38,552 nucleotides of DNA from Sulfurospirillaceae bacterium. GTDB taxonomy: Bacteria; Campylobacterota; Campylobacteria; Campylobacterales; Sulfurospirillaceae. The notes under the pieces were generated by a model, which saw nothing but the letters and a program-made list of their open reading frames with translations, had not been told where the DNA came from and did not search any database. Positions within the stretch are counted from its first letter, which is position 1, and each line of letters begins with the position of its first letter. A program made the translations under genes and the position numbers. The stretch is from the NCBI GenBank assembly GCA_028693565.1, contig JAQUVE010000009.1:1-38552 (forward strand), written 5' to 3'. Shown one piece after another: positions 1 through 38,552 of this stretch.

Positions 1-1
1 A

Positions 2-1366
2 GTTAATATTGACGGAACAAAAGCTACTTATACAGGTGGTGCTGGTGTTGATAATGTAACAGTAAATAATGCAGGTACTGCAGTTGCTAAAGCAATCGAC
101 CTTGGTGCAGGCAATGACAAGTTAACTCTTGCTGGCGGTACAGTTTTAGTTCCTACAGCTGATTTAAAAGGTGGAGAAGGTACAGATACACTTTCTACTG
201 ATGCTACAAGTGCAGCTACACTTTCTGGTGGTGTATTATTCGCAGGAAAAGTAACAGGTTTTGAGAAATTAGAACTTACTGCTGCTACAACTAACAATGT
301 GGATGTTGAAAAACTAGGAAATTATAATTATGTAATCTCAAATTCTGCTTCTGGTACAGTTGCTGCATTGACAATTACTAATTTAGCAAACAACGGAACA
401 TTAGAAATAGCTAACGGTGGTGCAACTAACACATCTCATATCGTAGCTATCAAAGATGCTGCAACAGGTACTGCTGACAATTTAAATATTGTTCTAAATA
501 ATACTGCTGCTGCTACAAATAATATGGCTGCAGGTAATGTAACAGCAGCAAATGTTGAAACTGTTAAAGTTACAACAACAGATGCTACTCCTACTATTGT
601 TGCAACTGGTGCAGCAGATATTAACACAAACTCTATGACATTAACTGCAGACAAAGCTACTGCTCTTACTGTTGATGGTAATGCAGGGTTGACTCTTACT
701 TTAGCAGCTGCGACTAATGTTCTTACAACTGTAACTGCTACAGCTATGACTGCTGCTCTTACTCTTGACCTATCTGCACACAATGGTGCTGTAATGACAG
801 TAAACGCTGGTTCAGGTGCTGATGTTCTTTCTGCTACTGTTGGTGCAAATGCTAAAGCTGATGTCCTTAACGGTGGAGCTGGTAACGATACATTGTATGC
901 TGGTACAAACGGTGCTCATTTAACTGGTGGTGCTGGTAATGACCTATTTGTTCTTGGAGCTACTTCTGCAACTACAGGTACAAATGAAGCAACAACTCAC
1001 TCATATATCACTGACTTCCAAGCTGGTGATTTATTACAGTTAAGCTTCTACAATAATACTGGTGGAGCTGTTGGTACGGTGGCTGATACAACTGCAGGTG
1101 CTGTAACATCATTCGAAAAATTAACTGCTAACCAAAGTGCAAATGCAACTTATTCAAATTATGTAGATGCTGCTATGGCACAAGCTGCCGTGGGTGAAGC
1201 TGTATGGTTCAGTTTTGCTGGTAACTCTTATATTATCGTAGATAGTGGTACTACAAATGGTACTACATTCACTAATACAGAAGACTTAGCTATCGAGTTA
1301 ACAGGTGTTGCAAATCTTGACAATGCTTCATTTAACTCAACTTACGGAACAATCGCAATTGGTTAA
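2..1366 (+). CDS. RTX-type surface/S-layer-like protein, C-terminal part (5' end outside window)
   Basis: The reading frame is open from base 2 to the stop at 1364-1366, so this is the last ~454 residues of a larger protein; the internal GTG at 299 is not a credible start. The sequence is dominated by Ala, Thr, Gly, Asn and Val with almost no Cys, as in S-layer and RTX proteins. Two calcium-binding nonapeptide units (GGAGNDTLY and GGAGNDLFV) lie at about 872-952, followed by a ~135-residue tail that fits a C-terminal type I secretion region. A matching type I exporter with SapC lies at 6570-12785, so the protein is probably exported to the cell surface by it. Whether it is the main S-layer subunit or an RTX adhesin cannot be decided without the N-terminus. 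The family call is firm; the substrate link is inferred from the neighbourhood. Confidence 0.8.
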   Translation, partial: VNIDGTKATYTGGAGVDNVTVNNAGTAVAKAIDLGAGNDKLTLAGGTVLVPTADLKGGEGTDTLSTDATSAATLSGGVLFAGKVTGFEKLELTAATTNNVDVEKLGNYNYVISNSASGTVAALTITNLANNGTLEIANGGATNTSHIVAIKDAATGTADNLNIVLNNTAAATNNMAAGNVTAANVETVKVTTTDATPTIVATGAADINTNSMTLTADKATALTVDGNAGLTLTLAAATNVLTTVTATAMTAALTLDLSAHNGAVMTVNAGSGADVLSATVGANAKADVLNGGAGNDTLYAGTNGAHLTGGAGNDLFVLGATSATTGTNEATTHSYITDFQAGDLLQLSFYNNTGGAVGTVADTTAGAVTSFEKLTANQSANATYSNYVDAAMAQAAVGEAVWFSFAGNSYIIVDSGTTNGTTFTNTEDLAIELTGVANLDNASFNSTYGTIAIG

Positions 1367-1377
1367 CTGTTAGACCC

Positions 1378-1409
1378 AATAGAGAAAGAAATCACTTTCT
1401 TTCTCTATT
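1378..1409 (+). terminator. Hairpin after the RTX/S-layer-like gene
   Basis: A perfect 14-bp stem (1378-1391 with 1396-1409) with a TCAC loop starts 11 bases after the stop codon. There is only a short A/T run after it and no strong T-tract, so it may stabilise the 3' end of a very abundant mRNA as well as terminate transcription. Confidence 0.6.
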
Positions 1410-1413
1410 AAAA

Positions 1414-1485
1414 TGACCAGACCTCAAAATGTACTAGGCTTCTTCAAAAATCTCCTTTTGAGAACAATAAGAAGAGGTCTGGTCA
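1414..1485. repeat. BIME-like inverted pair of REP sequences
   Basis: TGACCAGACCTC at 1414-1425 is the exact reverse complement of GAGGTCTGGTCA at 1474-1485. An inner pair, CTCAAAA (1423-1429) and TTTTGAG (1456-1462), nests inside. The right arm and what follows resemble the GAGGTCAGGCAC REP copy at 1691, and the layout (two inverted REP arms flanking a spacer) matches the 5751-5802 element beside the RAYT transposase. Confidence 0.5.
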
Positions 1486-1599
1486 CATTGTAGTCTTTAA
1501 AAAGGGAACGTAAACTAAGCAGATACGTGTGAATACTGTATTGTTTACATTATTGTGTTTAGCAAGCCACAGCCCTTTGATTTTAGCACGCACTTCTTC

Positions 1600-1633
1600 A
1601 AAAAGCTGACTCGTTAAACAGTCAGCTTTTTTT
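1600..1633. terminator. Strong bidirectional intrinsic-terminator-like hairpin
   Basis: A 12-bp perfect stem, AAAAAGCTGACT (1600-1611) and AGTCAGCTTTTT (1620-1631), closes an 8-base loop and runs into more T residues, so it could act in both directions. It sits between the RTX gene and the DUF4160 gene in sequence with no convincing gene of its own, and may be the leftover end of a lost gene. Confidence 0.65.
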
Positions 1634-1690
1634 ATGTGCAAACACTTCTCACAAGCCCTACAATCCATTTTATAACTTTCTTATTGAAAA

Positions 1691-1710
1691 GAGGTCAGGC
1701 ACTTTTGTAA
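1691..1710 (+). repeat. REP-like sequence copy 1 (GAGGTCAGGCACTTTTGTAA)
   Basis: One of several copies of a (G)GGTCAGGCAC(C/T)TT sequence scattered through 1.69-3.87 kb. Each lies between genes or at a gene edge. The core GGTCAG is shared with the perfect inverted repeat beside the RAYT gene (5751-5802), which suggests mobilisation by this class of transposase. Confidence 0.6.
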
Positions 1711-1737
1711 ATAATTAAATTATTATTTGCTACTCTC

Positions 1738-1788
1738 TTTTGTTACAATTGCTAAATATCTCAAAAAATACAAGCAATAGTAACAAAA
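1738..1788. repeat. Imperfect hairpin repeat next to REP copy 2
   Basis: A 17-bp inverted repeat with one mismatch (arms at about 1737-1753 and 1773-1789) flanks an A-rich loop. The 25-base segment 1753-1777 recurs exactly at 3844-3868, again directly beside a REP core, so hairpin and REP core appear to be parts of one larger repeat element. Confidence 0.55.
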
Positions 1789-1809
1789 GGGTCAGGCACC
1801 TTTCTTCAA
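1789..1809 (+). repeat. REP-like sequence copy 2 (GGGTCAGGCACC core)
   Basis: GGGTCAGGCACCTTTCTTCAA is shared, apart from flanks, with copy 4 at 3085-3105, including the CTTTCTTCAA extension. It lies upstream of the DUF4160 promoter. Confidence 0.6.
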
Positions 1810-1845
1810 CCACTCTTTTGTATTTCATTTTTTATCTTATTTTGA

Positions 1846-1851
1846 TACAAT
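1846..1851 (+). promoter_or_regulatory. Putative -10 box for the DUF4160/DUF2442 pair
   Basis: TACAAT at 1846-1851 lies about 36 bases before the preferred TTG start at 1882 and 17 bases before the AAGGGAG ribosome-binding site. No clear -35 box is visible, as is usual for Campylobacterota. Confidence 0.35.
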
Positions 1852-1881
1852 TTAACTATGACATTACAAGGGAGATTTGAA

Positions 1882-2121
1882 TTGCCAACTGTATTAAGAG
1901 TAGATGGTTTTAGATTTTTCTTTTTTAGTGATGAACATTTACCGTTGCACATTCATGTAGAAAAAGGAAATGGTTATATGAGAGTTGAACTTGAAACCCT
2001 CAAAGTTACCAAACGCTATAAATTTTCTAAAAATGATGAAAAAAAAATCATTACTATCATACAAGAGCATAAACAAAAGCTTATAGGAGCGTGGGATGAA
2101 TACTTCAATTACAAGAGTTGA
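1882..2121 (+). CDS. DUF4160 family protein
   Basis: A small protein of 79 residues with the DUF4160 pattern: PTVLR...G.RFFFFSDEHLPLHIHVEKG near the N-terminus, then a strand-rich region and a C-terminal helix ending in W. The family normally begins MPTVLR, which corresponds to the TTG at 1882; that codon has AAGGGAG (1868-1874) seven bases upstream, whereas the in-frame ATG at 1858 has no good site and adds eight unusual residues. The gene overlaps the next one by 26 bases. DUF4160 genes are very often paired with DUF2442 genes and the pair behaves like a mobile toxin-antitoxin-like module, although biochemical activity is not established. Family assignment is confident; the start choice is moderately confident. 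Confidence 0.8.
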   Translation: MPTVLRVDGFRFFFFSDEHLPLHIHVEKGNGYMRVELETLKVTKRYKFSKNDEKKIITIIQEHKQKLIGAWDEYFNYKS

Positions 2122-2338
2122 TTTTGGTGATAAAATTTATATATATTTAAAAAGCAATGATATTTTAACTATACCTTATAGCTATACTAAAAAAATCCAA
2201 TATGCAAAAAAAGAACAGCTTTTAAACTATCGTATAATCGGTGGTGGTATTGGAGTGCATTTTGAAGAAATAGATGAAGATATTTCACTTAACGGTATTA
2301 TCGCATATAAAATTAATCATGAGCTAAAAGCTTCTTAA
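2096..2338 (+). CDS. DUF2442 family protein, partner of DUF4160
   Basis: An 80-residue protein that overlaps the end of the DUF4160 gene and must be co-translated with it. It shows the DUF2442 pattern: a strand-rich N-terminus, an aromatic/basic stretch, then NYRIIGGGIGVHFEEIDEDISLNGII, where W/F-x-E-(I/L)-D-E-D-I is the family signature. The DUF4160-DUF2442 order and overlap are typical of this two-gene unit, which occurs sporadically next to mobile DNA and other toxin-antitoxin loci, as here. Its role as an antitoxin-like partner is inferred from context only. Confidence 0.8.
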   Translation: MNTSITRVDFGDKIYIYLKSNDILTIPYSYTKKIQYAKKEQLLNYRIIGGGIGVHFEEIDEDISLNGIIAYKINHELKAS

Positions 2339-2380
2339 GACATAAAAAGGGGACGGAAAAAGAGGTAGACAAGCATAAAA

Positions 2381-2402
2381 GAGGGTCAGGCACTTATTGT
2401 AA
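2381..2402 (+). repeat. REP-like sequence copy 3 (GAGGGTCAGGCACTT core)
   Basis: This copy follows the DUF2442 stop by 42 bases and is preceded by GCATAAAAG, which also precedes copy 5 at 3830. The upstream GGGGACGGAAAAAGAGGTAGAC (2349-2370) may be a decayed second arm. Confidence 0.55.
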
Positions 2403-2473
2403 ACATTATAAGAACGTAAAGACACATCCGATATTATTGTCAAAGCTCATTATAAAAAGTTGATTGTACTTGT

Positions 2474-2785
2474 TTATGGGAGTGGGACTATTTTAAGCCT
2501 ATCTACCCAGTAATTGGGTTTTCTATGTAAATTCATGATAGCCACAATAAGTATGGAGTTGTCTTCTTTTCCTTGGTAAATAACGCCATAAGGAAAGTTT
2601 TTTACCAAACATCTTCTTGTGTTATTTGAAAAGCCATGCCAAGCCTTTGGATAATACTTTATCCTTTCGATTGTATTCCAAATTTCATAAATAAATCGAT
2701 GTCCTAAGTTTTGCTGCTGATATTCGTAATATGCAAAGGCATCATCAAGTTCAAGAGCAGCTATTTCTAGAAAGTCAATATTCAT
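2474..2785 (-). CDS. Type II toxin-antitoxin toxin, RelE/ParE family
   Basis: A 103-residue protein with the ParE fold signature: an N-terminal helical region (DDAFAYYEYQQQNLGHRFIYEIWNTIERI), Y-Y-P-K-A-W, then C-terminal strands RRCLVKNFPYGVIYQ and ILIVAIMNLHRKPNYW. It is likely either a gyrase poison (ParE-like) or a ribosome-dependent mRNase relative (RelE-like); the alignment pattern favours ParE. Its ATG overlaps the stop of the upstream antitoxin gene by four bases (ATGA), the usual translationally coupled order antitoxin then toxin. Both genes face the opposite way to their neighbours, so the pair is an independent insertion. Confidence 0.88.
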   Translation of the reverse strand: MNIDFLEIAALELDDAFAYYEYQQQNLGHRFIYEIWNTIERIKYYPKAWHGFSNNTRRCLVKNFPYGVIYQGKEDNSILIVAIMNLHRKPNYWVDRLKIVPLP

Positions 2786-2985
2786 AATCGGTATTTCGCA
2801 AAAACCTCTTGGGAAGACAAGATTTTGACCTCTCCTTTATTGTAAGCTTGTAGTCTTTTTTCTGCTTCTTCAGCCCATAAAAAATCTATTTCTTTTGTCG
2901 GGATATCAAGGCTCAATAATAGTTCATCAACCAAGTGTAAGCGTTCAATTGGTTTAAGGGTAAGTGCTTCTTCAACAATGGACAT
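2782..2985 (-). CDS. Antitoxin of the Unstab_antitox (addiction module component) family
   Basis: A 67-residue protein with the pattern of the addiction-module antidote family that accompanies ParE toxins: SIVEEALTLKPIERLHLVDELLLSLD, then E-x-x-W-A-E-E-A-E-K-R-L-Q-A-Y-x-x-G-E-V, ending with VFAKYR. It would bind and neutralise the toxin from 2474-2785. The start has a good AAAGGAGG ribosome-binding site (plus-strand CCTCCTTT at 2992-2999). Because the gene for the antitoxin comes first and the toxin start overlaps its end, production is coupled. It probably autoregulates, although no clear operator was identified. Confidence 0.85.
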   Translation of the reverse strand: MSIVEEALTLKPIERLHLVDELLLSLDIPTKEIDFLWAEEAEKRLQAYNKGEVKILSSQEVFAKYRL

Positions 2986-3082
2986 AATAAACCTCCTTTG
3001 TAAAATTAGTATGTAAAATTATCATTGATTGAAAGATATTATAGCACATTTATCAAAACAGAACAGCTGACACAGTCCAAAA

Positions 3083-3105
3083 GAGGGTCAGGCACCTTTC
3101 TTCAA
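3083..3105 (+). repeat. REP-like sequence copy 4, abutting the integrase remnant
   Basis: The GGGTCAGGCACCTTTCTTCAA sequence matches copy 2 and directly abuts the first recognisable recombinase codons at about 3103. The junction suggests that insertion of the REP element, or recombination at it, removed the rest of the recombinase gene. Confidence 0.6.
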
Positions 3106-3210
3106 GAGCTACTTGGACACTCCAACATGAAAAAGACACAAAGGTATGCGCATCTTAGCAATGAGTCACTCATGAAGGCAGTCTCTTGTGCTGGGAAGCT
3201 GTTGGAATAA
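3103..3210 (+). pseudogene. Tail of a tyrosine recombinase/integrase (remnant)
   Basis: The last ~36 residues, LQELLGHSNMKKTQRYAHLS followed by NESLMKAVSCAGKLLE, carry the end of the tyrosine-recombinase catalytic domain: the (L)GHS segment with its His, and the nucleophile Tyr in T-Q-R-Y-A-H. Everything before (the Arg-Lys-HxxR part and N-terminal DNA-binding domain) is missing. Upstream sequence is REP copy 4 and unrelated DNA, and although a frame stays open back to 3025 it does not encode recombinase. It is therefore a truncated fragment marking an old mobile element in this toxin-antitoxin-rich patch. Confidence 0.75.
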
Positions 3211-3228
3211 TAAAAAGTATGCTATAAT
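3202..3228 (+). promoter_or_regulatory. Putative promoter of the RHH/MazF pair
   Basis: TATAAT at 3223-3228 with a weak TTGGAA (3202-3207) upstream. Repeated GTAT/ATAC motifs between 3218 and 3244 form small inverted repeats and could be the operator bound by the ribbon-helix-helix antitoxin. An AGGAG ribosome-binding site at 3246-3250 precedes the ATG at 3256. Confidence 0.45.
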
Positions 3229-3255
3229 ACTGTAATACAAAATACAGGAGTTATT

Positions 3256-3483
3256 ATGATTGCAACAGTACGACTAGATGAAGCCCTAGAGAGTAAGCTT
3301 GAGTATTTAGCAAAAACACTGCACAAGAAAAAGAGTGATGTTATACGAGAAGCTATAGCCTATTACTCCAATACTATAGATAAACGCAAGAAATCTAGAA
3401 TGCTAGCAGCAGTAGAAAAAACAAAGAGAGCTGATAAACAGACTTATAATGACTTTGAAGGAACTATGAATGATGGTATGTAG
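3256..3483 (+). CDS. Ribbon-helix-helix (CopG-type) antitoxin
   Basis: A 75-residue protein whose N-terminus reads as a ribbon-helix-helix DNA-binding domain: strand IATVRLDEAL, helix ESKLEYLAKTLH, turn KKKSD, helix VIREAIAYYSN. The basic, partly disordered C-terminal tail (after residue 43) would wrap around the toxin. Its stop lies 14 bases inside the following MazF gene, so the two are translated together. By analogy with other RHH/MazF pairs it should repress its own promoter, with the small inverted repeats at 3218-3244 as a candidate operator. The family is clear; the operator is inferred. Confidence 0.85.
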   Translation: MIATVRLDEALESKLEYLAKTLHKKKSDVIREAIAYYSNTIDKRKKSRMLAAVEKTKRADKQTYNDFEGTMNDGM

Positions 3484-3811
3484 AGGGGAGATATGGCTTG
3501 TAAATCTCAACCCTACTAAAAGAAATAATGAGATGGGAAAGGTGCGACCAGTAGTTGTGTATCAAAATGATGAACTCAACCATAGTGATTATCCTACAAC
3601 TATCATCTTACCTTTGAGTACATCTCTCATAGAAGACGCTGAACCAATTAGAATGCGTATACAAAAAAGAGATGACTTGGAACAAGATTCCGATGTTGTC
3701 ATTACTCAAATACGCTCTATTGACAATGACAGATTCATGAAGAAACTAGGAAGCCTCACTAGTGATGAGCTCAAGAAGATAAAAGAGCTACTTGATGAAG
3801 TGACACATTGA
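3470..3811 (+). CDS. MazF/PemK-family endoribonuclease toxin
   Basis: A 113-residue protein with the PemK/MazF pattern: CRGEIWLVNLNPTK near the N-terminus, GKVRPVVVYQND carrying the conserved R-P-V/C-V-V core, TTIILPLSTS in the central sheet and the D-V-V-I-T-Q-I-R-S-I-D motif. Members cut single-stranded RNA at short motifs and arrest growth. The ATG at 3470 has GAAGGAA about six bases upstream, within the antitoxin gene, and overlaps that gene by 14 bases; the ATG at 3473 is an alternative. All conserved positions appear intact, so the toxin is probably functional. Confidence 0.9.
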   Translation: MMVCRGEIWLVNLNPTKRNNEMGKVRPVVVYQNDELNHSDYPTTIILPLSTSLIEDAEPIRMRIQKRDDLEQDSDVVITQIRSIDNDRFMKKLGSLTSDELKKIKELLDEVTH

Positions 3812-3829
3812 CTCTAGCATAGCATAAAA

Positions 3830-3868
3830 GGGTCAGGCACTTTTAAATATCTCAAAAAATACAAGCAA
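3830..3868 (+). repeat. REP-like sequence copy 5 with the 25-base flank of copy 2
   Basis: GGGTCAGGCACTTTT is followed immediately by the 25-base segment 3844-3868, which is identical to 1753-1777. In the first location that segment precedes the REP core rather than follows it, indicating a composite element with shuffled halves. Confidence 0.6.
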
Positions 3869-3926
3869 AGTCATTTTCTTTATGAATTCTAGTCGTACTT
3901 AAGGAATACTATGTCATTATTTTTTA

Positions 3927-3932
3927 TATAAT
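3927..3932 (+). promoter_or_regulatory. Putative -10 box for the protease gene
   Basis: TATAAT at 3927-3932 within an AT-rich stretch lies 25 bases before the ATG at 3957; AAAAAGG (3941-3947) is a plausible ribosome-binding site nine bases before the start. Confidence 0.4.
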
Positions 3933-3956
3933 TCCATTTAAAAAAGGCATCTAACG

Positions 3957-5159
3957 ATGGTTACAACACTGAGTAATTACCTTGATTCACGATATAGAGC
4001 TGATATATCTGAAGGATACGATGGTGTTGTCCGAGTAGCTATCGGAGGTTATTACGGGACAGGTACTTTATTGTATGATGGTAAAGCTATCGTGACGGCG
4101 GCTCATCTTTTTGAAGGCATTAGTGAAACCAGTGCATCTGTTTATTTTGAAACAGCGCAAGGCGATATAACTTTGAATGCATCAAATATTCTATTGCATC
4201 CTGATTATAACCCCGAAGACGGAAATAATGACCTTGCTCTGATATGGTTAACAGACGACGCTCCAACGTCAGCAGAACGGTATGATATTTACAGGCAAAG
4301 CGATGAAATTTCACAAGATTTTACGATGGTGGGTTATGGTGTGCCTGGTACGGGCAATAGCGGTGCACAGGAAGATTATAATGGTGCATATGTACGCCTT
4401 ATGACACAAAATACCTTTGACGCTAGTGCTGATGAACTCAAAGACGCATTAGGCTATACGATGGGCTGGACACCGACAGAGAATTCTCAATTGATTGCAG
4501 ATTTCGACAATGGTATGAGTACACACGATGCATTGGGCATGTTTTTAGGTATTGATGATACGGGAATTGGCGTCATGGAGGGTATCATCTCATCAGGGGA
4601 TAGTGGTGGGCCTGCATTTATAGAAGGAAAAATTGCTGGTATCGCAAGTTATATCAGTAGTCTCGAAACCTATAGTTATGCTCCTGATATTGACACTAGC
4701 ACCAATAGTAGTTTTGGAGAGATAGCAGCGTGGCAACGTGTGAGTTACTATCAACAATGGATTGATGAAAGCATACGTTCACACTATCGCAATGCACCAA
4801 GCAAAGCTTCAGATGTGCAAAAAAGCGTGCTAGAAGGGGACGGTGGCGTGAGTTATGCCTATTTTTTACTGGAATTTACAGGTACACGTAGCAGTACGCA
4901 AGCATGGGTTAGTGTTGATTATGCATCCCGTGATGGAAGTGCACACGCAGGAGAAGACTATATCGCCGTGAGTGGAACGTTGATTTTGTATCCAAATGAA
5001 AACGAAGCCGTTATTCCAGTAGAAATCATAGGCGATAACACGGTAGAAAATAATGAAACCTTTTATATGGATGTATTTAACCCGATAGGTGGCAGTTTCG
5101 GAGAGGGTATCGTGACATTAACGGCACTACGAACTATCGTCAATGATGATATGCTTTAG
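3957..5159 (+). CDS. Trypsin-like serine protease with C-terminal Calx-beta domain
   Basis: A 400-residue protein with a chymotrypsin-fold protease domain at about residues 22-265. The catalytic triad is visible: His50 in VTAAH, Asp92 in NNDLALI, Ser216 in SGDSGGP. Residues ~285-395 form a Calx-beta domain (V-x-E-G-D-G-G; the E-D-Y core; ENNETFYMDVFNP), a calcium-binding fold common in secreted adhesins and proteases. There is no signal peptide, propeptide or membrane segment at the N-terminus, and almost no Cys. Since a calcium-binding C-terminal domain and absent Sec signal suit type I secretion, and a type I exporter is encoded 2.1 kb downstream, it may be a second exporter substrate, for instance processing the surface protein. 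The protease assignment is firm; export route and substrate are inference. Confidence 0.85.
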   Translation: MVTTLSNYLDSRYRADISEGYDGVVRVAIGGYYGTGTLLYDGKAIVTAAHLFEGISETSASVYFETAQGDITLNASNILLHPDYNPEDGNNDLALIWLTDDAPTSAERYDIYRQSDEISQDFTMVGYGVPGTGNSGAQEDYNGAYVRLMTQNTFDASADELKDALGYTMGWTPTENSQLIADFDNGMSTHDALGMFLGIDDTGIGVMEGIISSGDSGGPAFIEGKIAGIASYISSLETYSYAPDIDTSTNSSFGEIAAWQRVSYYQQWIDESIRSHYRNAPSKASDVQKSVLEGDGGVSYAYFLLEFTGTRSSTQAWVSVDYASRDGSAHAGEDYIAVSGTLILYPNENEAVIPVEIIGDNTVENNETFYMDVFNPIGGSFGEGIVTLTALRTIVNDDML

Positions 5160-5181
5160 ACAAATATAAGAAGATACAAGG

Positions 5182-5187
5182 TATAAT
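5182..5187 (+). promoter_or_regulatory. -10 box of the tRNA-Thr gene
   Basis: TATAAT at 5182-5187 lies 15 bases before the mature tRNA 5' end at 5203, spacing expected for a short 5' leader. No obvious -35 box is seen. Confidence 0.5.
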
Positions 5188-5202
5188 TCACATCCCAAAT
5201 AT

Positions 5203-5278
5203 GCTGGTGTAGCTCAGTCGGTAGAGCAACTGCCTTGTAAGCAGTAGGTCGGCGGTTCGATTCCGTTCACCAGCTCCA
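5203..5278 (+). tRNA. tRNA-Thr (anticodon TGT)
   Basis: The sequence folds as a complete cloverleaf: acceptor GCTGGTG pairs with CACCAGC, D-arm GCTC/GAGC, anticodon stem ACTGC/GCAGT with loop CTTGTAA giving anticodon TGT (5236-5238, reads ACA), variable loop AGGTC, and T-arm with TTCGATT. The CCA end is encoded (5276-5278). It sits alone between the protease and the unknown gene at 5309; nearby mobile-element traces make it a possible integration site, but no duplicated attachment sequence was found. Confidence 0.96.
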
Positions 5279-5308
5279 TTTTATTTACGCTTAATTTGGA
5301 ATACCTCC

Positions 5309-5755
5309 ATGAATATACAATGTCCCATTGTTGCAAAAACCTTTACATGTAAGTATGATGCGAAAGAGGATCGTCTTCTTTTAACCCTTAATTATGAGAT
5401 ACCATCAGAACGTATAGATTTTTGGATAACACGTAGTTTTTTGCTTAAATTGATTCCTGTTTTTTTTGATTTTACTCAAAATGATAATAACGCAATAGAC
5501 ACTCCAACACACCCAACACAAACAGCCGATAAACCTACCGATAGTGCATTGTATCTTTTAACGCAACAAGAGCCTATACTGCTAGAAAGCATAGATTTCT
5601 CAAAAAAAGAACACATTACCGTAATGGTATTTAAAAATAATGAAAAAGCCATTTACTGCGAAGCGCAATTGGATGATAGTATGATGAAAAGAGTAGTCAC
5701 CCTTATACTCAATAGTGCGCCAAAGTATGAATGGGGAGAGTATGCTGTTATTTAA
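5309..5755 (+). CDS. Hypothetical protein of unknown family (148 aa)
   Basis: Not recognised. The protein begins MNIQCPIVAKTFTCKYDAKE and alternates strand-like segments (LLLTLNYEIP, ITVMVFKN) with a Thr/Pro/Asp-rich linker at about residues 67-80 (DTPTHPTQTADKPTD). There is no signal peptide or membrane segment, so it is probably cytoplasmic. The start follows tRNA-Thr by 30 bases and has only a weak ribosome-binding site (ATACCTCC is not ideal). Its TAA stop lies within the left arm of the REP inverted repeat at 5751-5802, so the original C-terminus may have been altered by that insertion. It may belong to the SapC/type I cluster, but the only evidence is position. Confidence 0.6.
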   Translation: MNIQCPIVAKTFTCKYDAKEDRLLLTLNYEIPSERIDFWITRSFLLKLIPVFFDFTQNDNNAIDTPTHPTQTADKPTDSALYLLTQQEPILLESIDFSKKEHITVMVFKNNEKAIYCEAQLDDSMMKRVVTLILNSAPKYEWGEYAVI

Positions 5756-5802
5756 GTATCTGACCCTAATTTAATTTTAATAAAAAGGGTCAGATACTTA
5801 AA
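5751..5802. repeat. Perfect 17-bp REP inverted repeat upstream of the RAYT gene
   Basis: TTTAAGTATCTGACCCT (5751-5767) and AGGGTCAGATACTTAAA (5786-5802) are perfect inverted copies around an AT-only 18-base loop. The GGGTCAG core is shared with the scattered copies at 1.7-3.9 kb. Such paired palindromes flanking a RAYT gene are the typical substrate of REP-associated tyrosine transposases. Confidence 0.75.
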
Positions 5803-5858
5803 GCTATTTAAAGCTTTAGTAGAGTACTATACCAGTACTAAAACAAATGAGGAAAACG

Positions 5859-6569
5859 TTGGCTCGCAAAGTAAGACTGTTTTTTGAAGATACACCGCAA
5901 CATATTTTGTTACGTGGCAATAATCAAGAACAGATATTTTGTGATCAGGCAGATTATGATTTTGGTTTAGATGTGTTGAAAGTGTTAACAAACCACCTCC
6001 TTTTGAAAATACACGCCTATTGTTTGATGCCAAACCATATACATATTTTATGTACGCCGCTAAATCAAGACGCCATATCTCGATTTATGCAGGGTTTTGG
6101 CATCAAATACGTGTCTTATTTCAACAAAAAATACAATCGAACAGGAACGTTGTGGGAAGGTAGATACCGAAGCTCACTGGTCGAAAATGCTTATGTGTTA
6201 CCACTCATGCAATACATAGAAAGCAATCCTGTGAGAGCTGGCATTGTAAATTTATCTGAAGACTATGCGTTTAGTAGTTTTGTGGCAAATGCCCTTAATG
6301 AAAATAACGAGTGTATCACGCACCATACGGTTTATAATTTGTTAGCTTCTAATGCCATTGAGCGTGCTATGATCTATAAAGCACGCTTTCATGAACCACT
6401 TTCAAAAGAGATGCTAGCATTTTTACGTGAGCATATAGCCAAGCAAACGATAACAGGAACGCAAGCATTTTACCAAGAATTAAGCAAACGAATAGGGACA
6501 TCTCTTATGAACAATAAGGTTGGAAGACCCAAAAAAATGATTCAAAACAATACAATAAAAAGGAATAGT
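5859..6569 (+). CDS. REP-associated tyrosine transposase (RAYT, Y1_Tnp/IS200-like), fused in frame to SapC
   Basis: About 237 residues of a Y1-type transposase: HILLRGNNQEQIF at the N-terminus, the metal-binding His pair in CLMPNHIHILC, then GTLWEGRYRSSLV and YIESNPVRAGIV, all diagnostic of the REP-associated subgroup. It ends with GRPKK, which normally lies at the very C-terminus of this family, but no stop codon follows: the frame runs through 16 codons into the SapC start at 6570. The TTG at 5859 gives MARKVRL, the usual family start, and has GAGGAAAA just upstream; an ATG at 5847 is the alternative. The catalytic Tyr is expected near the C-terminal helix (for example the YQEL segment). 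REP copies nearby are its likely substrates. Confidence 0.82.
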
Positions 6570-7271
6570 ATGTACAAAAATTTAGTTGTCTTAGATAAAG
6601 AGAACCACAAAAGTTTAAAAGTAAGCCCAATGAGCAATCTTCTTTTTGCTAAAGAATTAACTTCAACTCCAATCCTTGCAAATGAAATTGCACACGTAGG
6701 CAAAGATTTTCCCGTTGTTTTTACATCCGGTGAGCAAACAGGTTTAGTTGCTTTAAATTCACTAGGCGGCTCAAATCTAGCCATCAATGCTGAGGGTAAG
6801 TACATCGTTAATTATGTGCCTGCTTTTTTACGACGTTATCCTTTTTCAATCGGTAGCAATAAAGAAAACCCAAGCCAACAACTTATCTTAATCGATAGTG
6901 AATCAGAATTTGTCAGTCAGAGTAAAGGAAAACAGCTTTTTAATAAAGAAGGTGAAAACAGCGAGACTTTAAATAATGCAATTGTTTTTTTACAAAACTA
7001 TGAACAAGAGCGTGCTACCACTCAAAATGTTATCAATCTTATTGCACAAAGTGGCATCTTAGAAGAGAGAGAGATAACCGTAGGTGAAGGCGATGAGAAA
7101 AAAATATTGGTCAATGGATTTAAGGTTGTGAGCAAGGAAAAACTGTATGCACTAGATGACGCAACACTTGCCGAATGGGTCAGAAAAGGTATCATCAGTT
7201 TTATCGATATGCACCTTAATTCACTCAATCATATTCAGACACTTTTTAATTTAGCGAGTATTAAACACTAA
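6570..7271 (+). CDS. sapC: SapC family protein (S-layer export cluster)
   Basis: A 233-residue protein matching the SapC family: NLVVLDKENHKSLKV at the start, DFPVVFTSGE, the NAEGKYIVNYVPAFLRRYPF block that is the family hallmark, and a C-terminal helical region with LYALDDATLAEWVRKG. The ATG at 6570 has AAAAAGGAAT as ribosome-binding site and gives a family-length protein, so separate translation is likely even though the upstream transposase frame runs into it. In Campylobacter fetus sapC is the first gene of sapCDEF, which exports the S-layer protein; here ABC, adaptor and TolC genes follow in the same order. The biochemical role of SapC is not known. It has no signal peptide. Confidence 0.88.
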   Translation: MYKNLVVLDKENHKSLKVSPMSNLLFAKELTSTPILANEIAHVGKDFPVVFTSGEQTGLVALNSLGGSNLAINAEGKYIVNYVPAFLRRYPFSIGSNKENPSQQLILIDSESEFVSQSKGKQLFNKEGENSETLNNAIVFLQNYEQERATTQNVINLIAQSGILEEREITVGEGDEKKILVNGFKVVSKEKLYALDDATLAEWVRKGIISFIDMHLNSLNHIQTLFNLASIKH

Positions 7272-7296
7272 TTATCACAGCATAAAAGGCCATACT

Positions 7297-9081
7297 ATGA
7301 GTCAAAATCGTCAAAAACAGCAGAAGTTATCTGAATTAACGCAAACGATCTTAAAAGCGAAAAAATCATTTATATTTGTCGGTGTGTTTAGTTTATGTAT
7401 CAATTTATTACAATTAACATCACCTTTATATATGTTACAACTCTACGATAGAGTTATGGCCAGTAGAAGTGAAAGCACTTTGTGGCTCTTGACGCTTTTG
7501 ATTGTTGTACTCTTTGCTACAATGGCGCTTTTGGAGATGGTAAGGTCTCGTGTTTTAGTGCGTGTCGGCAATAAAATGGACAATCTTTTGAGCGATCGTG
7601 TCTTTGAGTCTATCTTTGCACTTGCTAATAAAATGCCAGGTAAAGCTTCTTCGTTACCACTCAATGATTTAACACAGATACGACAATTTATGACAGGAAA
7701 TGGCTTATTTGCTTTTTTTGATACGCCATGGATGTTCATATATATCCTAGTGCTTTTTCTTTTCCATGTCTATTTTGGACTATTCGCCATATGTGCGGGG
7801 GCTGTTTTAGTTGTATTTGCGATTATGAATGAACGAACGACTAAAGAAAAATTGGCACAAGCCAATAAGCTTAGTCGTGATTCAAGTGTATTTGTCGATG
7901 CAAGTTTGAGAAATGCCGAAGTGATCCATGCGATGGGAATGCAGGGCAATATCAAAAAGATATGGCAAAAAAAATATTTTGGATTTTTAAATGCACAAAT
8001 GATAGCGAGTGATAATGCAGGATTTTGGTCTAATATCACTAAATCGTCTCGTATGTTATTTCAATCGCTTATTTTAGGGTTGGGTGGGTACTTGGCGATT
8101 AAAGCGGAATTGACACCTGGTATGATGATAGCAGGTTCAATCATCATGGGGCGAGCGCTTGCTCCACTTGATTTGATGATAGCCAGTTGGAAAGGCTTTA
8201 GCAATGCAAGAACATCTTATGAAAGACTTGATGGGCTTTTAAGTGAATTTGCAAAATATGAAAAACCGATGGAATTGCCTGCGCCTAAAGGCGAATTATT
8301 GCTTGAAGCTGTTGTAGTTGTTCCACCTAATGCCAAACAGCCTTCATTGCGTGGGGTCTCGTTTCAAGTTAATTGTGGAGATGTCGTGGGTATTATTGGG
8401 CCAAGTGCGGCAGGAAAGTCGAGTTTGGCACGTGCTATTTTAGGGCTATGGCCTTTAGCTTCAGGAAAAGTGAGGCTTGATAAATCCGATATCGCACAGT
8501 GGGATAAAGAGGTATTAGGACAATACATAGGTTATCTCCCCCAAGATATTGAACTTTTTGAAGGAACGATTAGCGAAAATATCTGTCGTTTTTCGACGGT
8601 AGATGCACAAAAAGTCGTTGAAGCTGCACAGGTAGCGGGCGTTCATGAGATGATTTTACGGCTACCAGAAGGGTATGATACACTTATCGGTGCGGGAGGA
8701 GCAACACTCTCAGGAGGTCAAAGACAACGTGTTGGATTGGCACGAGCCCTTTACAATAATCCTGTACTTGTTGTTCTTGATGAGCCTAATTCAAACCTTG
8801 ATGATGTGGGCGAGCTAGCATTGGTTGAGGCGGTTAAAATACTTAAAGCAAAAGGCACGACGGTTATTTTGATTACGCATCGTCCGAGCATTTTACAAGT
8901 AACCAATAAACTTGCGTTAATGCAACAAGGAACATTGCAGATGTATGGCAATACCAATGAAGTTTTACAAAAGTTGCAACAACAAGCGGCACCGCAACAA
9001 CAACCTAGTGCACCTAAGGCACAACCAAGCGTTGCACCACAAGTTGTTTCTTTGAGCAAACCAGTAGGAGCGCAAGCATGA
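7297..9081 (+). CDS. Type I secretion system permease/ATPase (SapD/PrtD-like ABC exporter)
   Basis: A 594-residue half-size ABC exporter of the PrtD class. The membrane domain (residues ~25-310) starts with FIFVGVFSLCINLLQLTSPL and YMLQLYDRVMASRSESTL, typical of RTX exporters. The ATPase domain has Walker A GPSAAGKSS (368-376), the signature LSGGQRQR (471-478), Walker B VLVVLDEPNSNLD and H-loop ITHRPS. There is no N-terminal C39-peptidase-like domain. A Gln/Pro/Ala-rich tail (last ~40 residues) is unusual. The start is 25 bases after sapC and the end overlaps the adaptor gene by four bases. It energises export of unfolded substrates such as the RTX protein at the window start. Confidence 0.93.
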   Translation: MSQNRQKQQKLSELTQTILKAKKSFIFVGVFSLCINLLQLTSPLYMLQLYDRVMASRSESTLWLLTLLIVVLFATMALLEMVRSRVLVRVGNKMDNLLSDRVFESIFALANKMPGKASSLPLNDLTQIRQFMTGNGLFAFFDTPWMFIYILVLFLFHVYFGLFAICAGAVLVVFAIMNERTTKEKLAQANKLSRDSSVFVDASLRNAEVIHAMGMQGNIKKIWQKKYFGFLNAQMIASDNAGFWSNITKSSRMLFQSLILGLGGYLAIKAELTPGMMIAGSIIMGRALAPLDLMIASWKGFSNARTSYERLDGLLSEFAKYEKPMELPAPKGELLLEAVVVVPPNAKQPSLRGVSFQVNCGDVVGIIGPSAAGKSSLARAILGLWPLASGKVRLDKSDIAQWDKEVLGQYIGYLPQDIELFEGTISENICRFSTVDAQKVVEAAQVAGVHEMILRLPEGYDTLIGAGGATLSGGQRQRVGLARALYNNPVLVVLDEPNSNLDDVGELALVEAVKILKAKGTTVILITHRPSILQVTNKLALMQQGTLQMYGNTNEVLQKLQQQAAPQQQPSAPKAQPSVAPQVVSLSKPVGAQA

Positions 9082-10391
9082 AAAAAGAGTTTTCAAAACC
9101 AGATGGTAATGACAAAAATATTATTCGATTTGGATTAGGTGTTGTCATAGCAGTTTTTGTGGTTTTAGGTGGATGGATGGCTTTTGCACCCTTAGCAAGC
9201 TCGGTTGTTTCGGCGGGAATGGTATCGGCGGATCTCAATAAAAAAACCGTGCAACACTTAGAAGGTGGTATTGTTGAAGAGATTTTAGTAAAGAATGGGG
9301 ATTTTGTTCAAGAAGGGCAAACGCTGTTAAAGTTTCAAAATACCAATGCTTCAGCGCAGTTGGATATTTTGAAAAATCAGTACATGGAAGCTTTGGTTTT
9401 AGAAGCTAGATTGGAGTCTCAAATCGCTTCATTAGATGCGCTTAAATTAACCGATGAGATAAAATCTCTCAAGCAAACGCCTGAGCTTTTAAATATTATC
9501 AATACGCAAAAACAAATTTTTGATTTAAAACAGAAAATGTTAAAAAATGATGAAGTGATAACGGAGCAAAGAATTGCGCAATTATCAAAATATAAAGAGG
9601 GTATAAGCTCACTCATCAATAGTAAATCAACCAGATTGAAGTCGATTGAAGAAGAGATTAATGAGTGGAAAATCCTTTTTGCGGAGAAATTGGTCGATAA
9701 ATTAAAATTAAGAGAACTGATGCGTGAAAAAGCTTTGGTTGAAGGTGACATTGCCAATTCAAAATCTGAAATAGCTAAAAGCGATGATCAAGTGAGTGAG
9801 CTCAAATCGCAACTCTTAGCACGTAAAAAAGATGTGCAAGATAAAACGTATTCAGAATTAGTCAATGCAAAAAATGAGTTATCCAACCTCAAATCCAAAT
9901 TAATAGCAGCGGAAGATGTCACAGAAAGATTGATTGTTAAAGCCCCTATTTCGGGAGTGGTTGTAGGAATGGACTTTCACACCAAGGGTGGGGTTATTAG
10001 TGCAGGAAAACCGATACTAGAGATTGTGCCAGAAAATTCAAAGTTGATCGTTGTCACGAGGGTTCAGACTAAAGATATTGATAAAGTCCATGATGGTTTG
10101 CTGGCAGATATTCGTTTTTCAGCTTTCGATACAAGGCATACGAATGTCATAGAAGGGAAAGTGATTCACGTCTCTGCCGATAGTTTGATTGACCAAAAAA
10201 CAGGAGCTCCTTATTATGAGGCGAAGATTGAGTTAACGCCAAAAGGGTACGAACAAGTAAAAGGCTATAACTTTAATTTGGTTGCAGGTATGCCAGCAGA
10301 AGTGATGATAAAAATAGAAGATAGAACAGCACTCAATTATCTTGTAAAACCATTTTTAGATATGTTTAGTAGAAGTTTCAATGAAGAATAA
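9078..10391 (+). CDS. Type I secretion periplasmic adaptor, HlyD family (SapE/PrtE-like)
   Basis: A 437-residue membrane-fusion protein. A short cytoplasmic N-terminus precedes a single membrane segment at residues ~16-36 (IIRFGLGVVIAVFVVLGGWM). Next come a lipoyl-like half (KKTVQHLEGGIVEEILVKNG), a long coiled-coil hairpin at ~90-280, the second half (IVKAPISGVVVGMDFHTKGG) and a beta-barrel domain ending in AGMPAEVMIKIEDRTALNYL-type sequence, where such adaptors end. It links the ABC protein to the TolC-like channel. The ATG overlaps the ABC stop (ATGA), and its end overlaps the glycosyltransferase start by 11 bases. Confidence 0.93.
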   Translation: MKKEFSKPDGNDKNIIRFGLGVVIAVFVVLGGWMAFAPLASSVVSAGMVSADLNKKTVQHLEGGIVEEILVKNGDFVQEGQTLLKFQNTNASAQLDILKNQYMEALVLEARLESQIASLDALKLTDEIKSLKQTPELLNIINTQKQIFDLKQKMLKNDEVITEQRIAQLSKYKEGISSLINSKSTRLKSIEEEINEWKILFAEKLVDKLKLRELMREKALVEGDIANSKSEIAKSDDQVSELKSQLLARKKDVQDKTYSELVNAKNELSNLKSKLIAAEDVTERLIVKAPISGVVVGMDFHTKGGVISAGKPILEIVPENSKLIVVTRVQTKDIDKVHDGLLADIRFSAFDTRHTNVIEGKVIHVSADSLIDQKTGAPYYEAKIELTPKGYEQVKGYNFNLVAGMPAEVMIKIEDRTALNYLVKPFLDMFSRSFNEE

Positions 10392-11475
10392 AAAAATAGC
10401 GGTCGTCCATGACTGGTTAAGCGTCAATGGTGGGGCTGAAATTGTTTTAAAATACATTTTAGAACTATATCCTCACGCTGATATTTACACAATGGTTGAC
10501 ACGTTACCACTTGAGAGTCGCACATGGCTTGAAGGGCATACAATCTATACGTCTATATTGCAAAAAAATCGATGGGTTGCACAGCGGTATCGTTATTTTA
10601 TACCCATGATGCCTTATTTGATAGAGCAATTTGATTTGTCTGATTATGATATCATTATTTCCAGTTCACATGCTGTTGCAAAGGGAGTGCTTGTTCATCC
10701 ACATCAAAAACATATCGCCTATATCTACTCACCGATGCGGTATGCATGGGATTTGATGTATGAGCATGAACGTTTAGGTGTTTTTGGCAAAGGGATTGTA
10801 AAATTTATGCTAAAGCGATGGCTACATAAAATGCGTATTTGGGACTATGTCTCTGCTCAAAGACCAGATATTTTAATTGCGGATTCTACTTTTATCAAAA
10901 AGCGTATTCAAAAATGTTGGCGACGAGATGCTGAGGTTGTTTATCCGCCTGTCGAATTTGATGAGTGTTGTTATCGTGAAGAAAAGCAAGATTATTATGT
11001 GACACTTTCCAGATTGGTTGAATATAAACGGGTTGATCTTATCGTAGAGGCCTTTAATGCGCTGCCTGAGAAAAAACTTATCGTTATAGGAGAGGGATGT
11101 GCCTTTGAAAAGCTCAAGAAAATAGCACATTCAAACATCGAATTTAAAGGACATCTACCCAGAAAAGAGGCGATGAACTACATAGCTTATGCTAAAGCAT
11201 TTATTTTTATGGCTAAAGAGGATTTTGGGATTGCACCCCTTGAAGCACAAGCATGTGGCACACCTGTAATTGCCTATGGGCAAGGGGGAGCACGTGAAAC
11301 AGTGATTGAGGGAAAGACAGGTGTTTTTGTTGAGGAGCAAACGAGCCAATCTTTGATAGAAGCAATAGCTCAATTTGAGTCAATAGCTATTGACCCTAAT
11401 GCGTGCGCAAAAAATGCATTAACATTTTCCATAGACAATTTTAAAAAACAGTTTGAAGCGTATCTGAAAGATTAG
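10381..11475 (+). CDS. Glycosyltransferase, GT4 family
   Basis: A 364-residue GT-B enzyme. The N-terminal half starts IAVVHDWLSVNGGAEIVL, the nucleotide-sugar half includes VTLSRLVEYKRVDLIVEAF and LIVIGEGCAF, and the C-terminal EDFGIAPLEAQACGTPVIAY carries the E-x7-E catalytic/donor motif of GT4 enzymes, followed by GGARETVIEGKTGVF. It most resembles O-antigen mannosyltransferase-type proteins, but the sugar cannot be read from sequence. It overlaps the adaptor gene by 11 bases and lies between the adaptor and outer-membrane genes of the type I system, so it is certainly co-expressed with them. Glycosylation of the surface layer, or synthesis of its polysaccharide anchor, is the natural inference. 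Confidence 0.88.
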   Translation: MKNKKIAVVHDWLSVNGGAEIVLKYILELYPHADIYTMVDTLPLESRTWLEGHTIYTSILQKNRWVAQRYRYFIPMMPYLIEQFDLSDYDIIISSSHAVAKGVLVHPHQKHIAYIYSPMRYAWDLMYEHERLGVFGKGIVKFMLKRWLHKMRIWDYVSAQRPDILIADSTFIKKRIQKCWRRDAEVVYPPVEFDECCYREEKQDYYVTLSRLVEYKRVDLIVEAFNALPEKKLIVIGEGCAFEKLKKIAHSNIEFKGHLPRKEAMNYIAYAKAFIFMAKEDFGIAPLEAQACGTPVIAYGQGGARETVIEGKTGVFVEEQTSQSLIEAIAQFESIAIDPNACAKNALTFSIDNFKKQFEAYLKD

Positions 11476-11483
11476 GAGAATAT

Positions 11484-12785
11484 ATGTATAAAGTTTTGTT
11501 GATAATGGTATTGGTATTTCATCAAGGAGTATGTGCCAAAGATACGATGATTACGTTAAGTGATGCTTATAAATTGGCCCTTTCGTATGAAGCAAAATTA
11601 AAATCTACAGCGTATCAAGTGGATGCTAAAAAAGAAGATGTCACGCTAGCTGAGTCTCAACTTTATCCACAAATTTACGCAAGTCTTGATAATTCTCAGA
11701 GAAAATACAAAGAAAATTTTTATCAACGCAATGTGCAAGAGAGTTATAATTCTGCTTCTATTACAGCAAGTCAAGCACTCTATCACCCTGAGGTTTTAGC
11801 ACAAATCGAAAGCGCTGAACTTAAAGTGGATTCGGCAAAAATTTATCTCTCTAAACAAGAACAAGAGTTGGCTTATAAGGTTGCTGATGCCTATGTATCT
11901 ATTTTAAAGTATCAAAACAGTGTGGCTGTTGCAGAATCTTATGTAAAAACCAATGAGGTCAAATATCAGCAAATAAAAGAAAAATATGACTTAAGCCTTG
12001 CCAATAAGATGGACTTTTTAGAGTCAAAGCTGGCTTATGAACAAGCAAAAATCACCCGACATAAGCAAGAAAATCTTTTGGCATTGGCAAAGGTAAAATT
12101 AAAAAATTTAATTGGTGTTGCAGTCGATTCTATTCCCCCTATAGCCTTTGATGATTTGGAAGTCACGAATTTATTAAAACTTTCTGAGCATGAAGATTTG
12201 CAAGATAACCCTGATATTAAAATGAGTAAACTCAACACACAGATTTATGAAAAAGAGATCGAAGTAGCGACTTATGGGCACTATCCAAAGCTTGATTTGA
12301 GTTTATCGCACACCGAGTATCAAACAAAGGATAAAACAGTAGATTATGAAAGGGATAGTCGTATTTTATTGGAGTTTAAAATCCCTATATTTCAAGGTGG
12401 ACGCATTAGCTCACAAATAGAGAAAAATAGAGTCCTTCTGAACGCAGCCAAAGAAGATTTAACGGATCAGCAAAGAGAGGTTACAATAAAGTATGAAGAG
12501 TTAGCGCTCAATTATGAAGCGGCACTTAAAGATATTATTTTACAAAAAGATGCGAAAAATTCTGCAGAATTATACTTAACTGCGGTACAAATGGGCTATG
12601 ATCATGGTTTGAAAAACTTGATTGATTTAGAGGATGCAAAGACGAAACTTTATGAAAGTAAATTTAAGTTGATTGACTCCGTTTATACATTGATAAATTC
12701 TTATATTGGTATCTTAAATATTACGGGAAAACTCAATACTCATGACATTGAAAGGTTGAATAGTCTTATCTTTAAAATAGGTTAA
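11484..12785 (+). CDS. TolC-family outer-membrane efflux protein (SapF-like)
   Basis: A 433-residue protein with an N-terminal signal peptide (MYKVLLIMVLVFHQGVCA) and two repeated TolC halves: TLSDAYKLALSYEAKLKS...ESQLYPQIYA...ITASQALYHPEV, and later YGHYPKLDLSLSHTEYQ...LLEFKIPIFQGGRISSQIEKNR. The long helical stretches fit the periplasmic tunnel and the strand regions fit the outer-membrane barrel. It should complete the exporter with the ABC and HlyD proteins. It starts eight bases after the glycosyltransferase stop, with AGGAG as ribosome-binding site, in the same operon. Confidence 0.92.
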   Translation: MYKVLLIMVLVFHQGVCAKDTMITLSDAYKLALSYEAKLKSTAYQVDAKKEDVTLAESQLYPQIYASLDNSQRKYKENFYQRNVQESYNSASITASQALYHPEVLAQIESAELKVDSAKIYLSKQEQELAYKVADAYVSILKYQNSVAVAESYVKTNEVKYQQIKEKYDLSLANKMDFLESKLAYEQAKITRHKQENLLALAKVKLKNLIGVAVDSIPPIAFDDLEVTNLLKLSEHEDLQDNPDIKMSKLNTQIYEKEIEVATYGHYPKLDLSLSHTEYQTKDKTVDYERDSRILLEFKIPIFQGGRISSQIEKNRVLLNAAKEDLTDQQREVTIKYEELALNYEAALKDIILQKDAKNSAELYLTAVQMGYDHGLKNLIDLEDAKTKLYESKFKLIDSVYTLINSYIGILNITGKLNTHDIERLNSLIFKIG

Positions 12786-12810
12786 TGCAAAGAGGAGTAG
12801 AATAAGTACT

Positions 12811-14127
12811 ATGAAAAAACATATCAGTGCTATTATACTTTTTAGTTTGGATGCTGTGTTTCTAAACTGCATATATTATGTGGCATGGTGGTTTCGCTCT
12901 TTAGCTGAACTATTTGGCATGCCACCCTTTTTAGGGTCTTCTCACGATGATTTTTCATTGGTATTGATGTTAATTCTGCTTATCTTATGGTATGAAAAAA
13001 TATATACCTATCGTTTTGATTTTTGGGAAGAGACACGACTCATTCTTAAAGCACTCTTTCTCTCCTTCGTTATTGTATTGGCATTTTTAATGCTTAACCG
13101 TATTGAAATGAGCTATTCACGATCTTTTATTATTCTCTATTTTGCATTATTGGCGCTTTGTTTCCCCGTATTTAAGCGAGTGAGTAAAAAAATCATATAT
13201 CATTTACCGTATTTTCGTAAAAAAGTTAAAATCGTTGGTAATGCGGGGCAAAAAAAGCTTTTGGTACGTGAATTTGAACACAATTGGTATTTGGGGCTTC
13301 ACTACTGTGAGGATCGATACGAGGCTATTTTTATCGCAACGAAAAATATGCCAATACACACCTTAAATGAGCATCTCAATCAGTTTGCGAAAGAAACGAA
13401 AGATATCTATATCTTGCCTTATGCGGAAAAAGCCAATTTTTCAAAAGCCAATATGATAGAGTATTTTAATATACGTACATCGGTAATTCATCTTGAAAAT
13501 GAGCTATTGAAAATTTACAATATTGTTCTCAAAGAGTTTTGTGAGAAATTTGTCATTTTGCTAGCTTCTCCTTTTTTAATGGTAGCGCATATTATCATTT
13601 CATTTTTAATTATGCGTGATTCAAAAGGACCTATTGTATTTCCACAAACACGATTAGGTAAAAATGGTCACCACTTCACGTGTTACAAATACAGAACGAT
13701 GTACCCAGATAGTCATCGCTTATTGGAAGAGTATTTGCAGAGCAATCCTGAAGAGAAGACATATTTTAACCTTTACCATAAATATCAAAATGATCCAAGG
13801 ATAACATCGATAGGAAGATTGTTGCGAAAGACTTCTCTTGATGAGCTACCACAGTTTTTAAATGTTTTTAAGGGTGATATGAGTTTAGTAGGGCCACGAC
13901 CTTACATGATAGATGAAAATGCCAAACTTGCAGATGATGCAAAAACTATTTTATTGGTAAAGCCTGGTATTACAGGACTTTGGCAGGTCAGTGGGCGAAA
14001 TAACCTCACATTTAATAAACGCAAAGAATTAGATATGTGGTATATTCAGAATTGGTCTTTATGGATGGATTTTATTATTTTAATGAAGACTATTAAAGTA
14101 GTTCTTAGTAAAAAAGGGGCACAATAA
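12811..14127 (+). CDS. Polyprenyl-phosphate sugar-1-phosphate transferase (WbaP/PHPT-like)
   Basis: A 438-residue membrane enzyme. Four membrane segments lie in the N-terminal ~115 residues, followed by a degenerate nucleotide-binding-like region and, from about residue 245, one more membrane helix and the full bacterial sugar-transferase domain: [54 protein letters not shown] and [13 protein letters not shown]. Such enzymes put the first sugar phosphate on undecaprenyl phosphate and start an O-antigen, capsule or glycan. It lies 25 bases after the TolC gene and probably ends the S-layer export operon, strengthening the view that glycan assembly and surface-protein export are coupled. Confidence 0.9.
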
Positions 14128-14182
14128 AGAAGAATTTGATCCCTTTAGAACTGATATATAAATTACTCTTTTAGGTGGCAAA

Positions 14183-14956
14183 ATGGAAGAAGAGCTAGAA
14201 GAAGAATCACCTGAACTATCAGACATATCAGAATCAGCTTTTGAGCTGATTGAACTCATCAAAAATAGTATTGATGACTATTTTAATGATGAGTATGAAG
14301 TTATCAAATTTAATGTTAATTTCCTTGAGAGCAATGGATTTGCCTATCAGACTAAAATTGACTACATGAAGCTAAATCGCTTTATTTCTACCGCTTATAA
14401 TACAATTGAAGCCAATGATGTACAAGTGATCGATGGTTTACTCTCTAAATTTTACAAAGATATTATCTTTTTAAACCATTTTTACAAAAATTTCCTTGAA
14501 AAAGCTAAAGATATTCAGAGTATTTTTCGGTACAATTTTCTCAAGCCCCATCAAGGTACAGCCGCATTGTATGCTCTCTTGAGTGAAAAAGAAGAAAAGA
14601 AAACAGGTAAAAAAGAGAAAGACCCTAGTGAAGATGAACTTAACGCTTTTGAAGAGTATATGAAAGAAGAGTTTCGTCATGAATTTCTCAAAGAATATGA
14701 GATATACAGTGAAAATTTGCGTGAAATTATCAATACTAAAACATACTACTTTGATAAATTACTGTGGGCTGAGGCACGAAAGAGCAATGCCATCAATGAA
14801 TTTTTTAAAAAATCAAAACGTGTCGATGCTGAATTTAGCGATGAGTTGTCCACAAAAATATTTATCCAGCAATACCTTCATACCATTGATATGTCACATA
14901 CTAAAGATGTCAAGTGGCACCAATATCTGCATAATGTCTTAACGATGATGGATTAG
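14183..14956 (+). CDS. Hypothetical acidic, helix-rich protein (257 aa)
   Basis: Not recognised. The N-terminus is very acidic (MEEELEEESPELSDISESAF), and the rest is predicted mainly helical with many charged residues (EKEEKKTGKKEKDPSEDEL at about residues 135-153), no signal peptide and no membrane segment. AGGTGG provides a ribosome-binding site before the ATG at 14183. Its stop is only two bases before the cyclic-nucleotide-binding gene, so the two are translated together and probably act together. A partner or target of that cNMP-binding protein is the simplest guess. It lies 55 bases after the sugar transferase and may share its transcript. Confidence 0.75.
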   Translation: MEEELEEESPELSDISESAFELIELIKNSIDDYFNDEYEVIKFNVNFLESNGFAYQTKIDYMKLNRFISTAYNTIEANDVQVIDGLLSKFYKDIIFLNHFYKNFLEKAKDIQSIFRYNFLKPHQGTAALYALLSEKEEKKTGKKEKDPSEDELNAFEEYMKEEFRHEFLKEYEIYSENLREIINTKTYYFDKLLWAEARKSNAINEFFKKSKRVDAEFSDELSTKIFIQQYLHTIDMSHTKDVKWHQYLHNVLTMMD

Positions 14957-14958
14957 TC

Positions 14959-15468
14959 ATGGTCATAAAAAATACGAATTATACAAAACGAGAAATAGAG
15001 CGTATGCTAGAGGCTGGTCATGCCAATAAGCTCAGTATTTCGCAAGAGAAACTTTTAGAGATTAGCGATAAAATTTACCTTTTTGATGGCATTAAAAAAG
15101 AAGATATTATTCGTATGACGGTGAATGTTAAGTTTAAGCGGTATGCCAAAGGCGATGTTATTATGAATGCGGGCGACAAAGGCCGTGAAATCTATTTTAT
15201 CTTATACGGTACAGCGGTTGTCGTAGTAGAAGGTAAAAAGATAGTTGCGACGATTGATTCTCCTCATATGTTTGGAGAAATGGCCTTTTTAACGAAAAAA
15301 CCTCGCAATGCAACGATACTTGCTTATAAAGAGGGCACGACCATCATCTCATTTGAGGTCAATGATGAAAAATGCAGCGAGATTTTTTCATACCCTTTTG
15401 CACAACTCTATCGCAATATCGCTCTTGATCTTACTGGAAAGATTGAAAAAACAAATCTTAAAAAATAG
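14959..15468 (+). CDS. Stand-alone cyclic-nucleotide-binding domain protein (169 aa)
   Basis: Residues ~30-155 form a CRP/PKA-type cNMP-binding domain: ISDKIYLFDGIKKEDI, YAKGDVIMNAGDKGREIYFI, GTAVVVVEG, and the phosphate-binding cassette FGEMAFLTKKPRNATILA with the conserved Glu and Arg that hold cyclic nucleotide. No helix-turn-helix or other output domain follows, so it is not a CRP-type transcription factor; it would act by protein contact, most simply with the product of the gene two bases upstream. It converges on the minus-strand operon containing an adenylate cyclase and a phosphodiesterase, ending two bases from the latter. A cAMP sensor role is inferred from this arrangement. Confidence 0.87.
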   Translation: MVIKNTNYTKREIERMLEAGHANKLSISQEKLLEISDKIYLFDGIKKEDIIRMTVNVKFKRYAKGDVIMNAGDKGREIYFILYGTAVVVVEGKKIVATIDSPHMFGEMAFLTKKPRNATILAYKEGTTIISFEVNDEKCSEIFSYPFAQLYRNIALDLTGKIEKTNLKK

Positions 15469-15470
15469 CC

Positions 15471-17831
15471 TTAAAGCGTACTAAAGTCAACCGTAACTTC
15501 ATCAATACTACTTTCAGGTAAGAATTTTTGTGCATACTCTAGATAGAGCCCTGATTCATAAAAAAACTTTACCAGCTCCTTATCCAAATCATCATCTTTA
15601 GCCATAAAATAGAGTATTTTCATTGATGCTGAGACAGGATTGCCTTTTTTGTACGGTCTATCACTTGCTGTGAGTGCTTCAAAAATATCTGCAATGGCTA
15701 AAATGCGTGCTTCAAAACTAATTTCATCCCCTTTAAGTCCTTGCGGATAGCCTTTGCCATTGATTTTCTCATGGTGGTTTCCTGAAATTTGAGGGATTTC
15801 TTTATATTTTTTTGGAAAAGGTAGATTGTTTAAAATATCGATGCTAATTTTTGCGTGTTCATTGATGATGTCACGTTCTTCTTTAGTAAGAGTACCTCTT
15901 TGAACACTTAAATTATAGGCTTCATTCTCCGTAAGAAGTCGATAGCTTACACCGTCAATCACCCATGGGTTTTCCTGCATTGATTGTATTGACGCAATGG
16001 ACTCATCACGTGTAAATTCGCTACCTTTATTGCTGGTTTGAATAATTTGTAAGTACTCTTCTAATAGTTGTGTCTTTTCGATTTTTTCTTGGCTGCTTAT
16101 CTTGCCTTCTAGAAAAGCGATATGCAAAGCTTTTTTAATCACTTCAAAACGGCATTCAACCAGTGCAATGCGGTCAAAAATAGTTTCAAGCTTAGTCGAT
16201 TTGTCGACGACTTGTTCAGGCGTGGCAAGTTTTCCAATGTCATGCATCAAGGCTGCAAAATTGATCTGTCTTAATTCTTTAAAGGAAAAGGTTTTATGTG
16301 CATAGGTGGTCGAATCTTCATTGACAGCATCAGCGATCATTTGTGTTAAATAAACCATACGCTCAATATGCCCAGCAGTATACGGGGACTTCTTGCTAAT
16401 TGCAAAAATGATGCTACGTAAAAAGGCTTCAAGTAAGGTTTCCAAGCCTTGAATAAGTGTTGTGTTGGTAATGGCAATAGCAGCTTGTGAAGCTAATGAG
16501 AGGCATATTTTTTCATCTTCTCCACTAAACGCAATTGCTTCATGATGGTGAATATTAGGAGATTGCTTATTAAGCAATTGTAAAACACCGATGACTTCTT
16601 GTTCATGGTTAATCAATGGAATAACAAGCATTGATTTTGAGCGATACCCTGTGCCTTCGTCAAATTTTTTGGTTCCTTCAAAAGAAAACCCTTCAACAGT
16701 GTAAACATCAGGAATATTAATAACTCGATTTTCAAGGGCACATGTCACCGCAACCATCTTAGTGTTGGGTGAACCATCTTCAAGATAAAGAGATAATGGA
16801 GGCCATTTAATGGGTTCGCTCGTTCCTCCCATTTTAATGCCTAAAGAGTCCGTTTGTGCTACTTTAAAACGCAGTGTTCGCTCATCCATCAAATACAATG
16901 TTCCAGCATCCGCATTGGTCAGTTGTTTAGCTTCTGTGACAATCATTTCCAAAAGGGCATCATGATTGGCGTGTGCAGAGAGGGCGGCACCAATGCGCGT
17001 TAATTTGGTAATGATTTCTTGCGTTGAGCTTTTTTCAGGCGCATGTAATAGTCCTGTTTGAAGGTCTATGGTTTCACCATCATGTAAAATATGGTCTTCT
17101 GGGATACCTATATTGATAAGTTCTTGTGTCGTTTGTTGCGTATAAAATGGCTTAAGGTGATTGATATAGATGTGAACTTCTGGGCGACGTAAAAATGCCA
17201 ACTCTTCATTAAAAATTTTTGAAGTAAGGTGCTTACTATCTTTAGCGATTTTCGCAAGGTTATTTGGAAAAGAAACATCTATGATTAAGGCCTTAATATC
17301 AGTGCGGTTATTGATAGTATCCCAAAGTATTGGATTGCGATAGGTATCTCCTGAGAAGATAACACTGCTACCATTTTGTTCAATAATATAGCCACAGCAT
17401 GCAATGGTGTGGTTAGAGAGGATAGGCGTTAAGGTAATACCATCTTCTACTTCATAAGCTTTATTAGGTTCAATTTCGATATAGATAACGGAAGGTGTGG
17501 TTTGTCCTAGAAGGTTTATTTCGCTAAAGTTTGGCCAAATATCCCAGTTAAAAATATGTTTTTTGATAGTAGCTATGGTTTCAGGTAGTCCATAAAGATA
17601 CAAAGGATGCGTACGATTGGCAAAGCTATTATCCATTAAGAAAGCACTATCGATGATGTGGTCTAGGTGTGCGTGTGAAAAAAAGATATGGTTAATATGT
17701 AAGGCCTCTTCTCCAAGAGCATGCATGATATTGCCTGCGTCAATGAGTGTGTGCTTTGTAACTTGCAGGCATGTCGTAAAGGTATTAGTAGATCGACTGC
17801 CTTGAGCGCCTAAAATTTTGATATGACTCAT
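15471..17831 (-). CDS. Class II cyclic-nucleotide phosphodiesterase-like MBL domain fused to GAF and HD-GYP domains
   Basis: A 786-residue three-domain protein. Residues ~1-255 are metallo-beta-lactamase fold with HAHLDH at 53-58, SNHTIACCGY, IFSGDT and SKHLT, resembling class II cAMP phosphodiesterases (CpdP-like). Residues ~270-430 are a GAF domain (DALLEMIVTEAKQLTNADAG, then LEDGSPNTKM and MLVIPLINHEQEVIGVLQLLN). Residues ~460-770 are HD-GYP: LMHDIGK with H530-D531, a long insertion, then HHEKINGKGYPQGL (GYP at 694-696), close to the canonical HHERLDGSGYP. It could hydrolyse both a 3',5'-cyclic mononucleotide and c-di-GMP. It is the last gene of the operon, three bases after the cyclase gene. 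Confidence 0.88.
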   Translation of the reverse strand: MSHIKILGAQGSRSTNTFTTCLQVTKHTLIDAGNIMHALGEEALHINHIFFSHAHLDHIIDSAFLMDNSFANRTHPLYLYGLPETIATIKKHIFNWDIWPNFSEINLLGQTTPSVIYIEIEPNKAYEVEDGITLTPILSNHTIACCGYIIEQNGSSVIFSGDTYRNPILWDTINNRTDIKALIIDVSFPNNLAKIAKDSKHLTSKIFNEELAFLRRPEVHIYINHLKPFYTQQTTQELINIGIPEDHILHDGETIDLQTGLLHAPEKSSTQEIITKLTRIGAALSAHANHDALLEMIVTEAKQLTNADAGTLYLMDERTLRFKVAQTDSLGIKMGGTSEPIKWPPLSLYLEDGSPNTKMVAVTCALENRVINIPDVYTVEGFSFEGTKKFDEGTGYRSKSMLVIPLINHEQEVIGVLQLLNKQSPNIHHHEAIAFSGEDEKICLSLASQAAIAITNTTLIQGLETLLEAFLRSIIFAISKKSPYTAGHIERMVYLTQMIADAVNEDSTTYAHKTFSFKELRQINFAALMHDIGKLATPEQVVDKSTKLETIFDRIALVECRFEVIKKALHIAFLEGKISSQEKIEKTQLLEEYLQIIQTSNKGSEFTRDESIASIQSMQENPWVIDGVSYRLLTENEAYNLSVQRGTLTKEERDIINEHAKISIDILNNLPFPKKYKEIPQISGNHHEKINGKGYPQGLKGDEISFEARILAIADIFEALTASDRPYKKGNPVSASMKILYFMAKDDDLDKELVKFFYESGLYLEYAQKFLPESSIDEVTVDFSTL

Positions 17832-17834
17832 TAT

Positions 17835-20048
17835 TTATCCTTTACTCGTGTGCACAAATACACCATTAAAATTTTCAGGAGGCATTTCAATATAGTGCTG
17901 ACAGCGTTCTATATAAATGTTATAGATAGCATGATTTGTTTTGTGCTCATTTGCTTCTAGTACTTTAAAACGTTCCAATGCTTTTTCAAATAAAGCCTCT
18001 TTATACCACACAATAGCTTCATGGTACAGTGAAAGTTCTTCTATGATAGCCTCTTTTGTAACATCAAAGAGATACTCTTCGGCAATATCAAAATCATGTA
18101 TTTGCCAAATTTCGATTGGTTCGCTTTTTCCTTTTACTGTTACAAGATCCAAAAATCGGTAGATGTAAGCTCCCGTCAATTGGGATTTTGTAAAGTTAGA
18201 GATGTTAAGCTTCGAGTTGTAATATTTACATAAAGACTCAAGTCTAGATCCAAGATTGATAGGGTCTCCAATAACGGTATAATCACTTCGCCCGCTTGAG
18301 CCCATCTCTCCGACAATTGCGACACCTGTATTTAGACCGATACCGATATCGATAATAGGAACGCCTTTTTTAGCAGACATTTTGACAACGTTTTCAAATT
18401 CAAGGTTGTTCTTAATCGTTTCATTGAGTGATTTTAAGCGGTGGAGTTGTTCAAGTGCTGCACTTACAGCTTTATCGGCATGATTTGGTACATCCAATGG
18501 GGCATTCCAATACGCCATAATAGCATCACCAATGAACTTATCAACCGTTCCCCCTGTTTTGATGATGATTTCAGTCATAGGGTCCATATAGGTATTCATA
18601 AAACGGATAAGATTTTTTGGGTTCCCCATCGCTTCTGAAATGTTGGTAAAGTTACGAACATCAGAGAAAAAGACGGTAATCTCCTTTTCCATACCCGCTA
18701 GTACGTTATCTTTACTGGATAAGATATCATTCATAACTGCTGGGCTTACTTTACTTGCGAACTTACCTTTAATGAGTTCTTTTTGTTTAATCTCTAGAAA
18801 ATAATTTACACCTTGACCAATTAAAAAGAGAGAGTTGATACAAAAAAATGGAATAACAGTGTTAAAGATAATGCCATCGTTCATCATATAAAGATAGTGT
18901 TCCGTAATTAAAATAACATTGAGTGTTATTAATGCAAGGAAACTTGTAATCGCACTGGCAAAAAGAAGACTTATAAACGTTAACAAACAAATAAATATAA
19001 TACTGAGCATATCAACACCCACAGCCCAAATGGGTTTTGCTAGAAAGTGTTGGTTAAGAATGTTATCTAATGCATTGGCGTGAACTTCAACCCCAGGATA
19101 GACGCTATCAAAAGGAGTGCTTCGTAAGTCGAGTAAGCCCGCTGCAGAAGTTCCTAACAAAGCAATTTTATCTTTTATAAAGAGAGGGTTCACTGTTTTG
19201 TTGTAAACATCAAGTGCGGAGATATAGCGAAAGCTTTTTTGTTTTCCCCGATAATTGACTAACATACGGCCATAATAATCTGTGGGTATCAAAATGTCTC
19301 CTAGTTGTATACCGCTAACCCCTTTTTCATCGTATTGAATAGCAATTTTCTTTTGGTCAAAAACTATGCGCATCATTTCTAAGCTGAGTGCAGGATAAAT
19401 AATTCCATTGTATTCCATGACTAATGGAATACTACGTACGATACCATCACTATCGGGGATAGTGTTAAAGTAACCATTTGAATAAGCACTCTGCTGAATT
19501 TGAGGAATATTTAAAATGGTGCGATAAGGTTTGATAATCGTAGAGTTTTGAGGTTTATTTTGTTCTATGATGATGGCGTTACTTTTTGGAGAAGACTCTG
19601 GTGCAATGCCATCATTTTGTAGAGCAAAAACATAGCCAATAATGGTAGGTGTATTGCCAATCGTTTCTGCCAAAAGAGCATCATAATCCACCACATTGTT
19701 ATAAGGCATCCCTAATTTTTGCAATACTTTTTTAGGGGAACTATTGTCTGCTTCTGCAAAGACAACGTCTAATCCTAAAATGGCAATACCGTAATCACTT
19801 AGATTTTGAAGGAGTGTGGCAACTTTATCTCTACTCCATGGCCACTGGCCCAGTGATTTTAAACTTTTCTCATCAATATCAATAATGACAATAGAAGCAT
19901 CACCTTTTTCCTCACCTCGAAACATAAACATCAAATCTTTGATTTTATATTCAAAAGGCATAAAAACGTTAGAAAATTTATAGTAGCCAACAACTCCTAC
20001 AACGATGATAAGTAGTGTAAAAAGAAGTTGGACTACGGATTTCTTCAT
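17835..20048 (-). CDS. CHASE2-domain class III adenylate cyclase
   Basis: A 737-residue membrane enzyme. An N-terminal membrane helix precedes an extracytoplasmic CHASE2 domain (~30-330; IVIIDIDEKSLKSLGQWPW, YNVLLAET-like segment, IFKD... and GLLDLRSTPFDSVYPGVEVHA). Three membrane helices follow (~340-420), then a class III cyclase domain. Metal-binding Asp463 (FFSDVRNFT) and Asp508 (DKFIGDAIMAYW) are present, Lys504 and the DYTVIGD Asp select adenine, and INLGSRLE supplies the transition-state Asn and Arg. A C-terminal ~80-residue helical/TPR-like tail is additional. All catalytic residues are intact, so cAMP synthesis is expected. It starts two bases after the barrel gene; the periplasmic CHASE2 domain could sense the FecR/Slam-like components encoded upstream. 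Confidence 0.92.
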   Translation of the reverse strand: MKKSVVQLLFTLLIIVVGVVGYYKFSNVFMPFEYKIKDLMFMFRGEEKGDASIVIIDIDEKSLKSLGQWPWSRDKVATLLQNLSDYGIAILGLDVVFAEADNSSPKKVLQKLGMPYNNVVDYDALLAETIGNTPTIIGYVFALQNDGIAPESSPKSNAIIIEQNKPQNSTIIKPYRTILNIPQIQQSAYSNGYFNTIPDSDGIVRSIPLVMEYNGIIYPALSLEMMRIVFDQKKIAIQYDEKGVSGIQLGDILIPTDYYGRMLVNYRGKQKSFRYISALDVYNKTVNPLFIKDKIALLGTSAAGLLDLRSTPFDSVYPGVEVHANALDNILNQHFLAKPIWAVGVDMLSIIFICLLTFISLLFASAITSFLALITLNVILITEHYLYMMNDGIIFNTVIPFFCINSLFLIGQGVNYFLEIKQKELIKGKFASKVSPAVMNDILSSKDNVLAGMEKEITVFFSDVRNFTNISEAMGNPKNLIRFMNTYMDPMTEIIIKTGGTVDKFIGDAIMAYWNAPLDVPNHADKAVSAALEQLHRLKSLNETIKNNLEFENVVKMSAKKGVPIIDIGIGLNTGVAIVGEMGSSGRSDYTVIGDPINLGSRLESLCKYYNSKLNISNFTKSQLTGAYIYRFLDLVTVKGKSEPIEIWQIHDFDIAEEYLFDVTKEAIIEELSLYHEAIVWYKEALFEKALERFKVLEANEHKTNHAIYNIYIERCQHYIEMPPENFNGVFVHTSKG

Positions 20049-20050
20049 AA

Positions 20051-21358
20051 TTAAAATGTGTAAACTGCATTCAGTAATGCAGTAATTTTGTCATAATTAA
20101 AAGGATCATGATTAGAACTATTGTCGGAGTACGTTACAATTGCATTGACCATAAAATTATCTCTAATGCTATATCCCAGTGTTAACTCATACTCATCCCG
20201 TGTATCAGCTCGCTTTGTTCCATATAAGGCATCTGTCTTATCATAATCAGTAGTGCTATAAGTGTATCCTACCGATGTTCGAATACCATTTGTAAAGGTT
20301 TTTGCTAACTGTGCTGCGTAGCTCCATCCTGTGCTAGCGACATCGGTACGACCTTGGTTAACTTCGCCATTGGACGTATAACTTGTTGTTAAGGAGAGCA
20401 TAATAGGATCAGTTCCTAACGCCTTTTTGTAAGAGGCAAAGAAAATATTGGCAATGACATCTTGATTACGATCTTGGTCATAATAGCCTCTTTTATACGT
20501 ATAGCCTCCTTCAACCTGCGACGATGAGTCTAAAAGGTAGGATGCTTTGGCGGTTGAGCTGAGATTGTACATATAGCCTTTACCATCTAAATAGATACGA
20601 TCATAGGTTAGAGGGAAAGAGAGTTTATAGCTATTTTCACTGTAAGTAGGCGCCATTGTGAGTGAAAAAAGTGAAAGGTCATTGTTGCTTTGTTTCGAAT
20701 TCATTTTGGTATACGCAACAAAATTATCTTCTAAAGTCCACCCTTTACGTTCCCCAAAATCATAATTATGGTTGAGCACAAAAGTTGCAAAAAGATTGCT
20801 ATCGCTGACTTTATCATTACCCGTTATTGGGACATTAAAAGCAGGTACGATAAACTCTTTATGCCCTATGTCATTATTGGCGTTGCTGTCATATCCTCCA
20901 CCCACAATGAGGGCGCCATTAAAAATATGACGCGTCATAGACTCATCAATTTTTCTTTGAAAAGCCAGTGCCACTTCTCGGATATTAGTAGGGATATTTT
21001 CTTTTAAAACCGCATCTAGTTCAGCTTTGGCTGATTCAAATTGTTGTGTTTCAAAATAAAGGCGTGCTAATTCCATATGCGTTCTAGTATGGCTAGGATT
21101 GAGTATTAGAACCCTATCAAAAGCTGTGATAGCTTGGTCGTACATCTTAAGCTCTAAGGCACAACGCCCAAGGAAAAAGTTCAACTCAGCATTTTCAGGA
21201 GTATTGAGGCTAAGTTCTTCAAATAAAGCATACGCTTTTTGAAAATCTCCAGTATTATAGCTTTGTTGCGCTTCTTGATAAATTCTTTCCGCAGGTGCTC
21301 CTTCTGCGTATAAGCTAACAGAAAGAAGTGCTATGAGAGTTACATGAGAGAGTTTCAT
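20051..21358 (-). CDS. TPR plus outer-membrane beta-barrel protein, Slam-like (DUF560/type XI secretion)
   Basis: A 435-residue protein with a signal peptide (ending YAEGA), TPR repeats over residues ~20-135 (YQEAQQSYNTGDFQKAYALF, AELNFFLGRCALELKMYDQA, THMELARLYFETQQFESAKA), then ~290 residues of alternating strands starting GALIVGGGYDSNAN and ending in YTF, the aromatic end expected for a barrel. This two-part build (periplasmic TPR, C-terminal barrel, Y/GYDSN at the junction) matches surface lipoprotein assembly modulators. The upstream gene encodes a protein with three TbpB-like units, the domain carried by known Slam cargo, and the genes overlap by one base (TAATG). The family call is moderate because barrel sequences diverge strongly. 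Confidence 0.75.
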   Translation of the reverse strand: MKLSHVTLIALLSVSLYAEGAPAERIYQEAQQSYNTGDFQKAYALFEELSLNTPENAELNFFLGRCALELKMYDQAITAFDRVLILNPSHTRTHMELARLYFETQQFESAKAELDAVLKENIPTNIREVALAFQRKIDESMTRHIFNGALIVGGGYDSNANNDIGHKEFIVPAFNVPITGNDKVSDSNLFATFVLNHNYDFGERKGWTLEDNFVAYTKMNSKQSNNDLSLFSLTMAPTYSENSYKLSFPLTYDRIYLDGKGYMYNLSSTAKASYLLDSSSQVEGGYTYKRGYYDQDRNQDVIANIFFASYKKALGTDPIMLSLTTSYTSNGEVNQGRTDVASTGWSYAAQLAKTFTNGIRTSVGYTYSTTDYDKTDALYGTKRADTRDEYELTLGYSIRDNFMVNAIVTYSDNSSNHDPFNYDKITALLNAVYTF

Positions 21359-22767
21359 TATCGTACCGCCTTAAATACGCCAACAGCGGTTGCCGTTGCC
21401 GTTGCTGCATTAAAAGTACCACCAACCGCTTGAGCTTGGTCTCCATAAAATTTACCTTTGATAGCACCTGCCGTGACAGGAACTGCTAATTCTGTTGTTA
21501 CTGTTCCTGTTAATCCATCACTAAACACACCATTGGTCACCGTAGGGGTGGTAAGTGTTGGTTTTAAATTCCATAGTTTATCATTAGCGGAAAATTTAAT
21601 CCAGCTATAGCTAGAGTCGTTATAGATGGAATTAGCTCCCCCACCAAAATCAAATTTGAGTTGAACACTATTGGCTGCATTGTTGTCTATATCATAGAGC
21701 ATACCAGCTTCTTCAACATTGCCTAAAACTTTACCTGTGTATGTGTAGTAAGTATTGGGTGTAAGTGCATTGATATATGCTATAGCGGCTGTTGCATTGG
21801 TCTCATCCCCTCCTACCCAGTAGTTTTGAGTATTGGTGAGTTTGGAGCTATCTTGCGAATTAACTGCCCAATATCCCCATGAAACATAGTCGTTTGGTTC
21901 AGTATTGTCCGTTACCATATACCCTTTGTTTGCATCAAAATCTTTAATAGCAAAATTATTTCTATCAGTGTAAGTCATACTAGCATCCCCAAGACCGAGG
22001 GCAGATTGACTAAGTGTAAAATTACCTGCTCGATCTGCGTAAGTGATACTTCCTGAAATTCTTGGCGTATTAGTAGTGTTAATAGTAAGGTCTAGCGTAT
22101 CAGATGAACTTAGATAAAGAGCATTACTTACCGTGTATTCTGAAGTAGCAAATCCTGTAAAGTTAACACTGCCTACATCAGTTGTAATAGTGTCTAGGGC
22201 TGGACTGAAGCTTAAAGGGTAATAAAACCCACTGGTTTTAATGGTTTTAAAAACGCCTAAAGCGGTAAGGTTACTATCGCTTGTTGCTTGAAATGTTCCC
22301 CCTAAAGCCTTTGCTTCATCTCCATAAAAAACACCATCAATAGAACTACTAATGATGCTAGCACCACCTCCATTAGAGGTTCCACTATCAAAAAAACCAC
22401 TAAATGTGCCATTAGTTGTGAAGGCCATGTCTGCTCCAGGAGGTTTTAAAAGCCATGTTGCTCCATTGGATACAAAAGTAATATAACTGTGATACGCATC
22501 AATGGGATCTAATTCGCCAAGATTAAATTGGAACTGAACTTTGTTAGTTACAATATCTTCATCAATAGCGTAGCGTGTGCCACTCGCATAAGTACTACCT
22601 ATAACATTGCCCGTATAGGTAAGTATAGGAGCTTCATTAGGATAAATGCGTAAACTGTAAATATACCCGCCAGCGTTTTCTCGATTAAGCCCAGCTACCC
22701 AGTAGTTATCGGCACTCGCTATAAGCGTGCTATTGTTGTCCATCTCTGCTGATGTCCATTTACCCAA
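21358..22767 (-). CDS. Downstream part of the split FecR/TbpB-like protein (469 aa)
   Basis: The downstream open frame, containing the rest of unit two (GVFYGDEAKALGGTFQATSD) and all of unit three (GKFYGDQAQAVGGTFNAATA), ending GVFKAVR. The TTG at 22767 is merely the first possible start after the frameshift, within the LYWGKWTS repeat text, with no ribosome-binding site and no signal peptide; it is unlikely to be translated on its own. It overlaps the Slam-like gene by one base (TAATG), so ribosomes arriving here would feed the next gene; a frameshift therefore could also lower downstream expression. Confidence 0.6.
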   Translation of the reverse strand: MGKWTSAEMDNNSTLIASADNYWVAGLNRENAGGYIYSLRIYPNEAPILTYTGNVIGSTYASGTRYAIDEDIVTNKVQFQFNLGELDPIDAYHSYITFVSNGATWLLKPPGADMAFTTNGTFSGFFDSGTSNGGGASIISSSIDGVFYGDEAKALGGTFQATSDSNLTALGVFKTIKTSGFYYPLSFSPALDTITTDVGSVNFTGFATSEYTVSNALYLSSSDTLDLTINTTNTPRISGSITYADRAGNFTLSQSALGLGDASMTYTDRNNFAIKDFDANKGYMVTDNTEPNDYVSWGYWAVNSQDSSKLTNTQNYWVGGDETNATAAIAYINALTPNTYYTYTGKVLGNVEEAGMLYDIDNNAANSVQLKFDFGGGANSIYNDSSYSWIKFSANDKLWNLKPTLTTPTVTNGVFSDGLTGTVTTELAVPVTAGAIKGKFYGDQAQAVGGTFNAATATATAVGVFKAVR

Positions 22768-25058
22768 TACAGATCACTACTTGAGCTACCAAAAGAGCTA
22801 AGACTAATCGCTACACCGTCAGTACTTAAGTTTGGCGTATCACGATAAAGGTTTATCGTCCCTTCTACGGCATTAGAGTTGACAAGCTCAAATTCCACGT
22901 CATCGGTAGTGCTATATGTAGGGTCACTATTGAAGATATAGGTGGATGTTGCGAGTCCTGTTAGGTAAGTACGCGTTTCAGCAGCAACTTTACTCGCTAC
23001 AAATGCACCAATAGCCGAGCTACTTGTATCGGAGTTATTTGCAGTAAAAGTTCCCCCTAAAGATCCTGCATTAGCCCCATAAAAAGAACCACTCATATTT
23101 CCTCCAATACTACCTGTACCTGATAGCATCGCCAAAAAGGTACCATCTGCTAAAGCATTTGCCGATCCTAGATAAGTGGTTATATCCCAATAACCATTAG
23201 CGGTGAAACGGATGTGACTATCGGGCCATTTAATTGGTGCTGCGTTATTACCAAATGTGAAGACAAGTTTCACTTCGTTGGTGGCATCATTGATAGGATC
23301 AATGGCAAAGGATTGCCCACCAGCATTGTAAACAGCACCCATAGATTTGCCTAAATAAGTATAGGTTGTATCGGTATAAAGATCATTATAAATAGTTGCG
23401 ATATGAGAGGCAGCTGTTGCTACATCGGCCACTTTTCCAGCAACCCAAAAATTTTCACTTGTGGGCAGTAGTGTTGTATTATCATCAGAAGTAGATGTCC
23501 ATTTTCCCCAAAGTACATTGCTAACAGGAGAGGAAACGCTGCTAAGTTGCGAGATATTAGAATCCGAGATAGACACCGTAAATAGAGTAGAAGATGTAGC
23601 ACTTACAGAAGTCGAATCAAAAGAGACGGGATTATCACCAGGGAGAGTTATTAGACCTACTGCCGAATTGTTAGCTACAAGAACACCAAGGGGGTTTTGA
23701 TAATCATATGCCATAACGCCTGATTCTATATACGAAGATGTTGCTACTCCACTAAGTTCTAGAGAAACTGTTGGCGTAGAGTTGCCTCCACCGCCACCGC
23801 CTCCTGTTGGAATGGCGGTACAATTTGGATAAGTTCCAGTGGTGCCAGTTGGACATGTGAGTGCAACACAATTAGGGTACGTTCCAGTGGTGCCAGTTGG
23901 GCATGTGAGTGCAACACAATTTGGATAGGTTCCAGTGGTGCCAGTTGGACATGTGAGCGCAACACAATTTGGATAGGTTCCACTTTGTAAAGCCGTACAT
24001 GTTCCACAATCTGGATAGGTTCCTGTAGTTCCCGCAGGACATGTGAGTGCAACACAATTTGGATAAACACCAATAGTATTGACTGGACAAGCTTGTGCTA
24101 TACAATTTGGATAGGTTCCGCTTGTTCCTGAGGGGCACGTTTGATTTTCTAATTGGTTTTGTAAATCATCGCTTGGGATACCTAAATCATCGGCTACACC
24201 TTGAAGAACAGCACCTTGTGTTGAATTTTGTAAGTTAGTTTGTTGTGCTTGGCTGGCTGCTGTTGGGGTAAAATTTTGTGGAGTTGGTGTTCCTGTACCA
24301 CCTGTCGGTGGGGTATCATTTGCTGGTGGATTACTGGTTGGAGGGGTGTTTCCACTAGGTTGTTGCTCGCCTGTTCCTCCTGCGGGTGGTGGTGTTGGTC
24401 CTCCCCCTCCTAGACCTTGGTTGAGTTGATCTAAATCGTGTGGCGTAAACGGTGCTGGTGGTGTAGGTGGCGGTGGAAGCTCACCCGGCCCTGCAGGAGG
24501 AAGCATGCGTGTCCAACTACCAGCTGGTACGGTAACAGGAGGGTTAGGGGAACCTAAAGCACCAACACTAATTTGACCTGATAAACAAAAAATATTTTCT
24601 GGTAAAGGTGGCATGTTAGGCGATGGTGGCGGTGGCGGTAAGAACAAACCTACTGTGGTGCCACGAATTCCTATGGTAGCGGTTTTTGTTTCTAATGTGA
24701 AATTTTCAGGAGAAGCTTTGCCGATTCTTCCTGTAATGCTTTTAAAAGTACCTTGGTTAAATTTAAATTTTGCTTTGGGTGAAGCGTTATCATTAAGGTA
24801 TTCTTCGATTTTAAATTCGCTTTCACTACCCAGTGTAATGACCGTTTTATCTTCAAAAATTAACTGAAGCTGTCCATTTTTTAAAGTTTTTATAGTATCT
24901 TTTTCTTCTATGCTCATACCACTTTTTAAAGAGATTGCTTGTGCCCCTCGCTGAGCAAAAGCTTCGCCTTTTAAGAGAGAGACTTTGCCAACTGAAGCAA
25001 GAAGAGATGACGACCACAGAAATGCTAAGATTGCAAGAATACGGATGATTGATGACAT
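22719..25058 (-). CDS. FecR-domain protein, upstream part of the split gene (779 aa)
   Basis: The upstream open frame of the split surface protein described for 21358-25058. It contains the Sec signal peptide (MSSIIRILAILAFLWSSSLLA, cleaved at ...LLA-SVGK), FecR domain, Pro/Gly linker, Cys repeats, the complete first TbpB-like unit (ending GGTFTANNSDTSSSAIGAFV) and the start of the second. No lipobox Cys is present, so it is not a lipoprotein. After LYW the frame is wrong: the last ~15 residues have no counterpart in the repeat pattern. If the frameshift is real, a truncated protein with one full unit is made. Confidence 0.75.
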   Translation of the reverse strand: MSSIIRILAILAFLWSSSLLASVGKVSLLKGEAFAQRGAQAISLKSGMSIEEKDTIKTLKNGQLQLIFEDKTVITLGSESEFKIEEYLNDNASPKAKFKFNQGTFKSITGRIGKASPENFTLETKTATIGIRGTTVGLFLPPPPPSPNMPPLPENIFCLSGQISVGALGSPNPPVTVPAGSWTRMLPPAGPGELPPPPTPPAPFTPHDLDQLNQGLGGGGPTPPPAGGTGEQQPSGNTPPTSNPPANDTPPTGGTGTPTPQNFTPTAASQAQQTNLQNSTQGAVLQGVADDLGIPSDDLQNQLENQTCPSGTSGTYPNCIAQACPVNTIGVYPNCVALTCPAGTTGTYPDCGTCTALQSGTYPNCVALTCPTGTTGTYPNCVALTCPTGTTGTYPNCVALTCPTGTTGTYPNCTAIPTGGGGGGGNSTPTVSLELSGVATSSYIESGVMAYDYQNPLGVLVANNSAVGLITLPGDNPVSFDSTSVSATSSTLFTVSISDSNISQLSSVSSPVSNVLWGKWTSTSDDNTTLLPTSENFWVAGKVADVATAASHIATIYNDLYTDTTYTYLGKSMGAVYNAGGQSFAIDPINDATNEVKLVFTFGNNAAPIKWPDSHIRFTANGYWDITTYLGSANALADGTFLAMLSGTGSIGGNMSGSFYGANAGSLGGTFTANNSDTSSSAIGAFVASKVAAETRTYLTGLATSTYIFNSDPTYSTTDDVEFELVNSNAVEGTINLYRDTPNLSTDGVAISLSSFGSSSSDLYWVNGHQQRWTTIARL
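23806..24137 (-). repeat. 48-bp tandem repeat encoding Cys-pair units
   Basis: Seven tandem units with consensus CPTGTTGTYPNCVALT (16 residues, 48 bases); the last three are nearly identical at DNA level and the first four have diverged, one shortened by two residues. Each unit carries two Cys, so disulfide-closed loops in the periplasm or on the surface are likely. High identity of the last copies makes copy-number change by slippage plausible. Confidence 0.85.
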
Positions 25059-25062
25059 AAAA

Positions 25063-25070
25063 CACCTCCT
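25063..25070 (-). promoter_or_regulatory. Strong ribosome-binding site of the FecR operon
   Basis: Minus-strand AGGAGGTG, six bases before the ATG at 25058, is the best-matching ribosome-binding site of the signalling block and fixes the FecR start. Confidence 0.6.
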
Positions 25071-25190
25071 AAATATACCATAAATATAACATTTTAATCA
25101 AAAAAATCTTAAAGGAATATTTTAGTATGTGACTCTTAACTTAAACAGCTTTGAGTGGAGTAATAAATTTCATTTTTAGTGACAAAAAAG

Positions 25191-25196
25191 TATAAT
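25191..25196 (+). promoter_or_regulatory. -10 box for the bioC-like gene
   Basis: TATAAT at 25191-25196 in the 150-base divergent region between the FecR operon and the bioC-like gene. T-rich runs upstream are typical of Campylobacterota promoters that lack a -35 box. Confidence 0.5.
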
Positions 25197-25228
25197 TCTC
25201 GATTAAAATTTGAGGAATGCTAATTGTT

Positions 25229-25936
25229 ATGATGTTAGAGCATATTAAAGAGTTTTCAAGGCATTGTGATGGGTATGATGCCCATATGCATCTTCAAAAA
25301 GAGGTGGCAACGTATCTGGTCTCAAAAATTACTTCATGCCCTAAAACAATTTTAGATTTAGGGTGTGGTAATGGTGCGGTATTTAAAAATATCACATGGG
25401 ATATTGAGCATTTTGATGGTGTTGATAGTGCAAAGCAAATGGCCGATAAACACCCTGTAGCTAAAGAAGTTAGAATCATACAAGAAAATTTTGAATCCCC
25501 TTATTTGTCGCAGCATTTATTGCCACAGTATGATCTTATCATCTCTTCTTCCGCTTTGCAGTGGGCGCAATCAATCGAAAAAGTGGTTGCCTTTTGTGCT
25601 TTGGCTTGCAAAGAGGGAGCCTTTGCGATATTTACCGATAAAACATTTGAAGCAGTTTATCATGTGAGCGGCTTACAAACTTTTTTACCAAATGCTAAAA
25701 TATTAGGTGAGCTTTTTAATCAGTATTTTACATGTAAGCAAGAGATTCGTACATTTAAACTCTATTTTGAGGATAATATCTCGAAATTTCGCTACATCAA
25801 ACAAAGTGGTGTGAGCGGAGGAAAAAAACAACTAAGCGTTGCACAAACAAAAGCACTCATCCAAAACTATCCGTATGATTATCTTGAATGTGAAGTCTTA
25901 TTTATTTGGGGGATACCTAAAAGAAAATATTTATAA
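25229..25936 (+). CDS. bioC: BioC-like SAM-dependent methyltransferase (malonyl-ACP O-methyltransferase)
   Basis: A ~235-residue class I methyltransferase: FSRHCDGYDAHMHLQKEVA as the N-terminal BioC-type block, SAM-binding motif I ILDLGCGNGAVF, acidic loop FDGVDSAKQM, motif IV YDLIISSSALQWAQ, and C-terminal FRYIKQSGVSGGKKQLS, which fits BioC. BioC methylates malonyl-ACP to disguise it for fatty-acid-type synthesis of the biotin pimelate chain. The ATG at 25217 touches the only ribosome-binding site (GAGGA, 25212-25216), so the ATG at 25229 is preferred; 25232 is also possible. It stands alone, divergent from the FecR operon. The methyltransferase call is firm, BioC specificity moderate. Confidence 0.75.
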   Translation: MMLEHIKEFSRHCDGYDAHMHLQKEVATYLVSKITSCPKTILDLGCGNGAVFKNITWDIEHFDGVDSAKQMADKHPVAKEVRIIQENFESPYLSQHLLPQYDLIISSSALQWAQSIEKVVAFCALACKEGAFAIFTDKTFEAVYHVSGLQTFLPNAKILGELFNQYFTCKQEIRTFKLYFEDNISKFRYIKQSGVSGGKKQLSVAQTKALIQNYPYDYLECEVLFIWGIPKRKYL

Positions 25937-25956
25937 TATAAAATTATTATAAATAT
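25927..25956 (+). terminator. All-AT hairpin at the end of the bioC-like gene
   Basis: A perfect 12-bp inverted repeat (25927-25938 and 25945-25956) with a TAAAAT loop overlaps the stop codon. It contains no G or C, so it is a weak terminator at best and may instead be a protein-binding palindrome at the edge of the following regulatory region. Confidence 0.4.
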
Positions 25957-26371
25957 AATTGTTAAAAAATTTTTACTTTAAAATAATATATTTATTACAC
26001 CAATAATTTATAATTATTATAAGTAAAAATTAGCAATAACGCTTATTTTTCGGATATTTTGCTTGGAATCTTAAAATAATTTTTAGTACTTATTTCGTCA
26101 TTTTTAGCCAAATTTGAAAAAAAAGACAAAAAAAGTTTATTAAATTTTACTTTTATGACTACTTTTTGAAAAAAATTTTACTTAATTTGCATTTCTTTCT
26201 ATAACGCTGATTAGGGCATTCTCGTGTATTTTACCTCCTAAAGCCCCATGTTACGCCACTAATGTTAAGTTTTTTATAAGAATGAATATTTACAATGGAA
26301 GGTACAAATGCATAAAAAGACGAAGTTTATGCAGATTAATCTTAAGGTAAAAGTACAATTAAGGAGATGCG
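25937..26371 (+). promoter_or_regulatory. 435-base regulatory region of the first molybdoenzyme operon
   Basis: No gene is visible on either strand and composition is extremely AT-rich. It holds a 22-base block at 25955-25976 that matches 19 of 22 bases at 31529-31550 in front of the second operon, a TTATTTTTCGGATATTTT block at 26043-26060 with a looser counterpart there, and a small hairpin GCATAAA/TTTATGC at 26310-26332 in the likely leader. AAGGAG at 26361-26366 is the ribosome-binding site. The length and shared blocks suggest common control by an electron-acceptor or redox regulator. Confidence 0.5.
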
Positions 26372-28714
26372 ATGAAAGTAGAGATCTCACGAAGGAGATT
26401 TCTTCAAGGTAGTGTGGCTATGTCAATCGCTGGAGGAGTAACGCTAAGTTCTTCTTCTGTGTTAGCAAGTGCCGCAACTGCTGCCAATGTAAAGCTTGGC
26501 AATGAAGAGAAAAACGTAGCGACACTTTGTGAAATGTGTGTTAATAAATGTGCAGCCATTGCACATGTGCGAAATGGTGTAGTCACAAAGCTAGATCCAA
26601 ACCCCTTATTCCCAAAATCACGCAACATGCTTTGTGCTCGTGGGAATGCAGGTGTTCAAGCCTTGTATGATCCAGATCGTATTAAGTATCCATTAATTAG
26701 AGATGGTGAAAAAGGAAGTGGTAAATTTAAGCGTGTTAGTTGGAACGAAGCTTTTGCTTATATTGAAGAGAAACTAACAAAAATTTTAGATGAAGAGAAA
26801 GATAATCGATCAACGGTTGCCTTTTGCGCGGGTGAAGGTATGGCTGAACATACGTTTAAAAACTTTTTTACGGAGTTTGGTTCAGCGCACTTCTTAAACC
26901 ACGCAAGCCTTTGTCTTGCCACTACGGTTTCAGGCTATTCATTAACTATCGGTGGATATGGTCAAGCAGATCTTGATAATGCAAAATATGTCATTATGGC
27001 AGGGGCAAACCGAGCCGAAGCGATTGTAACGCCAGATACCATGGACTTTTTTAAACGTACCAGTGGACGAGGAGCAAAACTCGTGGTCGTTGATCCTCGC
27101 TTTACTAACACTGCCGCAAAAAGTGATAAATGGTTAGGGATTAACGTAGGCACAGATTTAGCATTTGTACTTGCACTAACCTATGTTGCTATTAAAGAGG
27201 AACGATACAATAAAGCATTTGTAGAGACTTCTTTTGCGGATTTTGAAGATTATAAAAACCATATCTTAAACAATGCCTATACGCCAGAATGGGCAGAAAA
27301 AATCACAGGAATAAAAGCGGCAGACATTTACGAAGTTGCTCGTGACTTTATGGCGCATGCTCCTCAAGCGATTTATTATCAAGGTAGACGAACCACATGG
27401 TCTAAAAATGATTTCCAATTACGACGTGCACAAGCTATTTTTACAGCATTAGCGGGAAGTGTTGATGTGAAGGGTGGTATCTGTTTTGGTAAAAGCTTGC
27501 CTCTTGTTCCACACGAAGCAGCAGCACCACTGTATGCGCAAGCCAAGGCTCGTATTGAAAAAGGTGAAGCAGCGGTAGTAGGAGGTTCAGGTTCATGGGT
27601 AGCTTTTAGAAATATGGTTCTTGAAGGAAGAAGCCCATATCCTATTCGGGCACTTTTTAACTACAAGCATAATCCAATGCAAAATATGCCAAACAATAAA
27701 AAAACACAAGATTTTTTGAAAAAATTGGACTTAGTAGTAACAATTGATACGATGCCAAGCGATACAGTGATGCTCAGTGATGTTGTTTTACCAGAGTGTA
27801 CATATTTAGAGCGAACAGACCCCGTTGTCTCTTATGGTGGTATTGAGCCTTCCATCGCACAACGCAATAAAGTGGTTGATCCAATGTTTGAGAGCAAACC
27901 AGTCATGGACATCATGCGGGGTTTGAGTGCAAAACTTTCAAAGCCACTTTTTGAAATCACCAAAAAGTATGATGAAGATGTTCAATCGGCCATTGCAGAT
28001 GGTAGCGAAGAAGAGGTGTATCAAGAGTATGATCTAACCAAAGCGTTTTTACATTCACAAGAAGAACTTAATGAGCACGCTGTTGCAAAATATGAAGGTG
28101 CTGCAGAAATCCTTAAAACCAAAGGTGTTTTTTATCCTGAGATGAATGAGTATTTCAAAAAAATGGGTGTAAATGATTACGAATACTATCCAGAAAATAA
28201 GCGATACTATTCTGTTTTAGGTGGAAAACTCAAAACGCCATCGGGCAAAATCGAGTGTAATCTTGAAGCATTAACCAAGCGTGGAATCGATGCGATGCCT
28301 ACATGGAAAAAAGAGTATGAGATGGTTATTCCTGAGGGTAAATTTAGATTTATCACAGGGCGTCATGCACAGTTTACACAATCAGGTAGTAGCAACAACA
28401 AAATGCTTCTAGACTTAGTTCCGCAAAATTATGCGTGGATTAACAAACGTGTAGCTGCCAAAATGGGTATAAAATTTGGTGATACCATTGAAGTTACTAG
28501 TAAAGTCGGTAAAGCAACGATTAAAGCCTATCCAACAGAGAAAATTGGACCAAATACACTCTTCTTTATTCACGGATTTGGTGTTTATTCAAGTGCTTTA
28601 ACATTAGCGCACAATAATGGAGGCAATGATTCTTCTATTATTGAAGATAGTATTGAGCCAATGCATGGCGCAAGTTGTCTTCACGATACTCTTGTAGATA
28701 TTAGAAAGGTTTAA
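26372..28714 (+). CDS. Molybdopterin oxidoreductase catalytic subunit, PsrA/PhsA family (copy 1)
   Basis: A 780-residue periplasmic molybdoenzyme. The N-terminus MKVEISRRRFLQGSVAMS carries a Tat twin-arginine signal. The first domain has the [4Fe-4S] motif CEMCVNKC...NMLCARG, and the remainder the bis-MGD domains (GQADLDNAKYVIMAGANRAE; AIYYQGRRTTWSKNDFQLRR; DTMPSDTVMLSDVVLPECTYLE) ending in the C-terminal cap domain (FITGRHAQFTQ). This is the PsrA/PhsA/SrrA branch that reduces polysulfide, thiosulfate or related sulfur compounds, using quinol electrons. Its iron-sulfur and membrane partners follow at two- and nine-base gaps. The exact acceptor cannot be read from sequence; sulfur compounds are favoured by the downstream rhodanese lipoprotein. 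Confidence 0.88.
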   Translation: MKVEISRRRFLQGSVAMSIAGGVTLSSSSVLASAATAANVKLGNEEKNVATLCEMCVNKCAAIAHVRNGVVTKLDPNPLFPKSRNMLCARGNAGVQALYDPDRIKYPLIRDGEKGSGKFKRVSWNEAFAYIEEKLTKILDEEKDNRSTVAFCAGEGMAEHTFKNFFTEFGSAHFLNHASLCLATTVSGYSLTIGGYGQADLDNAKYVIMAGANRAEAIVTPDTMDFFKRTSGRGAKLVVVDPRFTNTAAKSDKWLGINVGTDLAFVLALTYVAIKEERYNKAFVETSFADFEDYKNHILNNAYTPEWAEKITGIKAADIYEVARDFMAHAPQAIYYQGRRTTWSKNDFQLRRAQAIFTALAGSVDVKGGICFGKSLPLVPHEAAAPLYAQAKARIEKGEAAVVGGSGSWVAFRNMVLEGRSPYPIRALFNYKHNPMQNMPNNKKTQDFLKKLDLVVTIDTMPSDTVMLSDVVLPECTYLERTDPVVSYGGIEPSIAQRNKVVDPMFESKPVMDIMRGLSAKLSKPLFEITKKYDEDVQSAIADGSEEEVYQEYDLTKAFLHSQEELNEHAVAKYEGAAEILKTKGVFYPEMNEYFKKMGVNDYEYYPENKRYYSVLGGKLKTPSGKIECNLEALTKRGIDAMPTWKKEYEMVIPEGKFRFITGRHAQFTQSGSSNNKMLLDLVPQNYAWINKRVAAKMGIKFGDTIEVTSKVGKATIKAYPTEKIGPNTLFFIHGFGVYSSALTLAHNNGGNDSSIIEDSIEPMHGASCLHDTLVDIRKV

Positions 28715-28716
28715 TT

Positions 28717-29280
28717 ATGGCACGTTATGGAATGGCACTCAATTATAAAAATTGTATTAATTGTCGAGCATGTGAAACAGCATGTAAAGAAGAAAATGGT
28801 GTGTTACTAGGGCGTGATAACTATCGAATTTGGGTAGGCGTTAAAGAAGCAGAAGGAGAATTTCCGAATATCTCTATCATGTCTCAAGTCTATCACCCAA
28901 GTCAATGCCAACATTGTGATAACGCTCCATGTCAGCAAGTATGTCCAACCAATGCGACATACTATGATGAAAATCATGTCGTTCGTGTTAATCCTACAAA
29001 ATGTATTTTATGTACCTATTGTATTAACGCGTGTCCGTATGATGCACGTTATGTTGACAACAGAACGGTCACGGTTGATAAATGTAATTTTTGTTCCGAC
29101 ACACGTTTGGCAAATGGGGAAACCACAACAGCTTGTCAGGCAACATGTCCGACAAAAGTAAGAGTATTTGGTGATTTAGATGATCCTAAGAGTGAGATTT
29201 CTCAACTTCTTGCTACAAAAGAGCACAGAAGAGTGAAAGAGCACTTGGGAACTGAGCCAAAACTATTTTATATATTGTAG
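28717..29280 (+). CDS. Ferredoxin-like electron-transfer subunit, PsrB/PhsB family (copy 1)
   Basis: A 187-residue protein with 16 Cys in four clusters, the standard DMSO-reductase-family arrangement for four [4Fe-4S] centres: CINCRACETAC, CQHCDNAPCQQVCP, CILCTYCINACP and CNFC...CQATCP. It carries electrons from the membrane subunit to the molybdenum subunit and would travel with the latter through the Tat system, as it has no signal of its own. It starts two bases after the catalytic gene and precedes the membrane-anchor gene, a classic three-subunit order. Confidence 0.93.
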   Translation: MARYGMALNYKNCINCRACETACKEENGVLLGRDNYRIWVGVKEAEGEFPNISIMSQVYHPSQCQHCDNAPCQQVCPTNATYYDENHVVRVNPTKCILCTYCINACPYDARYVDNRTVTVDKCNFCSDTRLANGETTTACQATCPTKVRVFGDLDDPKSEISQLLATKEHRRVKEHLGTEPKLFYIL

Positions 29281-29289
29281 GAGTATAAG

Positions 29290-30456
29290 ATGAATTCATT
29301 TTCACTAAAACAACTTTTTTCATTTGAAAAAACACCACTCAATTTATTGATGGCATTTATTACAATTGGCTTGCTTGCAGCATTTGCCGCTGGTGCAGTT
29401 ATGTATTTGCTTCATGGTCATCACGCTTACAATGTAACACGTCAGCATCCATGGGGTCTTTTAATTTCAATGTACGTATTCTTTGTTGTATCAAGCACAG
29501 GTCTTTGTATTATCTCTTCTATTGGCCATGTTTTTGGGATTCCTGAGTTTCAACAAATTGGTAAACGTGCCATTGCGGGTGCGATTATTACTATTTCTTC
29601 AGGCTTTGCCGTTATTGGTTTAGAAATAGGTCATCCTATGACGATGGTCATTTACAATGTGCTAACCCCTGGACTTACCTCTGCTATTTGGTGGATGGGA
29701 ACATTGTATGGTTTGTATCTAGCGTTTATCTGTATGGAATTTTTCTTTTTAGCGATTAAAGAAAACCATAAATTATCTAAGTTTTTTGGTATCGGTGGTC
29801 TTTTAGTAGGTCTTGCGGCACACTCTAACTTAGGTGCTGTTTTTGGTTTCTTAATTTCACGTCCATCAGCCAATGGTGTATTTTATCCAGTATATTTCAT
29901 CCTCTCAGCGATGATTACAGGTTGTTACCTTGTTTTCTTAATGTATGGATTTCGTTATAAGATGAACTTTCCAGAGAGAGTTACTGTCATGCTCGTAAAA
30001 CTTTCAAAAATTTTAGGAATGCTTCTAGCGGTACTTATTTTCTTTGAAATTTGGAAAATTTTAACAGCACTTTATGGTGATATGCCTGAGCGTGCGGCTA
30101 CTATTTTACATACCATTAAACATCCAAATTTTTGGTTTGGCGAAGTCATCCTTGGTATGTTAATTCCTTTTACGATTATCTTACTCAGTAATGCAAAAGC
30201 GATAAAAGCTACTGTTTATGCTTCAATCACAGGTATGGTTGGTATCTTTTTTATGCGATACGATTTAGTCCATGATACATTGATCTATCCTATGACGATG
30301 TTGAAGCGCAGCGAATATCAGCTACCTCCAACTTTTTTAGAGTATTTCCCATCTCCTGCTGAATTTGCAGTGGGTTTTGGTGGCATTGGTCTTTGTCTCT
30401 TTCTTTACTATATTGCAGACAAAGTTTTCAATTTAGATGAGACAAGTACGCATTAA
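29290..30456 (+). CDS. NrfD/PsrC-family membrane anchor and quinol-oxidising subunit (copy 1)
   Basis: A 388-residue polytopic protein with about nine to ten membrane segments, starting LMAFITIGLLAAFAAGAVMYLL. Conserved NrfD-type positions include FVVSSTGLCIISSIGHVFG, GLEIGHP and GTLYGLYLAFICMEFFFL. It anchors the catalytic and iron-sulfur subunits at the periplasmic face and oxidises menaquinol. It is longer than the 317-residue Wolinella PsrC, fitting the larger ten-helix class of NrfD-like proteins. GGAG at 29280-29283 lies before the ATG. Confidence 0.9.
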   Translation: MNSFSLKQLFSFEKTPLNLLMAFITIGLLAAFAAGAVMYLLHGHHAYNVTRQHPWGLLISMYVFFVVSSTGLCIISSIGHVFGIPEFQQIGKRAIAGAIITISSGFAVIGLEIGHPMTMVIYNVLTPGLTSAIWWMGTLYGLYLAFICMEFFFLAIKENHKLSKFFGIGGLLVGLAAHSNLGAVFGFLISRPSANGVFYPVYFILSAMITGCYLVFLMYGFRYKMNFPERVTVMLVKLSKILGMLLAVLIFFEIWKILTALYGDMPERAATILHTIKHPNFWFGEVILGMLIPFTIILLSNAKAIKATVYASITGMVGIFFMRYDLVHDTLIYPMTMLKRSEYQLPPTFLEYFPSPAEFAVGFGGIGLCLFLYYIADKVFNLDETSTH

Positions 30457-30485
30457 GTTATTCAATTAAAAATTAAAGGGAAAAA

Positions 30486-30803
30486 ATGGAAAAGGTGTTT
30501 AAATTGTTTTGGGCAGTTATATTAACATTGGGATTTCTATCGACTTCCGTGTGGGCAGATATTGACAAAGGTCAAAAAATTTATAGTAAGCAGTTTAAAA
30601 AAGTATGTGGTTTTAGTGGAAATGTAATGGCTAGAAAGCACAAACAATCAGAGTGGCATGATATTTTTCATGAAGGTAAACTCAATGAAGAATTGTTAAA
30701 AGAATGTCCAAATGCAAGTGCATTAAAAAAATCTGATTTACAACATGTGTATGATTTTTTGTATAACTATGCATTAGACAGTGGAAACACAGCTACATGT
30801 TAG
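30486..30803 (+). CDS. Cytochrome-c-like periplasmic protein lacking a CXXCH haem motif
   Basis: A 105-residue protein with a signal peptide (MEKVFKLFWAVILTLGFLSTSVWA) and a mature domain beginning DIDKGQKIYSKQFKKVCGFSG, followed by ARKHKQSEWHDIFHEGKL and the C-terminal SDLQHVYDFLYNYALDSGN. The overall pattern (GQKIYSKxF..C....H...EW, Y-D-F-L-Y-x-Y-A) is that of small Campylobacterota cytochrome c-like proteins, yet no CXXCH is present: only a lone Cys and a downstream His at 12-residue distance remain. It is 30 bases after the membrane-anchor gene and probably in that operon. It may have a structural, haem-free or non-canonical haem role. Confidence 0.75.
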   Translation: MEKVFKLFWAVILTLGFLSTSVWADIDKGQKIYSKQFKKVCGFSGNVMARKHKQSEWHDIFHEGKLNEELLKECPNASALKKSDLQHVYDFLYNYALDSGNTATC

Positions 30804-30826
30804 ATATATAGTAGCTTTACATATGG

Positions 30827-30864
30827 GTACGCTGTTTATTAAATGGCGTACTTCATGGTACAAT
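30827..30864 (+). promoter_or_regulatory. Weak hairpin and putative promoter before the 148-aa gene
   Basis: GTACGC (30827-30832) and GCGTAC (30846-30851) form a short hairpin after the cytochrome-like gene, and TACAAT at 30859-30864 lies 20 bases before the ATG at 30884 with GAAGGA between them. The next gene may thus have its own transcript. Confidence 0.35.
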
Positions 30865-30883
30865 TTTTTAGAAGGATTGAAAT

Positions 30884-31330
30884 ATGAGAAAAATTTTATT
30901 AAGTTTAGTATTGGCAAGTTCAGTTATGATAAGTGCTGATGTTCCTGTGAAGCTAGCTGCGAATGATTGTATCGAAAGTCTTCAAAATGAAGTCATTGGT
31001 ATCATCTATTCCAATTCAATCAAAAAAGATAAATCGATTGAACAATTAACGGAGAAAATTAACAAAACCTTTGAAAAAGATTGTGATGTTAATAGTACGG
31101 AAAACAAAGAACAACGCAAAGCAAAACTTCTAGAAGAAGAAAAAGCAAATGCAACAGTTGAACATGTTTTGATTTTAGATACAACCAAAAATAGTGATGA
31201 TTGTATTGAAACATTACAAAGTGAAATTTCAAAAATTGTTCATTCGAATAAAGAAAATAAAAATAAAGCGATTAAATTGATTATCAAAGGTGATGCCGAT
31301 AATTGTACAAAAGAGCCTGTCAAAAAATAA
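30884..31330 (+). CDS. Periplasmic protein with a tandem-duplicated Cys-containing domain
   Basis: A 148-residue protein with a signal peptide (MRKILLSLVLASSVMISAD). The mature part holds two related ~45-residue units: NDCIESLQNEVIGIIYSNS...IEQLTEKINKTFEKDCDV and DDCIETLQSEISKIVHSNK...AIKLIIKGDADNCT, joined by a charged linker. Each has a DCIE(S/T)LQ(N/S)E start and an acidic-Cys end, so each could close a disulfide. No family is recognised. It lies 80 bases after the cytochrome-like gene in the molybdoenzyme region; its promoter-like TACAAT suggests independent expression. Confidence 0.7.
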   Translation: MRKILLSLVLASSVMISADVPVKLAANDCIESLQNEVIGIIYSNSIKKDKSIEQLTEKINKTFEKDCDVNSTENKEQRKAKLLEEEKANATVEHVLILDTTKNSDDCIETLQSEISKIVHSNKENKNKAIKLIIKGDADNCTKEPVKK

Positions 31331-31727
31331 TCCACAGCCCTTCCTCTAACCTCTAAAAATTATAATAAGACTTCTTCATATCATGATGAAGAAGTCTCTT
31401 CTTTGAAAGAATAAATAAATTTTTGATTTTATTTACATTTTTTTTAATCTAAACCTATAAAAAAACTATATTTTGTCAATTTTTTTAATAAATTTTACTT
31501 TTTATGCTAAAAAATCATCATTTTAATTATAATTGTAAAAAATATTTTACAAAATAAAAAATTATAATTCATGCCTATTTTATCGGTATTTTATTAAAAC
31601 TATAATTTGACATACTTATATTTCAAATTATGATTAATAATATTATAAAGAAATAACCCATACAATGGTGCTGAGAAATAGCCATTTCTTTGGTTTATCA
31701 ACTTAAAATTTAATTTTGGAGAACAGA
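31331..31727 (+). promoter_or_regulatory. Regulatory region of the second molybdoenzyme operon (397 bases)
   Basis: No credible gene is present. Besides the terminator at 31368-31397 it contains the 22-base block at 31529-31550 shared with the first operon's region (19 of 22 identical), centred on the palindrome TTGTAAAA-N4-TTTTACAA (31533-31552). A CTATTTTATCGGTATTTT block follows at 31575-31592. GGAG at 31718-31721 precedes the ATG at 31728. Upstream AT content and shared blocks imply common regulation with the first operon. Confidence 0.5.
31368..31397 (+). terminator. Intrinsic terminator after the 148-aa gene
   Basis: AGACTTCTTCAT (31368-31379) and ATGAAGAAGTCT (31386-31397) form a 12-bp stem with a six-base loop, followed by CTTCTTT. 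It ends transcription of the first molybdoenzyme block. Confidence 0.65.
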
Positions 31728-34151
31728 ATGAAAGTAGAAATCTCACGAAGGAGATTTCTTCAAGGAAGTGTTGCTTTAAGTGTAGCCGGTGGCACAGCTT
31801 TAAGTACCACATCCATTTTGGCAAAAGCACAAGATGAAAGCCAAAATGCTCTTATGAAGAAAGTTCCAACCGTCTGTGAAATGTGTGTCAATAAATGTGC
31901 GGTTATAGCACAAGTCCGAAATGGGATCGTTACGAAACTAGACCCAAACCCTTATTTCCCTAAATCTAGGAACATGTTGTGTGCTCGTGGAGATGCAGGA
32001 ATTCATGCATTGTATGATCCCGATCGTCTTAAATATCCTTTGATTCGTATAGGCGAGCGAGGAGATGGAAAATACAGACGTGCCACGTGGGATGAGGCTT
32101 ATAGCTTTATTGAGCAAAAGATGACCAAAATATTAGATGAAGAGAAAGACAACCGCTCATGCATTGGGTATTGTGCAGGTGAAGGTATGGCAGAGCATAC
32201 GTTTAAATCCTTCATGGCTGATAAGTTTGGATCTTCAAATTTTTTAAATCACTCATCGATTTGTTTACAAACAGCCGTTTCTGGTTTTGCTCTCACCATT
32301 GGTGGATACGGTCAAGCAGACCTTGAAAATGCTAAGTATGTCATTATGGCAGGGGCAAATCGTGCGGAAGCGATTATTACTCCTGATACGATGGATATCT
32401 TTAAACGTACCCGTGGGCGTGGAACAAAGTTGGTTGTTGTTGACCCTCGTTTTACCAATACTGCTATGCATGCCGATACGTATGTAGCAATAAAACCAGG
32501 TACAGATTTGGCTTTTGTTTTAGCTTTGACCTATGTTGTACTGATTGATCAAGTTTACAATCGAAATTATGTTGCCAAAAATTTTGTTGATTTCGATAAA
32601 TATAAACAACATATTTTGGACAATGAATATACTCCTGAATGGGCAGAAAAAATCACAGGTGTTCCTGCGGATACCATATGTAAAATAGCACATGATTTCA
32701 TGGCGCATGCTCCTCAAGCGATTTATTATCAAGGAAGACGCACCACGTGGTCTAAAAATGACTTTCAATTACGACGTGCTATGGCACTTTTTACAGCACT
32801 TGGTGGTGGTATTGATGTTAAAGGTGGCATCGTTTTCGGTAAAAGTTTACCGCTTGGAGAACACACAGTAAATGCACCTATGTACGCACAAGCAAAGCCA
32901 CGTATTGACAAAGATTTAGCTGCCGTAGTAGGTGCAACAGGGACATGGATTGGTTGGCGAAATATGGTAGTAGAAGGAAAAACTCCTTACCCTATTCGGG
33001 GTATGTTTGTTTATAAACAAAACCCAATGCTTTCTGTTCCCAATACTGCTAAAACCAAACAAATGTTTGAAAAAATGGACTTGGTGGTAGTCATAGACAC
33101 AATGCCAAGTGATACGGCAATGATGGCAGATGTTATTTTACCAGAGTGTACGTATCTTGAAAGAGAAGATCCTGTTAGGGCATTTCCTGGGATCGAACCA
33201 GCTATTATCCTTCGTGAAAAAGTGATTGAACCGATGTACGAAACTAAACCCGTCATTGAGATTATGCACGGACTTGCTACAAAACTTACGAAACCGTTGT
33301 GGGAAATCACCAAAAAATATGATGAAGATGTTCAAGACGAGTTAGAAGCAACGCCTGAAGATGAGTTCTTTGATGAAGGTGGTTTTGATTTAGCAGAACC
33401 GTTTAAAGAGAGCCAAGAAGAGATTAACAAGCATATGTTTGCGAGTAAATACGGTGAAGAGGCATGGGGTATTCTTCGTGAAAAGGGCGTGTTTTATCCC
33501 AACATGTTGAGCTACTTTAAGAAAATCAATAATAATACCTATGAATGTTACCCTAGGGATAAAAAGTTTTATTCAGTGTTAAAACTTGAAGAGCATTATG
33601 ATCCTGAAACATTTCTCCATGACACATGTGCCAACCCAGCAGATATTGCTGATTTGAAGCGATCATTTAATACACCTAATAAAAAAGTTGAGTGCTATTT
33701 AGAGAGTATGGAAAAGAAAGGCATTGATCCTATGCCTAAATGGAGAGATGAAGATTATGTGCATGTCCCAGCTGGTAAATTTAAATTTATTACGGGGCGT
33801 CATGCTCAATTTACCCAAAATTCATCCCAAAATAATATTATGCTCTTAGAACTAATGCGTGAAAATTATATTTGGATCAATGATAAAGAGGCTGAAAAAT
33901 TAGACGTTGCTTTTGGTGATATGGTAGAAGTAAGTAGTAGTGTAGGAAAAGTACGTATTAAAGCCTATCCTACACCAAAAATTGTTGCAGGAACTGTTTT
34001 TTATATCCATGGGTTTGGTGCAAAATCAGAAGGTTTAACATTTGCTCATCGTAATGGTGCAAGTGATAATGAAATTATCGAAGATACAATAGAACCAGTC
34101 CATGGTTGTGCCAATATGCACGATACGCTTGTGTCTTTAAGGAGGGTATAA
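31728..34151 (+). CDS. Molybdopterin oxidoreductase catalytic subunit, PsrA/PhsA family (copy 2)
   Basis: An 807-residue paralogue of the enzyme at 26372. It has the same Tat start (MKVEISRRRFLQGSVALS), [4Fe-4S] motif CEMCVNKC...NMLCARGDAG and the blocks GQADLENAKYVIMAGANRAE and AIYYQGRRTTWSKNDFQLRR. The ATG at 31728 is chosen because it matches the paralogue and has GGAG six bases upstream; an in-frame TTG at 31716 is not needed. About 27 residues longer, chiefly through an insertion near residue 630 (around EEHYDPETFLHDTCANPAD) where copy 1 goes directly from YSVL to the GKIEC-like segment, and the loop (FFDEGGFDLAEP) also differs. Different substrate or partner preference is plausible. Confidence 0.88.
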   Translation: MKVEISRRRFLQGSVALSVAGGTALSTTSILAKAQDESQNALMKKVPTVCEMCVNKCAVIAQVRNGIVTKLDPNPYFPKSRNMLCARGDAGIHALYDPDRLKYPLIRIGERGDGKYRRATWDEAYSFIEQKMTKILDEEKDNRSCIGYCAGEGMAEHTFKSFMADKFGSSNFLNHSSICLQTAVSGFALTIGGYGQADLENAKYVIMAGANRAEAIITPDTMDIFKRTRGRGTKLVVVDPRFTNTAMHADTYVAIKPGTDLAFVLALTYVVLIDQVYNRNYVAKNFVDFDKYKQHILDNEYTPEWAEKITGVPADTICKIAHDFMAHAPQAIYYQGRRTTWSKNDFQLRRAMALFTALGGGIDVKGGIVFGKSLPLGEHTVNAPMYAQAKPRIDKDLAAVVGATGTWIGWRNMVVEGKTPYPIRGMFVYKQNPMLSVPNTAKTKQMFEKMDLVVVIDTMPSDTAMMADVILPECTYLEREDPVRAFPGIEPAIILREKVIEPMYETKPVIEIMHGLATKLTKPLWEITKKYDEDVQDELEATPEDEFFDEGGFDLAEPFKESQEEINKHMFASKYGEEAWGILREKGVFYPNMLSYFKKINNNTYECYPRDKKFYSVLKLEEHYDPETFLHDTCANPADIADLKRSFNTPNKKVECYLESMEKKGIDPMPKWRDEDYVHVPAGKFKFITGRHAQFTQNSSQNNIMLLELMRENYIWINDKEAEKLDVAFGDMVEVSSSVGKVRIKAYPTPKIVAGTVFYIHGFGAKSEGLTFAHRNGASDNEIIEDTIEPVHGCANMHDTLVSLRRV

Positions 34152-34153
34152 CG

Positions 34154-34816
34154 ATGAATTATGCAATGGCATTAGATTATCAAAATTGTATAAACTGTAA
34201 AGCATGTGAAGTGGCATGCAAAGAGGAAAATGGCGTACAACTAGGTGCTGACAAACAACGTATTTGGATTGGAGTGGTAGAAGGAACTATATTTGGAAAA
34301 CCTTTTGCCAATCTTTACCCTTCTCAGTGTAATCATTGTATTGATGCACCATGTGTTAATGTTTGCCCAACCAACGCCAGTCATTTTGCCGCAGGTGGTA
34401 TTGTTAAAGTCCATGCTGAAAAATGTATTTTATGCAAAGGTTGCATGGAAGCATGCCCTTACGATGCACGTTTTGTGGATGATACCATGGTTGCTGTTGA
34501 TAAATGTACCTTCTGTGATCACCGTATTGAAGAGTATGGTACAACGGCGTGCCAAGCAACATGCCCTACTAAGGTCAGAATGTTCGGTGACTTGGATGAT
34601 GAAAATAGTGATTTAGTGAAATTGTTAAAAACTAAACGCTTTTTTTTCCAAAAAGAGGCTTCAGGAACCTTGCCAAAATTGTTCTATATTTTGCCAGATG
34701 ATGAAGCTTATGCTAAACAAAGTGTCTCACCTAGTACTATTATTCATACATGGGATGATATCAAACCTGTTTATGATGCTGCACGTTCACGAAGGAGTAA
34801 ACAATGGACAAGATAA
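34154..34816 (+). CDS. Ferredoxin-like electron-transfer subunit, PsrB/PhsB family (copy 2)
   Basis: A 220-residue protein with the same 16-Cys layout as copy 1: CINCKACEVAC, CNHCIDAPCVNVCP, CILCKGCMEACP and CTFC...CQATCP. The start at 34154 (MNYAMALDYQNC) is preferred to the upstream in-frame ATG at 34106, because it matches copy 1 and has AAGGAGGG at about 34139-34146. A C-terminal extension of ~30 residues (after LFYILPDD) is absent from copy 1 and may contact the longer membrane subunit. The stop lies 13 bases inside the next gene. Confidence 0.92.
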   Translation: MNYAMALDYQNCINCKACEVACKEENGVQLGADKQRIWIGVVEGTIFGKPFANLYPSQCNHCIDAPCVNVCPTNASHFAAGGIVKVHAEKCILCKGCMEACPYDARFVDDTMVAVDKCTFCDHRIEEYGTTACQATCPTKVRMFGDLDDENSDLVKLLKTKRFFFQKEASGTLPKLFYILPDDEAYAKQSVSPSTIIHTWDDIKPVYDAARSRRSKQWTR

Positions 34817-36069
34817 TTTTTGCAGGTCTTGAAATCAATAAAATTAGCATTATGAAGTTATTATTCAATAAATCAATGCTAGTAGGATATGCATTTTTGG
34901 CACTTGCGTGTGTTGGAATTTTCGATGTATTTGATGTGCGTTATTTTAGTGTTGCAGCCAATGCACACGCTTCGGGACTTGATCCAACCAATCCAGCATT
35001 AAAAGAAGCAATGCGGCTAGCGGTTTTTGGTGATGTAGGTGAAGTCAATCGCAATATTCCATGGACGCTGTTCATCGTAAACTATATGTATATGATTTAT
35101 ACGGGAAGTGGTGTTATTTTCTTGGTTGCATTAGCAGAATTGATGAATTTTAATCTGGTAGCAAGAGCCTCAGCTGGTTTCATGGTAGCAGGTATTTCGA
35201 TGGTATTTGCAGGACTTTTTACCATCGCTACAGATTTAAATATGCTCAATATGCTATGGATGCTCATCACGCCAAATATGAATGCAGGTATGTGGCTTAT
35301 GTTGCCGTTATATTGTATCTATATTCCTTTTGTACTTTTTGAAATTTATCTGGTTTTAACCAATAAAAGAGAATGGGCAAAACGTCTTGCTTTACCAATT
35401 TTAGTGCTCAGTATTGGGGTTGACATTATTGAATATTACATTCAAGCTAAATTATTCTCCATGAATACAGCACGTCATTTATGGACAGAGTTTCCTGCTT
35501 TGATGTTTTATTTTATTATTTCAGCTTTCGTTTCATCGTTAGGCGTTATGGGAATTAATAGCTTTTTGGTGCACAAAACTAAAAAAGAGTACAATGAATT
35601 GATGGATTTAATTCGAAGGGCTATGTTGTTTTTTGTTTCTGTTTTAGGGTTGTATGAGATTATCGGATATATGTCCGTGGATAAAGACTGGTCTTTCTTA
35701 ATCTTATTTGGACCTTTTAAAACGCTTTACTTTGGTGGCTATATTTTCTTAACGTTGGCACTGCCTTTTTTATTGATTGTAAAACCAGGGAAGCCAATTT
35801 TTACACTTCTCGCATCCATAAGCGTTTTTGTAGGTGGTTTTGCAGGAAGGTACCTTTTTGTATATGGTGGAAATGCAAATCCAATGTCCAATCGATTTGG
35901 TATGGGTTATGAAAAATATGATTTTTATGCAGTATCAAAGTTATTTAATTATATTGCACCGCATATGGGAGAAATCTTGATTGTTGTAGGTTCATTTGGC
36001 GTTTGTATCCTCATTTATAAACTTTTTGATGGACTCTTTTCGATTGGAGAATTACGAAATCACCATTAA
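34804..36069 (+). CDS. NrfD/PsrC-family membrane anchor subunit (copy 2)
   Basis: A 421-residue polytopic membrane protein that completes the second complex. About ten membrane segments are visible, including SMLVGYAFLALACVGIFDVF, GVIFLVALAELMNFNLVARA and the C-terminal LIVVGSFGVCILIYKLF. It overlaps the iron-sulfur subunit gene by 13 bases with AAGGAG at 34793-34798. It is much more divergent from copy 1 than the other two subunits are, with a long periplasmic loop (NAHASGLDPTNPALKEAMRL) near the N-terminus, suggesting different membrane partners or quinone handling. Confidence 0.88.
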   Translation: MDKIIFAGLEINKISIMKLLFNKSMLVGYAFLALACVGIFDVFDVRYFSVAANAHASGLDPTNPALKEAMRLAVFGDVGEVNRNIPWTLFIVNYMYMIYTGSGVIFLVALAELMNFNLVARASAGFMVAGISMVFAGLFTIATDLNMLNMLWMLITPNMNAGMWLMLPLYCIYIPFVLFEIYLVLTNKREWAKRLALPILVLSIGVDIIEYYIQAKLFSMNTARHLWTEFPALMFYFIISAFVSSLGVMGINSFLVHKTKKEYNELMDLIRRAMLFFVSVLGLYEIIGYMSVDKDWSFLILFGPFKTLYFGGYIFLTLALPFLLIVKPGKPIFTLLASISVFVGGFAGRYLFVYGGNANPMSNRFGMGYEKYDFYAVSKLFNYIAPHMGEILIVVGSFGVCILIYKLFDGLFSIGELRNHH

Positions 36070-36076
36070 AAAAGTA

Positions 36077-36098
36077 GTAAAAATTTTACATAACTACT
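36077..36098. repeat. Nested palindrome after the second membrane-anchor gene
   Basis: GTAAAAATTTTAC (36077-36089) is a near-perfect palindrome flanked by AGTAGT (36073-36078) and ACTACT (36093-36098). It resembles the TTGTAAAA/TTTTACAA palindrome at 31533-31552, so it may be another site of the same regulator, in front of the rhodanese gene. Confidence 0.35.
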
Positions 36099-36100
36099 AT

Positions 36101-36137
36101 AAAAGGTACAATATAGTTAATAATTTTGTACCTTTTT
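36101..36137 (+). terminator. Intrinsic terminator between the second operon and the rhodanese gene
   Basis: AAAAGGTACAA (36101-36111) pairs with TTGTACCTTTT (36126-36136), followed by one more T; the 14-base loop is AT-only. It gives the rhodanese gene its own transcription unit, at least in part. Confidence 0.7.
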
Positions 36138-36249
36138 CAATCCTTCTTAAGTAATAAAATAATAATATTAGATTACATGCTTCAGTTTTTTATTAGTTGT
36201 TGGCTGTAGCGATGTAACTGACAATTTAAACTTTTACAAAGGAGTTCTG

Positions 36250-37470
36250 ATGAAGATAAGAATAATAGGAATGAGTATCGTTGTAGCTGGGTTATTACTC
36301 AGTGGATGTACGAGCTCAAATGGACCTGAGGCAGCAGCTGCGCCAGCAGTTAAAGTATTAACGGCACCAACTCCCCATGTTCAAGAGATTATTAACAAGT
36401 ATGCACTTGAAAATGTAAACTACGAATATGTTAAAGTAGCCATTGGCAATGGTACTCGCAGTGGAGCTAAAGCCCTTTTAATTGATGCAAGACCTAATCC
36501 AAAATATCTTGGTGGAACCATTCCAAGCAGTTTGAATATTCCCGATACACAAATTGATAAATATATTGGACAGTTAGATAAGGTAGCTAAAGATAAAGAA
36601 ATTATTGTTTTTTGTGGTGGATGGAACTGTGAGAAAAGTCCAATCGTAGCAGGATATCTTAAAGGCAAAGGCTATAGTAATGTTAAATTATACCAAGCGG
36701 GTGAGCCAGAATGGGCTACTAAGAGTTATTTAGAAGTGGGTACCCCAGTTGCGCAAGGTGCATTTAAAAACGATAGTGCTCTTTTTATTGATGCAAGACC
36801 ACACGCAATGTTCTTAAAAGAGAGTATTCCAGGTGCATTAAATATCAATGATACAGAAATGGATAAAATGGGTGGACGCTTCCCTGTAGATAAAAGTACC
36901 CCTATTATTACATTCTGCGCTGGTTTTGAGTGCCATAAATCTCATGTCGTTGCTCATAAACTTTTAGCCTTAGGATATAAAAAAGTAAGCGTATTTGCTG
37001 GTGGGCTTCCTGCTTGGAAAGAAGCTAAAATGCAAACTACTGCTGGTGCTGCTAAAACAGAGCCAGTTGCTGCAGCGCCTAAAAAAGATATTTTTGTTGA
37101 TGGCATTAAGTTAGGTTCAGATGAAGGAACGGTTGATGGTGATACCTATAAAGCAATGATCGTCAATAATAAAATACCTGCCAATGTTGCAGTTGTAGAT
37201 GTAAGAAGTGCTTCAGAGTTTGCAGCAGGACATATTAAGGGGGCTACTAATATTGAAATAGGCAAAATGAGTGTTGCAGAGGTAGTGGCAAAATTACCAA
37301 AAGGCAAAGTCATTATTATGAACTGTGCATCAGGTGGACGTGCTATGGAAGCACACATGAAGCTTAAAGATGCAAAAGTGGATGTCTCAAAAATATTTTA
37401 TTTTGATGCCAATATCAAATGTGATAAAAATAGTAAATGTGATATAAAAGTGAACGAGCCATTAGGTTAG
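36250..37470 (+). CDS. Lipoprotein with three rhodanese domains
   Basis: A 406-residue protein with a lipobox (LLLSGC, Cys20) after the signal peptide, so it is anchored in the inner or outer membrane on the periplasmic side. Three rhodanese domains follow: residues ~50-160, active Cys122 in the loop CGGWNCEKS; ~165-265, Cys223 in CAGFECHKS; ~280-395, Cys359 in CASGGRA. The first two loops hold a second Cys five residues on, unusual for rhodaneses. In Wolinella the periplasmic rhodanese Sud hands polysulfide sulfur to Psr; this protein, after two psr-like operons, is a plausible analogue. GGAG at 36241-36244 lies before the ATG. Confidence 0.88.
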   Translation: MKIRIIGMSIVVAGLLLSGCTSSNGPEAAAAPAVKVLTAPTPHVQEIINKYALENVNYEYVKVAIGNGTRSGAKALLIDARPNPKYLGGTIPSSLNIPDTQIDKYIGQLDKVAKDKEIIVFCGGWNCEKSPIVAGYLKGKGYSNVKLYQAGEPEWATKSYLEVGTPVAQGAFKNDSALFIDARPHAMFLKESIPGALNINDTEMDKMGGRFPVDKSTPIITFCAGFECHKSHVVAHKLLALGYKKVSVFAGGLPAWKEAKMQTTAGAAKTEPVAAAPKKDIFVDGIKLGSDEGTVDGDTYKAMIVNNKIPANVAVVDVRSASEFAAGHIKGATNIEIGKMSVAEVVAKLPKGKVIIMNCASGGRAMEAHMKLKDAKVDVSKIFYFDANIKCDKNSKCDIKVNEPLG

Positions 37471-37500
37471 TAGCTTTATATAATACGATGTTTAAAATTA

Positions 37501-37541
37501 AAAAAAGGGGCTAGAAGAAAATCTCTTCTAGCCCCTTTTTT
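37501..37541. terminator. Strong bidirectional terminator between rhodanese and Bax-inhibitor genes
   Basis: An 18-bp perfect stem (37501-37518 with 37524-37541) around a five-base loop, with A6 on the left and T6 on the right and a GGGGCTAG core, sits between convergent genes and can terminate both. Confidence 0.92.
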
Positions 37542-37555
37542 AATGTCGTAAAATC

Positions 37556-38263
37556 TTAATCGTCACGAGAGCCAAAAATTCCTAAAATTTGAAGCAAAGA
37601 TACAAAGAGATTTAAAAAATCTAAGTATAAAGCGATAGCTCCTTCAATTGGTGTTTCATAAGCACCTCTGATAATGTTTTGGGTATCATAAAGAATAAAA
37701 GCACTAAATAAAATGGAACTAATACTAGCAATAGCTAATTGAAGAATAGGGCTGTGAAAAAAGATATTAATAAGCCCAGCAACTACAATGACAATTAAAG
37801 TGATAAAAAGCATTTTGCCCATTGCGGTAAAATCTCTTTTAGTATTCATCGCAAAAACTGAAAGCCCACCAAAAGCTACTGTTGTCAAGATAAAAGCATT
37901 CGCCACAATACTAGCACCACCTGCCATGCCTAAAATATGGGCAAGTAGAGGAACAAGCGTCAATCCACTCACAAACGTAAATCCAAAAAGTAGCACTAGA
38001 TTAAGACCAGCTTTTCGTTTTGCCGCATAAAGACCAAAGAGTAAAATAAACTCTAATATGACAAGTGGCCAGTATAAACCAATAATGGTTTTTCCCATAC
38101 CAATCCCAATATAAGCTCCAGCACTTGCTGCCAATAATGAGGCTGCAAAAAGTTGATAGGTTTGTTTGATAAACAATCCTAATGAGCTATCGTTAGATCT
38201 AACATGCTCATAACCAGCTTCTTGAGCGTTGTGTTGGATGTAATTTCTATCATACAATCCCAT
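37556..38263 (-). CDS. Bax inhibitor-1/YccA family integral membrane protein
   Basis: A 235-residue protein with seven membrane segments from about residue 30 (FIKQTYQLFAASLLAASAGAYIG) to the C-terminus, and the family-typical ending YLDFLNLFVSLLQILGIFGSRDD. The start is the ATG at 38263 (MGLYDRN), with minus-strand AAAGGAGAAAACA just upstream; the frame open further back (to 38377) adds an implausible 38-residue tail and lacks a binding site. Bacterial members (YbhL/YccA) are linked to membrane-protease control or ion/proton permeation, but this function is not settled. It converges on the rhodanese gene. Confidence 0.9.
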   Translation of the reverse strand: MGLYDRNYIQHNAQEAGYEHVRSNDSSLGLFIKQTYQLFAASLLAASAGAYIGIGMGKTIIGLYWPLVILEFILLFGLYAAKRKAGLNLVLLFGFTFVSGLTLVPLLAHILGMAGGASIVANAFILTTVAFGGLSVFAMNTKRDFTAMGKMLFITLIVIVVAGLINIFFHSPILQLAIASISSILFSAFILYDTQNIIRGAYETPIEGAIALYLDFLNLFVSLLQILGIFGSRDD

Positions 38264-38456
38264 TGTTTTCTCCTTTAAATAACAGATGTAAGAATGATAT
38301 ATAAAAAAGTATTTTATCAAAATTTGAATATTGAAGATACTTTTATATTTACTATTATATGGAAAGATGGTAAACAAAAATTAAATCATTGTAACATACA
38401 AATAAAAACTTATTAGGGCTACTTTCATCTTAACCTTATTTTAAGGAAGCTAGGTA

Positions 38457-38462
38457 TATAAT
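38457..38462 (+). promoter_or_regulatory. -10 box of a transcript leaving the window
   Basis: TATAAT at 38457-38462, followed by a G/C-richer segment than the surroundings. The downstream 90 bases contain no start codon with a clear binding site before the window ends. Confidence 0.5.
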
Positions 38463-38469
38463 TTCGTCC

Positions 38470-38535
38470 TCGTTTGAGAGAACGGGTTAAAGAAAGAGTC
38501 CCAAAGTTGGGGAGAAACTCACGTTCATTACCATA
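38470..38535 (+). other. Possible structured leader or RNA gene start
   Basis: GC content rises sharply. GAACG near 38480 can pair with CGTTC near 38523, enclosing CCCAAAGTTGGG (38500-38511) and AGAG/CTC pairs. It may be a leader of a stable RNA operon or a cis-regulatory RNA; the class was not recognised. Confidence 0.3.
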
Positions 38536-38552
38536 ATTACAAATGTTAAATT

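Follow-up and report, generated by a model that had tools for sequence, protein, structure and literature searches.

A four-gene cAMP cluster of Campylobacterota was described by Mo et al. in 2022 (mBio; PMC9239204), who listed in it a 'FecR outer membrane protein' and a 'TPR protein' and proposed that the genes serve one pathway. The operon analyzed here has the same CHASE2 cyclase, phosphodiesterase, FecR-domain outer membrane protein and TPR protein; the text of Mo et al., however, does not recognize a Slam-type outer membrane protein (OMP) in the TPR protein or TbpB-like cargo in the FecR protein, and offers no mechanism. An earlier interpretation of the locus made from the DNA letters (hereafter, the sequence-only reading) had known of no described system with the full set, a statement that is not supported as it stands in view of this cluster, although the cluster was published without the type XI identification. 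Within the main texts of the open-access papers searched, no paper recognizing a type XI pair in the cluster was found, and an earlier identification elsewhere is possible. The cluster itself is known, and the export pair within it is apparently new.

In type XI systems (PMC8406197, PMC5449769, PMC12282271), an OMP consisting of a TPR domain and a 14-strand barrel (the published topology of Slam, PMC5449769) is encoded next to a protein whose N-terminal part varies and whose C-terminus is a TbpB-like barrel, and our operon has the same arrangement. It differs in that the N-terminus of the cargo is a FecR domain and that the pair shares its operon with enzymes of cyclic-nucleotide metabolism; the type XI papers searched mention neither FecR nor a cyclase. 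The neighborhood set analyzed in one type XI survey did not cover epsilonproteobacteria.

Comparable features are found in other systems. In FecA-FecR surface signaling, FecR passes on a signal from an outer-membrane protein, and a FecR domain is likewise linked to an outer-membrane protein in our locus; in contrast to that system, the output here would be the CHASE2 cyclase and not a sigma factor, and neither a sigma factor nor a TonB-dependent receptor was found in the operon by ORF reading and Pfam. In the BiofilmReg operon (PMC5192318), the gene of a LysM-FecR protein also adjoins that of a CHASE2 sensor, but the sensor is a histidine kinase instead of a cyclase, and neither a Slam-type OMP nor a TbpB-like domain has been reported there. 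Finally, LapA-type adhesins carry a retention module as a periplasmic N-terminal anchor. LapA/LapD resembles our locus in linking a second messenger to a surface protein that such a module holds. It differs in that secretion is of type I, the messenger is c-di-GMP and release is by a protease, and the N-terminal modules are only weakly similar.

The window (the whole analyzed stretch of 38,552 nucleotides) comes from a 2.78 Mb draft genome of a free-living and probably sulfur-metabolizing bacterium. On its minus strand, positions 15471-25058 encode, in the order of transcription, the FecR protein, the TPR-barrel OMP, the CHASE2 cyclase and a protein with MBL, GAF and HD-GYP domains (Table 1). 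The gaps between the genes are 2-3 bases, and the FecR and OMP genes overlap in a TAATG at 21358; ORF reading thus bore out the order, strand, gaps and overlap given in the sequence-only reading. Pfam domains found in the operon were FecR, CHASE2, Guanylate_cyc, PDEase_II/Lactamase_B_2, GAF and HD_5, and scans for promoters and terminators gave nothing better than chance. The OMP is the sole copy detected in the source genome, as is the TbpB-type protein.

Table 1. Features of the operon and of its convergent neighbor, in positions of the window.
Feature	Positions	Strand	Basis and remarks
FecR gene, ORF 1: FecR domain, linker (proline-rich, with Cys repeats), unit 1 and the beginning of unit 2	22719..25058	-	ORF and Pfam reading
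FecR domain, preceded by a signal peptide that has no lipobox	24489..24989	-	PF04773 6e-10; hydrophobic N-terminus, residues 1-26
TbpB-like unit 1 (predicted)	22989..23516	-	Local HMM; PF01298 23 bits, under cut-off
FecR gene, ORF 2: remainder of unit 2, unit 3	21358..22767	-	PF01298 1.1e-10 and structure model
TbpB-like unit 2 (predicted), portion within ORF 2	22237..22767	-	PF01298 26 bits at 22246-22404; no confident fold
TbpB-like unit 3, 8-strand barrel	21361..21825	-	pLDDT about 65-83, helix and 8 strands; NHBA Z 14.6
TPR and 14-strand barrel OMP, SlipAM/DUF560 (type XI) kind	20051..21358	-	Orthologue SlipAM scores and AlphaFold model
CHASE2 class III adenylate cyclase	17835..20048	-	PF05226 1e-63, PF00211 4e-18; motifs and membrane segments
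MBL (class II cAMP phosphodiesterase-like), GAF, HD-GYP protein	15471..17831	-	Pfam and motifs
Single-domain cyclic-nucleotide-binding protein, convergent	14959..15468	+	PF00027 5e-14; also adjacent in L028; operon membership uncertain

Other genes in the window surround the operon. A protein of 257 residues with no Pfam match and the single-domain cNMP-binding protein (14183-15468) are convergent with the phosphodiesterase gene, and the same pair occupies this position in L028. On the other side, 26372-36069 appears by eye to hold two tandem operons resembling molybdopterin oxidoreductase, iron-sulfur and membrane subunits, the first of which seems, also by eye, to be kept at this place throughout the genus.

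The window OMP itself had no SlipAM (PF04575) match at E values up to 1, and its barrel matched no Pfam family. Most orthologues 38-56% identical to it exceeded the Pfam cut-off of 22 bits (30.1, 30.4, 35.6, 36.8 and 29.4 bits), those with 54-56% identity scoring about 30-36 bits; the OMP of L027, 34% identical, had no SlipAM match, and a more distant cyclase-linked OMP (L033) scored 54.6 bits. Members of the family found outside cyclase loci reached 91 bits (L031) and 208 bits (G387). In the AlphaFold model of the OMP (11 sequences; mean pLDDT 84.4), three TPRs and a capping helix are followed by 14 strands, which is the structure that the sequence-only reading had expected. A fold search of the PDB returned porin-type barrels (CymA, OmpG) and TPR proteins, with no Slam structure among the matches listed; these matches fit 14 strands and are uninformative on function. 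The TPR-barrel polysaccharide exporters (BcsC, PelB, PgaA) were also considered for the OMP and not favored, as the model has 14 strands and PgaA is described as 16-stranded. A query built from the cyclase-linked OMPs additionally retrieved OMPs of Xenorhabdus, the neighborhoods of which resemble, by eye, hemophilin-type loci.

The presumed cargo is encoded by a gene that is broken in the window: two ORFs in different frames meet inside unit 2 (22719-22767), where close relatives have a single unbroken ORF. The break could be genuine or could stem from an error of assembly. The signal peptide ends in LLASV, by eye without a lipobox Cys. In the linker between the FecR domain and unit 1, a 48-base tandem repeat of 5.2 copies (23820-24065) encodes a 16-residue Cys-containing repeat (TCPTGTTGTYPNCVAL). 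TbpB_B_D (PF01298) matched the two ORFs at 21361-21522, 22246-22404 and 22989-23111, two of these at the cut-off and one under it, while the C-terminal ORF taken as a whole exceeded the cut-off (1.1e-10). When a profile of 12 cargo sequences was run against the sequences of the PDB, all 19 matches (E up to 10) were TbpB, LbpB or NHBA. The structure model of the cargo ORF was confident for unit 3 only (residues 321-469, a helix and eight strands; mean pLDDT of the whole model, 45), and the top Foldseek matches of this unit were NHBA, TbpB, LbpB, hemophilin and fHbp. The Z score to NHBA was 14.6 (VIA); the membrane 8-strand barrels NspA, Ail and OmpX came next at Z 12, and the specificity for the TbpB kind is therefore carried by the sequence evidence. 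Of the claim that one FecR protein carries three TbpB-like units, three units were retained by sequence and the third also by its fold as a TbpB-like 8-strand barrel; units 1 and 2, which gave no confident model, are TbpB-like as judged by their sequence, and the protein is not one ORF here.

SlipAM scores over the cut-off in orthologues, 14 strands following TPRs, and a unit 3 that resembles known Slam cargo in both sequence and fold support the assignments as Slam and TbpB, and the window OMP and FecR protein are likely a type XI-like pair of exporter and cargo.

Motif reading of the cyclase confirmed all its catalytic residues (D463, K504, D508, T591, N598 and R602), comprising the two metal-binding Asp, the substrate Lys and the transition-state Asn and Arg of class III cyclases; we take this set to be the class IIIb Lys/Thr pattern. 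As the CHASE2 domain sits between membrane segments, it would be periplasmic. Pfam and intact motifs likewise upheld the MBL-phosphodiesterase/GAF/HD-GYP assignment (HAHLDH in the MBL domain, HDIGK at 530 and HHEKINGKGYP at 686 in HD-GYP), from which we infer activities on cAMP and c-di-GMP. The source genome has 11 cNMP-binding matches, which makes cAMP receptors plausible (candidate CRP-type proteins).

We then asked how constant this gene set is among 397 genomes of the phylum. SlipAM was found in 38 genomes, TbpB_B_D in 29 and the cyclase query in 89 (threshold E 1e-20, the weakest of these matches covering CHASE2 only or the catalytic domain only). Of 39 SlipAM matches, 28 lay within 8 kb of a CHASE2 cyclase, with about 0.3 expected, and the linkage of the SlipAM OMP with the cyclase is far beyond chance; as the surveyed genomes are related, the counts are not independent events. 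Among 71 cyclase neighborhoods, 46 had both FecR and the OMP, 18 had neither and seven had one only, two of the seven (L066, L112) running to contig edges. An unrelated porin class, units lacking the TbpB fold and an absence of co-occurrence in related genomes, which the sequence-only reading had named as counting against it, are not what we found; co-occurrence in particular was strong. The cyclase-phosphodiesterase pair occurred without FecR or OMP in three same-genus genomes (G017, G018 and G020; L061-L063), and the SlipAM search gave no match elsewhere in them. In L094 (7870-11136), FecR and the CHASE2 cyclase form one ORF of 1088 residues, either a fusion or the product of a lost stop codon; it was left out as fusion evidence because the latter would look identical.

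The neighborhoods also separate the partner of the OMP from that of the cyclase. Outside cyclase loci, the OMP family adjoins proteins whose only common feature with the window cargo is the TbpB-like domain at the C-terminus, an arrangement that would be anticipated for a type XI exporter with its cargo. In L031 (9074-13862) and L032 (5606-10430), no cyclase is close by, and a SlipAM-type OMP lies beside a protein of 1153 or 1165 residues, respectively, whose C-terminus is TbpB-like; in L034, the partner has 844 residues and the same kind of C-terminus. A classical-looking type XI locus of Campylobacterota (L117, 7715-10817) combines an OMP scoring 208 bits against SlipAM with two lipoboxed proteins that have TbpB_B_D matches and both end in a TbpB-type motif. 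The large partners in L031 and L032 resemble, by eye, a CHAP/von Willebrand A protein.

The cyclase's own partner is FecR, which stands beside it with no OMP detected in L100, L103, L107, L109 and L111, and FecR distances track CHASE2 distances after removal of the catalytic-domain signal (partial r 0.77, 24 loci). Across 12 close loci the OMP barrel tracked the cargo barrel (0.58) and not FecR (-0.03), a covariation that is a hint only, because r dropped to 0.32-0.35 once near-identical loci were thinned. Six loci (L098, L099, L101, L102, L104 and L106) have a short FecR without barrel and keep the OMP, which must therefore act otherwise there or export another cargo. In L100 (7879-8952), next to the CHASE2 cyclase, one protein joins a FecR domain to an OmpA-like barrel of the outer membrane.

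A possible reading, which we favor tentatively, is that the operon encodes a trans-envelope cAMP signaling device with a type XI (Slam-like) export pair at its core. Given its family, fold and linkage, the TPR-barrel OMP would move the TbpB-like barrels at the C-terminus of the FecR protein across the outer membrane. The FecR domain would be held in the periplasm like a retention module, leaving the protein threaded or tethered at the OMP; this idea comes from the weak match of FecR domains to the LapA retention module (NF033682), seen in 16 of 16 relatives and under the curated cut-off (best 4.2e-7), the window protein scoring 18.9 bits against a cut-off of 50 bits. Judged by gene linkage, the periplasmic FecR domain would act on the CHASE2 domain of the cyclase, and surface ligand binding, attachment or export state may thereby alter cAMP synthesis, provided that the signal runs in this presumed direction. 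The MBL-GAF-HD-GYP protein, if as active as its intact motifs imply, would clear cAMP and couple cAMP to c-di-GMP turnover, and CRP-type proteins, for which the genome has several candidates, would read cAMP. Against such a device stand the loci that keep the OMP beside a barrel-less short FecR, the cyclase-phosphodiesterase pairs without FecR and OMP, and the broken FecR gene of the window.

Control might also run from the inside out. The exporter and cargo would then be an ordinary type XI pair, for whose production or use the co-transcribed enzymes set cAMP and c-di-GMP, and the input of CHASE2 would be unrelated to it. This is compatible with type XI pairs lacking a cyclase (L031, L034, L117), with cyclase-phosphodiesterase pairs lacking a type XI pair (L061-L063) and with the exopolysaccharide-type genes adjoining the operon in the window. 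We regard it as rather unlikely, since the fusion of cargo to FecR and the FecR-CHASE2 link in OMP-less loci indicate a physical connection between the surface protein and the cyclase.

We also consider unlikely a relay without export, in which a FecA-like OMP signals through its TPRs to periplasmic FecR and on to CHASE2, with the barrels serving as periplasmic docking domains. In other loci, members of the OMP family stand beside proteins with a TbpB barrel that are lipoboxed or large, much as in type XI systems, and the structural relatives found for unit 3 by sequence are all exported proteins; such a relay would, however, account for the OMP being kept where FecR is short and barrel-less, and classical FecR does relay the signal of an outer-membrane protein.

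Homologues of the CHASE2 cyclase were present in 106 of 370 gammaproteobacterial genomes, and 20 of their neighborhoods, selected largely among the top-scoring matches rather than randomly, were read. FecR was nearby in 12 of the 20. A TPR barrel matching the OMP profile was present in four (L132, L134, L136 and L138), although Pfam SlipAM at E 0.01 matched none of the three tested; a ShlB/FhaC transporter in four (L126, L127, L129 and L140), with a TPS exoprotein in L129; and an autotransporter domain protein in one (L143). Most of the latter five loci also have FecR. The FecR protein of L141 was the one in this set to exceed the cut-off of PF01298. In Nitrincola, also a gammaproteobacterium, FecR with a TbpB-like C-terminus, the OMP and the cyclase occur together with no phosphodiesterase, and the OMPs exceed the SlipAM cut-off. 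Among the ShlB matches listed for the 370-genome sample, eight lay within 4 kb of a cyclase versus 0.26 expected.

FecR/CHASE2 cyclases thus recur next to exporters of the outer membrane that belong to unrelated families (type XI, two-partner secretion, autotransporter). A literature search for a cyclase with two-partner secretion and FecR returned nothing relevant in the accessible papers, and the association may be noted elsewhere. It is conceivable, if somewhat unlikely, that these cyclases form a general export-linked sensor class, in which one periplasmic FecR-CHASE2 module serves unrelated exporters and converts the state of the exporter or the displayed protein into cAMP. Improbable, in our view, is a sensor of export backlog, in which stalled export would let the FecR protein accumulate in the periplasm and switch the cyclase, so that cAMP reports the state of the exporter with no outside ligand: it would suit this recurrence beside unrelated exporters and the periplasmic accumulation and degradation of TbpB when Slam is absent (PMC9090332), but two-partner-secretion loci have FecR as a separate protein, and backlog sensing there would be indirect.

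The analysis places a type XI pair inside signaling operons of Campylobacterota, neighborhoods that one Slam survey expressly left out. It also offers a concrete candidate for what the sensor domain CHASE2 responds to, a stimulus that has been described as unknown (PMC5192318), and leads to a claim open to testing, namely that the export of outer-membrane proteins and the synthesis of a second messenger are coupled. The presence, here and in many relatives, of a type XI-like exporter and its likely cargo in one operon with cAMP-making and cAMP-degrading enzymes suggests that the exporter serves in sensing or controlling something at the cell surface.
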